Positions 1-64,000 of a stretch of DNA of 64,000 nt are shown here, in pieces. A program made the translations under genes and the position numbers. The stretch's first letter is position 1. Each line of letters begins with the position of its first letter. The notes beneath the pieces were generated by a model. That model saw only the letters and a list, made by a program, of their open reading frames with translations. It was not told where the DNA came from and searched no databases. The DNA comes from Pratylenchus scribneri (lineage: Eukaryota > Nematoda > Chromadorea > Rhabditida > Pratylenchidae), in the NCBI GenBank assembly GCA_030063045.1, contig JAQSEB010000142.1, positions 620,001 through 684,000 of the forward strand, given 5' to 3'.

Positions 1-66
1 ATTTCACTAATTCTAAACAAATTGATTGTTGACCATAATTTGGCCCTTGCACAAATTTCATTTCAT

Positions 67-215
67 ATACCCGTATTTCCTCTATTAGAAGCCCCGGGGC
101 TTATAAATTTCATAGAACTTATAAAATTGGCTTCTTAAAAAAGAAGGGGTGAGGTATTTCAAATTGAATGGGGGCTTCTAATAGGAGGGGGCTTCTGATA
201 GAGGAAATACGGTAT
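67..215. mobile_element. Palindromic MITE, family A (copy 1)
   Basis: Ends are inverted copies of ATACCGTATTTCCTCTATTAG followed by AAGCCCC. The same ends recur at 565, 12721, 21074 and 32058. No coding capacity. Confidence 0.65.
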
Positions 216-285
216 AAATTAAGGGTCATAATTTTTTCCAATTTGAATTATTTTATATTAAATATTTGCATTCATTTATATTTAC

Positions 286-3200
286 CTGATCTGGTCGAAC
301 TTCCATCCCCGCGCATTCATAGACCAATTGTTCAATGTTGACTGTGCCACCAAAATTGGAGAATTCCACCGTTTCAGTGCGCATTTTATTCGTCGTTTGA
401 AAGGATTGAGCTTGCACATTGGCCGAATTGCCTTCCATCTCTTGTGAGCCTTGGGTGTTACTCCATGAATGCTTTTTTGTGAAGGAAATTAAAATATAGA
501 AATTCACATTATAAAAATGGGAAAATAAGTAAAAAAAAAAGTAAAAATTAAAACAAAAATATAAATACCGTATTTATTCTATTTTAAGCCTTGTCTCTAT
601 TTAAAGCCCGTCTTTATTATAAGCCCCGTCTCTATTTAAAGCCTAGTCTCTATTATAAGCCCCGTCTCTATTTAATGTCCCGTAGCTATTATAAGCCCCG
701 TCTCATCGAAAAATTCATGTCAAAACTAACCAATTTTTAAGCAAAATTAAGCCTAAATAAGCATTTTTAGAAAATTTATAAAGAACCGGGGCTTAAAATA
801 GAATAAATACGGTAAGTCTAGCAATATTTTATTTTAATTTAAATCTTATTTTATAAATAAAAAAAATAAAAAAAATATTCACGGATATCGCCGCTTTTAT
901 GCCAGTCATTTGGGCCGATTCCGAAACACCAGGAATTTGCATTGCCAAACTCGCAGCCATCCCGATGGGACCAGCCAACATTGCTGTAAATTTTGATTTA
1001 ATTTAAAAATTTCGCCAAATACTAAATATTTTTATCCTAAATTGTTAACGAGAAAATTGTACAATTAAATATTTAATATTGTATTTTAATAATAAATTAT
1101 AGAGTTAATATAAGGAAAAATATTAAATTAATAGTTAATACAAACAAAAAAGAATTTACTAATTCTATACTGTCGAAAAATATTAAATTTTGAGGCCATA
1201 TAATTTGGTCATAACTAGGTACTAGGGCTCAGGGTGAACAAAGCAAATTAGGCCTAAGAAATTTTTTAAAAAATTTCACAGGACATTCCTTTTAAAATTA
1301 AAATTTTATGCCTCAATTATATATTTAAATAAAAAATAATAATTTATTCGATAATTTTTAAAAAAAAACTTACATAACAATCTCAGAACCATCTCGCCAT
1401 TTAATTCGGCTTGTGTGCTCTGCTCTAAAATTGGGGAAATTAAATTATTTTTTTTTATGAGTAATTCTTATAATTTTTTTCCATCATAAGCTTCAAAATA
1501 ATCTAATATTAAAAAATGAGCCATTAGAAAAATTATTTTTATAATTTAAAAAAAATAATTTTCAATTAAAATTTTTTATTTAATAATGGAAAGGTTATAT
1601 ATGTTTAATTTATTATATTAAATTAATTAAAACATTAAAAATTTCATTTTATTAATTCTTAAAAAGGAATTTAATAGCTCTAACCCCGGTTCTGCTTATC
1701 TGAGTTAAGCTAACCTGGGTTTAAGACCAGAGTACGGTGTTAACGAGAGACTCTAACCATTCCATTGAGCAAACCCGGGTTGGCCCTAATAGGGGTTAGC
1801 TTAACCCGGAGATTATATAAGGGCCTAGAAGAGGTGTTGTAGTTAGGATATTGAGATGATTTTTAATTCATCATATCCGTAACCTGACCCCTGATGACTC
1901 TAACCCTGATTTTGACGACCCATAAAGAGAGGACCCTTAACTTTTCAAAAAAGGAATGTAACAAACAAAAGTAAAAGTCCCAATTTTTTAAATTGAAAAT
2001 GTCCCCAAGACATTTTTATCCACCTCTTTTCTTCTCGGTTGAATTCGTTTTCAGTATTTGATTTGTTGTTCCATTTGTACTAGTAACTGTGTTCTGAAGG
2101 CCGGTGCTCAATGTGTATGAAATGCGAAGGCGACTGGCCACCAAACCGCCGGACACTTCCCTACTCTGAATCAATTGCCAATCCAATTTGCATGGTTTGA
2201 TTGGGCCACCAGTCTAGAAAGGGGTAAAATTCATTTATATAGTTCAAAAAATGATAATTGAATTGATTAAAATTTATTAATTAAGAGAAAAATTTTTGGT
2301 TTATTTTACTTTGGACAAATAGCCAAAAGTACTCATCATTGGTTCATTAGATAATTTAGTTTAACCTGCAACATTGAGATTTTATGAGTGAATTTTTCAT
2401 TGCATTAAAAAATTTAGTGTCCCATTGAAAAATTAAATGTGATTGGAAATTTGTTATGCCATTAGATTATTTATTGGCCATTGTGGAATTCAAAGTGGAA
2501 TTCGGGAATTTGAGATGTCATCGAAAATTTGAGGTTATATTTGTAAATTTAGTAAGCCATTAATAGAAAAAATTTAAGTTCTATTGAAAAATTAATTTGT
2601 CATTGGAATATATAGTTTGTCATTGAAAACTATAGTAGTCCGAAATCGGTTTGATATCAGAAAAGCGATGAAATTTAAAATCGAAGTGTATTTTTGCTTG
2701 TTAAAAACGATAATAGGAGAAATCTAGATATTCAAAAATTGAAAACCGAATTTAAAACTGACATTTTTGTAAAATCGACTTTGGACTACTTTATTGTAAA
2801 GTTAATTAGGCCAATGGAATGTTTTTTTTTAATGTTACATTTAAAATTTTATTGTGCCTTTGGGATATTATGAGGAAAATAAATATCAAAAATCCGTTAA
2901 AGTAAGACCTAATTGAGGATTGATTTGGCTTGACCCAGACTAATATTAACAATGGATTTTGTGATTGTTGAATTGTTTTTCTTAAAGGCATTCAATATTT
3001 TTAAGCCACAAAGCTCATTTATTCTAAAGAAAAATATTTTTAAAATTTATTTAAAATTAAATTCATTAAAATTTTTTCTTAATTTTTTCTTAATTTTTTG
3101 GACATAATTTTTTTTCACCGGAACTTACAATTTTAACTTTCATTGGCAACCATCCATAAACACTAATATTTTGGATAACCGCAAATGGGGGCGAAAAATC

Positions 3201-6200
3201 CAGCAAAATGAACCAAAGGCCTTGTTGCTTATTGATGCGATATTTTCGATTGGCCAAATCCGGAAATTGTTGAGGGAATTTTTGCGTCAAATCCAATGGC
3301 TTAAAATCCTTGTCGAACAAATCCAACGGTTGACGGCGCAAATCCGTCACAGTGACATTGATTAAACTTTTTTTGCCACCCAAATGCAAAAGAGCACATT
3401 GTTTCTCCGTCATGTTGTCTGGCATTTTGAAGAGAATCCTAAAAATATTTTGGGAATTAATTAAATTATATTTTCCCAAATAGAGGTCATTTCAATAAAC
3501 TGGGCCGTTCTTATGGTCATAGCTCAACAAGGAATCAACCAATTAAAGAAGGGGATATGCCAATCCAAACCCTAAATGCCCTATAAAAATTGGCCTTTCT
3601 AATCTATTGAAAATTTAAATGTTTTCTTTGAAATATCTGCCTCTCAAAATTGGATTTATTAAATTCAAAGGATTTAATCTTTTATAAACAAGATAGCATA
3701 AAATTTCAAAGGGTTAATGCAGAGGAAACAATTATCTTTCCAATGGCATCATCACTTTCATTGATTAATTTATTCGTTAAAATTAAAAAATTGAAAAGAC
3801 AATACTTAAAAGTCTAACATTAATTTTTGTTTTTGTAATTTTAATTTTCGGTACTTTTATAATTTGGGTCCCTTTTTTGTTTAGAAAAGAAAAAGCGAAG
3901 TGCGCTACTTTAGGTTTATCAATTTTCAGAATTAGGTTTAGGATCCATCAGGGATAAGAATTGAAAAAAAGCACCTCTCCGTAACACTTAATCCTATCCA
4001 AAACCATAGGAGAGGGGCCTTCTCTTTTCTACACTTTTTCTCTGATGAGGAAAAAGGGCACCCAAATAACACAAGTAAGTACCAATTTTTCAACTACAAA
4101 TTTTTTTTAATTCTGGTTTTTGGCTTTTAACAATTCTAATGATTTTAAATTTTATATCAATTTCAAGATATAACCGTGATATTTTAATTGGTAAACGATT
4201 AATTTTTGATATAAGGTAAATTAATAGATTAAATTAATTAATTCACAATAATAATATTATGTCATTTTTCTTGTTTTTGTTTTTGATAATTTTCTAATTA
4301 AGGACTTCGTAGTTTGGATTTGTTTTTGGTACCCACATCCCTCCACCAAAATCAAGACACCCAAGATCCTCCACCAAAATGATGGGCCTTTCTGCCCAAA
4401 TCCAAAACAGGGCTTGCCTTCCTCCCTAAATCCAAGCTGGGCCTTCGCCTCACGCAAATCCAGCCTCGGCTATTTTCCCTCACCCAAATCCAAAACATGG
4501 CCTTTTTCTTCCCCAAATCAAAGTTGGGCCTTCTCTCTTCACCCAAATCCGTGCTGTGCCTTTTCCCAAAACAAACTACAATTTTATTTTCCATCCCCCT
4601 TTAAAATCCAATACTGCCTTCTCTATAGAAGGCAGAGTTTGGATTTGGGCACTTCGGCAAATCCCTCATAATTCCGCTCGACAAATTTCCTTTCCAAATC
4701 AAAGCTCCAAATCTCCCTAATAAAAATAAATCTGGCCTCGAATTTTCATATTTCTAATTTTTATAAAAAAATATTACAGAAAATATTAGAAATTTTTAAT
4801 TCTACTGAAATTTACAAGAAACTTTTTAAAAATCTCGACTTCTAAAGAATCAAGAGATTTGAGAACAGTTTCAATCGACTCGGTATGGGCTGGTCGCTGA
4901 TGTAATCTATGAAATTTTAATTTCACACTCATCAGTCCGTGGCAAAAATCAGTAAACCAAAATAAATTTAGGAGTGCGTTTTGGTACAAATAGGCGACGT
5001 TCCAACTAGGCGACGGCGCCTATAGCTAATTAAGGGCTAAATGGACATTGGTGATTTTGATATAAAATTAAAGATCCCACTTCCGGCTATCGAAATGTAT
5101 GATTAAGAATTAATAGAATTGTATTTAAAAACCCATTAAATAAGACAACAATTATAAATTTTCGAATTTTTCAAGGTTTTTTGAACACAATCCCGCCAAA
5201 TCTAAATCAATCCAGATAAATTTTATATCTATCGAGAGCCAGAAGTGCCTTATTTAATTTCTTACTAAAATCATCAGTTTAGCCATTAATTAGGTACAAG
5301 CTCCGTCGCCCAAGTAGGAAGTCGCCCAGTTGAGCATGTCCCGCTAATTCGGATGAACCTAATTACGCGTATGTATGATATTCAGAGGCCGAGATTCCCA
5401 AATAAGCAGTATTTGTTATGTTTGAGTCCTCTTTTTGGGTCACCTTGGTAAAAGTGAGGAAAAAGTGAAGGGTCCCCCCTTTGGTGTTAGGGTTTGGGTT
5501 TGGGTTTAGGATACATTTGGGATGATTTTTAGCAAATCCCCATCCTATTCTTAAAATATCCCTGAATGACCCTAACCCTAAACCTGATGACCCATAGGGG
5601 AGACCAAGCACTTCTCATAAAGAGGACTCAAACCAGGTTGGCCGACACTTGCGGACCCGACACTTGCGGACGAAATGGTTTGGAGCCGAAGGTGGTAAAG
5701 TTAGAGTGGCATTGTTTATAGGATATTATTAGGCATAAAATTAGCTACAAAATGACATCAATTGCGTTGACCAATGTTAAATATTCAATGAGTTATGGCC
5801 AAAAAACCGTCAAAATAGCAATTTTAATTAAATCAACGGTTTTTTGGCCATAACTCGGTGAATACTCAATATTGGTAAAAGCTTTTGATTTCATTTTGTA
5901 GCTAATTTTATGCCTTATAATATGCCATGAACAATGTCACTCCAGCTTTATCACCTTCGGCTCCAGACCGTTTCGTCCGCAAGTGTCGGATCCGCAAGTG
6001 TCGCAGTACGACTCAAACTTAAAAAAGTACTAAATAAGCTATTCCAGCATCTGGCTAATTCCGGATTTATCTAATTTCCATTATTAGCTGTCAAGTTTAA
6101 TATATTATGCTTTTTTAGCTTCATTTAAAAATATTCAGCCAATGCCCAACATGTACACTTTCTTTTCAATTCTAATTTTAATGTTTTCCATTCAATTTAT

Positions 6201-9200
6201 TCAAATGGAAAAAAACTGAATTTGAAAATGCTCGTGACAATGCAATAGAAACCATTCAAAAAAAGAAATCATCATTTATAGAGAATTATGAGGCATTACA
6301 AAATCTTTTAACCGAAAGGGAAAAATGCCACCAGCTTTTTGACGCATTGAATCGATGGCATGGTGAATTTGATGGTTTAGAAGAATTATGCCAATTCATT
6401 ACTGGACCTGTAGAACATGTTTCGAACGCAAAACTTGCTTTTAATGAGTTGCAGCATTTTATAGGAAAACAGGGAAAACCGAAGCGATTTCTGGCAAAAT
6501 TGTGTTTTCCGCACTATAAAATAGTGATAGCAGAGGAAATGAAAAGATCAATTTTGGATATGGAAAAAGTGGCAGTGGAATTTATGAACAAGAAGAATGA
6601 AGAAAGAAATGAAAATCAATGATGATTTTTTGTGCCGACAAATTGAAGAAATTTTTCGAAATGTATCACTCACTTTATTTTTTTCCCCTTTCGGTTGATG
6701 GGATATTTTTGTCTTTAAATTTGATCAATAAAAATTCAGAAACAATCTATTTTTTATGGTATCATGATACTTATATCTGTTGCGGTAAATATTGGAAATT
6801 GATAAATTTAGCCCATAAACCGGTCTGAAATTGAAATGACATAGACTATATCGACCATGCCGAGTCGAATGAGCCTACTCACGTCACGAGTCTGTACGAT
6901 GCCTAGAAGACGAGATTTCCAAAATTTACCAGCCAAGTTTCTGGTAAATTCCGGAGATTTATTTATACTTTTGATGAACCATTTTTCAACCAGTATTTTG
7001 AGTTTAATTTGTAGTTTTTTGTCAATTTATTTGCATTTATTTGATTTGTCCATATAGATAAATTTTTTAAAGAATTTTTCACAACAATGATTAAATCAAT
7101 TGAGGGAGGGGAATGCTATTCAATAATTTACCATTGTGGTTTTAATTTGTAATAATTTTGAATAATTTGTAAAATTGATTTCTTCCAAAAATTCGGATTT
7201 TTACATCAACTATGTTTAATTTTAATAAAATTGGATTTCAAAATTTTTTTGAAATCTGAATCCTTGAGGAATTGGTATTTATAAAACTGGAGACCAGAAT
7301 TATTGGTCTAAATTTTAGAAAACAATTTGGATTTTAAAATGGTTTATCTCTTCCCAAGATTGAATAATTCCTCGCCCAGATCTTGTTAAGATAATACAAT
7401 TATTGAATCAGCAGTTGAATTTCCCCAATTATAATAGGTATTTTTAAAGATGTATTAAAATATTTTACATATTGTGTAGAATTGGCCAATTAATTTGTCA
7501 TTTCGAAAATTTGCGATCCCATTCCTTTCCTTTTTTAAAAGATGGCTCTTTTTTCCCGACCACTCTTCACTTTTATTTCTGACTTTTCATTTTACAGTTT
7601 CCGCTAAAGACAAATCCTCCGTCCCCACATCTCTATAAATCCACTTTCCTTCCCCTCCGTCTTCTTTCTAAAAATCCAAAGGGAAAAGTCCCATCTTTAT
7701 CAAACTGCCCTTCCCATAAATGAACCCAAATTGCCCAAATTGATCAAAATAACAAACACAGGACCTAAAAATGTCCAATTTCTATCAAATTCCCTTCCCA
7801 TTTATTATAATATGAACCCAAATTGATCAAATTAACAAATACAGGACCTGAAAATGACCAATTTCTGATATCAAATTCCCTTCCCATTTATTCTAAAATG
7901 AACTCAAATTGCCCAAATTGATCAAAATAACATTAGAGAGGAAATTATTTTGGCCAATTTTGATATCAAATTCCCTTCCCATTTATACTAAAATGAACTC
8001 AAATTGCCCAAACTGATCAAAATAACATTAGAGGGGAAATTATTTTGGCCAATTTTTAGAAATTTTTTTTCCTCATTTGGCTATAAATATATAGCTTTGA
8101 AAATTGTCTTTGTTAGCTTCATAAAATTAAAATTAACCAAAGAAATATCCACACAAAAAATGCTCTCTTCCTTCCCAATTATTGCGTTCTTAACGCTTAT
8201 GTCTGCGCAATTTGGCCAAAGTGCCAAAAGTGAACATGCTCGAAATATGGAAAAAGACAAGATACAGGCAGAGAAAGAAGAATTTGTGAAAAATTATGAA
8301 GCATTAGGACGTTTAACCCATTTGCCACAATGCAAATTGCTTGTTGCAGCATTGAATCAAAAAAATGCCGACGTGGAAGTCATTTGCCAATCCATTTTGA
8401 ATCATGCAAATGATGCTTCAATGGAGATGCAACAATATTTGGCAAAACAGGGTCTTCAGCATTATCACAAAGTATTGGCAGAGGACATCAACGCAAGAGT
8501 TTTGGCTTTGAAAACAGCGGCAGTAGCATTGCAAGATTCCCCAAATGTATAAGTTCAAGAATGAAGAAGAGAAATGAGCGGAATATGTTGACAAATCGAA
8601 AACGAATTTTTCAATTTAATGTTATTTTTTACTCTTCGGCTTTTTTTAATTCCTTTTCTTCGGTGATTTGATTTTTTGGGCTCTAAAATTTCTATATCAA
8701 AATGAGCATAAATGCTCTGAACCGGCAAATTTTACAACATTTTTTCTCGCCTTAATCTTCTCTTGGCAAATCCTCCCTTTTTTGGATCATTGATGGCTCA
8801 ATTCCTAAAACCCACAACATCATTCACATTTCTTATAGCCAGAACAATTTTTCCTTTATCTTCCAGTCAAAAATTCCAACAAGTATCCATTTTTCGACCT
8901 TCATCTATGCTATATTTGTTATTGCTGACTAATAATGAAAGTTAATTTTGGAATTTTCCACTTTTGAAAGTTTTAAAAATTAATCAATTTTTATTATTGA
9001 CGCAATATTTAATTCCCTTTTCCATTTCCCTGCATTGCCATTTCCCAACGATTGCCGGTGGGAGGAGTTGATGCGAAGGGTATGCGACGGTTTGTGGCGG
9101 GCCGGTTTGTGGCGAACTAGTTTTTGCTTTATAACTCATCTTAATCTGAACCGTTTTGGAATGTTTTTATATTCATTTGATAGAGCAATGTATTATCTAT

Positions 9201-12200
9201 CGAATGATATAAAAATCATTTTATATTATTCAAAATAAAGAAAGTTATGAGCTATTGAATAAAAGTGGGCAAAATGGTGTCAATTTTGAAGGTTTTTGAA
9301 TTTTTAAAAATGCAAAAATATGTTTTATAATTTGATTTTTATATGGGCTGATAGAGAATTTTTTGCTCTATTCAATGATATAAAAAACATACGAAAACAT
9401 TTATTAGGCGCTGAGCTATTAGCTTTCGCCACAAACCGGCCGCGCCACAAAACGTCCCGCTCCGGATGCGAACGTAATTATCAGATTCAAAAAATGATTT
9501 TAATTCAGACTTGAGAGAGAATTATGTTTAATCCATTTAAATAATTTTAAAATTCAATTGATGAGAACTGTCTTCGTATATTTGTGGCATTTTTCACCAA
9601 AATTCCTCAGAATATAACCCAAATAATCAAAAATTCGCAAACTCACTTATCCTCCGTGAAACTGGCCCCAATTGAATAGAATGGCTCATATTTATCATAG
9701 AGCATGCTGGAATTTGACGGTCTTTTCACCACCTTATTAGGCTTCGGCACTCGATTGATGAAAATGGCACTTTGGCGTTCACCACAAATTGCTTTCACCA
9801 TTGGCTTCATCGTTGGCAATGTTTCGATCCGAAAGAATGGATTTATGTAGGGCTGACCTGTTTTAAGGGAATGAAAATATTTTTTGGCATTGATCTAGGC
9901 TGTGAGAGGGATGGAGGCGCCCATAGCCAATTTAACTTTAGAGATATAGGCAAAAGGCGCTTAGGTCGGAATTATATTCGATGTGGCTTAAAAAATAACG
10001 AATTCAATAATATCGATATTTTCTACATTTTGGTATTTAGAAAAGCATTTTTCTTAATGAGAAAAAATTTTTTAAATAAGATAACCCCTACAGCAGAGCA
10101 AAATTTTCTTCAAAATGATTCCGTAAGGAAATTGTAATGAAAATTTCCAAAAATGATTTTTATCATTAACTTACTACCGAAAATACAGATTGTGATGCCT
10201 CGGTCGGGATTCTGATTACCGAACACCGAATTATTATAATCCCGAAAATTATCGAACTGGATCCCCCGTACCAGCCGATCTCTACTAAACTTATTGCCAT
10301 TTATTATATAAATCACTGAATCAATTCTGATGATTTTATTGTGTACCAAATAAAAAGAATAGCATAATTAGGGCTTGTTATACAATTGAATCAATTATGA
10401 TGATTTTATAAAAAAAAGTAGCAGAATTTTTGTTGGCTATACAATGATATTAATTTTATTTAACAGATTTTGCCAGAAACAATTGAAATTTCTCTAAATC
10501 AAAAATTAAAATTTTTAAATTTTTTTTTGAACAAAACTTCATCAATTTTAAACAAATTTAATAAGATTAGTATCATTTAATATTTTTAAATTTTTTTTTT
10601 TAAAAATGGTTTGTGTCTTCGCTACTTCGGCAGAGGAGAGAGAGGGACTTACTCAATTGTGATTCATAGCAAATGGCAAGTCTGAAAATAAATAATTATA
10701 AAATTCATTTATAGATTTGACAAAAATTATTTTAAACATTTAAAGTTTCTCAAGAACGGTATTTTTTGTACTCATTGAATTTATCCATATGCCTTGGAAT
10801 CAATACAAGATAAAAATTTTATTTGTTTAATGATTATGGAATTGAAGAATAAGAATATTTATTTTAAATCCAACAGAAAAAAGAGATCGAAGAACTAGAA
10901 AAAACCCAAAATCTATGGCCTCTAAAATTGATCAGATAACTCGAGACATATGATATGAATATTTTGTAGTTTATACTTAGTGAAAATATATTTTAAAACC
11001 CACTAGAAAATGTGGGCCGAAATGAATATATTAAGGTTAGATGAAGACTATTTTTATAATTTATATCTCTAAAAACTTAAATGACAACATTTTCTTATGG
11101 TAAAATTATATTGCCTAAATTTTTGATAAGTTTTTCCTTCTATCTATATTTCATACCCGGTCCAAGGCCCGAATTTGTTCGTCTCACACAATTCGAACAT
11201 CAACTTTGGTTCATTGCACAAATTTTGGTTCGCGAAATTGTCCTCGCCATTCGGAAAGACAATGTCGTTGGATTTGCCATTGACAGTGCCATCCAATGTT
11301 CTGGAAAATTTTAAATACAAATTTATAATAAAAATAAAACCATAATTAATTTTGGATCACCATAATCAAAAATTAAGTTTTTAGATTCAAATTTTCACTA
11401 AAAATATGAGTAGGTGAAATTTTTTAATATTTTCTTTACAGTACCCAGGGATATTCTTTTGACCATAGTTTATATCTCATTTTTAGAAGACATTATACTA
11501 TTCAAAAGCCCTAATATTCCTCTTAAATGTGATTCCTCCAATACATTAATTTTAATTAATACAGTAAAACCTCTTTTAATACCGTACTTTCTATTAATTA
11601 CTCACCCCATAATTTTTAATTGATACAGTATAACCTCTTTTAATACCGTACTTTCTATTAATTACTCACCCCATAATTTTTAATTGATACAGTATAACCT
11701 CTTTTAATACCGTACTTTCTATTAATTACTCACCCCATAATTTTTAATTGATACAGTATAGCCTCTTTTAATACCGTACTTTCTATTAATTGCTCACCCC
11801 CTAATTTTTAATTGATACAGTATAACCTCTTTTAATACCGTACTTTCTATTAATTACTCACCCCATAATTTTTAATTGATACAGTATAACCTCTTTTAAT
11901 ACCGTACCCTCTATTAATTCCTCATCATCCATTAATTTTCCTCTCTCCGAAAGTGTTGAAAATAGTAATCCCCATGGGATTTAAAATAGGTTATACGGTC
12001 AATTTTACTTAAAATCAGAATGATATTAGATTCCTCTAAAACTAGAATATTTAACTTGCAAAATTTGATTCGTCTTCAATTCATTTAATCAACAGATTAG
12101 CTTTTTAATTAATACGCAATTTTTGAAAAATGAAGTGTCTCTTCTTACGGGTACGAGTGATTAGGGTCCGGGTTAGGGTTACGGCAGATGATAACCAATC

Positions 12201-12540
12201 CTTTAATGAGCCAAACTATACCGGATGACCTATGGGGTTACCGTAACTTTTCTCATATTGCCCAAAAAAATCTCATAAAGATAACAGAAAAGTACCGAAA
12301 GTTTAATTGGAAGAATAACTATTAATTTAAAGCTCCTATCTATGTAGATAAGGTCTAATTTTATAATTAGAAAAATTCTTACAAAATTCCCTGCTTATCG
12401 AATGTTGCGAATCGTTGCTTTCTGTTCTTGAATACTTTTCGGTCGAATGCGTCAAACACTTGCACCAAAGCGCCAGCCATTTGAAAGAGCACATAAAGGG
12501 TGGAAAACAGAGCCAGCAGACATAACCATTTTGGATTCAT
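286..12540 (-). CDS. Unrecognised multi-exon protein with N-terminal signal/anchor (3' end outside window)
   Basis: Ten exons on the minus strand join in frame: 12540-12383, 11300-11157, 10681-10653, 10279-10178, 9857-9647, 3438-3129, 2213-2024, 1424-1374, 983-883 and 471-286, giving 494 codons before the gene leaves the window. The start at 12540 is followed by a hydrophobic stretch (WLCLLALFSTLYVLFQMAG), either a signal peptide or an anchor. Several Cys and N-x-S/T sites suggest a secreted or extracellular glycoprotein. The product has a hydrophobic segment near LLSMLAGPIGMAASLAM. The 6.2 kb intron between 9647 and 3438 contains two plus-strand secreted-protein genes and several MITEs. Joining across this intron rests on matching splice phase (AA|G); the two halves could be separate genes. 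I do not recognise the family. Confidence 0.6.
565..814. mobile_element. Palindromic MITE, family A (copy 2)
   Basis: Starts ATACCGTATTTATTCTATTTT and ends with its inverse. The interior carries a run of short repeats of the type AAGCCCCGTCTCTATTT. It lies in an intron of the minus-strand gene. Confidence 0.6.
5420..5633. mobile_element. Palindromic MITE, family C (copy 1) with telomere-like core
   Basis: Inverted ends GTTTGAGTCCTCTTTTTGGG / its complement. The interior contains GGGTTTGGGTTTAGG and CCCTAACCC strings. A related element is at 23466-23682. Confidence 0.6.
5634..6010. mobile_element. Long palindromic MITE, family B (copy 1), flanked by ACTCAAAC
   Basis: Both ends carry a doubled CGACACTTGCGGA motif in inverted orientation, and the arms (TTAGCTACAAAATGACATCA, GAGTTATGGCCAAAAAACCG) fold back over nearly the whole length. 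ACTCAAAC occurs directly at 5626-5633 and 6011-6018, a likely 8-bp target duplication. Two further copies lie near 13047 and 18440. Confidence 0.7.
6151..6622 (+). pseudogene. Secreted-protein paralogue with a frameshift in an A run
   Basis: An ATG at 6151 opens a hydrophobic leader (MYTFFSILILMFSIQF) that ends at a TGA at 6217. The +1 frame from about 6215 then runs to the TGA at 6620-6622 and resembles the gene at 8160: shared features are the ENARD/EHARN segment, NYEAL, a conserved Cys, and a helical Q/K-rich body. The break sits at a run of seven A residues, so either this is a pseudogene or the assembly has one wrong base. It is nested in the large intron of the opposite-strand gene. Confidence 0.55.
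8160..8552 (+). CDS. Small secreted helical protein, 130 aa
   Basis: Start chosen at 8160 (AAAAAATG), which gives a clear signal peptide (MLSSFPIIAFLTLMSAQFG) followed by a charged, probably all-helical protein with two Cys (residues in LPQCKLL and VICQSIL). An in-frame upstream extension to 8004 exists but would bury the leader. No domain recognised. The nearby locus at 6151-6622 is a paralogue, so this is a small tandem family. Such secreted proteins are common nematode surface, pseudocoelomic or effector products; the sequence gives no further indication. Confidence 0.6.
   Translation: MLSSFPIIAFLTLMSAQFGQSAKSEHARNMEKDKIQAEKEEFVKNYEALGRLTHLPQCKLLVAALNQKNADVEVICQSILNHANDASMEMQQYLAKQGLQHYHKVLAEDINARVLALKTAAVALQDSPNV
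9088..9458. mobile_element. Palindromic MITE, family E
   Basis: Inverted ends built on GGCCGGTTTGTGGCGAA (left about 9099, right about 9425-9441). Inner arms also pair (TATAACTCA / TGAGCTAT). No ORF of note. Confidence 0.55.
11571..11935. repeat. 64-bp tandem repeat, about 5.7 copies
   Basis: The unit contains CTCTTTTAATACCGTACTTT and TTAATTACTCACCCCATAAT, with successive CTCTTTTAAT starts 64 bases apart. The ACCGTA...CTATTA core resembles the ends of MITE family A. Confidence 0.8.
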
Positions 12541-12720
12541 TTTAAAATTATTTTTCTATCTAAGAATTATAATTCTATAAAATATACGAAAGTTCGAACA
12601 AAAATTAAGTGAAATATTTAATTTGTCCAAAAAGTATGACTAAAAGTTTGGAACAGTTCCGAAGTTATCCCAGATTCATAAAACTTATACCCCTATCATC
12701 GAACTAGTGTCAATTCTAAA

Positions 12721-12908
12721 TTACCGTAAATTATCTATTAGAAGTCAAAAGCCTACCCCTCGAAAAATTTATGTCAAAAATAATCAATTTAGAGGTGAAA
12801 TTAAGCTGAAATAAACATTTATTTTTCTAAAAAATTTCAGAAAATTCTCCCTTCAGCAGAGGGCCTCTGAAATTTATCCAAGGACTTCCAATAGAGGATT
12901 TACTGTAA
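12721..12908. mobile_element. Palindromic MITE, family A (copy 3)
   Basis: Begins TTACCGTAAATTATCTATTA and ends with the degenerate inverse (AATAGAGGATTTACTGTAA). Confidence 0.5.
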
Positions 12909-13046
12909 CCGAAAAGGAAAAAAGATCATCCGTTTTATAACATTTTAAAATCTGAAAATGGTTTGAAATGACAATAATAAAAGAATAAACATTTAAACCT
13001 ATAAATATTTTTGGGCTCTATATTTTCAATTTGGCAGTTTTTATGG

Positions 13047-13388
13047 TTAGCCAACATTTGCGGATATGACACTTGCCGATGAAAAGGTCTAGTGCCGATG
13101 GTAAAACTTTGGGAATTGTTTTGAGCATTTAAGCATAAAATTAGCTATAAAATAACATCAAAAGCATTGGCCAATATTAAATATTCACTGAGTTGTGGCC
13201 AAAAAACTGTTGTTTTACAAATTAAATTTCTTTTCGTTTTTTTGGCCATAAAACGGTGAATACTCCATATTGGCTAATGCTTTTGATGTTATTTTTAGCT
13301 AATTTTATGCTTAATAAAATGCTTTAAAAAATAGGAGTTTTACCAACATCGACACCAGAAAATTTCGACCGAGGTCCGAAAATATCGA
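13047..13388. mobile_element. Long palindromic MITE, family B (copy 2)
   Basis: Same arms as at 5634: AAAATTAGCTATAAAATAAC, ACTGAGTTGTGGCCAAAAAA and their inverses. More decayed at the ends. Confidence 0.55.
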
Positions 13389-13855
13389 AATACTTTTTCA
13401 ATATCTCTCTAGGACAACTAAAAATTAAAAACTTTCCAAAAATTATAGTAGAGTCTTAAAAATGTTAAGAAATTATAAGCCAAAAAATTTTATAAGAAGC
13501 AATAAAAATAATTTATTCGATATGGATTTGGGCAAAAGTGGGAAAAAGTGATGTGGCAATGTGGAAAATTTGGGAAATTGAAAGAGACTCAATAATTCGC
13601 GCTAGCGGGAAGAATTAATTTTTCCAATCAAAAAAAGGAGTCTGGAATAATTTGACGATACGACGTGGCAAATTGCTAAGAATTTTTAATACTTTTTATT
13701 TTCTTAAAAAATGTAAAAAAGTGAAAATTTATATTAAAAAATTTATTTAAAATAATTATTTATCACAATAAGTAAAAAGAAAAAAAATAATATGAAAAGA
13801 ATTCGAATTTATAATTTTTATTTCGTGAAAAAACACAATTCTTTTAGTGTCCTTT

Positions 13856-16800
13856 TTAAATATGGATCACTTTGTTTAATGCAACATTGGCACCAAGTCG
13901 TTCCAGAATGGCCTGCTCTTTCCAGCTGAAAACCTGTAAATTGGCAAAGTTTTTTTGATTAAATTATATTTCGACATGCATAATCGAGGCTACTTAGATG
14001 GATTTTTGACCCATGGTTCAATAAGATTATTGCCTATTTTAAAATTGGATATTTATAATTTGAAAGGCCTTATTTCCTTTATAATAATATTTAATTAGTA
14101 AATGATTTGAAATAAAAATGTTTCTTTAGGAATTTGGCTAATTCCAACTCTCAAATTTCAAATCTTATAAAGAATTTAATAAAAAAATTAAAAATTAATT
14201 TAAAATATATTTCATTTTAATTTGGAACAAAAGCTATTACGAATGGCATATAATCTTTCCTATATAATCGTTTAATTTAATATGATATTGAATATATTTT
14301 GCACTTTTAGATTATCTGGATCTAGATTTTTTGTCAACTGGGAAAAGGTAAAAGTGACCACGTTGGTTATTATTAATTATAGGATTAGGTAGATCATTAT
14401 GGGAGGTTATAAATCTCTCGTATGCCTAACCCTAATTATCCATAAGTTGAGCTTATCATTTATTTAGCCGAATTATCGAAAAATTTTTATTTAAAAAAAA
14501 TTATGAAAATTTAATCACAAATTAAAAAATAATTTATCTACTTGTGAATCATCCTGTGAATGATGTCGGCTAGCGCCGGCGCCGCCAGCGGCTGTTGACA
14601 CACCAAAAGCGAGGCCTGAGGCCACCGATCCTTTGCGTGAGGCAATTGAAAGCATTTCTACTTGGTAAATAAATTTAATACTTTCGTTAAAATTCACCAG
14701 CTTCCTCCTTCAAGGCTTGATGAAATTCATTGTGCCGGTCTGCCTCCTCCAATTTGCCTTCCAAATAGTGGGAAACGGTGGAGGCAACGAACGCATCGCC
14801 CAACACATTAATGCATGTTCGAATTCGGTCACTATGATGGAAAATTCAAAATAAATTGTTTGCGAACGCTTTATTTATATTATTTAAAAGTCTTCAAATA
14901 ATTTTTTTTAAAATTATTTGTTTATTTTTGCCTTCAAGCTATTAATCTTAATATTGGGAAATAAAGAGTATTCATTATTTCAAATTATTGAATAGAATTG
15001 GTGCCTGTTATAATGAGGTAGAAAAATCTTTAACGTTTGCCCGTCAATATGAATAGGACACGATTTTTAAACGATTTAAAAAAAATTTTTTTTTCTAAAA
15101 ATAAATAATAATAAACTTTGATGAAAAATTATTTTTTTTGATGACAAAATCATAGAATTTTCGTGTCGAAAAAATTCACCATTTTTGAGAGCAAACTCCT
15201 TTATAGTATTCCAATCCTGTCCTAAGCATAGTAAACTATAATCTTAATTTTAAATCAAATCAAAGACCCAATATTTTTTTTATTGTCAATGTAAGATGGC
15301 TAAAATTTTGGGTACATTCATTTCTTGATTTTAAGGTTATATTTTTATTTTTTATTTTTAATAAATTTAATTTATACAGAAGCCAATCGGCCGTAATGAT
15401 CAGGGGAATGTCTTTGACCGGCAATCCAACGGTTGAGAGAATCACAAAAATGGAGACAAGACCGGCTGGTACTGAATTTAAGCCCAATGATGCGATTGTG
15501 GCAATAAAACTATATAGAAGAGATTTAGGATATATTATCGGAATATTTAATTCAAATTTGCGATCAATAATATAAATATAAATTGAACAATTAATTAATT
15601 AATTTCTGTATAAATATAAAAATTATAAATATAATCGGTTTAAATCAGAAAATGTAAATTTGTTGTAACGAAAAATTTTCCAATTTTGTGGTTTTAAACC
15701 AAAAATGCTAAAATTGGTTTTTAAATCAAAATTTAAACCCAATTATAAACGAATTTTACCAAAATTTGTATGGTTTAAAATTTAATTAAATATTATATAA
15801 AACCTAAAAAATAATTTTTAAACCAATCAAAATAATATCTACCTAAATCTGAACCGTTTTATAAATCAGAATTTTGAATTTAAAATCAAATTTACATCAA
15901 ACATATTAATAGTTTCTACAATTTGAACTAACTTATGTACGAATTTTAAATATTAAATTTTTTTATACAAATAATAAAGTTTTAAATTTAAAAATTTTTA
16001 AACCAAATTTTGATGAGATGGACGAACCTAACTGTGATAACCTCCGTCATTGTGAGTGTCACATTGTTGAGTTGTGCAATAAAGATGACCGCTACTGCTT
16101 CATATAAGGCATTTCCATCCTATGAAATTAAAATTATCTTAATTTTTTAAAATTTGACCATATTTATTGTGGAGCCTAGTGGAAGGACGAAGCGTGTAAT
16201 CCGTCGATCAACATGCAATTTTTCCTCCATACAGCGCATTGAGACGGGCTTGAATGAGGGAAAAATATTCAAAATAATTTTATAATTATTTTAATTAGTA
16301 AAAGTAATTAATGTATCATTTATTTTTTTATTTTTATTAACCAATGCGGCACCGCCCGAAGCCGTCCCAAATGCCGTCACCAAAGCTTGGAGCATTCCTC
16401 GGACAACCTAAAATAATAAATAATTTTTGTAATATTTTTTAAATCATTTTTAAATCGTTAATTTAATTTTATTATCTTTATATTTGATTAATAAAAATCT
16501 GATATATGGATCTAGAGATCATGTATAAGTTGAGTACATTTAGACTAATAAGCGTTGCATTTTTAAGAGTCTAATATCCCGACGGCACGCTTTTGCAGGA
16601 AGGTCGGGTACGCTTTTCTTGTAACGCAGGGCACGCTTTTCTTGTAACGCAGGGCACGCTTTTCTTGTAACGCAGGGCACGCTTTTCTTGTAACGCAGGG
16701 CACGCTTTTCTTGTAACGCAGGGCACGCTTTTCTTGTAACGCAGAGCTCGCTTTTCTTGTAACGCAGGGCACGCTTTTCTTGTAACGCAGAGCTCGCTTT

Positions 16801-19800
16801 TCTTGTAACGCAGAGCTCGCTTTTCTTGTAACGCAGGGCACGCTTTTCTTGTAACGCAGGGCACGCTTTTCTTGTAACGCAGGGCACGCTTTTCTTGTAA
16901 CGCAGGGCACGCTTTTCTTGTAACGCAGGGCACGCTTTTCTTGTAACGCAGGGCACGCTTTTCTTGTAACGCAGAGCTCGCTTTTCTTGTAACGCAGGGC
17001 ACGCTTTTCTTGTAACGCAGAGCTCGCTTTTCTTGTAACGCAGGGCACGCTTTTCTTGTAACGCAGAGCTCGCTTTTCTTGTAACGCAGAGCTCGCTTTT
17101 CTTGTAACGCAGAGCTCGCTTTTCTTGTAACGCAGGGCACGCTTTTCTTGTAACGCAGAGCTCGCTTTTCTTGTAACGCAGAGCTCGCTTTTCTTGTAAC
17201 GCAGGGCACGCTTTTCTTGTAACGCAGAGCTCGCTTTTCTTGTAACGCAGAGCTCGCTTTTCTTGTAACGCAGGGCACGCTTTTCTTGTAACGCAGAGCT
17301 CGCTTTTCTTGTAACGCAGGGCACGCTTTTCTTGTAACGCAGGGCACGCTTTTCTTGTAACGCAGAGCTCGCTTTTCTTGTAACGCAGGGCACGCTTTTC
17401 TTGTAACGCAGGGCACGCTTTTCTTGTAACGCAGGGCACGCTTTTCTTGTAACGCAGGGCACGCTTTTCTTGTAACGCAGGGCACGCTTTTCTTGTAACG
17501 CAGGGCACGCTTTTCTTGTAACGCAGGGCACGCTTTTCTTGTAACGCAGGGCACGCTTTTCTTGTAACGCAGGGCACGCTTTTCTTGTAACGCAGGGCAC
17601 GCTTTTCTTGTAACGCAGGGCACGCTTTTCTTGTAACGCAGAGCTCGCTTTTCTTGTAACGCAGGGCACGCTTTTCTTGTAACGCAGAGCTCGCTTTTCT
17701 TGTAACGCAGAGCTCGCTTTTCTTGTAACGCAGGGCACGCTTTTCATTCCTTTGCAGTAATGAGGGCAGGTTTTTCATGCCTTTGCAGTAGCTTATAAAT
17801 AAAATCAAAATAATTTAAAATAAAAGGTAGCAAAAACAAAATTTTCGGAAACCTACTGAAAATTGAAACCTAGTTTAATTTGAAAGGTTAATGATGATTA
17901 TAATGCAAACATAATTTCAATTATAATGGGAGTATATTATTGACACCAAGAAGAAATATAAATAAAGTAAAAATTTCAAAAAAAAAATTTAATTTTGCTT
18001 GTCGCGTTTCTACGTAGAAAAAATCCTACCTTCAATGGATTTTGTCGAGTGAAGAGAACATACAAAAGTGGCATCGTAACGAGTGTGTGCACTGCCAAAG
18101 CACTGAGCACTGTGACAACATAGAGTAGGAGAACCGCCGCTGTATCACTCAAATCCTCCAATTCCAACAAATTGCCCGCAATCAGGCTAATGATGCCCAC
18201 AGGCGTTAACCACATGAAAATGCCAACTAATTGCATGATTACAGCCTCAAGGATTATGAAGAATCTGGCAATAATTTATTAAAAGTAAAATTTTGTCAGG
18301 AAAATTGGTTTAAAGTATCCACGATAAAATATTCTAATGGCATTTTGTTGACTTTTTATTGCAATTTTTAAAGTATTTTTTGGCATTGTGGAAGCCCACT
18401 CACTTTCCTTTGCACTTTTAAAGTTAAAATTGTGTCCGTTAGTGGTTGGACGACACTTGCGGACCAAACGATCTGGCGCTGATGGTGGTAAATCTATTCT
18501 GGAATTGTTTAGAGCATTTTATTAGGCATAAAATTAGCTACAAAATGATATCAAATATATTGGCCAATGTTGAATATTCACCGAATTATGGCCAAAAAAC
18601 CGTTAATTTAATTAAAATTGTTATTTTTACGATTTTTTGGCCATAATTCGGTGAATATTCAACAATGATAAAAACTTTTGATGTCATTTTGTAGCTAATT
18701 TTATGCCTTCTTATAACACACAATTTTCCGATTCCAAATTTCAATTTGCAATTACAAAGGTATTAATTTTAAATTTTGGCAGTTTTAATATTATATATAA
18801 GAATGATAATGAGAGAAATTCCATGCCATTTTATTAGTATTTTACTAAAATTTCTTACTCAATGATGATTCGTGCTCTTTCGCCAAGTTGCGAAATGACA
18901 ATTCCAAATCCGGTGCAAAATACGATGATGCCTTCAATGAAGATTTTTAAAATATTTATTATTAAATTACTTTTTTTTTTATTAATTTTTTTGTAACTTA
19001 TAAAAGAATGAATTACTCTGGATTTGATAGAATTTGTGATGGCAAAATATGCCTAATTTAGTCGGGTTTTTTGATCAATAATTTGAAAATTATGAGTTAA
19101 AAAATTTAAATTTGGGATTTTAAAAATATATTAATCCAATCAAAATTATTGGCGAAAGTCTCTTTAATTAAATTTAAATCTTTCATACTATTTTTTAATA
19201 GAATTTTAATTCTTTCTACCCATTTATCCGCATTTGAATAGATTTTTTGATTATTTTTTGCCATAAAAATGCTACTTTTTTTTTAAAAAAAATTCCATCC
19301 AAAAATTTGAGGCGAAGCTTCTTTAATTTAATTCAAATCGTCCGTACTATATTTCTAATGAATTTTAAATACTATATTATATTATAGTTAATATAAATGT
19401 GAGCATCAGTCAGTAATTTTATGACTCGAAAATCTTGTTCCAAATTTCCACTTACCAAGGATGTTCATGCCATTCACATTTTCAATTTTCTTCCGAAATG
19501 GAATTTGTTGGGGTTGTTGCCCAGCGGTAACTAAATATCCTCCTCCATCGCCCATTGTTCCATTTTCCTGTTGAGGATCGGAGGCTGCAGCCGCCGGTGG
19601 CATTGCCGTCTTTTTCTGTTGCCCTCTTCTGCCTTGTGGTAAATTATAATGATGATATTTGGTCTGCACTCGTTGCATTGTGGCTTGTACAACGTTCTCG
19701 GGGAACATATTCCTGTTTTTTGGGAAAAAATATTTAATTTATTGTCTCGAATAATGTAAAATTCATAGTAATTAATCATTGTGTAAAAAATTAGGTAGAA

Positions 19801-22800
19801 TTATATAAAATATCAAGACAAAGATGGAACCGATTTTAGTAATTTTGATTATAAATTAAAGAGCAGAATGCTATTTATTGATAGTTTTATTTAGATTGGT
19901 TGGAATTGCGTTGTTAAACGTTAATTATTTGATTTGCTTGTACATTAGGTTTTTAGTAGTGCTTTAAGCATATTGTATTACTTTTTTTTGAATTGATTAA
20001 ATATGCTTTTTGTAATGGGATTGATATTTCGGTTGACGAGCTTTTGTAAAGTAATTTTTTCCGGATGATTTCTGCATGAGGAGCTTTTGTAAAGTAATTT
20101 TTTCCGGATGATTTCTGTATGAGGAGCTTTTGTAAAGTAATTTTTTCCGGATGATTTCTGCATGAGGAGCTTTTGTAAAGTAATTTTTTCCGGATGATTT
20201 CTGTATGAGGAGCTTTTGTAAAGTAATTTTTTCCGGATGATTTCTGCATGAGGAGCTTTTGTAAAGTAATTTTTTCCGGATGATTTCTGTATGAGGAGCT
20301 TTTGTAAAGTAATTTTTTCCGGATGATTTCTGCATGAGGAGCTTTTGTAAAGTAATTTTTTCCGGATGATTTCTGTATGAGGAGCTTTTGTAAAGTAATT
20401 TTTTCCGGATGATTTCTGTATGAGGAGCTTTTGTAAAGTAATTTTTTTCCGGATGCTTTCCGTATGAGGAGCTTTTGTAAAGTAATTTTTGTCCCTATGA
20501 GGCGATTTTTTAAGGAAATTTTGTCCCTATGAGGCGATTTTTTAAGGAAATTATGACAAGGCTTTTGTAAATGAAAATAGAATTAATTTGAATCAAAATA
20601 GCCGCTGCTCTATAATTTACTTTTTGAATTATCAAAATTTATTCAGTCTTTGATGAATGGGTTCTAATAATCAAACATTAAGAATTAGAATCCATCATTA
20701 ACAAAAATGTCCTAAAAATAAAACCTAACTCATTACTCATATCGCACTTATAGCACATGCTTAAATAATTTTGCTTTTCATAAATTTAATTGAAAAATTG
20801 TCTTAATTTATTTTTCACCTGACAACATCGAGAAATGTGTCCAGCGGCGATATTGGATGATGTTGAACTTCCATGTAAGTTAAATCCTGTTTTATGGATG
20901 GATCGCCGGGATGAATGACCAAAACAAGCACAACACCAGTCTTTATTAAAAATGTAATACGGAAATAAATTAACATGAATTTTTTTAAAAGTTTTCTTGC
21001 AGGCATATTTGGCAATTTCAAATGGATTATATTATGAAAATTAATGCTTATTTTGGCTGGATCAAATTATAAAATACCATAAATTTCTTATTAGAAGCCC
21101 CGAGGCTTAATAAATTTCAGAGACCCTCTAATGGGAAATTTTCGGAATTTTTGAAAAACAAAAAATGCTTATTTTCGGCTTAACTTCGGCTTTTTAGGCT
21201 TAATTTCACCTAAAAATTGGTTATTTGTGAAAAAATTTCAATGGATTGGGGGGGGGGGCTTCTAATAGAGTGGGGGCTTCAAATAGGAAATTTACAGTAA
21301 GCAGGATATGTTTTTTTGTTTAAGTTTTTAGACAAGCATAAAAAGTACTCCGATTTTTCGAGAGGTAATATTTCGCTAAATTAATGATATTGGAGGGAAT
21401 AAATTATGGTAACTAAAATCAATTTTAAAAAAATTAATATTGAGAATAATAAATTTCAAAAAAAAAAAAAATAAAATTTGAAAATGTAATGTTAATTTAA
21501 TGAAATATGCATTCACAAACCAATGTGGCAAACAATGTTGTGATCACATAATAGCCAACGGTGAGCAGACTCATTTGGCCTGACTCGCGAGCATCCATTT
21601 GGGCAAGAGCTGAGTAAGAAATTAAATTCATTAATATTTTTAAATATAGTAAGAAAAACTGAAAGTTTGAATTAAGGCAATAAAAAATAATTTCCATTTA
21701 TCAACTCTTTAAAGAGATTTTTGATTTTTTGAATTGGGCATAAATGGAATATTTTTGGAATTTTATTTTAATAGATTGTCCATCCTAAATTAAATGCTAA
21801 GGAACTCTCCATTTAATTCATATTTATCAAATTTTCTTATTCATCTAAAATTTTAAGAAAATGTTTTAAAAATTTATACAATAAAATATTTCGTGATTTA
21901 ATTTTATCATATTCGTTCGCTATCCGAAATTATTGACAAAGAACTCTATTCATTTGATTCAAATCAAACATATAATTTTTAATTAATATTTGAAACAATT
22001 TCATATTTTAGCGCATTCTTTAATGACTTTTTAGAACAATTTTTTGGCAAAAAATATTTTCATAATTTTTTTTTATCTATTCAGTGAGTTTTTCATTGAG
22101 ATAATCGATGAAATTTCAAACGAAAATTGGGAAATTTTGTTCAAATAGCGAAAATATAAGAAACAGAAACCGAAATTTATTCAAAAACAGAAAAATCGAT
22201 TTTTAAAATCGACATTTTTGTTAAACCAAATTTGACCCACCCTATTATCCAAAACAAAATAATAACGGAAGGACACTTTTGTTTTAATTTTAATTAATAT
22301 TACCTGCAACCAATGATGAGAAGATGAGCGGCAAAATCATCAGCTTGAGGACTTGCATGAATATTTCTCCTTAAAAACAATATTTAATTAATTATTTTAA
22401 ATTATTTATAAACCTGGAAAATTGATAAGCCTTACAGACTCTTGGGAAAGTTGTAGGCCTCGAAGGGCAAATCCAAGTAATAAGCCCACCAAAACAGAGG
22501 AAATTGTCAGCGACAAAAGTAAATGGCTACGAAATAGGAGGGCAAATGTGCGCCAAAATCGGCGGTAGCCTTTATAAAATTAAATAATTATTATTTTAGA
22601 TGTAAAAATTGCCGAAAACGAAAAGTGAATAAAAAAGAGCCAAAAAAATAAAAGAAATAATTTTAATTTAAGGCTTTATTCTTCTAATTCATTCATAAAT
22701 CATAAATCATTGAATAAATCTCGTTTGGAATAATTTGCCAAAATTAAGGATATTTAAACCATTTTCTTTTATGGTTCAAAATTAAGTTAAAATTGATTAA

Positions 22801-22993
22801 ATCAACGTCCAACAATAATCAATCTATGCATCTTGTATTGATTATATAATTTTTTGGTTCAAAAATAAAGTGCTATTTTGGCAATTTCATTATTTTTCAG
22901 CAATTAATTTATATTTATTTTGGAAATTAATAAATTTAAATAACAATTACTCGATTGCCTTCTCAATGGGCGCATCAGCTGAGGCAATGCCAT
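13856..22993 (-). CDS. Excitatory amino acid (glutamate) transporter, SLC1/EAAT family, 582 aa
   Basis: Fifteen exons join in frame: 22993-22951, 22569-22414, 22369-22304, 21609-21521, 20940-20819, 19712-19456, 18931-18859, 18264-18030, 16407-16342, 16248-16159, 16119-16028, 15509-15378, 14831-14698, 14657-14542 and 13933-13856. The order of motifs is that of Na+-coupled glutamate transporters: TM1 ([15 protein letters not shown]), [27 protein letters not shown], an [11 protein letters not shown] exon with a long hydrophilic extracellular loop, a WLTPVGI segment, the HP1 region, [18 protein letters not shown], and a C-terminal DRIRT...NVLGD substrate-binding helix. It should import glutamate or aspartate across the plasma membrane of neurons or other tissue. 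Two diagnostic stretches differ from the usual family: the HP1 serine tip reads ASGGA and NMDGT reads NMDGN. Introns 16408-18029 and 19713-20818 carry minisatellites. Confidence 0.93.
16610..17744. repeat. 23-bp satellite, about 49 copies, two variants
   Basis: The unit CACGCTTTTCTTGTAACGCA plus GGG is repeated without gaps. Each junction is either GGGCAC or GAGCTC, so the array is a binary string of two monomer types. Because 23 is not a multiple of three and no frame has a stop, all three minus-strand frames stay open (350 to 422 codons) and all give the same 23-residue peptide repeat; these are not genes. It lies in a transporter intron. Confidence 0.95.
18440..18715. mobile_element. Palindromic MITE, family B (copy 3)
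   Basis: Left end GACGACACTTGCGGACC and arms TTAGGCATAAAATTAGCTAC and AATTATGGCCAAAAAACCG with their inverses. The right terminus is missing or decayed. Confidence 0.55.
20035..20490. repeat. 43-bp minisatellite with alternating dimer structure
   Basis: The unit GAGCTTTTGTAAAGTAATTT...CCGGATGATTTCTG is repeated about ten times. Consecutive units end CTGCAT and CTGTAT in strict alternation over most of the array, so the true period is about 86 bp. Open minus-strand frames here are repeat artefacts. Confidence 0.85.
21074..21300. mobile_element. Palindromic MITE, family A (copy 4)
   Basis: Starts ATACCATAAATTTCTTATTA and ends with the inverse (TAGGAAATTTACAGTAA). A run of nine or more G lies inside. 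Confidence 0.55.
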
Positions 22994-24018
22994 CTTTTGT
23001 GTTAATTCAATTATTATTTCGCCTGAATTTTCTCGGAAATAATGGGAATATTTGAAATTTTTTATTTGGAAAAAAATACGTATTCGAGAAAAAAAAGTCA
23101 ATTTCAGTTTTATTGCTCTATTATTAATTGTGCAAATCCCCCACTCAATTCTCTCCTCTTCCGTCACACAACCAAATTTTACAACTCTCCGACCAAAACG
23201 GTTGCTCGCCTGCCGCTGAGAGTTTTATTTTCTCCCACAGACCCATCACATCATCATTTTATTTCGGTGCAATGTTGGAAAATTGATCAATTTTTCTGTT
23301 GCTGTTTGTCTCTCGAGAGTCCACCAATCGCCTTTTATCATTTTATCCAAAAAAAAATTAACTAGGATTGGAAAAGCAACAGAAGAGGGATTCTTGATTA
23401 TTTTTAAATAATAAAAATGGAATAAATTTAAGCTTATTTTTACAATTTAGAAAATTTACCAATTAGTACTTGTGGACTTTGTATCCCCTTTTTGGGAAAG
23501 TGCTTGGTCCCCCTATGGTTTTATCATAATTTGGGTTAGGGTCAATTAGGGTTGGGTTAGGTTGGGATGAGTATCATCTTACTTGTATCCTAAACCCAAA
23601 CCCTAACTCAAACCCTAAAACCATAGGAGGGACCAAGCACTTTCCCAAAAAGGGGATACAAAGTTACAAAGTCCACAAGTACCAGCAGATGAGTATATCA
23701 TTTTGAATAAATCACTTCAATTTAATTGATATGTGTACTTTTGAGTTTTTGGTCTTATTAATTTTCAATTTTGTGATGTTATGCAAAAAAGTTTAAAGCG
23801 CCAATTCATGGTATAAATCCCATGAGAATAATTTAACATAAAAAATGAAATTGGATTTCATAAAATTGATTTTAAAAATTTAACCATATTTCATGAAGTG
23901 ATAATTTTATTTAAATGGCAAAAATTCGATAATTTTCAAAAATTATATAAAAAATTTTAGTTTCATTGGACAAACTTCTTCATTTTCCACTTCTTTGTCC
24001 TCTCTTAAATCTCATCAT
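22994..24018. other. Intergenic, probable transporter promoter region
   Basis: About 1 kb between two minus-strand genes. It holds MITE family C copy 2 (23466-23682). Short open frames here have no recognisable content. Confidence 0.55.
23466..23682. mobile_element. Near-perfect palindromic MITE, family C (copy 2)
   Basis: Inverted arms of roughly 60 bases, starting GTACTTGTGGACTTTGTATC and continuing through CCCTTTTTGGGAAAGTGCTT. The centre contains GGGTTAGGG and CCTAAACCC strings. Confidence 0.7.
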
Positions 24019-25665
24019 TCAAGGAATATCCTCGAGCATCGGCACGGCAATCAATTTATTGTATTTTCGAGGCAATGCACGTGGCTTGTCAGAAAAAGGC
24101 ATCGGAATATTCGCATTCATATTTTCATTGTCATTTCCTTTAGAAATATAATGCAAAAGTATGGCCGTAATTTCATTCTTGCTCAGAATATTTGTGGGAA
24201 CTGGAAATTAAAAATATTACATCACCAATTTGAATTTTTTACGAATTTTTTTGATGAACTCCATTGGAGGGATCAATGGGAAACGAATGGCATTGAGAAG
24301 AGTACCCATTTTGGAATGTTTATCTTCTCCAGTTGGTTCAATTATGCCATCTTTTTGGCACTGTTTTGCTGCCCAATTATTCAACTAAATTAGCAAGTTT
24401 ATTAATTTTAATAAAATTTTTCACATGATTAAAAAGTTTAATCTCCTGGCATTTAATTGTGTCACGTTCCAATAATTCGGCTATCTCTTCACGGCTGATG
24501 AATCTAAATCCATTGCGAAAGGTGCCAATTTTTTGGTCAATGAATTTCCAACAATAGTTGAGCAAAATCTTAATAACATATTTTTATTAGGGATTCTACA
24601 ACTGTTTGTCTGATATCTCTACAATTTTTAAACTTATTTATTAATAAAATTTATAATTTACAAATTTGTCATTAACATTATGGCCAATTTGCTATAAACA
24701 AAGCTAATATATATTAGCTTGATAAAATTTATTGTATAAAATTCTAGTTTATAAAATTTGCTCAATTTTACCACTTCATCATTGGATTTTGCAATTTTCA
24801 ACATTTCAAACACATTTTCCTCATCCAGCATTGTTCTCATGAATCTTTGTTCTTCGTTGTTGCTGATATTTGGATTGAATAACGGTGGTTCTCCCCTCCC
24901 TGCTGCTGTCGGAACATTTCTAAGTATTCAATAGTCAATTTTAAAATGATATTTCGCTTTTATCAAATTTTTTCAATTTATTTTCAATGAATAATATTAG
25001 TATAATTTACATGATTAAATTATTTTAATTTATCAAATTTTTACCCAGAAAGAGGAGTTGCATATTTTGGTTTGACCATTTCAATACATTCATGAACAAG
25101 TGAATTGAGCAAATATTTCTTTGCTGAATTTAAAAAATTAATCTAAATATTTTTATAATTTTCCAAAAACCTGCGAGATAAACACCAACAATATTTTTGC
25201 TACTTATCAGATAACAATCATCCGTATATACGAAATGGAGCATTGCATTGAATGCCGAGGCCAAAATGCCGGTGTCTTTGATTTCGATTCGCACATTTTT
25301 GACTTCGTCCACGGATTCTTCCAAGTTAAATTGTGAAGCGAAAATTGTGGAAGTGTTCTTCAGGACGAATTTGTGCGCTTTGAATAACTGGAGAAAAATT
25401 TCAAAATTTTAATAAAATTTTACTTTTTTTTTATTAAGTATTATGCCGAAGACTGGAAATATTTTGCTAATAATTAGATTACATTTTCCTTTTATAACCA
25501 ATTATGAAATAAAATTGCCTTTTTCTCTTCCGATTGATTGTCAATGTGAACCAAAAATTCAACATCAGAATCAATGCCAGTTTCGAGCAAATATTTCATC
25601 CGTTTTCGTTCATCGATTTTCCCCATTTTCAAATCCAACTCTTTTCTATCTCTTGATGATGACAT
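24019..25665 (-). CDS. BTB-BACK (BTBD-like) protein, 352 aa
   Basis: Seven exons join in frame: 25665-25519, 25387-25171, 25123-25045, 24919-24772, 24568-24425, 24384-24243 and 24200-24019. The N-terminal half is a BTB/POZ fold (SDVEFLV, LFKAHKFVLKNTSTIFAS, MLHFVYTDD). The middle is a BACK domain (CWKFIDQKIG, FRFISREEIAELLERD) and the C-terminal part has LLNAIRFPLIPPMEF, a hallmark of BTBD1/2/3/6-type proteins. Family members act as substrate adaptors for Cullin-3 ubiquitin ligases. The expected PHR domain after BACK is absent or very short. The first intron needs a GC donor (AAG|GCAATT), since no GT donor keeps the frame. Confidence 0.88.
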
Positions 25666-26415
25666 TTCTCGTTAATTTTATTTCAATAATTTGTTAAACT
25701 TCTTTAAAAATTGAATTAAAATTGGTTAATTTTGATTGTTAAATTTGCAAGAATGGACAAACATAATCGATATTTTATGATCTTTTACTAGTGGCCTAAA
25801 ATTTAGCAAATATGATGATGAATGATGATGAGTGAAGGTTGAAGGATGAAGTGGAAGTGCATTTTTCCCAAATGGCGCATTATAAATTAGAGAAAGGCTA
25901 TAAGGATAAGGCAACAGGATAGTAATCCAGGAGAGAGAGTGCAATATAAAGATTTGGAGAAAAATGCTTCATTTGGGAATAATGCGTTGCGTACCAAATC
26001 AAATATGATGATGATGAAAATGCGCGGACTATAAAAAAGGATAAGGCGATATCAATGGGGTTAATCTTCGAGCAATATTGTGATGGGAGGAGAGGCGGAT
26101 GAATATACTATATGTAAATTGAAAGAAGAACCCAAGTAAAATAAAGGTAATAAAGGATTTTCCCATGATGAATAATGGATAATAAAAGAGCAGTAAAATA
26201 AAGGAAATTTATCAATTTTTATTTAAGAATTTATTGAAATTTATAATTTATAAATGTGAATATGAAATATTTCATTTTTTTATGCTGGGAATATTGTGAT
26301 GTGTAAATTAAAAACACAAATAATTTATGAACTAAGCAAAATAAATGTAATTAAATTATATCTTCCCTTCCAATGTATATTCTATCAATTTGATATCCTC
26401 CATTTCATCGTTTGT
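25666..26415. other. Intergenic, no gene seen
   Basis: AT-rich, with short ATGATG-type repeats. No open frame with recognisable content. Confidence 0.5.
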
Positions 26416-27429
26416 TTAAAAGTTCACGTAGACCAAATCATTGTGAACGCCTTGTTGCGAGAATGATTGGTTGAGCTGAAGCGAAATAAAAAAAAATTGT
26501 TAGATTCCAGAAAGAAATTTAAATTAATAAAATTAGAAAATATTAATTTAGATATAAAATCATAGAATTTACCCACAAGTTTTAGTGTTGTAAAATAATC
26601 TATTTTTAAGGCCATATAAATTTATCGCAATAATACTAATAGGATTAGTTTTAGGTTAAGACTTAAATTAGGGCTAGATTAAAGACAGGAAAGATAAGCT
26701 TGATTTGGATAAGCTTTATGGCCTTAAAAACGTTGATTTTTCGGCAATAAAATTTAGAATAAAATTCCACGATTTTAGGAGTAAATTAAATGGACAAGGA
26801 CATTTAATTATATAAATCATTTCAATGTCTAGGTTATTTTCTTGTATTTTAATTCAAAAAAGGAAGCAATTTATTCGGGAAATTATTTATATTTGGAAAA
26901 TTCTAATGTACTCTAAAATTTAACCTTTTAAATTTAGCCATTTTAAAAAGTTACATGACACTTCTGAGAAAAGTATACAAATTGGTTCTTGGTTTTTAAA
27001 AATTATTACAAGCCATTTTTATGGGATTCATTGCTTATCCAAAATTGATTTTCTTTATAATGAACCAGAATTTTCTGAGAAAAGTAGCCTTATTTTATAG
27101 AATTGATTTTTTGGTTTTTAAAAATTATTACAAGCCATTTTTAAGGGACTCGTAGCTTATCCAAAATTGATTTTCTTTCTTGTGGAACTATTGCTAAAAC
27201 AATTACCATGGGTAATAAAATGGCATTAAGGGAAAACAAATTTTTTCGAAAATTGTTAAAAAATTTAATTTTTTAATTTTCCTTAAAAAATTACGTCCAA
27301 TTCATGGCCATCCGAGGCAAAGAAGCGCACATTCTGTGCCGTTCCCGTCAAAATCATGGCCACCTCATCCAATTGGCATTGTTCATTGAAGGGTTGTTCC
27401 TCGCCGTTGACACGTTTAAGGATGATCAT
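26416..27429 (-). CDS. Small two-exon protein, 64 aa, paralogue of the gene at 30438
   Basis: Exon 1 27429-27295 (45 codons) and exon 2 26475-26416 join at phase 0. The protein starts MIILKRVNGEEQPF, continues with VRFFASDGHELD, and ends SQQGVHNDLVYVNF. Its exon structure, first-exon length and sequence match the plus-strand gene at 30438-31130, so they are diverged copies. The size, alternating hydrophobic pattern and GxxxxDxVxVxF ending look like a small beta-rich, possibly ubiquitin-like fold; that is only an impression. Confidence 0.65.
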
Positions 27430-27957
27430 TTTTGGGGCAAAATTTTATTCTTTGTGAATTGTGATAATCTGATAATTTAATTGATGAGTTCTAAAATTAG
27501 GAATAATATATTATTAATTTTTTAAAATATTTTTAAAATAAAAATTTATTCACTTTAATATTTCGTAAAAATGGATTAAATTATAAAAATGTCATATTTT
27601 TCCTAAATGAATGACCTCTTAATAAGATGGAAAATAGAATTTATAAGCTAATTTTTAACCAGTAAAAGCGAAAAAAGCTAGTTAAATATCACCCAGGCTC
27701 TTTGCTATTTACTTGGTTTAAGAAAATTTTGGATTTAATTATGCTTTAATGTCCAAAATTTAAATGTGGATGGAAAATGGAATTTAATTTCTCATTGAAT
27801 TCAAGTTTTTATTAATAAAATAATAAAAGATAATGTGCACCAAATTTAACATTTAATTTGCTCGGATATTGTGTGGATTTACCCGGCATTTAAATAATTG
27901 AGTCCGTTTTCAGAATATTTACTAATCAGAGCAAATTATATTATTCAAATCAAAAAA

Positions 27958-28308
27958 ATGGATTGGAACTATTTTAGGCATGTGGTAAAGAAAATTTTGT
28001 CATTAGAATTATCTAGTAATTTTTAGTTAGAGGAATAGAATTTTATAAAATCATTAATTCAGGATTTTATTAAAAATGACTAAAAATAATAGCCAATAAT
28101 TTAATATTTTATTTACTAGGGGATTGTGTGGATTTATCCGGCATTTTATATTGTGCCATTCGGATTATTATTATCAATATTTTGCGACGAATTTAATCCC
28201 TTCCCCAAGGCTCATCCCAACCAAATGCCTCCATATTTATTGTTTACATCGAATTGGCCCTACCTTCCATTGAAGTGTTCTCCGGTGGATGGATTGGTGA
28301 AAAAATAG
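27958..28308 (+). CDS. Small one-pass membrane protein, 72 aa
   Basis: Exon 1 27958-27984 (AAAAAAATG start) and exon 2 28120-28308 join at phase 0. The product has one membrane segment (IYPAFYIVPFGLLLSIF) and a Pro-rich C-terminal tail. Size and layout resemble accessory subunits of mitochondrial respiratory complexes, but I cannot assign one. A similar TTGTGTGGATTTA string occurs just upstream at about 27870, possibly a local duplication. Confidence 0.45.
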
Positions 28309-30437
28309 CCTCGCGGCTTTGCAATAAACAATAAACAGCAGAAGGACATTTTGAGGGTGGTGGCTGTCTCTCTCAGTGTCTCGAGACATTTTGGCTTGTT
28401 TACATCAATCCCTTCTCCATTTTACCACACTGTTCTTTGTTGCTTCATATTTGGGGTGAGGAAGATTGTATAATAAAAATTTTTGATGAATATTAGACTT
28501 TAAATTTTAGTATTATTTTACCATTTACTAACTATGTTTTGGATTAATTAATAAGAAAAAGAATTAGTGGTTTTGATTGGAAATTTTAAAAATTTAGTAT
28601 GACAAAAAATCACTTCCCTATTCAAAGACGAATTTAGTCTTTTTATTGTTTCATAATATCAATTTTTACGATTTCGAATTTATTAGAATTTTCTATCGGT
28701 GCTAGGTCAATTCCACAATTCTGCAATTATAGGCGTTTTCGATTTATAACAAGTAAGAAACCGGTTTTAGACCATACAAACCTTATACCATTTTGTAGAT
28801 CGCAACAAAACGCATCGATTGGTATATAATTTGTCATGGTTTGACCCAAAATAAAAGAGTTTAAAACCAAAAACTTAAAAAATGATTTAATACCATTTAA
28901 TTTTGACTAAACCATGACTAATTATATACCAATCGATGCGTTTTGATGAGATTTACAAAATGGTTTAAGGCTTGTATGGTCTAAAATCAGTCTCTGATTT
29001 ATTAGAAGACAAAAACGCCCATAATTGCAGAATTGTGGAATCGCCCATAATTGCATAGCCTTTTGTATTTTGTGGAATCAACCACGGACGTTTTCTAGCC
29101 TTATTAGATTATAGAGAAATATTAGCTGATTTAATTGGAAAATGCAAAAAATTATGACCAAAAAGACGACGAAATAGACCAAAATTGAGCAGTTTTCTTT
29201 TTAATCAAACATTCTAACCAATTATGTTTAAATAAAATTTTGGTTAAAAAAATGCTATATGAAAGAGCTTAAGCACAATGAATGAAGGTTTTTTAAAGAG
29301 TGAAGGATTACCTAAATTTTGACTACTGGCCAAAAAACTGAAAGAATTTTAACCATTTTATTTCCTCATTCTTTTAAATTCCATTCCAGTCCCGGCTCTC
29401 TTTCCACTTCCTTTTCGTCAGCAGTTATTTTGACCAAAAATAGGCAGAAAAAATTTCGCTGAAAACAGTAAACAAGGTCGCGATGGCCGCCTCCCTTTCT
29501 CTCTGCAATGTGAAAACAAAATTCTCGAGATTTTTTGCAAAATAAAAAATAATCCATGGAAGTGAATGAAAATGATGGAACTGTTGGAAAATTGGCGAAT
29601 TCCGTATTGAATAACACTTTAACGAATAATAAAATAATTGCTAAAATCATGCGAAAGTGGAGAGGATTATGAAAGTACTTTCGAATCATTTGATCGAAAA
29701 TATTCCGCCCACTCTTTATTATTGCTGACTTTGTTGCCTTTTATCACAGATAATTTAGCCAAAATTATTTCATTTTACTCCTATTTAAACATCTTTTACC
29801 CTTAAATTTATAAGCAATACCTTGAAATGTTCTAGTGTGCCAAGTATTTAGCCTGGAATTAAGTCTAATTATAAAATCTAATTCTAATATCTTTAGGACA
29901 TATTTTTGCAAAAAAAAAGATCTAATTATTCTGATTTGCAATTTAATCACGAGAATTTAGTTCTATTCTCTTATATTGAATTCCCATTGTCAATATATAG
30001 GGCTTACAAATTCAAAAATTAATTAAAAATAAATTGGAATGAATTTAATTATTATAAAGCATTATTTGAGCAGTTAAAAGAAAAAAGAAACGATGAGAGA
30101 TTAGAAAAAATAAAATTATAATTGAATTTTCTATTACACCGTTTTTTAATTTTAATCAGTCATATATAAGGTTGATATTTTCAAAATTCCTAATAAATTT
30201 ATATGTGAATTAAATTGATAAAATTAAGAGAATTTTAATGTACAAAGAATGTGTATGTTTAATGTAAAAAGGTAATAGTAAAATTCCAAAAATTATCATT
30301 TTAAATTCTCGAAATATCAGTAAAAAAATTAAATTAATTACAAATTTTGATAAAATCTAAACGAATTTTTTATTTTCATTTTTCCAGTTTAAACAAATAA
30401 TTCAATAATTTCCATATTTCCTTAAATAAATACAAAA
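28309..30437. other. Intergenic with a palindromic MITE
   Basis: Contains MITE family D copy 1 (28711-29040). A 107-codon open frame at 29366-29689 (minus) has no recognisable features. Otherwise AT-rich sequence. Confidence 0.5.
28711..29040. mobile_element. Near-perfect palindromic MITE, family D
   Basis: Inverted ends TTCCACAATTCTGCAATTAT / complement. The arms continue through ACCAATCGATGCGTTTTGAT and its inverse. A partial relative is at 33281-33500. Confidence 0.75.
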
Positions 30438-31130
30438 ATGATCATCCTTGAGCTGGAAGATGGCAATGAAATGCCAATTCAAGAGAATCGATTTGTCAAG
30501 GATATTTCGAGGAGTTTGGCTGGGCCAGTGCGAAAATTGAAATTCATTGCGCCAAATGGCCACGAATTGGAGGTAAAGAAAAACGTTTTATTCGAATGGG
30601 TAATTCCAAAAATATTTTTTTTTAAAAGGCCATCCAAATTTTATTTGATGAATTTTGTTATTTTAGCAATATTTCAGCAAACTTTTTAAATTATTTATAA
30701 AACTTTTATACACCTTTTGATTAAGTCCTCTTTTTTTAAAACATTTAATAAAAAATGATTGATCAAAAATATATTTGGCCAAAAAGTTATATCAGATAAA
30801 TGACTGAATTTTGGTTAATTTACCATTTTTTTGGTTATACAATTTTTATCTTTTACAATAAAATCCATTAATTCTTTCTCTAATCAACTCATCCCAATCA
30901 ATGGCCAATGGAATCATTTGCCGTAATTAAAGCTAAATTTCATATGAAAAATTTATTTTTAATTTTTTGCTCAATATTTTGATAGGTAAAATTTCGTTCA
31001 ATCAAATTAACAATAGAAAAGTAAAAAATAGAAAAAAAAATTATAAATTTATTCCTTTCATTTTTAGCCCAATTTTACATTTGCCCAGCAAGGAATCCAT
31101 CCGGGCGATGTCATCCAAGTGCATTTTTGA
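30438..31130 (+). CDS. Small two-exon protein, 65 aa, paralogue of the gene at 26416
   Basis: Exon 1 30438-30572 (45 codons) and exon 2 31068-31130 join at phase 0. Starts MIILELEDGNEMPI, has LKFIAPNGHELE, and ends AQQGIHPGDVIQVHF. It matches the minus-strand copy in start, exon length, intron position and ending motif. The HPGDVIQVHF ending is reminiscent of small beta-grasp proteins, unproven. Confidence 0.65.
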
Positions 31131-32057
31131 ATCAACTTATCAATGCAAATGCGCAAAATGAATTTATGTGATGAATGGAAAAAATTATGCAGATAATTAA
31201 ATACTATTATTTTCAAATTTTTTAAATTTAAATTCATTTAAATAAAATCTGTATTTTTATTTTTGGTTCAATTTTTCTAAAATAAAATTTAATTCATTTG
31301 ATAAAGGGCCCGCCGGATCTGTCTAAGAATATAATCATAATTAGATAAAATATTTTAAAAATTAAATTGATAAAATTACCAAAAAATTATTATGGCAAAA
31401 TAGGTTAAAATTCGGTTTTTCTGAATTTATACTAATTTATAAAAAATTAATTTTTTTATTCCATAAAGTGCATTTAATCATAAATAAAAATACAAAATAA
31501 AGGAAAATATTTTTGTTGGTAGAAACTGCAAATTTTCCCACCTTTTTCATTTAAATGGAATTTTAAATTTCCTTCTTATCCATGGGAATTTTTTGTTTTA
31601 GATTTTTATTAAGCCAATTTATTAACTATTAAAAATACAAAAATTTATTATTATAAATATAAGTACAAAATGTTGAAAAATACTTTATTGGAAGAGGCTG
31701 CAAATTTTCGCACATTTTTCATTTAATTGGAATTTAAAATTTCCTTCCCATACAAAAAATGGGAAATGAGATTTTTTAAATTCTTATTAAGCCAATTTTT
31801 TAACTTTTAAGATACAATAATTTTTAACAATTTAAATTAATTCTCACAGTATTAATTAATTCGCACCACAATGTAATGTGTGGTCTTACCAGGAAAAAAT
31901 ATGTAAAAAAAATAAAACTGGAAATCAAAGAATTTTTTGAACGGATGATTTTTTGAGAGCGGAGCTTTATAATGCGCAGATTGCGGAATAATTTATTACA
32001 TTTATAAATAATTTGCGTGCCAATCCTAGTCTCTGGCAAATACATTTTTCTACTATA

Positions 32058-32174
32058 TACTGTATTACCTTTATTAATGGCCCGGGGCTACAATTTTTCA
32101 GAGGCTTTTAGTGATATTATTAGAGGGGGCGGCTTCTACTAGAGTGGGGGCTAATTATATAGGAAATACGGTAT
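32058..32174. mobile_element. Palindromic MITE, family A (copy 5, short)
   Basis: Starts ATACTGTATTACCTTTATTA and ends TATAGGAAATACGGTAT. Confidence 0.5.
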
Positions 32175-32461
32175 ACCAGGGACAAAAATTCTAATATAAT
32201 AATAGGAAAATTGAAAGTATTTTTCCTATTTTGCTTTTCGCTGATAATTTTTGTTTTCCCTTAAATTCAATTATTATTATGCTGATTAATTCAGGCAATT
32301 TCAGCAGGCTAATCAATGGAGCTGGTAATTAACTTGTTAAATAAATCCCATATCCAATCGTGACAAAAAATTAGGAGCAATGGAGTGGGCTAAAGCGGGA
32401 TAACTTTTGGAAGGAGTGGGCTAACGCGGTTTAGAAATTTCAGCACCGTAAACCTTCAAAA

Positions 32462-32605
32462 AGCGTCCCCATGCCTACAAATTCAACTTCTAAAAACGTC
32501 CCCCCTCACCCCTACAAATTCAACTTCTAAAAACGTCCCCCCTCACCCCTACAAATTCAACTTCTAAAAACGTCCCCCCTCACCCCTACAAATTCAACTT
32601 CTAAA
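32462..32605. repeat. 37-bp tandem repeat, about 4 copies
   Basis: Unit AACTTCTAAAAACGTCCCCC followed by CTCACCCCTACAAATTC. Confidence 0.8.
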
Positions 32606-32636
32606 AGCGTCCAATAAGCAAATGCCCTTTAAGCAA

Positions 32637-33284
32637 ATGTCTCCCTTAGCCCTAGATTCAATAAGTAAATGTCTCCCTTAGCCCTAGATTCAATAAGTAA
32701 ATGTCTCCCTTAGCCCTAGATTCAATAAGTAAATGTCTCCCTTAGCCCTAGATTCAATAAGTAAATGTCTCCCTTAGCCATAGATTCGATAAGTAAATGT
32801 CTCCCTTAGCCCTAGATTCAATAAGTAAATGTCTCCCTTAGCCCTAGATTCAATAAGTAAATGTCTCCCTTAGCCCTAGATTCAATAAGTAAATGTCTCC
32901 CTTAGCCATAGATTCAATAAGTAAATGTCTCCCTTAGCCATAGATTCAATAAGTAAATGTCTCCCTTAGCCCTAGATTCAATAAGTAAATGTCTCCCTTA
33001 GCCCTAGATTCAATAAGTAAATGTCTCCCTTAGCCCTAGATTCAATAAGTAAATGTCTCCCTTAGCCATAGATTCAATAAGTAAATGTCTCCCTTAGCCA
33101 TAGATTCGATAAGTAAATGTCTCCCTTAGCCCTAGATTCAATAAGTAAATGTCTCCCTTAGCCCTAGATTCAATAAGTAAATGTCTCCCTTAGCCCTAGA
33201 TTCAATAAGTAAATGTCTCCCTTAGCCATAGATTCAATAAGTAAATGTCTCCCTTAGCCCTAGATTCAATAAGTAAATGTATAA
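32637..33284. repeat. 32-bp tandem repeat, about 20 copies
   Basis: Unit AATAAGTAAATGTCTCCCTT plus AGCCCTAGATTC, with CCC/CCA and CAA/CGA variants scattered along the array. It ends abruptly at the partial family D element. Confidence 0.9.
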
Positions 33285-33500
33285 ACCCCACAAATCTTAT
33301 ACCATTTTATAGAACTCATCGAGTCGCATCGATTGGTATATGTTAACTTTTGCACCAAAATAAGAAAGTTTAAAACTAAAATCTGGAAAAATGGAATTTT
33401 GAACAAATCTTGACAAATTATTTATAAATAGATGCGTCTTGATGAGATCTACAAAATAGTATAAAGTTTGAAGGATCTAAACCAGTTTCTGATTTATTAT
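33281..33500. mobile_element. Partial MITE, family D
   Basis: Shares GCATCGATTGGTATAT, GTTTAAAACTAAAA and TGCGTCTTGATGAGATCTAC with the full copy at 28711. Terminal arms are lost. Confidence 0.5.
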
Positions 33501-34115
33501 ACTTTTTTTCAAAGTATAATTTTTATCATTCAAAAATTTTATTTCACTTCCATAAATTTGGCAAATTATTATTATTATAATTTTTAGAAAAGCAAAAAAA
33601 TGTCAAATCCCAAGAATTGCTTTTATTGTTGTCAAATTGATGAAATTTTGCGTGAATAGAAATTATTATTTTAAGGAAAAAATAATAATTTTCTTGGAAA
33701 AGTTACGTTTCGCTAATGTAAAATATGCGTGCCGCACGCAAAACATTTGTTCATGTTCATTGTACATCAAACTCTTTTCACGAAACTTGTTGAAAACATT
33801 TTAAATTCTCATTATTCTTTAAATGGGGATAAAAGTCCATTTTCACTTTACATTTTCATGTACCGTTTTTCCATTTTCTAACAACTATGATGATTTTCTT
33901 TTCATTTGTAGCCGAAACTAATCGCTATTTACATAATGTTCGTGATTCCAAAATAACATTTGAAAGAGCAAAAATCTAAGTATTCGCCGCCTTTTCCAAT
34001 ATCTCAAAATACACATTCTCGAAAAATCATATTAATTTTCTATATATTCAAAATATTAAAATAAATTATTATTTTTAGGGAATTTCCATCAAACATAAAT
34101 TCAAATAATAAAATT

Positions 34116-36244
34116 ATGGAAGAAACTTTGGTCAGCCCGAATTCGACTTTTATTTATAATCTCCAAATTGGACTACTTTATGTATTTTCTTCAATATTTT
34201 TCTTTATACTGCAGCTCTCTTTTTGCATAGTAATAATAAAAAATTAAAAAAAAATTAAAAAATGAAATTAATTAGAAAAATAAATATTAAATTTTTTATT
34301 TAATAATTATCAATTTTATTAAAATAAATAAATTTAAATTTTTTACATTTTTCAATATAAATTTTTAATTAAGATTTTCTTCCTGTACAAAGAGTATCGC
34401 CAGAATCTCTGTTACCGAATAATGGCAGTTAGCTCCCTCACTGATTGCATACAATTGGTTGTGCATGCATATGGTGGAATAATTGTCATCTTTAATGATT
34501 CATTTTCATTCCAATTGGAAAAGGTAAATAATTCAAAATTTATAATAAATCATTTATTTTAGTTTTTTGGCAGTATATTGGAATCACTCACAACCGCTTC
34601 ATTTTCTTTTGCTTTTATTTTGGCTTTGAATCGATTGATAGTTTTTCTACCCAAAAGTTTCAAATTTTTGACAAAACAAAGAGAACATCAATTATTCAAT
34701 TTTTTAATTTTGCTTTGTTTGCTCTTTGGATTGACCATTCAAGTGAATTTATAGAATTTGAAATTAAAATTAAAAATATCTTTATTTTCAGATATTATTC
34801 TGCTTTCCCTATGCAACTCTCCGATTTAATAGATATACTTGGAACTATTTGACGTCAAGAGCAGCAGGTAATGGCATCATAATGTGGTCATGGCTTTATC
34901 AATTTGAAATGTACCAGCCAATAGTAATGCTTTGCATCACATTTTTTATTTACCTGGCAATTTTTGTATTGTTAATTAGTCAGGTTCGTAAAAAATTTTT
35001 TTATATAATTTATTAAAATTTTTATTTAGCGAATGATGATCAGCGCGAATGGTCAAACAAATTTTACCTGTATTTCTACAAATGAATTGCGTCTACTTGC
35101 ACAGGCATTTATCATAAAATTGAAAAAAATAGAAAATTTATTTTTCAAAATATTGAATTTAATTTTTAAAATTTATGATTCTTAAAATTTTTTTAAACAA
35201 ATTTATAGAAAATATATTAAAAATATAATAAATTCAGGCATTTCCACAATTTGTCTTGGAACTATCAATAAATTTATTTTGGAATTTTTTTCCTGGTTTA
35301 CTAAATCCTGTTTTACAAAATTGTCTATGGATTTTCTACAACGGCCACAAACCATTGATTTATCTGGCATTGAATAAGTGATGAATTTATTGTTAAAAAT
35401 ATTATAAAAATAAACTTTGAAAATCCTAAAGAATCTGCACCGAAAAAAATAAAGCATTTTCTATAGGTATTCGAGGTCGGAGAATTTGAATCTGACATCC
35501 ATTTTGTCATATATCGCCATCTTGGTAATAAATGCCAACTTATACAAATATAATGCAAAGAGGGGGGAGGGGACTAAATAAGGGCATTTTTAGTGAATTT
35601 ATACACAATATTCATTTTTGCTCAAGTTAGGGTTTTAATATCTTAGCAAGACAAAATTTCTTTTAGTCACAACTTGTTCATAACCGAATAATGCCTTATA
35701 AAAATGGTACCATTCAATATCGAACTGCGTTATATATGGCTATGTAAAAATTTTTGGCCCTTGGTCCCTCCCCCTTTACATTTAGTAAATGTCGGCATTA
35801 TTTTATTAAGATTGTGAAATATGACAAAATGGATGGAAAATTCGTACATAATATCACTTTTTAAACAAGAAAATGTTTTTTTTTCTATGCAGATTCTTAA
35901 GGATTTTCTTAATTTTTAAATATAAATAATTTTTAATTTTATTAAAAATATTCATTTTTTCAAGCAATTAAATTTATTTAATAATTTTCAGGCCCATTCG
36001 AAGAAAATTACTTTACCTTTGGAGTTGTAGAACAAATAGCCCAGACAACCGATGCGGTGTGACAGCGATTAAAATTAGACAAATGAAGAATGATTTTCAG
36101 CCAACAAATCAACCTTTTGAACAACGTTCAATGACTATGACAAATTTGCCCCTGAAAAATAATTTCGTTAGCGAAAACAACAATGGCATGAATCTGGGCA
36201 GCAAATGTGGCAGCGCTAGAGGGAATATGACAACAATTTGCTGA
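34116..36244 (+). CDS. Seven-transmembrane serpentine chemoreceptor (Srt/Srx-like), 367 aa
   Basis: Seven exons join in frame: 34116-34229, 34374-34523, 34563-34742, 34792-34983, 35030-35104, 35238-35377 and 35992-36244. Hydrophobic segments appear in order: LLYVFSSIFFFILQLSF (TM1), a CYRIMAVSSLTDCIQLV TM2 with the CYRIM signature seen in nematode Srt-type receptors, FAFILALNRLIVF (TM3), LILLCLLFGLTIQ (TM4), PIVMLCITFFIYLAIFVLL (TM5), FPQFVLELSINLFWNF (TM6) and IYLALNKPIRRK at the end of TM7. It is a likely chemosensory GPCR. Intron 5 needs a GC donor (CAG|GCATTT), and the last intron contains MITE family F. Confidence 0.82.
35496..35836. mobile_element. Palindromic MITE, family F
   Basis: Inverted arms CATCCATTTTGTCATAT...AATGCC and complement. 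It sits in the last intron of the chemoreceptor gene. Inner arms also pair (AGTTAGGGTTT region less well). Confidence 0.6.
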
Positions 36245-37130
36245 AATTTTATTTAATGGAAAGATGAAAATGTAATGTATTAATTGTAAAAAAAAATTAT
36301 AAAATTAAAATAAAATGATAAAATTAATCGAGAAAAACATGAAATTTGGAATCACTATAAGGCATTCAGAGAGTATCTGAAATGCTCTCCTGCCTTAATA
36401 AAAATTCTAATTTTGCATGAATTTGCCTCATTCCTTTAAATTTATATTTCAACGATTTTGAAACAAAAATCAAAAATTTCGAAAAAAGTCACCCTTTTTG
36501 CAATTCCAACTCGTAAATACATAAATTATTCCTCATAATTGAAGGATATGAGACGGAAGTCTATTAGTAAAGGTAGACAATTTTATTTCACTCTTTATGA
36601 GTTGAATAAATTAATTTTGGAATTGCATTGACTTTAATTAGGCAATAAAATTTTATTGGATTTATTTTGAATAAATTTTGTTTAAAAATTTCAAAATTTA
36701 TTGGATGTTAACAATGTTTTTCTTTTCGTGTGAAAGGATTGAATGAAAATTTCCGAAAATTTGTTAGAAAATTTCAGAAAACTTTTCCTTTTTGTTCCAA
36801 TTATTCTTAAAATTTTAACAATGATTTAATTTTCAAAACTTTAATAAAATAGGTAAAAATCAATTATTTTAAAAAATGTCACCCTTTTTGTTATTCCAAC
36901 TCGTAAACAAATTAAGAGAAGAATTTACATAAATTATTCCTCATAATTGAAGGATATCAGACGTAAGTCTATTAGTAAAGGTAGACAAAATTATTCACTC
37001 TTTATCAGGGTTCCCATTTGTCCTTATTTTATAAGAAAAGTCCTTACAAATTGACCCCGTCCTTAGAAAAGTGAAAATGTCCTTACGTCCTTAAATGTCA
37101 GTAGTACCTAAATAAGAATTTTACCGGCTG

Positions 37131-37310
37131 GCAGCCCAGCCCATAGATAACCTCATACTTGAAACCGGCTGGCAACATTGCCAGCCTAAACCTATGGAAG
37201 GGGTTGGCGACTGGCAGTATTGCCAACCCAAACCTATGGAAGGGGTTGGCAGCTGGCACGATTGCCAGCCTAAACCTATGGTAGGGGTTGGCGGCTGGCA
37301 ATAAAGCCCA
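37131..37310. repeat. 42-bp GC-rich tandem repeat, about 4 copies
   Basis: Unit around GGCTGGCAACATTGCCAGCC and AAACCTATGGAAGGGGTTGG. CTGGCA starts occur at 37169, 37211 and 37253. Each unit holds a small inverted repeat (TGGCA...TGCCA). Confidence 0.75.
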
Positions 37311-37529
37311 AGGGTAACCTCGAACTTTTTGGCCCCCTCCTTCCCCATGGATAGGCCCTCACACCAGGCCCATAGATAAAGTCAAACTTTAAAATTTTGA
37401 GCACATGGATTCATGACGGGTCTAACCAACTCCATAAAAGGAAGGCATGAGCCGATTTCCATAAAAGGACAATAGGGCCCAAAGATAACGACTGGTTCTT
37501 AAAAATGACTTCCATGACCTCCCAGGAAC

Positions 37530-38075
37530 CCTTCCCACCCCCTCCCAGACCCACCGGCTGTCAATAGAGCCCAAATATGGGACCGGCTGTCAATAAGGCA
37601 AAATCGAGAAATCGATGTGGGATGCTCCCCTTGGCCCCAGGAACACCTCCCACCCCCTCCCGGACCCACCGGCTGTCAATAGGGCCCAAATATGGGACCG
37701 GCTGTCAATAAGACAAAATCGAGAAATCGATATGGGATCCTCCCCTTGACCTCTGGAACCCTTCCCACCCCCTCCCGGACCCACCGGCTGTCAATAGAGC
37801 CCAAATATGGGACCGGCTGTCAATAAGGCAAAATCGAGAAATCGATGTGGGATGCTCCCCTTGGCCCCAGGAACACCTCCCACCCCCTCCCGGACCCACC
37901 GGCTGTCAATAGGGCCCAAATATGGGACCGGCTGTCAATAAGACAAAATCGAGAAATCGATATGGGATGCTCCCCTTGGCCCCAGGAACCCTTCCCACCC
38001 CCTCCCGGACCCACCGCGTGTCAATAGAGCCCAAATATGGGACCGGCTGTCAATAAGGCAAAATCGAGAAATCGA
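37530..38075. repeat. 115-bp GC-rich tandem repeat, about 4.7 copies
   Basis: The unit contains GACCCACCGGCTGTCAATAG, CAAATATGGGACCGGCTGTC and AAAATCGAGAAATCGATGTG. Open frames repeated every 115 bases are artefacts. The array ends right before the hairpin cluster at the left side of the Maverick. Confidence 0.85.
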
Positions 38076-38107
38076 TGTGAGTAGTTATCACTAACAGTTC
38101 CTTAATC

Positions 38108-38198
38108 CCCACTTGAAGTGGGCGATAATCTATTCGATGACTTTTTGCGCGAAATAATAATTTCGCGCAAAATTGGTTGGCCGGCATTTTTTGCCGGC
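38108..38198. repeat. Three consecutive perfect hairpins at the left side of the element
   Basis: Arms: 38108-38114 with 38116-38122 (CCCACTT/AAGTGGG), 38143-38155 with 38160-38172 (TTTTGCGCGAAAT and its complement, 13 bp), and 38180-38186 with 38192-38198 (GCCGGCA/TGCCGGC). Loops are 1, 4 and 5 bases. They lie between the 115-bp array and the first gene. Confidence 0.85.
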
Positions 38199-38426
38199 AT
38201 AAACCCATTGGCTCCTCCCATATATTGGTAAGGAATGAATGGAGAGGAGAGAGTGACGTTGGCACAGAGCCGATAGGCATACGGCGAAATGGATGGACGA
38301 AAGAGAAAAGAAATGGCCTGGTGGATGGTTGTTAATGTCTGCAACATCGATGTTTTGAATGGGGTTGAGGGCAAAATGATGGAGGGAGGCTGTCAAAAGC
38401 GGCCATTTTCAAATAAAAGAGGAAAA

Positions 38427-38892
38427 ATGTTTATCCCTAAAGGCCTCCTCCTCCTCTTTTTTATATTCAATCCAATTGATGGTGAACCTGGAGGATTAGG
38501 TCGAGAACAGACTATTCATTCGACTGTTGATACTCGCCCTGGAAATTTGACAATTGAGTGCTCGAAACCGTTGGATTTGGGATCAAAATATGAAGCGTTC
38601 TTTGTCATGAAAATTAATACGACCGAGGGATTAAAAGTTTGTTCAATTATTGTTTACCGCACTATTAATTTTCATTTTATAGGATATAACAAATTGTACA
38701 TATGCCGACTGTTTTACCTATCATTGGGACCGAGGAGTTATCCTTAAGATGCCTGTATATTCCGATCAACTTTTTAATTGTTCCATTTGGTTAGTGGATG
38801 AAGAATGCGAGGCTAATCGACATATTCATGGTCTTTATTGTCCAATTGATATAATTTATCACATCATTCATGTTAATGTCCAACAAGAATAA
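38427..38892 (+). CDS. Small secreted Cys-containing protein, 139 aa (element cargo)
   Basis: Exons 38427-38636 and 38683-38892 join at phase 0. The start at 38427 gives a signal peptide (MFIPKGLLLLFFIFNPIDGE); an upstream in-frame start at 38289 would hide it. The mature protein has six Cys spread over about 120 residues (ECSKP, NCTYADCF, FNCSIW, EECEA, LYCPID), suggesting disulfides in an extracellular product. No family recognised. It is the first gene inside the element, ahead of the conserved block, where cargo is often found. Confidence 0.6.
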
Positions 38893-39215
38893 ATTTTTCT
38901 TTTGAAATATATTTCGCTTCCATTTGAGGGAATTAGAGGGGGAGGGGCAAATGAGGTCTTTCGCAAGAAAAGGTCGGTCAAGAGTGGGATGCCAGGTCAA
39001 CCCTCCCCTCCCCCCTCCCCCCTTTGAATTGAAGAGCTTGGCTGGGGTTTGCTGGTGGCTTGTGCCGGCCCCGGCCCGGTCCATCCATCCATTCTCGCCT
39101 CCATTCCCGACCCGCCCACATTCATCCGCCGTCATTCCATCCGCCCCACATCACACCGAAAATTTTCATCACAACATTTTTCTTTGAGCTTTCCCAATTC
39201 CGCAAAAAAAATATA

Positions 39216-40032
39216 ATGGCTGTTAACCATTCCGACAAAATAGCACTCGCCGATGCCGTTCTCCCCGAAGTCCAATTCAACGTTACCGCAACACATGTTA
39301 CCATTATTTCGGCCCGCTTCAACACACCACGCATCATTCAATTTGATGTGCCTGGCAAATGCCGGGCATGCAAGTCCAGTGAGGTTCATCTGGACCACAT
39401 CGTCACCAAAGATGGCATCTATTTGTATTCAAACCGCATCAAGGTGAGTAATTTGGAATTGGGGGAGATTAGGAGTGCTCTTTATCACATCTCATCCGAT
39501 CATTTTTAATTTGTTTCTTTAAGGGTTTGAAGTTCATCGCCTTTGATCTCACCCATGATTACCCTGAGCATTGCTTCTTCCGCTTGAAACACGGCTGCCG
39601 TGTTTACAACATTCCTCATGGGCCGCAGGTGCCAACCCCGGCTGAACGAGCAGCAGTGGTTGAGGAGTCCCGCGAGTCCCGCAAACGTCTATTCGAGCAG
39701 CAGCCAATCGACCAGTTCCTCAAACCAAAGCAAATCAAGCAGGTAAATACAAACATACTCATTGTAAAGCATTTATTCCCACTTCCTTCTGTTTACAGGA
39801 ACCAATCGATGATCCCGAAAATGAGCCGCTAGTGCCACTCAATTCCCTGCTTGAGCCCGAAATCGAATTCCTCTATGAAAGGCCGTCAACCAGTGCTGCT
39901 GCTGTTGCTTCTGCTGCCGACAAGGAGAATATGAAGCCAATCTACGGCGGCAGCAGAGATGAAAGCGAAAGCAGCGGTGAGGAGACGGACAGTGGGACCG
40001 AAAATGCTGAAGTGATGTCCATCCATGAATGA
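39216..40032 (+). CDS. Unrecognised Maverick protein, 226 aa, three exons
   Basis: Exons 39216-39443, 39524-39742 and 39799-40032 all join at phase 0. The N-terminal 110 residues look like a compact beta-rich domain with a CRAC motif. The middle is basic, with ESRKRLFEQQPIDQFLKPK. The tail is acidic and disordered (SESSGEETDSGTENAE). The QQPIDQFL stretch (residues 135-142) fits a near-canonical PCNA-interacting (PIP) box, hinting at a replication or host-clamp role. It sits directly before the packaging ATPase. Confidence 0.65.
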
Positions 40033-40140
40033 CCACCTCCCATTCCACTATCAATTGTCCATTTATTTATCATATTTATTTGTCCATCCACCACTCCCCC
40101 TACCAATTATTTGTCATCATCATTCATTATTTGTTTTAAA

Positions 40141-40833
40141 ATGAATTCGACTCCTGCATTTTCAAATAAAGAATTAAAACTAAATCTACCATTCGGATGT
40201 GTTGTGGCTGGCCCGAGTACTAGTGGCAAATCAACCTTCATTAGGAAGTTGATTTCCAATTCGGCAGAAATGATTTCCCCGCCCCCTCGTTCCATCGCCT
40301 ATTTCTATGGGGAATATAGTGATATGGTTCGGGAATTGCAACAACAACAACATTCAATCACTCCCGAAGTTCAAGTCATGTCTGGCCTTCCCACTGATGA
40401 GCAATTGAAGCAGCTGGATAAACCGGCACTTGTCATCCTGGACGATCTGCTCTACTCACTGGACCAGCCTAAATATCTGGCCGACTTGTTCTCCAAAAAG
40501 GCCCACCATATGAATATGGGTGTGGTCTTTGTTGCGCAAGATGTGTTTGAGCGAAAAATTCGGGTGGCTCGCCAAAATTCCCAATATCTTGTGCTCACTC
40601 GTGCCCCAAGCAGTGCCCTCTCGATTCGTAATCTCGGCATTCAATTGTTTCCCGGACCAGGACAGCTCAAATTCTTTCTGGACGCCTACCGACAAGCAAC
40701 AGCCGAAAAATATTCTTATTTATTTGTCGACTTGCATCCAGCTTCAGACCCATCACTTCGTCTTCGCACAAACATTTTCCCGGACGATCCAGAACCGCTG
40801 AGCATATTCACTCCCAAAAATGCCTCCACATAA
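40141..40833 (+). CDS. ATP: Genome-packaging ATPase (FtsK/HerA, A32-like), 230 aa
   Basis: Start chosen at 40141 (AAAATG); the frame is open from 40111. Walker A is GPSTSGKST at residues 24-32, Walker B is LVILDD at 98-102, and QNSQYLVLTR with conserved Gln and Arg follows. In Polintons and related double-jelly-roll viruses this enzyme pumps DNA into the capsid. Its last 14 bases overlap the start of the next gene in another frame. Confidence 0.93.
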   Translation: MNSTPAFSNKELKLNLPFGCVVAGPSTSGKSTFIRKLISNSAEMISPPPRSIAYFYGEYSDMVRELQQQQHSITPEVQVMSGLPTDEQLKQLDKPALVILDDLLYSLDQPKYLADLFSKKAHHMNMGVVFVAQDVFERKIRVARQNSQYLVLTRAPSSALSIRNLGIQLFPGPGQLKFFLDAYRQATAEKYSYLFVDLHPASDPSLRLRTNIFPDDPEPLSIFTPKNAST

Positions 40834-41212
40834 AGGCCTGAATGCCGGCATCCAATTTTCACCAACAATTGCTGACAATCATCAATTTCTCCGCTCATTG
40901 GCCAAAACCAAATCGACCGGAAGACGTAAACGCCTTCTAAAATCGGCAACAACCCAGCAGTTGTTGAGTCTCGTCGAAATTGCACTCAACATATTGCGAA
41001 ATCGATTCCGGCTAACACATCGCCAGAAAAACCGAATGCTCCCATTTGCGCAATTCATTCGTCGACTGGGGCGGATCCGATCGGAGCGAGGTGCCCGAAA
41101 GCTGGTGGTACAAAAAGGCAGCGGATTGCCCATTGCCGCATTCGCATCATTCCTCACACCAGTCATTATTGAATTAGCTCGTTCCCTAACCAACACAGCA
41201 AAAAACGATTAA
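40820..41212 (+). CDS. Small basic protein of Maverick/adintovirus type, 130 aa
   Basis: A single-exon protein rich in Arg and Lys (STGRRKRLLKS, FRLTHRQKNRML, RSERGARKLVVQKGSG) followed by a hydrophobic stretch (LPIAAFASFLTPVIIELA). From memory, small basic proteins with an RKLLVQKGGxLP-like motif recur in animal Polintons and may be a DNA-condensing or capsid-interior protein akin to adenovirus core peptides; this role is inferred. It overlaps the ATPase gene by 14 bases and ends 10 bases before the next ATG. Confidence 0.75.
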   Translation: MPPHKGLNAGIQFSPTIADNHQFLRSLAKTKSTGRRKRLLKSATTQQLLSLVEIALNILRNRFRLTHRQKNRMLPFAQFIRRLGRIRSERGARKLVVQKGSGLPIAAFASFLTPVIIELARSLTNTAKND

Positions 41213-41222
41213 TTAAAAATAA

Positions 41223-42128
41223 ATGGCCAATCGACATGTTATGATTCCGGAGGATATTTGGCGCGGCCTACTCCACAGCAAAAGTGGAAGCAGCAACAGC
41301 AACAGTCCACACACTGGTGATATCAATTTGGACTATTCTCGCCACTCTTTGGATGCTACCCGCAAAAACATTCCATACAATCAACAACTACGCCGTTATC
41401 TACATTTACGCAAGCAGCATGAAAATAGACCGGTGAAAGTGGAGGTCGTATCCGGTCCTAATGGTGCCATTCCTATCCGAAATAATGCTATGCCTTCCGC
41501 CTCTATGCTATCCGGTTTGGGCAATGATGGCGATGATGATGATGGGGATGATCCTTGGATTGACGATAACATGTCATTCCGCTCGTTCGATTCTTTGCCC
41601 TCTCAAGTTGCCGCACCACCACCACCACCACCTCCAAGGCAAAGGTCTCCCTCAAGACCAGTGCCGAGGCAATTAACAAAAAGGCGCGGTAGTGATAATG
41701 ATGACAATCAATCGACAGGACCCTCCGGCCCCAAAAAAGCAAAAATTCAAACAGCTCGTTCTTCGCAGAGAAGGAGAAGACGACAGAGACAACGACAAGA
41801 AAAACGCCAAAAGAAGCAGCAGCAGCGGCAAAATATTGTCCAAGGCCAAAATTTGCAAGAGGCGTTGCGAGCCGATTTGCCCGATGAAGATGCTGATCCG
41901 GGGCCAAGCACAAGTGCTTCAGCTTATAGGCCACCACAGCCAATTGTGCCTACTCCTCCTCCTCCCACAAGAAAAGGCATTAAACGAAGGCCGCTTCTCT
42001 CAATGCGACCACCAGCATTCCTTCATCCACACAAACGTCAAAAACCAAACCCACCAAAGCCGCAGAAGCGTGCTGACCCAGTGGGAACACCGCCACCAAG
42101 AAAGCAATTTCGTCCATCACTTTGGTAG
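41223..42128 (+). CDS. Disordered Pro/Arg/Gln-rich Maverick protein, 301 aa
   Basis: The first 85 residues are folded-looking (MIPEDIWRGLLHSK, YNQQLRRYLHLRKQ, RPVKVEVVSG). The rest is low complexity: an Asp run, polyproline, a long RRRRRQRQRQEKRQKKQQQ basic block and a Pro-rich tail. Similar N-terminal segments sit just upstream of the integrase in other animal Polintons as far as I recall; function unknown. It may bind nucleic acid. It ends 11 bases before the integrase ATG. Confidence 0.75.
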   Translation: MANRHVMIPEDIWRGLLHSKSGSSNSNSPHTGDINLDYSRHSLDATRKNIPYNQQLRRYLHLRKQHENRPVKVEVVSGPNGAIPIRNNAMPSASMLSGLGNDGDDDDGDDPWIDDNMSFRSFDSLPSQVAAPPPPPPPRQRSPSRPVPRQLTKRRGSDNDDNQSTGPSGPKKAKIQTARSSQRRRRRQRQRQEKRQKKQQQRQNIVQGQNLQEALRADLPDEDADPGPSTSASAYRPPQPIVPTPPPPTRKGIKRRPLLSMRPPAFLHPHKRQKPNPPKPQKRADPVGTPPPRKQFRPSLW

Positions 42129-42139
42129 AAATAGCTTTG

Positions 42140-43264
42140 ATGGCTGATTACACCAAATTTCTTGATCGCCTCTACAATGATCCTGAATCGCCGGCCGGCT
42201 TTGCCGGTGTCGATCAACTTTGGTTGGAGGCGCGAAAAAAACTAAAACATATACCACGTGAGGCAATTGTGAAATATTTGGAGGGGCATCGAACCTATAC
42301 CATTCATCGACCACGTCGGCTACATTTCCCCCGCTCTCGAACTGTGCCAGCCGGCTATTTGACTGATTTTCAAGCCGATTTGGCTGATATGCAATGGATC
42401 GCCCGTTTCAACAATGGCTATCGCTATATCCTAGTGGGCATTGATGTGTTGAGCAAACGTGTGTTCGCCGCACCGCTCAAATCCAAAAATGCCAAAGATA
42501 TGGTCGCCGGCTTTGAACAACTTTTCAGCCATATTGAAATGTTGCCCCATCGTGTCTATACCGACAAGGGAAAAGAATTCACGAACAAGGAGCTGCGGGC
42601 ATGGTTCGAGCAGAAGGACATCCAAAAGCATCAGCCCAATTCGTCAACAGTGAAAGCTGCATTGGCAGAAAATTGCATTAAGCGAATGAAGTCCCGTTTG
42701 TTCCGCTATATGAGCGAAAAGCACACACGTAAATGGGTGGATGTGTTGGACAAAATCGTGAGCGGCATAAATCATGCCAGAAGCCGAGTGCTGGGCGGAC
42801 TTCGCCCCGTGGATGTCTCCTTTCATAATGCCCGACGTGTTCGCCTGCAACAATATGGGCCAATCGGGAGAATCTTGATGGCGTCAGGCAAAGCAGCCCC
42901 AAGCCGAACTCCCAAATTCAAAGTGGGCGATCATGTGCGAATGAGCAGGAACAAAGGCACATTCACAAAAGGCTATTTGCCCACATTTCATGACGAAATC
43001 CTGGAGGTGACCGAAGTGCAAAGGGGCGGTCCGAAAAGTGCCTATGGAGTCACGCGCTATGCCGTACGCGATCATCGAGGCGAACCCTTCAAAGGGTATT
43101 TCTATGAGCAGGATTTGGCACGTGTGACTAAAGATGACAAAACCAGCTACCGGATAGAGAAGCAAATTCGGAAGGCGAAGGACAAAGATGGGAAAGAACG
43201 ATTCCTCGTTAAATTTTTTGATGATCCCGCCCACTATTGGATATATCGTGAAGATTTAGTTTAA
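42140..43264 (+). CDS. INT: Retrovirus-like integrase with C-terminal chromodomain-like segment, 374 aa
   Basis: The first ATG is 42140 (an earlier in-frame TTG is not used here). The DDE core is complete: D80 in FQADLADM, D142 in VYTDKGKEF, E177 in KAALAENC, with a D-x34-E spacing typical of rve integrases. The last 40 residues (YRIEKQIRKAKDKDGKERF...WIYREDLV) have the pattern of a chromodomain and could steer integration to chromatin. Inserts the linear element into host DNA. Intact and intronless. Confidence 0.95.
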   Translation: MADYTKFLDRLYNDPESPAGFAGVDQLWLEARKKLKHIPREAIVKYLEGHRTYTIHRPRRLHFPRSRTVPAGYLTDFQADLADMQWIARFNNGYRYILVGIDVLSKRVFAAPLKSKNAKDMVAGFEQLFSHIEMLPHRVYTDKGKEFTNKELRAWFEQKDIQKHQPNSSTVKAALAENCIKRMKSRLFRYMSEKHTRKWVDVLDKIVSGINHARSRVLGGLRPVDVSFHNARRVRLQQYGPIGRILMASGKAAPSRTPKFKVGDHVRMSRNKGTFTKGYLPTFHDEILEVTEVQRGGPKSAYGVTRYAVRDHRGEPFKGYFYEQDLARVTKDDKTSYRIEKQIRKAKDKDGKERFLVKFFDDPAHYWIYREDLV

Positions 43265-43316
43265 TCACCCACACCCCCCATAATTCATTCATTTGTATCC
43301 CATTTCCACATTTTCG

Positions 43317-45195
43317 ATGGAAGATCCATATCCCCTAAAATATTCCCGTCAGTATAAAAACAGTTCCATACTTGCAATTATTTTATTCGCCCTTTTCCTT
43401 CTCATATTTGGCTATTCACTTGTACGTGTTCAATTGAATAAAGTTGCTGAAAAAAATATTGCTCAAAATATGTCCAACGTATTCTATGTGGTTCTGCCCA
43501 GCAACATTACCGATTATCCCGACAATCGCCCCAATCGCTATCGAGTGCATTTGCCTAGACCAGTCCAGCTGGTTGGCAATTATGTTGTTGCACTCTACAG
43601 CATCCAATATCCTCTCTCCTGGCCGAGCACGATTGGTACGCTCGATTCCCAGTGGATTGATATCAAAATTCGTGATGATAACCCCATTGGGGAATACAAA
43701 TCGGTCCGAATTCCGGTGGCGAGTGCTTCACTGAAAAAACCCAGTGAACTGATCGATCATCTCAATGAAGCGCTGAAATATGCTCAAAACCAAGTCAACA
43801 CTACTCGAATGAAAAGGCATGCAACCGATTCAAATGATGATGTTGATGATTCTCAAACATCAACAACCACAAAGCCGATACCATTTGAATCAATCAATGG
43901 TGCGGTTTGCATCCGACGCCGTCATCGAATAATCTGTCGCAGGAGGCGGCCAATTTCACCAGCCACTACATCCAATACAACCGAAAAGCCTCAATCAAAA
44001 TTTCCTCAAGAATGGCTGCTACCTCCTCCAGTTTCCACACCCGCACCGGACGATGAGCAGCAGGAGAAGGAACAGCAAACAACAACCAAAAAAGTCAAGC
44101 GGGAGACAACCACTCCTCCGCCTGCGGATGAAGCGGCTCCAGCATACACACTTCCCGTAACACCTCCATCTATTACAGCAGCAGAAGCAGAAGCTGAGGA
44201 TGATGATGCAGAACCAGCATATAAACTTCCCGCTTCAACTCCACCCCCTGCAGCTGCTGCTGATGAGGAAGCCGATCCTGCACACAAACAACCAATCGAT
44301 TCTGACAAATCACTGAATGTACAAAATTTCGTGACAGTAAATGTCAGCCTTGAGCAGCCGACGAATAAAGCGGCCTCAGCTCAAAAACAGCAACAAAAAC
44401 CATCTTCCTCATCAAAGCAGCAGCAGCAGCAGCAACAAAATATTCCGGTGGGAACAATCAATGTCCGAGTTGATCCGTTCGAATCTGCCTCAACCAAAAC
44501 AATAACATCATCCTCGTCATCATCATCAACTCTAAAGCCTACACCAATAACGACAATCAAATCATCATCAGCTGATGATTTTCAAGAAGCGGCACTCACT
44601 CAACTTGCTGAACTCATTGCGGCCATTCAAATTGACTATCTCAAGGATGGCGGAGAGGATGATTACAGCAGTGATGAGGAGATGGATCCAACAACACTTC
44701 GTAAGGGCATCGAGACCAATCGGTTCCGGATTCGTGCCAAACACCCAGCGATCAGCCATCTGGAGATGAGCGAACAACTCGCTTATGTAAGTGAAAACTA
44801 TGATTGTATGCATAAATTAATTCCATAATTTAAAGGTACTCGGCTTTCCTAATGCCCGTCGTATACTGGATGGGGAAGTGGCTCGATATGCGGCCGATTT
44901 GCATGGTGGCTTCTCCAGCTTTGGCGTCTATGCCAGAGGGCTGACCGAGGAAGTGATTTTGGGCAATTCACTGAGTTCACTTCTTCGAATTGTGGCCGTG
45001 GATGGCAATCCAGCTACCCAAAAATATGGGGCCCTAGTCGAGAAGACATATGATTCACCCATGTACGTGAAAGTGCTCCCACGCGAGATCAACGAAATCG
45101 AGATTGAAATAAGAACGATGACAGGACAATTTGTACCATTCCAATTTGGCAATGTCACCGTTACACTTGTTTTCCGAAAAGTTATCAATCTCTAA
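43317..45195 (+). CDS. mCP: Minor capsid (penton/vertex) protein with N-terminal membrane segment and long insert, 609 aa
   Basis: Exons 43317-44786 and 44836-45195 join at phase 0 inside a LAYVLGFPNA motif typical of animal Polinton pentons. The N-terminal part has YVVLPSNITDYPDNRPNRYR and IQYPLSWPS, and the C-terminal part ends EIRTMTGQFVPFQFGNVTVT, also family marks. Two odd features: a predicted membrane helix at residues 17-33 (SILAIILFALFLLIFGY) before the jelly-roll, and about 300 residues of Pro/Ala/Glu/Ser/Gln-rich low-complexity sequence inserted between N- and C-terminal core segments. Confidence 0.9.
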
Positions 45196-45223
45196 TTTGT
45201 TTTTTCCCCTTCCGCCGCCTCCA

Positions 45224-45251
45224 CTATATAAGCATTTCATTTGTGAATAAA
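45224..45251 (+). promoter_or_regulatory. TATA box and preceding gene's polyA signal
   Basis: TATATAAG at 45224 lies 83 bases before the next ATG. AATAAA at 45246-45251 probably serves the penton gene (stop 45195), so promoter and polyadenylation signal overlap. Confidence 0.5.
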
Positions 45252-45306
45252 TCTTTTGCACACACACAAGCTTACATTCTCATTCGAAAATAAAAAAAAT
45301 AATACT

Positions 45307-45852
45307 ATGCATATCCCTTTCGACACACGTTCCGTTGGCTACGATGACCATTTTGTTGTTACCGCTGCTCAAACTGGTGGAGGGAATGGTCCCCTGAGCG
45401 AACCCTACCACTATTTTCGCGGTTCCCCACCATGGACCCAACGTGGTTTTGGCGCAAGGCAAAGTGGTGCCGGTGTTGGCGATGTGCTCCGCCATTTATG
45501 GCGCATAATTTTACCGGTTGTGAAACGGGCGGGCGCAGCAGTCGGCAAAGAAACACTTGAAACTGGCGGCCGAGTACTCGATCGAGTGGTCAAAGGCGAT
45601 CCGGTGAAAGAAGCAGTAGTTAGCGAGGGAAAGAAGGGCATTGATACACTGCTGGAGAAGGGTGGGATGCAAAAACAGTTTGGAGGTGGCCGCCGCCGAC
45701 AGGGTATAAAAGGCAAACGACGACGCCCATCCCATCAAATTCTTATCGGCAAACGAGCTCTTAAACCCGCCACATCATCAGCATCATTTCCATCCACCGC
45801 CGTCATTAATAAAAACAAACGCAAACGATCGGACACATTTGGCCTCTATTAA
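45307..45852 (+). CDS. pVI/pX-like basic minor virion protein, 181 aa
   Basis: Start 45307 (the frame is open from 45256, upstream of the TATA-derived leader). The sequence has YFRGSPPWTQRGFGARQSG, a helical LRHLWRIILPVVKRAGAAVG segment, GKETLETGGRVLDRVVKGD and a strongly basic C-terminus ending in DTFGLY. This FRG...VGKExLxxGxxVLxD layout is the conserved Polinton virion protein between penton and major capsid genes, compared with adenovirus pVI/pX. GGGNG and GGGRR sites could be protease cleavage points. Confidence 0.85.
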   Translation: MHIPFDTRSVGYDDHFVVTAAQTGGGNGPLSEPYHYFRGSPPWTQRGFGARQSGAGVGDVLRHLWRIILPVVKRAGAAVGKETLETGGRVLDRVVKGDPVKEAVVSEGKKGIDTLLEKGGMQKQFGGGRRRQGIKGKRRRPSHQILIGKRALKPATSSASFPSTAVINKNKRKRSDTFGLY

Positions 45853-45877
45853 TTTTTGGCCAGCCTCCTAAAAAAAT

Positions 45878-47215
45878 ATGACCACCTTCCATAAAATTGA
45901 CCGTGAATCGACAAATGCCATCACAAATGCCCTATCATTTTTCGACGTGCCCAGCACAAATGTCAGTGTTAGCAGTTCGGCTGTTGTGGAGCTGTTGACA
46001 CTCAACCCGGTGAACATCCCACCCTATCACTTCAAAATACATGCCAGCCAATCCTACTTTGACCTCTCCAAGTGCTATATTCTCCTTGAGCTGCGCATCC
46101 GCAAAGAGGATGCCGCCGGTAATTTGGTCAATTTGGACCCTGCACTCGACCATGTGGCTCCATGTCAAATGATCGGTCATACGATTTGGAAGAATTGCCG
46201 AATGAGCATCAATGGCTCACAAGTCTTCGAAGGCAATTCACTTATGGCCTACAAATCGTGGTTCGACTATATGCTCACTTATCCACTGCACGTCAAGAAT
46301 GCCTATTTGAATGCCGCCGGTTATTATGACGATGAAGAGCTCTCACAAACTACAGGACGTGGTCTCAACGCAAGGTACCAGCTCTTTGCGGGAAGCCGGA
46401 CCGCACAATTCATGGCCAAACTCGACCTGGACCTTTGCAATCAGCCCCGCTATATTGTCAATCAATGCGAGATTGACGTTGAGCTCGAGTTAAATAACTC
46501 AAACTTTTTGCTGATTGCTGAGCAAGTGGCCGGTGCTCCACCCCTTCCCCATTATCATCTCGAAGTGCTCGCATGTAAAATGTACGTAAAGAAGGTGGAG
46601 CTGATGGATTCGTTGGCCTATGACATCAACAAAAAGTTGGAGGTTAGCCCTGCCAAATACCCGATGCGAAAATCATCTTTGCGTGCCATCTTCATCAGCG
46701 AGAATCGCACTGAATTCAATGGGAGCCTATGGGCCGATCAAGTCCCAAAGCGAATTGTTCTGGGCATGGTGGCTAATTCTCACTATGTTGGCACCCAGAC
46801 CAGTAGCCCCTTCGATTTCCGGCATTTCAATGTACGTGACATAACCATCAGTGCTTCCGGAATGCTCACCCCAGCTGCCCCCTACAATTTCGATTTTCCA
46901 AATTGGAAATTTGCTCGCGCCTATCATGATATGCAAGACGCTTGCGGCTTTGCCGGCACACTCGAAAGCAACGGGATCAGCATGAATCGATATGCGAATG
47001 GCGGATGCTGCGTATTCGTGTTCAATCTGACCAACAGTGGCGAGGACAATGGCTCCGAAACATTCGATCTGATCCGAAATGGTGCCACAACGATCAAGAT
47101 CACATTCAATCAGCCCGTGCCAGCTGGAGGGATTGTCCTCATTGCAATGGGCGAGCACGAATCACTTCTCTACCTCGACCGTAACCGAACAGTGGCAACT
47201 GATATTCAAGTCTGA
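45878..47215 (+). CDS. MCP: Major capsid protein, double jelly-roll, 445 aa
   Basis: Single exon, ATG preceded by AAAAAAT. FFDVPSTNVSVSSSAVVEL at the N-terminus, GHTIWKNCRMSINGSQVFEG, YKSWFDYMLTYP and the C-terminal HESLLYLDRNR match the order and length (about 440-500 aa) of Polinton/adintovirus major capsid proteins. It forms the pseudo-hexameric trimers of the icosahedral shell. No stop or frameshift, so still under coding constraint or young. Confidence 0.93.
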   Translation: MTTFHKIDRESTNAITNALSFFDVPSTNVSVSSSAVVELLTLNPVNIPPYHFKIHASQSYFDLSKCYILLELRIRKEDAAGNLVNLDPALDHVAPCQMIGHTIWKNCRMSINGSQVFEGNSLMAYKSWFDYMLTYPLHVKNAYLNAAGYYDDEELSQTTGRGLNARYQLFAGSRTAQFMAKLDLDLCNQPRYIVNQCEIDVELELNNSNFLLIAEQVAGAPPLPHYHLEVLACKMYVKKVELMDSLAYDINKKLEVSPAKYPMRKSSLRAIFISENRTEFNGSLWADQVPKRIVLGMVANSHYVGTQTSSPFDFRHFNVRDITISASGMLTPAAPYNFDFPNWKFARAYHDMQDACGFAGTLESNGISMNRYANGGCCVFVFNLTNSGEDNGSETFDLIRNGATTIKITFNQPVPAGGIVLIAMGEHESLLYLDRNRTVATDIQV

Positions 47216-47408
47216 TGATCACAATTCTATCGATATCATATCCATTTGTCATTTATGTATATTTGTTCACCAATTTATGCATTACGATAAAATTTATTTT
47301 GAAAAACAAATGCAATTCACATGAACACATTTGACGGTAAAACAACCGATCGAATTATTTATTCTTTTGATCTATCTATTAATTAATTAAATAATTTCCC
47401 CACCAAAT

Positions 47409-47744
47409 ATGGACAACTTAAATCCAGCACTTAGTGCAGAGAAGCTGCCTTCTCCCTGCAAAGACTCGCCTAAATCCGACACCGATTTCTACACCAAACT
47501 TTATTGCTATGGTATACTATCACTTTGGCTGATGCTAATGCTGAGTGCATTGATCTACCAAATTCGTGCACTTCTTCCGCTTATTGAGCGAATCCCGAAT
47601 ATTAGTGCACTTGTTCGGAATATATTCCAATCATTTGGCGGCTCGAATTTTGGTTGGCTATCTTATTTATTTGGGGGCAGCAGCAACAGCAGTAGCAACA
47701 ATAGACGTAGACGAGAACAAGAGGCCCCCAGCAGTCAAGTATGA
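47409..47744 (+). CDS. Small one-pass membrane protein, 111 aa
   Basis: A hydrophilic N-terminus is followed by one membrane helix (YGILSLWLMLMLSALIY), an amphipathic segment (LLPLIERIPNISALVRNIF) and a Ser/Asn/Arg tail. Its stop codon overlaps the ATG of the protease gene (ATGA at 47741-47744). Position between capsid and protease genes suggests a virion or assembly membrane protein; not recognised. Confidence 0.65.
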   Translation: MDNLNPALSAEKLPSPCKDSPKSDTDFYTKLYCYGILSLWLMLMLSALIYQIRALLPLIERIPNISALVRNIFQSFGGSNFGWLSYLFGGSSNSSSNNRRRREQEAPSSQV

Positions 47745-48232
47745 ATGCCGCCCAAATTGAAGCAATTCTATGGCGATGTCATCCGAAAATGCAAAAACAC
47801 TTTCTTGGCTGTTTTCCAGCCGATCAATTGCCACACAAGTCCGAATTAAACAACTTTCCCAGCTGCATGGTAATCAATTTGGACCCAGCGAGGAAGGAAG
47901 GCTCACACTGGGTGGCCGCAATTGTCACAAATCCCAATACCGTACTCTACTGGGACAGTTTGGCAATGCCGCCAAAGGGAAAAATTGCCGATTTTCTGGA
48001 TGAGTTTGGCCGGAAGGAATGGAACAAACATCCTTATCAGAACCCTTTGACCAACACATGCGGACACTTTTGCATTGCATTTTTGTACTATATTTCCATT
48101 CTCAATTGTACCTATAAAAATTTTTTGTCCATTTTGAATGCAAATTCCAATCCCTTTGCTGATGCTTTTGTCCAAAAATTTTTGAATAAATTATTAATTC
48201 ATTATTCGTTGCTGGCTTCTATTTTTTTTTGA
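47741..48232 (+). CDS. PRO: Adenain-like maturation cysteine protease, 163 aa
   Basis: Catalytic set in the adenovirus-protease order: H56 (EGSHWVAAI), D72 (LYWDSLA), Q100 (HPYQNP) and C107 (NTCGHFCIAF); the Q-to-C spacing of seven equals that of the family. It cleaves virion precursors such as the pVI-like protein. Starts in an ATGA overlap with the upstream membrane-protein gene, so translation may depend on a separate transcript or on reinitiation. The C-terminal tail after residue 125 is hydrophobic. Confidence 0.93.
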   Translation: MNAAQIEAILWRCHPKMQKHFLGCFPADQLPHKSELNNFPSCMVINLDPARKEGSHWVAAIVTNPNTVLYWDSLAMPPKGKIADFLDEFGRKEWNKHPYQNPLTNTCGHFCIAFLYYISILNCTYKNFLSILNANSNPFADAFVQKFLNKLLIHYSLLASIFF

Positions 48233-48969
48233 AAATGGGGATAAGAATAAGTGGAACGAAAAGGGAAGAATGCCTCCCTCAATTTTAATCTCGAATTGGG
48301 TGTACCAAAGAAAATGTGCCGATTACAAGAGGATTTTTAGGATTGCCGACCAAACGATAAATGCCAGCACTTGTCCAATATGTGCCATTTACATAAGCTC
48401 CTTATTTTTTGAATGCTGCTAGCAAGTCTGACCGGCCATGGCTTCCACTTGGACTCTCGGCGCACTTGACCCGTTCTCCTTTTGTCATTTAAAATGCATG
48501 CCGCCGCCCCATTCATCTTGGCACCATCTGCGAGTGCCCATTGGCTCTCTGTCTCACCCTTTGTGCTCTCCATTGGAATGGGGGATTGGACCGCCCAGTC
48601 TTCACCGTATATAAAGCCTCTTCCCACTGCTTGGCCATTCGTTCATTCAACCCTCCGACCGACCGACCGTCCGTCCTACGGATCGTACCCATCTCGACGG
48701 CATCGACGATTATGGGGCAACGGCTAGGGGCTAGGGCTATGGCTTAGGGCAAGGATGGGACCCCCTTTTCTTAAATTTTTTGAAAACTAATTTCATAATT
48801 TCCCTTTTATTTTGAATGTTTAAATTTGCATAATTTCATAATTATTTGAATAAAATCCCACCCCTTTTCCTGCCTATATAAATCGTTACAAATCATCATT
48901 TTCCCATAAATAAAATCATTGAATAAATTTATCAGCACTAAAAGCAATAAATCGCAAGCAAAAACAAAA
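48233..48969 (+). promoter_or_regulatory. Long leader region before polymerase gene with two TATA boxes
   Basis: TATATAAA at 48608-48615 is followed 21 bases later by CATTCGTTCATTC but by no long ORF. A second TATATAAA at 48875-48882 precedes the polymerase ATG (48970) by 88 bases. TTTATCAG|CACTAAAAG near 48950 could be a 5'-UTR splice acceptor that links the first promoter to the polymerase. CCGACCGACCGACCGTCCGT is a short repeat at 48654. No convincing gene otherwise. Confidence 0.5.
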
Positions 48970-51900
48970 ATGCCTTCCAAAAATTCCGCCGCTTCCTCTT
49001 CCTCCTCATCCTCCTCTTCCGCTTCCACAATCCGCCCACCATCGCCAAAACGTTCAAAACGTGCTCATTCCCGCCATATGGTGGAAGACCTGCTCAAACC
49101 CGACAACTTTGGTCCCCGCCATCAAAAATATGTCCGCAAATTAGGCAGCGACATCGATTTCAATGACTCCTTCAAAAATGGCAAATTTTATGCCAAATAT
49201 ATAATTGAAAACCTTCCCGACGACCCGGAACATCTGCTCCGCATTTTGATCAAGCGAAGCATTGATGAGGCCATGGAACTGGCTGAACAACGCACCGGCT
49301 TTGTGCCAGACCGCATTGGCACGGCTATCACGTCACCGCACCTCGACAAACCCGTCTACACGCCAATGCGGGCACCCAACGAGGACACTGCCGAGAATTT
49401 GCTCAACCGGTTCATGTGTGTCGTCCAATCGCGCACATCAAAGGGCAAAGGCAACATTTTGGGTGCTCCCTTCCAAATTCAAGTGGACACTTGCGCTGTG
49501 AAGGCCCTTCCACGTCATCAACAAATTCAAGGCAGCGGTAGTAGCGGAAGTGGCCAATACCGCCGAAAGCGTTGCAATCCAGTGCATCATCGAGTATGTG
49601 TTTAATTCATTTTGGATGGGGGAAAGAGGGGATGAATGGATGGCTAGATGGGATGGAAGGATGGAATTTATTTTACATTCTATTATTGCAGTTTCGTCCA
49701 CAAGGCCTCATTTTCGTCAACAACTCCCCATGGCGGCCCTATTGCCTCTTCTACGCAATGGAACTAACGCGGCTCCATTCAACACTTGACTCCTACAATT
49801 TTGGCCGCATCTATCACAGTGCTCCCGATAGCCTGTATAGGCGCATTCACCAGCTGATGAAAGATGCTGGCATTCCATTGAATCAGCCCACCTACGATGC
49901 GTGCATTCACGGAAAGCTCATAATCGACCATTGGAATGAAAAATATGGCCCCGCCGGACAACAATTCAAAATGTTCGTCTTTGAGGAAATGGGCGACTTT
50001 TCGCCAGCCTTCAAATATGGCTCCACTCAATGGAATGTGCCCATTCCAATTGTTCACATGGGCACACATTTCAACGGTGTTCGCCGTGCAGGGGCAATTT
50101 TTGAGGCCAACCACAAATACTGCTATGAATGCCTGACGCTGTTCCGCGCCGATTCCGATCATCGAAAAGATTGCAAAGCTCGGTAAGTTTTGGGCACTCA
50201 ACAAAGAAGGGGAATATGGGGAATAAAAATGAAATTGATCAATCAATCAATCAATCAATCATTAAACTAAACATTTTCTTTTAGATGCATCAATTGTGGA
50301 CGGGTCGGAGTGGGAAGGCCTTGCCCTCCGGAAGCTGGCTTTGCCCCTGTAACGTGCCTCCAATGCAACCGGACATTTGTGGCTGCAGATTGCTATCAGC
50401 ATCATTTGAGCCATGAATGTGCACGAAATAAACGCTGCACCGACTGTGGTGTCGTCTGGTCCATCAAAGACAACACACGTGATGGGCGACAGGGGCATGT
50501 ATGCGGCGAGACCCGCTGCATCAACTGTAATGGCTGGCACAAAGCCGAGGCTGGATGCTTCATGCAACCGCTGGTCATCAAAAAGCGGGATCCATATCGG
50601 CTGGTCAGTTTTGACGTCGAATGCACACAACACGAGCAGCTCCTCGACGAAAAGGCGTCCCCTACCAAGAAGCTGCTCCACAATGTCAACCAAATTGTGG
50701 CCCACGTCAATTGTAGCCGATGCATGGAGAATGGGATGTGCCGAAAACCACTCCGTGCCCACAAGCGCACATGTGAAATTTGTGGGACGGACAGGGCGGT
50801 CAGCTTCTCCGTGCGCCACCACAAACAGGCCGACATGGACAAGCACATCCAATCCAATGAGCCAATGGCCGATTTCCTCCGCTGGCTTCTCTACCAAATG
50901 CCAGTCAAATACACAACAATGGTTTACAGCCACTATGGAGGAAAATATGGTTGGTTTTAATAATTGCTTACTTATTGTTCATCTATGTACATCCTTCCAC
51001 CCCCACCCCTTCAGATATGATCATGGCTTTTCGGGAAATTTTCATGGAAGGTATGGTGCCTTCCATGATCAATCGGGGCAACAAAATGCTGCAGCTGAGA
51101 GTGCCAGCCATATCAATGCCAGCCGCCGATGTCAACAACGCACATCAAAGAGGACAACGTCGACCTCTTGTGAGCGGTGAGCTGATCTTCCAAGACAGCT
51201 ACAACTTGATGTGTGCCGCTCTCGGTAAATTGCCAGGCGCATATGGTTTGGACTGTCAGGATAAGCCGCCTTTCCCGATGTTGGCCAATCATCCGAAGAA
51301 CTATGGCCGGACAATCCCTTTTCCACCACTCGAAGATTTCCTCTTTGATGGGATGTCGCCGGAAAGGCAGGCCATTGTCAAGCCTTGGCATGACGAGCAA
51401 GTGGCCAAAGGCGCGACCTTCAATTTGGATGAGCAGTTGGCAGATTACTGCTGGAATGACGGTAATGAAAGGGGGGGGGGAATGCATGGATGTAAATGAT
51501 TGAATGGAAAACATTTTAGTCATAATCCTGGCCGAAGCATTGATGGCTTTCCGCAAGGAATTCATGGAGCTGACCAAGCCCAAAAATGGCCAATCCTTGC
51601 CAATCGATATTTTGCGGGATAATATGACGGTAAGAGATGGGATCAGAACAAATTGACTTAAACAATTCGAATGTATTTAGATCTCGTCCGCATGCTTTGG
51701 CCACTTCCGCGTTAACCACCTGAAGGAGAAGCGGCTTGCAATCATTCCCCATCAAGGGTATGATCCGTGCGACACCCAAAGTCGATTGGCCTTGAAATTC
51801 TTGTCCTTCAAATCATGGTTTCATCGCTGCCATATCCAAACAGCAATGAGCAGAGGCGGCGAGAAGAAGGTTGGCAAATACAAGTTGGATGGCTACATTC

Positions 51901-53883
51901 CCCAATGGGACATGGGCATCGAGGTGCATGGCTGTCTTTATCATGGATGCCCGTGCCGCTTCCCTGATCCGAACATGATCATCCACCATAAAAACAGGCG
52001 GATGACTGTGGCCAAAGTGCGAGAGGAGGACGAGGCCAGGCTCAGCTTCCTTCGTTCCAAGCTGAGGGGTGGTGTGCAAGTCTTTTGGGAATGCGAGATC
52101 TACGCGATGGAACGAGAATGCCCAATGCTCCGTCGCTTCATGAAACGATGCCAAGTGCCTCGGCCCCTTCGCCTACGGGACTGCTTCTTTGGTGGCCGCA
52201 CCGGCCCAATGCGCATGCACTACAAGTGCCCGCCTGGCTACAAAATGGCCTATTATGACTTTTGCAGGTACAAGTGAAGGGAGGGAACAAAATTGTTTGA
52301 TCAGGGTTGTAATGATGTTCTCTTTTTAGCCTGTACCCTTCGGTAATGGCCACAACAGCATATCCCATTGGCCACCCAAAGCTGCACATAATGGAGGGCC
52401 CCGATCGAAAGGTCAATTGGACCCGTCCGGAGGATGTGCCAGTCAACGGGATTTTGAACGTCCATGTTGTCCCACCTGAACATTGTGACGTGCCGGTTCT
52501 GCCAGCCAAATTCAATGACGGCCGTCTTCTCTTCCCGCTATGCCGCACTTGCGCAACGGACTACCCCCAGGGTGCGGTCATGCCTCGATATTCCTGTCCC
52601 CATTACGATCCGGTGAAACGTGGCTGGGAAGGTCTGGTCACATCAATCGAATTGCGGGAGGCATTGGCCGTCGGCTACCGGGTGGATGAATACTTCCGTT
52701 CCTACGAATGGGAGGAATGGGACGACACCGTGTTTCGAGGGTACATCGCCGAAATGATGGAAATGAAGATTCATGCATCAGGCTTCCCCATTGCCGTGGC
52801 TGGCAAGCGGGAGAAGGAGGATCAATTCATCCGTGAGTGCGACGAAAAATTCGGCATCAAGATCGAGCGGGAAAAGATGAGGCCGAACAAGGCGCGGCGA
52901 GCCATTGCCAAGCTAATGGCCAACAACCTTTGGTGAGTTCATGGGTTGGATGAATGTGATTTATCTTCTTCACCCATAATTAAGGGGTCGGTTTGCGCTG
53001 CGCTGCAACCTCACCAAATGCCACATCACGAATAGCCCCGCCGAATACCGTCGCTTCCACGAGAACCCGACTTTGCAAATCAATCGGGCGGACGAATTGA
53101 CTCCGGACATCATCATGATGAGCTATGAAGTGTTGGACGAGTTCGTCGAGGAGAATGCCTCCAGCAATGTGATGATTTCGGCCTGGACCACTGCCGCAGC
53201 CCGCATCAAGCTGCTGCATGAAATGCAAAAAGTGGTCGCCGCCGGTGGAATCCTGCTCTATACCGACACAGGTGAATTCACCCACCTCCTTGATTAGGAA
53301 ATCTCATACGCATCATCTTCATTTCGCAGATTCCATCATCTTTGCATACAAAGAGTCGGAAGGATGCCCACTGGAAACCGGCGATCACATTGGCGAACTC
53401 ACTGACGAATATCCAGGTGAATTGGCTGGGATTTGAATGTGTTGTTGAATGAATGAATCATTTGTAGATTACGACCTTGTGGAGTTTGTCAGCAGCGGAT
53501 GCAAGGCTTACGGTATCCAAATGCGGCACAAAGTGACCGGCGAGATAAAAATCGTCATGCGCCTCCGTGGGATAACACTCACAGGCAGTACATCACGGCT
53601 GCTCCATTTCGACACCTTCAAGCGTTGCGTCTTCGAATTTGGCAAAGCGGCTGAGCTAATGGAGGCAGACGGCAATGGGGAGGCTGAAATCGAGCTGTTG
53701 GAGGATTTGAGCCAGCGGGATGAGCGGGACTGGACCATCCAGCTGGAGTACTCCAACTTCATCCAGGCCAACATTGCAAAAGGGCATGTCACATCTCGGC
53801 CAATGACGAAACGCTATCGTCCCATCGTGTCCAAGGGGATTGTCACCAAGGGGCTGATCATCAAAGACTTTGGCGCCAGATGA
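48970..53883 (+). CDS. pPolB: Protein-primed-type family B DNA polymerase, 1438 aa, 10 exons
   Basis: Exons 48970-49593, 49692-50182, 50285-50949, 51015-51461, 51520-51629, 51681-52267, 52330-52932, 52985-53271, 53330-53416 and 53468-53883 join in frame. All exonuclease and polymerase motifs are present: Exo I FDVE, Exo II HYGGKYD, Exo III YCWND, Pol A DFCSLYPSV, Pol B KLMANNLWGRF, Pol C YTDTDS and a KAY motif near the end. A GYIPQWDMGIEVHGCLYHGC stretch before Pol A is the typical Polinton signature. The N-terminal third contains a Ser-rich leader and Cys/His clusters (CINCGRVG, CTDCGVVW, CINCNGWH) that may bind zinc. It replicates the element, presumably priming from a terminal protein. Five of the nine introns fall within or next to catalytic motifs (see findings). 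Confidence 0.95.
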
Positions 53884-53967
53884 TCGATCGATCAATTGTG
53901 ATATTTTTGTTCATATTGTACATTTCAATTGCACATTCCAATTTCATTTCACACAATTCATTTATTA

Positions 53968-53973
53968 AATAAA
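53968..53973 (+). terminator. PolyA signal of the polymerase gene
   Basis: AATAAA 85 bases after the polymerase stop codon. Confidence 0.5.
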
Positions 53974-54140
53974 GTTTGAATGTAAATATTTTTTGTCCAT
54001 TCATCAATTTTATTTTGTAATGGGTTCATAAGCCCTGAAATATCTATTGTCCTTTCCCCCGCCACCCTTGATAATACCTCCCATTTTAGTCGTCAGCCAA
54101 TCAGCCACCTTCCCACTTCATCAACAACAACAACATCAAA

Positions 54141-54826
54141 ATGGTCGTGGGCTTAGAATTTGACCTCAGCACGTTCATCATCTTCTACATGTGCCGGCGA
54201 ATCACCAATGACCAGCCTTACAGCAATTGGTCATTGCAATGGCAAGAGGCCCCCTATTGCCTTGAGGACAATCCGCCCACCCGTTGGGTCACCATTGAGA
54301 AGGCACTTCGAATTGTGGAGGACGAGAATCGGCAACTTTTCGATGAGCTTCTGCTCAGGGCCAACAACACCCCAATCGGCTACAAATTGTTCCTTGCCGA
54401 ACTCGACAAACATTTCGACGAGGTAACAAACAGATGGGGTAAACAACACTAAAACATTTCGATTAGGTAACACAAGATTGGGGCAAAAATCTGTCGACAA
54501 TGTTGGCCATTTCTATGATTGGACGATATGGGCGAATGTTGGCCGAGGCCGATGCAACTCTTGATGATGGCCGACGATATCGACAGGAGATGCACCAAGT
54601 TAGCCTCTTCGGCTATCTCACCGTCAATCGCAAATGGGCAGGACAGACAATGGGCAATTGGCTGAGCATTGAGAACGAATGCCTTCGACTGGTGAATCAT
54701 TGGGATCAGAAGAAGATGAAGAAGGGCATCCTCGGTCATTGGGCTTTGACCGAAACTTTGAAGATTGCCGCATTGACTGGCGGGATATTTTCCATTGCCT
54801 ATTTCATATACCGTCGATTTGTTTAA
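54141..54826 (+). CDS. Bcl-2-like protein with C-terminal membrane anchor, 213 aa
   Basis: Exons 54141-54422 and 54467-54826 join at phase 0. In order: a BH4-like start (LSTFIIFYMCRR...YSNW), a BH3-like LRIVEDE (residues 56-62, against LxxxGDE), a BH1-like stretch with DWGK at 98-101 followed by LSTMLAISMIGRYGRML, a BH2-like GNWLSIENECLRLVNHW (157-173) and a C-terminal membrane helix at 193-209 with basic end. Length and layout match multi-domain Bcl-2 proteins and viral homologues, so it probably sits on mitochondrial or ER membranes and blocks cell death. The call rests on motif order, not on a search. The single intron is a recent tandem duplication (see findings). AATAAA at 54885. Confidence 0.65.
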
Positions 54827-55064
54827 CGCATCTCCCACTCTCATTTACTTATACACATTTTTCTCATTATTTATTTTTCTTTGGAATAAACAATTCATCA
54901 ATCAGATTGTATCTTGGAAGGGGGGAGGGAGGGATTAAGAAATGGGTGAGAATGGGTGGGGTGAATTTGGATGGGTTGGCTTGGGTTATTGAATGGCTGA
55001 ATGGCCGACGTAGTCTTCATCCATTTGCCTTGTCCCCCATTTTGTCTAAACACATTGAGCCCCA

Positions 55065-55584
55065 ATGGCCTATAACAACTCTTCCTTCCCAACAATCCCC
55101 CAAATTATTCCCACTAAAATTCCATGGGTACCGGTTGGCAATTGCACCTGCCCATTGGAATTAAACAAATGCTTCCGACCATCCATCTACTCGAAGCCGA
55201 TATTGTGCGTTCATCAGCACATATCCGATTTGGACGCCTTCCTTTCCACGGAGCCATGCCCATCAAACAACAACAAAATTGAAGCTGAGTGCATCTCTGA
55301 GAAGTGGTTTTTGATTGGAATAGGAATGGTGAGCTTCCTCCAGGCAAGTTTTGAATTCAAAGTCGATTCGATCCAATCTACACATCTTTCAGCTTCTGAT
55401 GCTGATTGGGATGGGATTGATCTGCTGCTTCCGGGGACGTCAACCATCCAATCGACCAAAGGCGAAGGAACGTCCGACGAAAAAGGATGCCATCAAGCGG
55501 GAGGAGCAGCTGGTGGTTGTCACTCGTCCGCAACCATTGGTGATTGATTTTGGGTTCATACTCATCAGGGGATATGCCATTTAG
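55065..55584 (+). CDS. One-pass membrane protein with Cys-rich ectodomain, 151 aa
   Basis: Exons 55065-55328 and 55393-55584 join at phase 0. There is no signal peptide; the first 80 residues carry eight Cys or so (NCTCPLELNKCF, ILCVHQH, EPCPS, AECIS). One membrane helix spans the exon junction (FLIGIGMLLMLIGMGLI-like), followed by CCFRGR and a basic tail. This Cys-rich head plus single helix recalls virion surface or entry-type membrane proteins, but I recognise no family. It lies between the Bcl-2-like and PAZ genes. Confidence 0.55.
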
Positions 55585-56077
55585 GGGATAGGGGTTAGGT
55601 TATAGGGGCCGCATGTATATTAGGGGCTAGGGTTAGGGAATAGGGGGATCACCTATTGCTTATACCCCTAAGCCCCTAAATCACATGCTGGCCCCTAATA
55701 CCTAACCAAAATACCTAGCCCTAATACCGACCCCCCTCTCGATTCAACAATTAATTCCCCTTTCCCTCCTCCTTAGGCCGAAATCGAAATGCCGCTGATC
55801 CAGCCAGCTCATCCACAGTCCCAGAGTGAATATTGCCACCCGGCTGAAGAAGGAAGGAAATCGAGAATGGATGAACAACCGACTTTCGATTCTTTTTTAT
55901 CATGAATTTATTCATCATCAAAAATAATTATTATTGATAATCATGACAAATAAATAATTGTGTGTTTGATAATTAGTGGGAAGAAGATGAAATTGGGGAA
56001 AAATTAAGGATTAGGAGTTATCGATTTAAGGGGAAAATTGACATAATTAGTGGGAAGAAGATGAAATTTGGGAAAAA
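55585..56077. other. Intergenic, convergent 3' ends, TAGGGG/CCCCTAA-rich
   Basis: 55570-55740 is dense in TAGGGG and CCCTAA-like strings (GGGGATAGGGGTTAGG, TACCCCTAAGCCCCTAAAT) in both orientations. TTTATT at 55907 (AATAAA on the minus strand) likely ends the PAZ transcript. A 30-base segment GTGGGAAGAAGATGAAATT is repeated at 55976 and 56050. Confidence 0.55.
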
Positions 56078-56965
56078 TTAGTGGTCTAAAGTGAGTGGAT
56101 TGGCATATTCTCGGATGCACACTCGCTTTGCCTTCCAAGTCCCATCATCCAGTCGGGCCCAACGCACAAAGTAACGTGCACATGGAGGTGGCACACTCGG
56201 TGGTGGTGGTTGACGGGCGAAACATGTATTCACTTCGTCCGCATCTTCCCCATCTGCCACAACCGCACTGATCAGAGGGATTTCACGTCTGGCCCTCTCC
56301 ATCTTGGCAAATTCTGCACACCTGGCCATTGACTCCTCTCGTTCGGCACGGGCAATACTTCGGGCCAATGATTCGGCATATGATGAGGAGGAGGAAGTGG
56401 ACAGGGAGGATGCAGGACGAGCATAGTTGTCCCCATCTCCCTGTTGTCGTTGTCGATTGGCATCCTCTTCAAAAGGGGTGGCATAGACATGTTCATCATC
56501 CGGCTTTTGATGTTGCCGATGCTGATCATCCACCACTTGTGGAGGCGGAATCGGTGGCAATTGTGGTGGAATTGGCGGCAAATTAGGGATCAGACGAACC
56601 AGCTCGAGTGGATAAAATTCTTGTTGTCGGCCATAATTGGTGTAAACGACAGCCGGATGGAATGGATATTTGAGACGGATGTTGTGCCGATTAAAATAGT
56701 ATTGAGGTAGTTTGGAATTGAAGGGGTAGCGTAGTTTGCCAAGAGCAGGCAACCTGTCCGCCCCACGCCAAGTCAAGCCTTCAAAAATCAGTGAACGGTA
56801 GGAACCATTGCGATCACGGAAGTTGGTTAGGAGAAGGCGTGGTAGGAAATGAGCAGCCACATGTTCATGTGTCTGAAGGTCTAGTAGGCGATGGCGTACT
56901 TGCTCATTTGTGCAATCGAGAAAATTGGCAATTTCATCCAACAGAGTTATGGAATTGTTTGCCAT
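56078..56965 (-). CDS. Stand-alone PAZ-domain protein (Argonaute-like small-RNA 3'-end pocket), 295 aa
   Basis: Single exon; start 56965 (AAAAATGGC), since an upstream in-frame ATG at 57046 lies before the TATA box. Residues about 5-127 follow the PAZ pattern: ITLLDEIANFL, LPRLLLTNF, SYRSLIFEGLT, then the signature SKLPQYYFNRHNIRLKYP and, after a short gap, EFYPLELVRLI. There is no N, MID or PIWI domain, so it cannot slice. A polyproline linker (PPIPPQLPPIPPPQ), a Ser/Glu/Arg-rich region and a short C-terminal domain (ARYFVRWARLDDGTWKAKR) follow. PAZ domains in Argonaute and Dicer hold the 3' end of small RNAs; alone it could sequester siRNAs. It is the only minus-strand gene in the element. 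Confidence 0.8.
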   Translation of the reverse strand: MANNSITLLDEIANFLDCTNEQVRHRLLDLQTHEHVAAHFLPRLLLTNFRDRNGSYRSLIFEGLTWRGADRLPALGKLRYPFNSKLPQYYFNRHNIRLKYPFHPAVVYTNYGRQQEFYPLELVRLIPNLPPIPPQLPPIPPPQVVDDQHRQHQKPDDEHVYATPFEEDANRQRQQGDGDNYARPASSLSTSSSSSYAESLARSIARAEREESMARCAEFAKMERARREIPLISAVVADGEDADEVNTCFARQPPPPSVPPPCARYFVRWARLDDGTWKAKRVCIREYANPLTLDH

Positions 56966-56989
56966 TTTTTGCTTGGCTGATTTAGTCGA

Positions 56990-57040
56990 ATGAATGAATG
57001 AATGAAAAATGTGAAAGCTGGGTAAATTCCATGCCTTATA
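56990..57040 (-). promoter_or_regulatory. Core promoter of the PAZ gene
   Basis: TTTATAAGG (minus strand, plus 57034-57041) is followed about 30 bases on by TTCATTCATTCATTCG (plus 56988-57003), the same arrangement as at the genes starting 57229 and 58237. Confidence 0.6.
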
Positions 57041-57122
57041 AAGCATAGAAATTGGATCAGAGCCAACAAATCACAACTCCTCCCACCAAATTCTGGTGCC
57101 AAATCACGCCCATTTAGAACGG

Positions 57123-57170
57123 TATAAATACCCGAAAAATCAGGTTATTCCTCATTTCATTCATCATCAG
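57123..57170 (+). promoter_or_regulatory. Core promoter of the GW-motif gene
   Basis: GGTATAAATA at 57121 is followed 29 bases later by TCATTTCATTCATCATCAG. About 80 bases separate this TATA box from the divergent PAZ-gene TATA box. Confidence 0.6.
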
Positions 57171-57228
57171 TTCGCCATTGAATTCTTCTCCATCATCATC
57201 TTCCTGAGCTTTATTCCACCAAAAAAAA

Positions 57229-57759
57229 ATGTCCAGCGAACAAGCCAGTGAAGAAATTGTACGAGAAGAAAAGCCTAACAAAAACAACGACAATAAAAAA
57301 CATAGCTCTTGGGCTGCTGAAAGCGATGATCAGGAGGAAGATCAATCGGGCAGCGATGATGAATCCGACAATGGTGGCTGGGCAGCAAAGTCCAGCAGCA
57401 ACAACAACAACAAAAAGCGCAAATCATCATCGTCGTCGGGATGGGGCAAGAAAAAGCCGAAAAACCGTGAGCTGTGGAAGCTGGTGATGATGCGAAAAGT
57501 TACGGCCATCACATTTCGTTTCGGGTAAAATCCCACCAGTCGATTGATTCAATCAAATTCCTACAATTATAGTGATCGCTGTTCATGTGCTCAACTGCTT
57601 TTCGATGACAAGGAGAAGCAGAAGGAGCATCGGGACGGCTCTGTTTCGACCCGAATTCGTTTGTGTGAAGAATGCGTGCAGCTGAACATCGAAGCGAACG
57701 AGGCAGTCGGAAAATTCTACGAGCCGAAGAAGGGCAACGGGAGTTGGAAGAAGAAGTAG
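57229..57759 (+). CDS. GW/WG-motif protein, candidate Argonaute-hook, 160 aa
   Basis: Exons 57229-57524 and 57573-57759 join in frame (GG|T). The first 80 residues are disordered, acidic and Ser/Asn-rich, with evenly spaced tryptophans in small-residue contexts: SSWAAESDD (W28), GGWAAKSSS (W51) and SGWGKKK (W72). A basic patch (NKKRKSS) could be a nuclear signal. The C-terminal part is folded-looking with CSC and CEEC pairs that may bind zinc. GW/WG repeats with spacings above about ten residues bind tryptophan pockets of Argonaute PIWI domains in GW182-type proteins and some viral suppressors. Divergently transcribed from the PAZ gene. AATAAA at 57860. Confidence 0.7.
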
Positions 57760-58134
57760 CAGCAGCCGGACAGCCGATGAAGATGATGCCAATCCAAACG
57801 ATTTATTCAAATCATTTCATTCATTTATCCATTCAATTTATTCAAATTTTTCCAAGCCGAATAAATAAATTTCAACATAAAGCAAAGGGATTTGTATATT
57901 TCATTCATTCAAACTCTGGGTCAATCCCATCGTCGAGAGGCGGCAAAATGCCTTTGTTGCCTTTGTCCCCGACATTTGTCCTCCTCATACCACTTAACCT
58001 GCCATTCCCTTCCTCTTTTCAACTGCTCCTCCTCCCCTAACCCTATTCGCATATTTAATTCGAGAGGCGGGATTGGGGTCGGTGAACATGCTTGTGGTGA
58101 AGAAATTCATTTCATCATCCTCCATCCGGCACAA
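57760..58134 (+). other. 3' end of the GW gene and promoter region of the next gene
   Basis: No gene seen; rich in ATTCATTCATT and CCTCCT strings. Confidence 0.5.
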
Positions 58135-58178
58135 TATAAAAGTCCCTCCTTCCAACCAGCATCCATTCATTCATCCTT
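58135..58178 (+). promoter_or_regulatory. Core promoter of the RING-like gene
   Basis: TATAAAAG at 58135, then CCATTCATTCATCC 28 bases downstream, 60 bases before the ATG at 58237. Confidence 0.6.
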
Positions 58179-58236
58179 ACATTTAAACCTTCATTTGAAC
58201 TCCGCTACTATTTTTGCCAGCAAAAAATCAAGCGAA

Positions 58237-59279
58237 ATGGCTCAGCAACAACAAACCACCATTCCATCCACACCAGTAATCACCAATGCATCGCGAATTC
58301 TGCTGATCAATGGTGATGGTGGACAATCACCCGTGCGGCGTTGCATGTTTCCAGGTTGCACACGTCCATGTTTGTTTTTAGACTTAACTGCTGTAAACAA
58401 ACACCCGTCATTATAGATTCGGAACATTTGTGGCATGTTCGAATTCAAAGTGATTCGCCAGCTCATCGAAATTTTGATACGCCACGTTCCACAGGACGAA
58501 CCTATCGCCAATTGTCCCCAGGGCAGCAGGAGCGGATAATTTATGATGGGCCAATAGTTCTTCCAGCTAATGGTATGTGTGTTGTTAAATCCTCCTATCC
58601 ATTCATTCAACTCTAATTTGAATAGATGGTATTGGTCAACAACCGCAAGAACAGCCGCCGCAATATCCGCTGAATGAGCAAGATGTTCCCGAAGAGTATG
58701 CTGATGCGGCTGCCAATATGGATCCCGGTAACGATGATGATGATCCGAATTACAATATATTAATCCATCCGCCATGTTTTAGGCAGCGATCAGCTCCTTC
58801 CGCTCTGGGACGAAGTGGAGAGCGAACTCAACGCTAAAAAATGGCGGCCCAATGATGGTGAGTCATCAGGGCATTTAATTTCCACAAAAAAGCTCATTCA
58901 TCTCACAGGCTTAAATGTGCAGGACCGCTGCTTTCTTTGTTTGGGTGAGCGGGAAGTGCATTGGCGCTTTAATCAGTGCGGCTGTACATGCATTTGCACC
59001 GAGTGTGCCGGCGATTGGGAGAATATGGAGGCATTGCGGGAGCTGGCAGAAGAACGCTCAGCCGAACGTTTGAAGCAGTGGAAGCGCAAGTGGGACTGGC
59101 ACAGCCCGTGCTGGTGGACAGAGTGCAACTGCCAGAAAGAACTCGATTCAGTGCTCGATGTGCGCCCGTTATGCTTGAACTGCAACACTGCTAAGGCTGA
59201 CAAGTTTGTCCGGGCACTGCGCAGCCGATCCCCTCGTCAACGAAAACAGCCTCTACGCTATTCACCCATGATGAAATGA
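58237..59279 (+). CDS. Cys-rich RING-like protein, 272 aa, five exons
   Basis: Exons 58237-58354, 58417-58572, 58626-58727, 58786-58857 and 58909-59279 join in frame, all at phase 1. The N-terminal two thirds are Gln/Pro-rich with no known domain. The last exon has a zinc-binding pattern: DRCFLCLGEREVHW, then NQCGCTCICTECAGDW, a charged helix (ALRELAEERSAERLKQWKRK), then SPCWWTECNCQ and LCLNC. The CxxC...CGC-CxxC order resembles a RING finger of the IAP/MULAN type with the usual His replaced by Cys, so it may be a ubiquitin ligase. The acceptor at 58785 (TTTTAGGCAG) rather than 58781 is needed to keep frame. Confidence 0.6.
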
Positions 59280-59682
59280 TATGATTAATTATTCTCCCCC
59301 TTCCCCTCATTCACAATTATATTCAATTATAATTTATTCAAACCCTTTTCAATACCATTATTTTTCACATTTCCATTTAAAATAAAAAAGAAGCCTCTTA
59401 TTCTATTGTACACTCGATTTGAATGGGACGGGATTTGAAGAATGGGGGATGGGCTAAAATGGGAGGAACGGGAAGGGATGGGATGGCAGGGGAGTGCCGA
59501 GAGTGGAATTGCGCAACATTTTTGAATCTGCAGTGGCTTGTTTTTCTCATTTTCCATTCTGTTCCTATGCCAAGAATGGATTTTGGCACATTTATTTCCC
59601 CCAATCATCCCCTTACCTCCTTTTTTCCCCGTTTTCCTAATTTTTAATAATTTTCCAAGATATAAAAAAGTTGATTATTAAA
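59280..59682. other. Possible right edge of the element; no gene seen
   Basis: Sequence becomes AT-rich again. A G/A-rich stretch (GGGACGGGATTTGAAGAATG) lies at 59427. TATAAAA at 59661 precedes the F-box/SPRY ATG by 22 bases. Confidence 0.4.
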
Positions 59683-60756
59683 ATGCCATTCGCAGCCGAA
59701 ACTATTGTGGAAATTTTTGGTTTCCTCTCTGTCTTGGACCTATTTCAATTCTTAACCCGTCATCGCCTATTCTTCTTGCGCCCCTTTGCGCAAATGGTAA
59801 TTTTGTTTTGTAAATTGGGTGAAAACTTTAAAAATCATCTATTAAGCAAATCAAAAATCGTGGAGAAATGATTGCGGAGGGAAAGAAATTGCTCGTGGAA
59901 GGCCATATATTGACACACACCGGAACCCAATATGGTAAATCTATTTTGTTTATTTCTTCTTCTTTTAAATTATAAAATATATTTAGACGAGAATGAATAT
60001 ATGTGGGCACGGAACGTTCTATGTGTGCCAGGAATATTGGAGTGCCGAGGCAAAGCAATTGCCTTCTATTTTGAAATAGAAATTTTAAAAATGGAGGGGT
60101 GAGTTTTCACTTTATTGCTCAAAATTATCTTTAAATTTATTAATCCTTAATCCAGATTGAATGGCATAGTCGTCGGCTACGGTAGAGATCGCGAGGGGCG
60201 TGCATTGCGTGAAAAGCAGTCACAAATGGACGGACTTTTCCAAAGATATATGGGCACCCAAAACAAATTGGGCGATCGAGATCATACGGTTGGCATGGAT
60301 ACACTCTACTGTCTACGCGATGAACGCGTGGAAACCGACCTCACTGCGCCACATCAACTTTTCCAAGAGGGAATGGTTATCGGAATGGGCATTGCGCACT
60401 ACCCCTTTTCAATCGTGGATGAAATAGGATTGGATTGTTTCGCTACATGCAATGGCAAATTAATAGGTTGGCAAGAAATACTTTTCTTATTTAAATATAA
60501 TTACGATTAATATGAATAAACTATAGTTAAATGAAATATTATTCAATTTTTAAGCCATTTAAATTCAGGATCGACTATGCTGTTTTCCCATTTTGCCGAC
60601 ATCAAACTCTTTCCCACGATCAATCTGGCTGTTGGTGGGGATTCAATTCGAGCAAACTTTGGGGAGAAGGATTTTGTCTTTGAAGATTTTGATGCAGTTA
60701 TCCATCCACCACCGATAACAACTTTCCCCACATTCCCCACTAAAAGTTTCCTCTAA
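59683..60756 (+). CDS. F-box/SPRY (RanBPM-like) protein, 270 aa
   Basis: Exons 59683-59796, 59847-59934, 59987-60098, 60156-60466 and 60569-60756 join in frame. The first exon is a short F-box-like helix set (ETIVEIFGFLSVLDLFQF). The rest is a SPRY/B30.2 domain: KAIAFYFEIEILKMEG, IVVGYGRDREG, DEIGLDCFATCNGKLIG, FPTINLAVGGDSIRANFG. SPRY proteins of this RanBPM-like type are greatly expanded in some plant-parasitic nematodes, where secreted forms are effectors; this one lacks a signal peptide and may instead be a ubiquitin-ligase adaptor. Introns and base use look like host genes, but it directly follows the element and could be cargo. Confidence 0.8.
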
Positions 60757-61271
60757 TTCCTTCTATTTTGTCTTTTCATTTTGATTCTTAATGTTCAGGA
60801 ATTTCCCTTCCCATCCATCCATCCATTCATCCAGCTTTATTAATCATTGATTGAACAATACAGCATTGCCCCCCCCCCCTTCCTTATCCAACCCATTTCT
60901 AATAAAATACAACAAAATATTTGGCTTCTCTAACCCCTCACTCTTAATTATATAAAAATTCTCATTTAATTAATTAATTATTCAATTTTCAAATAAAAAG
61001 AAAAATGATTGAGATGGAAAGAGTCCGCCGTGAGGGTAACAAACGCTCCCTCCCCCTTTGGTAAATAATTTGAAAGAAACCTCCAGGGGGAACCAAACAA
61101 AAAAAAACTGAATAAATTTTACTTGGTTAAAATTAATTTCTCTTAATTATTTTCCCTAAACTTATTTGAAAAATTAAAATTTTAAAAACAAATATTTTAA
61201 CAACACATTTATTTTATCATCATCATAATCAAAGAAAAATTCAAATTCAAAAAAATCAAATTATTCATCTT
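60757..61271. other. Intergenic, no gene seen
   Basis: Contains CATCCATCCATCCATTCATCC and a run of C (60871). An ATG at 61005 opens only 19 codons before a possible donor. Confidence 0.45.
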
Positions 61272-63824
61272 TTAATTTCCTCCCATTGCTGCGGCCTCAA
61301 TCGCTCCACCATTTGCCAATTCCGTTCCTGCCGCTGCTGCTGGCTGCTGTGCAATTCCTCCGCCAATGTGCTGCTGTTGGCCCAATTGTGCCCTGAGTCG
61401 GGCCATTTTCTTGCGGCGTTTTCCAGCACCACTGTAAAGGGGGAATAGGGGTATTAGAATAAGTTTAGAAATAAAAAATTTTTTTAATTCCCGTTTGTCT
61501 CTGTTAACCATTATCCCAATCTATGACACTGGCTAAACAGTCCCAGGCCAAAACAGTCCCAGGGTAAGCAGTCCCGGGGCCGGTCCCGGACAGTCCCAAA
61601 CACCAACAAGACAGTCCCAGGGCCGGTCCGGGACAGTCCTAAGCACCGACAAAGCAGTCCCAAGCCGGTCCGGGACAGTCCCAAGCACCGACAAAGCAGT
61701 CCCAAAGGCGGTCCGGAACAGTCCTAAGCAATGTTTTTGATTGGATAGGCAGTCCCAAAGCCGGTCCGGAACGGTCCCAAACCGTAGTTTGGGCCCATTC
61801 CGGCCCAACCGTGGGCCCACCTTTCCACATTGCTTAGGCCCATCCCAGCCCAACCTTGGGCCCACCCTATCAACACTTGGGCCCATCCCGGCCCAACCTT
61901 GGGCCCACCCTATCAACACGTGGGCCCATCCCGGCCCAACCCTGGGCCCACCCTATCAACACGTGGGCCCATCCCGGCCCAACCCTGGGCCCACCCTATC
62001 AACACGTGGGCCCATCCCGCCCCAACCCTGGGCCCATCTAACCAACTATTCCCCCTTTACTCCTAGCTTCCACCCCCTCTAAACTTATCTTATTATTAAT
62101 TTTTGGTCCCGATGTTGATGCCATTTGCTGCTGTTGCTGTTGTTGTTGTAGCGCAGCCAAGCCTCCTAATGCTGCCATTTGCATTTGTTGCTGTTGTTGT
62201 TGTAGTGGTGGTGCCAATCCGCCCAATGCTGCCATTTGCATTTGCATTTGTTGCCAGGGATTGATGAAACTAAAATAAACACAAAAGTATTTAATGATTG
62301 CAAAATAATGTGAAAAAATTACCCATTGAAGGGTGGCAGCATTGGCATTCCATTGAATGGTGGCAGCATTGGCACACCATTGAAGGCCATAGGCAGCATC
62401 GGCTGAAGGAGGGGCATGGAGGCAGCAGGCGGCTGGAATCTAATAATAATAAACAAAATTATTATTTTTAATAGAAATAAAATGAAACATTTACCCATTG
62501 ATTGGGAAATTTGCTGTTGGTTGCGGGATTGGGGCATTTTGCTGTTCCTAAAAAATAAATTATATTCATGTTTAATATTATTAATTCATTAAATTATTAA
62601 AAATTATTAATAATTATTTGATTATTAATTAATTAATTAATTAATTAATTAAAAGGCTTACCCCATTGTTTTGTTGTCCACCGTCTCCTCCGCCTAGATC
62701 CCCTCCATTTTCATGGCCATCAGTGGGAATTTCCTAAATTATTCAAATTATTATTGTTATTTTTTAATTATTCAAATATTTTTAATTCATTAAATTATTA
62801 CCAATTATTAATATTTTTTCATTATTTTTTCATTATTATTAATTCATCAAAATACTTACTATTGTATTGGCCTCAACATGATGCTCCACTGGTTGATGTT
62901 GATGGCCAACATTGCCGCCATCATTACCCTCTACGCTTCTTACTCGTGCCTAAAATAAATATTTTTAAACATATCTTTACAAAAAACAAATAAATTTAAA
63001 TTACTCTTGTGGCGGGAGGAGATGGCGGGGCAGATGGCGGGGTAGTTGGCAGCTGAAAAGAAAAAAAATTATTTAAAATTGAAATAATCAAATATACATA
63101 AAAACAAATTTACCTTGGGCCGTTTATTTCGTCGCCGTTGCAATTGTTCCAAAGGGGGAGGCGATGTCGGCCAATTCTCTCCCCATCTCGCCTTGAATTC
63201 GTCGACTTTCTCTTCACAATTCTGGTAATTAATTATTATTTATTTATTTATTTATTTTTTATAATTAATTTTTATTTATTTAATTTTAATAATTTTATTA
63301 CTATTATTAATTTATAATTTTTATTTAAACTTACCATATTCTCTTCTAATACCCATTCTCCGTGGCTTAAGGGGAATCCCCGCCAGGTTATATAATATTC
63401 AAATTGGGTGCCATTCATTCGCTTCGCCAGAATAGAATTGACCTTTAAATAATAATAATATTATCAAATAGAAATAAAAAAAATAAAATTTTGAATTATT
63501 GAAAAGTTTTTTAAAATAATTAATAAACCTACCGTATAATCTTTCCTCGGTTCCCGTTTCCTTCGACGCTCCGTAAGAAGAGCACTCTTCCGCCTTTTCT
63601 TTTTTGCCACCTGCTGTTGTTGTTGTTGCTTTTGTGCTGGCCCTTTTTGTTGGTGTTGTTCATCATTGAGTTGTGGCGGTTGTTGGGCCACAGCTTGTCC
63701 GTCGTTCAATTGTGGCGGTTGTTCGCCAGTTGCTTGTCCATCGTTGAATTGAGGCGGCTGTTGTTCTTGAATATGGCCTCCAGCAGCAATATCGGCAATT
63801 TTTGGTGATGGCTGCTCAATTAAA
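61272..63824 (-). CDS. Chromodomain protein with Gln/Pro-rich repeats (5' end outside window)
   Basis: Exons on the minus strand: 63824-63533, 63442-63335, 63221-63114, 63052-63005, 62949-62860, 62733-62662, 62547-62495, 62439-62323, one from 62272 whose 3' end is uncertain, and a last exon 61431-61272 with the stop. The first exon starts at a splice acceptor, so upstream exons exist. Residues after RKREPRKDYT form a chromodomain (EYYITWRGFPLSHGEWVLEENM, then a FKARW helix), which reads methylated histone tails. N-terminal to it is a thrice-repeated QPPQxNDGQA; C-terminal to it are MPMLPPFNG, MQMAALGGL and polyQ repeats. Probably a host chromatin factor. The junction across the GC-rich array (62.0-61.43 kb) is unresolved. 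Confidence 0.72.
61545..62037. repeat. Two adjoining GC-rich tandem arrays (42 and 43 bp units)
   Basis: 61545-61760: unit CAGTCCCAAGCCGGTCCGGG plus ACAGTCCCAAGCACCGACAAAG. 61790-62037: unit CCCATCCCGGCCCAACCCTG plus GGCCCACCCTATCAACACGTGGG. Both lie in an intron of the chromodomain gene; open frames across them are artefacts. Confidence 0.85.
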
Positions 63825-64000
63825 CTGAAAAGGAAATAATAAATTTAAATAATGAAAAAATTTTTTGAAAATACCCCTCCTAAGAATCATAATTCTTTAT
63901 TATTTTGCTCAATTGTTCTTAAAAGTCTACATTTTTATTCAGAAAAATAAATATCTTTAAATATAGTATTCCTTTTGTGCCCTAAAATAATCTAAAATTA

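What the first reader, a model, noticed from the sequence alone, without database searches (positions are those of the whole stretch)
56078..56965. PAZ domain without an Argonaute: possible siRNA-sequestering RNAi suppressor
Seen: residues 5-127 follow the PAZ pattern, including the signature around QYYFNRHNIRLKYP and FYPLEL, in an intact single-exon gene with its own TATA promoter. Known: PAZ domains in Argonaute and Dicer hold the 2-nt 3' overhang of small RNAs, and nematodes rely on RNAi against viruses and transposons. Inference: a free PAZ domain with no slicer could hide siRNA 3' ends or compete with Argonaute or Dicer. I know of no described Maverick PAZ-only suppressor, and its single-gene reversal of strand suggests separate timing.
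Basis: partly seen in the sequence, partly recalled or inferred. Interest (0 to 1): 0.92.

Follow-up and report, generated by a model that had tools for sequence, protein, structure and literature searches.

The report
Jumping genes carrying a stolen Argonaute grip
Virus-like jumping genes (Mavericks) in what is likely a plant-parasitic nematode's genome carry many intact, stand-alone copies of PAZ, the part of Argonaute that grips the ends of small RNAs, and these likely help the elements escape the host's RNA silencing.

Summary
Window 56078-56965 (minus) is an intact 295-aa frame; residues ~7-126 are a PAZ domain. Alone it scores below Pfam's cut-off (21.2 of 28.8 bits), but its family profile finds only Argonautes in the PDB (27 of 27, best E 1.9e-8). 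The genome holds 134 matches, 119 without a stop; 89 of 99 closely related Maverick ATPase hits have one within 30 kb. 131 of 132 have no PIWI match within 20 kb. The domain is under purifying selection (dN/dS 0.07-0.24) and, with moderate support, forms a lineage apart from host Argonautes. Relatives occur in Meloidogyne, Heterodera and Globodera. New here: the window gene is back to back (263 bp) with a GW-motif gene, a motif type that can bind Argonaute, at all 13 window-type loci; and 20 of 40 family representatives end exactly in tryptophan. Most likely these are anti-silencing proteins: small-RNA 3'-end capture plus a predicted Argonaute hook. Ten literature searches listed no such gene.

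The parts
56078..56965 (-). Stand-alone PAZ gene, 295 aa, single open frame
56588..56947 (-). PAZ domain, about residues 7-126
   Evidence: family alignment and profile:
56081..56587 (-). Tail of the PAZ protein: proline-rich, then Ser/Gln/Asp/Glu-rich, ending in a short conserved segment (VRWARLDDGTWKAKRVCIREYANPL) shared with relatives; no GW/WG and no terminal Trp in this copy
56966..57228 (.). 263-bp divergent intergenic region with TATA-like boxes on both strands
57033..57044 (-). TATA-like box of the PAZ gene, 73 nt upstream of its ATG
57123..57128 (+). TATA-like box of the GW-motif gene, 106 nt upstream of its ATG
57229..57528 (+). Divergent partner gene (first open frame): low-complexity region with Trp motifs (SSWAAES, NGGWAAK, SSGWGKK), then a conserved core RELWKLVMMRKVTAITFRF; an intron and a further exon probably follow and were not joined
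40141..40833 (+). Packaging ATPase (Adeno_IVa2 25.2 bits, over its cut-off of 21; Pox_A32-like, just under cut-off)
42077..43264 (+). Integrase (rve core, 39.5 bits); stop-to-stop frame
45878..47215 (+). Capsid-type frame by position and size (no Pfam hit); a 34% identical relative lies in the C86 Maverick
   Evidence: capsid role inferred
47711..48232 (+). Ulp1/C48-type protease, 22.1 bits (cut-off 20.7); stop-to-stop frame
52316..52936 (+). Exon-like frame of the viral-type DNA polymerase B (DNA_pol_B_2, 52.2 bits)
38080..63372 (.). Block shared at 99.9% identity with another copy on contig C1 (two outer pieces compared: 38080-43496 and 54500-63372); approximate extent of the element, no terminal inverted repeats found

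Best explanation
The gene encodes a stand-alone PAZ-domain protein carried by a Maverick element, and it likely suppresses the host's RNA silencing by holding the 3' ends of small RNAs away from Argonaute and Dicer, predicted to act together with the GW-motif protein encoded back to back with it. Shown: the PAZ homology, the Maverick setting, the absence of a nearby PIWI domain, the wide retention and purifying selection across Maverick families, the one-to-one pairing with the GW-motif gene in the window-type subfamily, and tryptophan-ended acidic tails in many other members. Inferred: that the PAZ pocket still binds RNA 3' ends, that the GW protein or the Trp-bearing tails bind host Argonaute, and that the net effect is less silencing of the element. 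The likely targets are unmethylated siRNAs and RdRP-made 22G-type RNAs of the host.
For: PAZ identity: 36 of 36 members hit Pfam PAZ; 27 of 27 PDB matches of the profile are Argonautes; hhalign of the family against the human AGO1 PAZ segment gives 95% probability over 70 columns. Pocket columns: of 70 aligned rows (window included), 67 have Y at the AGO1 H269 position, 65 Y at the F292 position, 62 H and 8 Y at Y309, 68 R at K313, 68 H at Y314 (human AGO2 itself has R-H there), 67 Y at L337 (the roles of the AGO residues are recalled). Maverick association: 89 of 99 ATPase hits at 53% identity or more have a PAZ hit within 30 kb, and 89 of 111 PAZ hits in frames of 150 aa or more lie near an ATPase hit, as 3.9% of the genome does. 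The C86 copy, counted as lacking an ATPase, sits in a Maverick with ATPase, integrase, protease and PolB matches. No PIWI match within 20 kb for 131 of 132. Selection: dN/dS 0.07-0.24 in 14 of 16 pairs, the other 2 saturated. GW partner: 13 of 13 PAZ loci of 51-100% identity have it next to them, and 13 of its 14 genome matches are those loci; Trp/Gly motifs persist while linkers diverge. Tails: 20 of 40 representatives below 60% identity end exactly in W; GW/WG 18 against 6.1 shuffled, 0 of 2000. Background: GW/WG motifs in some plant viral suppressors act through Argonaute (PMC11345138, passages); clade IV Globodera pallida uses 22G-RNAs against transposons, and HENN-1 is largely absent outside clade V (PMC6468775, passages).
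Against: No binding, expression or silencing data. No structure prediction could be made. The window copy itself has L where 65 of 70 aligned rows have Y at the presumed stacking position (L75), F rather than Y at 49, and no GW or terminal Trp in its own tail; in the own-genome alignment 28 of 36 rows have Y or F at position 75, the rest H, L or S. 10 of 99 related ATPase hits have no PAZ hit within 30 kb, and 41 of 132 PAZ hits have no scored ATPase within 30 kb; of those 41 I checked one, C86, and it is in a Maverick. Some GW-bearing viral proteins do not suppress silencing (PMC11345138, passage). At 45% clustering the tail excess is weaker (GW/WG 7 against 2.5, 24 of 2000 shuffles reach it; 6 of 17 end in W). 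In the window partner only 2 of 3 W lie beside G (180 of 5000 shuffles reach that). Some dS values are above 1.4 and so rough.
Confidence: 0.5

Rival explanations
1. The PAZ protein serves the element's own DNA cycle: it binds 3' ends of single-stranded or recessed element DNA during protein-primed replication, integration or packaging.
For: It is kept with the core genes in most related Mavericks of the genome, as a replication helper would be, and roughly co-varies with the ATPase (Spearman 0.51 over 91 pairs). PAZ folds bind single-strand 3' ends (recalled).
Against: 10 of 99 related ATPase hits have none nearby; its strand relative to the ATPase changes among Mavericks (51 opposite, 40 same); it has diverged further than the core ATPase (40% against 58% identity to one subfamily); the GW partner and Trp tails are not explained. 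The only solved relatives found are Argonautes, not replication factors.
Confidence: 0.15
2. The PAZ and GW proteins recruit rather than block: they load host small RNAs or Argonaute to steer the element to chromatin, to time its expression, or to silence rival elements.
For: The same parts (PAZ plus GW motif) are what a recruiter would need; many Maverick subfamilies share one genome, so competition is plausible.
Against: No catalytic or targeting domain was found in the PAZ proteins; nothing found points to guided cleavage or targeting.
Confidence: 0.15
3. A PAZ-like fold kept as a protein scaffold (for instance in the particle or as a binder of another element protein), with no RNA binding.
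For: The window copy and its nearest relatives have L, S or H at the F292 position, and the tails vary greatly in length and sequence.
Against: Across the family the presumed pocket columns are among the nearly invariant ones, including the R-H pair shared with human AGO2.
Confidence: 0.17
4. A fragment of a host Argonaute that happened to be caught up here.
For: The domain is homologous to Argonaute PAZ.
Against: Own lineage apart from the genome's Argonaute-type PAZ exons (84/96 against 86/86 support), 119 of 134 matches without stops, purifying selection, relatives in several genera, and in many copies a Met just before the domain.
Confidence: 0.02

Closest known systems
Argonaute PAZ domain (human AGO1/AGO2; nematode worm-specific Argonautes)
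   Same: Homologous over ~105 residues; shared VAQYF..R-H/Y..LKYP..PC and PLE signatures
   Different: No PIWI nearby; free proteins or frames of 113-395 aa; Y/F instead of H at the AGO1 H269 position in the main group
Viral silencing suppressors with WG/GW motifs (grapevine fanleaf virus 1A/1B, SPMMV P1, TCV p38; PMC11345138, passages)
   Same: GW/WG motifs in the partner gene and in many PAZ tails
   Different: Those are plant RNA-virus proteins, and no PAZ domain in them is mentioned in the passages seen; suppression is untested here
siRNA-sequestering suppressors such as P19 (mechanism recalled; named as a small-RNA sequesterer in an abstract listed)
   Same: Would work by holding small RNA
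   Different: P19 grips the duplex by its length (recalled); PAZ would grip the 3' end; different fold (recalled)
Nematode Maverick genes named in print: wosp proteases, krma kinases, a fusogen (PMC10680173, passage)
   Same: Accessory genes carried by nematode Mavericks
   Different: PAZ and the GW partner are not among the genes named in that passage
UniProt/NCBI entries called 'PAZ domain-containing protein' in Meloidogyne and Heterodera
   Same: Direct members of this family
   Different: Named only by domain or as hypothetical; one is called 'Effector protein'; the names say nothing of Mavericks

Membership tests
PAZ domain (PF02170) | Score over the curated cut-off for this sequence | tested here: not met
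   21.2 against 28.8 bits; 22.8 for the domain alone
PAZ domain (PF02170) | Homology through close relatives and a family profile | tested here: met
   P0003 32.1 bits, over cut-off; the profile matches only Argonautes in the PDB at E 0.01
PAZ domain (PF02170) | Aromatic/His pocket for the RNA 3' end | tested here: inconclusive
   Family columns mostly Y, F, Y, H/Y, R, H, Y; window copy F, L, L, Y, R, H, Y
PAZ domain (PF02170) | OB-like fold with beta-alpha insert | not testable with these tools
   Structure prediction switched off
Argonaute | PIWI domain with the PAZ | tested here: not met
   No PIWI match within 20 kb for 131 of 132 copies; the exception is a Maverick between PIWI exons
Dicer | RNase III and helicase domains | tested here: not met
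   Pfam scan of the whole 295-aa protein shows neither
Maverick/Polinton element | rve integrase, packaging ATPase, C48-type protease, viral-type PolB | tested here: met
   matches to the same set around the C86 copy
Maverick/Polinton element | Terminal inverted repeats and target-site duplication | tested here: inconclusive
   None found at the edges of the block shared with the C1 copy
Viral suppressor of RNA silencing | Lowers silencing when expressed | not testable with these tools
   Needs an experiment
Argonaute-hook (GW/WG) proteins | Trp beside Gly in a low-complexity region, kept while linkers diverge | tested here: met
   (2 of 3 W beside G in L001 and L006; 4 of 4 in L008 and L012)
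Argonaute-hook (GW/WG) proteins | Binds the Trp pockets of PIWI | not testable with these tools
   Needs a pull-down

The most novel reading that the evidence does not exclude
Mavericks of plant-parasitic nematodes carry a dismantled Argonaute mimic as an anti-silencing kit: a free PAZ domain that takes small-RNA 3' ends, and a tryptophan hook (a separate GW protein in one subfamily, an acidic Trp-ended tail in others) that occupies Argonaute. It would be the first transposon-borne suppressor built from the silencing machinery's own parts, kept by most related Mavericks in this genome, with relatives across Meloidogyne, Heterodera and Globodera.
Probability: 0.35. Interest if true: 0.93.

Novelty: new variant of a known kind. 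Interest (0 to 1): 0.86.

Why it matters
How large virus-like transposons persist in animals that silence transposons with siRNAs is open. A PAZ-only family kept by most related Mavericks of one genome gives a concrete, testable candidate for counter-silencing, and it uses the defence's own domain. It also means that some 'PAZ domain-containing' or 'effector' gene models in crop-parasitic nematodes may be Maverick genes, which bears on RNAi work in these pests.

Tried and rejected
Rejected: Argonaute pseudogene (tree, selection, stops); a PIWI domain nearby that splicing could join; chance Pfam match. Led nowhere: IMG/VR scans with the protein and with the alignment found no relative; Rfam on the window, 0 matches at gathering scores; Pfam and PDB on the GW partner, nothing significant; search for terminal repeats. 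The first homologue search with the single protein found only 2 relatives. The Heterorhabditis EST 'PAZ domain containing protein' (PMC2686736, passages) is a lead only; I did not test whether it is related. The source of the PAZ (which Argonaute clade) is unresolved: group 2 has weak support (35/80) and long branches meet. Not-in-print claim: the listings show no paper on a Maverick or virus PAZ-only gene; several lists were cut (15 shown of 74, 103, 93 and 834), and the library holds open-licence PMC papers only.

Full report
What is there. The minus strand of 56078-56965 is an intact 295-aa frame. Residues ~7-126 are a PAZ domain. On its own the sequence is under Pfam's cut-off (21.2 against 28.8 bits). 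The evidence comes from the family: a metagenome homologue 76% identical scores 32.1 bits, 36 of 36 aligned members hit PAZ and no other Pfam family at E 0.01, and the profile finds 27 PDB sequences, every one an Argonaute, best human AGO1 PAZ at E 1.9e-8.

Setting. The window's neighbourhood is a Maverick: IVa2/A32-like ATPase, rve integrase, C48-type protease and viral-type PolB. The stretch 38080-63372 recurs on contig C1 at 99.9% identity in the two outer pieces compared, which suggests recent movement or duplication. Terminal repeats were not found.

How common. The host genome (227 Mb, unnamed) has 134 matches to the protein, 25-100% identical, 119 without an internal stop (counted by eye). 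Of 99 ATPase hits at 53% identity or more, 89 have a PAZ hit within 30 kb and 10 do not; of 51 more distant ATPase hits, 16 do. Seen from the PAZ side, 91 of 132 hits lie within 30 kb of an ATPase hit and 41 do not; among frames of 150 aa or more it is 89 of 111, while 3.9% of the genome is that close. Both searches scored only part of their candidates (133 of 217 and 150 of 333). Of the 41 I checked one: the C86 copy lies among matches to ATPase, integrase, protease and PolB. Strand varies: 51 opposite to and 40 along with the nearest ATPase.

Not an Argonaute. Of 132 PAZ hits, 131 have no PIWI match within 20 kb, whereas 18 of the first 22 PAZ rows that only the Pfam search found do (130 of 162 PIWI candidates scored). 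The exception, on C139, is a Maverick lying between PIWI exons. A tree of 93 columns puts 24 Maverick domains (of 39 distinct ones) in one group (84/96) apart from 14 host-type exons plus human AGO1/2 (86/86); a second Maverick group of 7 is weakly united (35/80), and long branches meet. dN/dS in the domain is 0.07-0.24 in 14 of 16 pairs, 2 being saturated and some other dS values high.

Elsewhere. The profile search found 69 proteins, 113-300 aa, in Meloidogyne hapla, M. enterolobii and M. incognita, Heterodera trifolii and H. schachtii, Globodera rostochiensis and metagenomes (only the 7995 candidates sharing most words were scored). A profile of the second group gave 64 proteins, including M. 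enterolobii ones; one (P0015) was already and one (P0133) carries a further domain besides PAZ and looks like a piece of an ordinary Argonaute. In one M. enterolobii model (P0116) PAZ is followed by a TBP domain; in the C86 Maverick a TBP-like gene also follows the PAZ gene. That shared order suggests, but does not prove, that such Meloidogyne genes are Maverick genes too. That the window's host is a tylenchid nematode is inferred from these relatives.

The pocket. Mapping through the alignment (roles of AGO residues recalled): AGO1 H269, Y277, F292, Y309, K313, Y314, L337 correspond to F49, L59, L75 (or A74), Y89, R93, H94, Y118. Among 70 aligned rows the usual residues are Y (67), F (53), Y (65), H (62) or Y (8), R (68), H (68), Y (67). 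In the own-genome alignment position 75 is Y or F in 28 of 36 rows and H, L or S in 8. Human AGO2 has R-H at the fifth and sixth. Group 2 has an invariant His at the aligned counterparts of H269 and Y314 in 6 of 6 members. So the family keeps a polar-aromatic pocket; the window copy keeps most of it but has L at position 75.

The second arm. Back to back with the PAZ gene, 263 bp away, starts a frame (57229-57528, plus) with SSWAAES, NGGWAAK and SSGWGKK in a low-complexity stretch that has three Trp and no Phe or Tyr, followed by a conserved core. 13 of 13 PAZ loci of 51-100% identity have this neighbour (its frame broken in L013), and 13 of its 14 genome matches are those loci. The Trp-Gly sites persist between the L001 and L008 types while the linkers hardly align: 2 of 3 Trp beside Gly in L001 and L006 (180 and 225 of 5000 shuffles reach that), 4 of 4 in L008 and L012 (24 and 17 of 5000). 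TATA-like boxes sit on both strands of the gap in L001, L002 and L004; L006 has one on the plus strand, L007 and L008 share a TATATAA, L009 and L010 have none. Many PAZ proteins have an acidic tail of their own: 20 of 40 representatives under 60% identity end exactly in W, and GW/WG is threefold over shuffles (18 against 6.1, 0 of 2000); at 45% the excess is weaker (7 against 2.5, 24 of 2000; 6 of 17 end in W) (6 of 119 proteins lacked the anchor motif, and tails under 25 aa were left out).

Mechanism. GW/WG motifs of some plant-virus suppressors act through Argonaute, though some GW-bearing viral proteins do not suppress (PMC11345138, passages). [quoted passage not shown] I therefore read the pair as anti-silencing: PAZ takes small-RNA 3' ends, the Trp hook engages Argonaute. 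Every step from binding onward is inference. Main rivals are a role at the element's own DNA ends, a recruiting role, and a scaffold without RNA binding.

Novelty. The listings of ten literature searches show no paper on a Maverick or viral PAZ-only gene. A meeting report names fusogen, wosp and krma as nematode Maverick genes (PMC10680173, passage), not PAZ. A Meloidogyne survey counted Argonautes by Piwi, PAZ and AGO1 domains together (PMC5934874, passage), and the Globodera rostochiensis genome paper by similarity to WAGO1 (PMC4901422, passages); neither passage mentions PAZ-only genes. Silencing suppressors are a known kind; one made from a free PAZ, in a transposon, with a GW partner, is a new variant if the function holds.

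Noticed in passing
L088:165-1016 (contig C86:1637064-1637915) and P0116: A TATA-binding-protein-like gene (TBP 55.7 bits) follows the PAZ gene in a Maverick; a Meloidogyne enterolobii model joins PAZ and TBP in the same order. A Maverick-borne TBP would fit the TATA boxes of its genes.
   Followed up: partly
G000:C139:561641-584779: A PAZ-bearing Maverick (PAZ 572322, ATPase 582231) lies between PIWI exons, as if it had inserted into a host Argonaute gene.
   Followed up: partly
G000:C46:518671 and C234:111122: Weak PAZ matches (33.8 and 28.1 bits) inside open frames of 3606 and 2338 aa; nature unknown, the sequence could not be fetched.
   Followed up: no
G000:C63:11712, 31857, 52001 and C138:42327, 80736, 119145: PAZ-bearing Mavericks in regular arrays, spaced about 20.1 kb and 38.4 kb, as in tandem duplication or end-to-end insertion, or an assembly effect.
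   Followed up: no
window 58764-59279: RING-type zinc-finger frame (zf-C3HC4_3, 19.3 bits, below its cut-off of 27) downstream of the GW-motif gene.
   Followed up: no
window 61566-62036: Self-matches at 43-bp steps point to a tandem repeat near the right end of the shared block.
   Followed up: no
P0067 (Heterodera trifolii): A member of this PAZ family is named 'Effector protein' in UniProt; it may be a Maverick gene instead.
   Followed up: no
L005 (contig C1 copy): The near-identical C1 copy has a frame break in the tail of its PAZ gene; the PAZ part is intact.
   Followed up: partly
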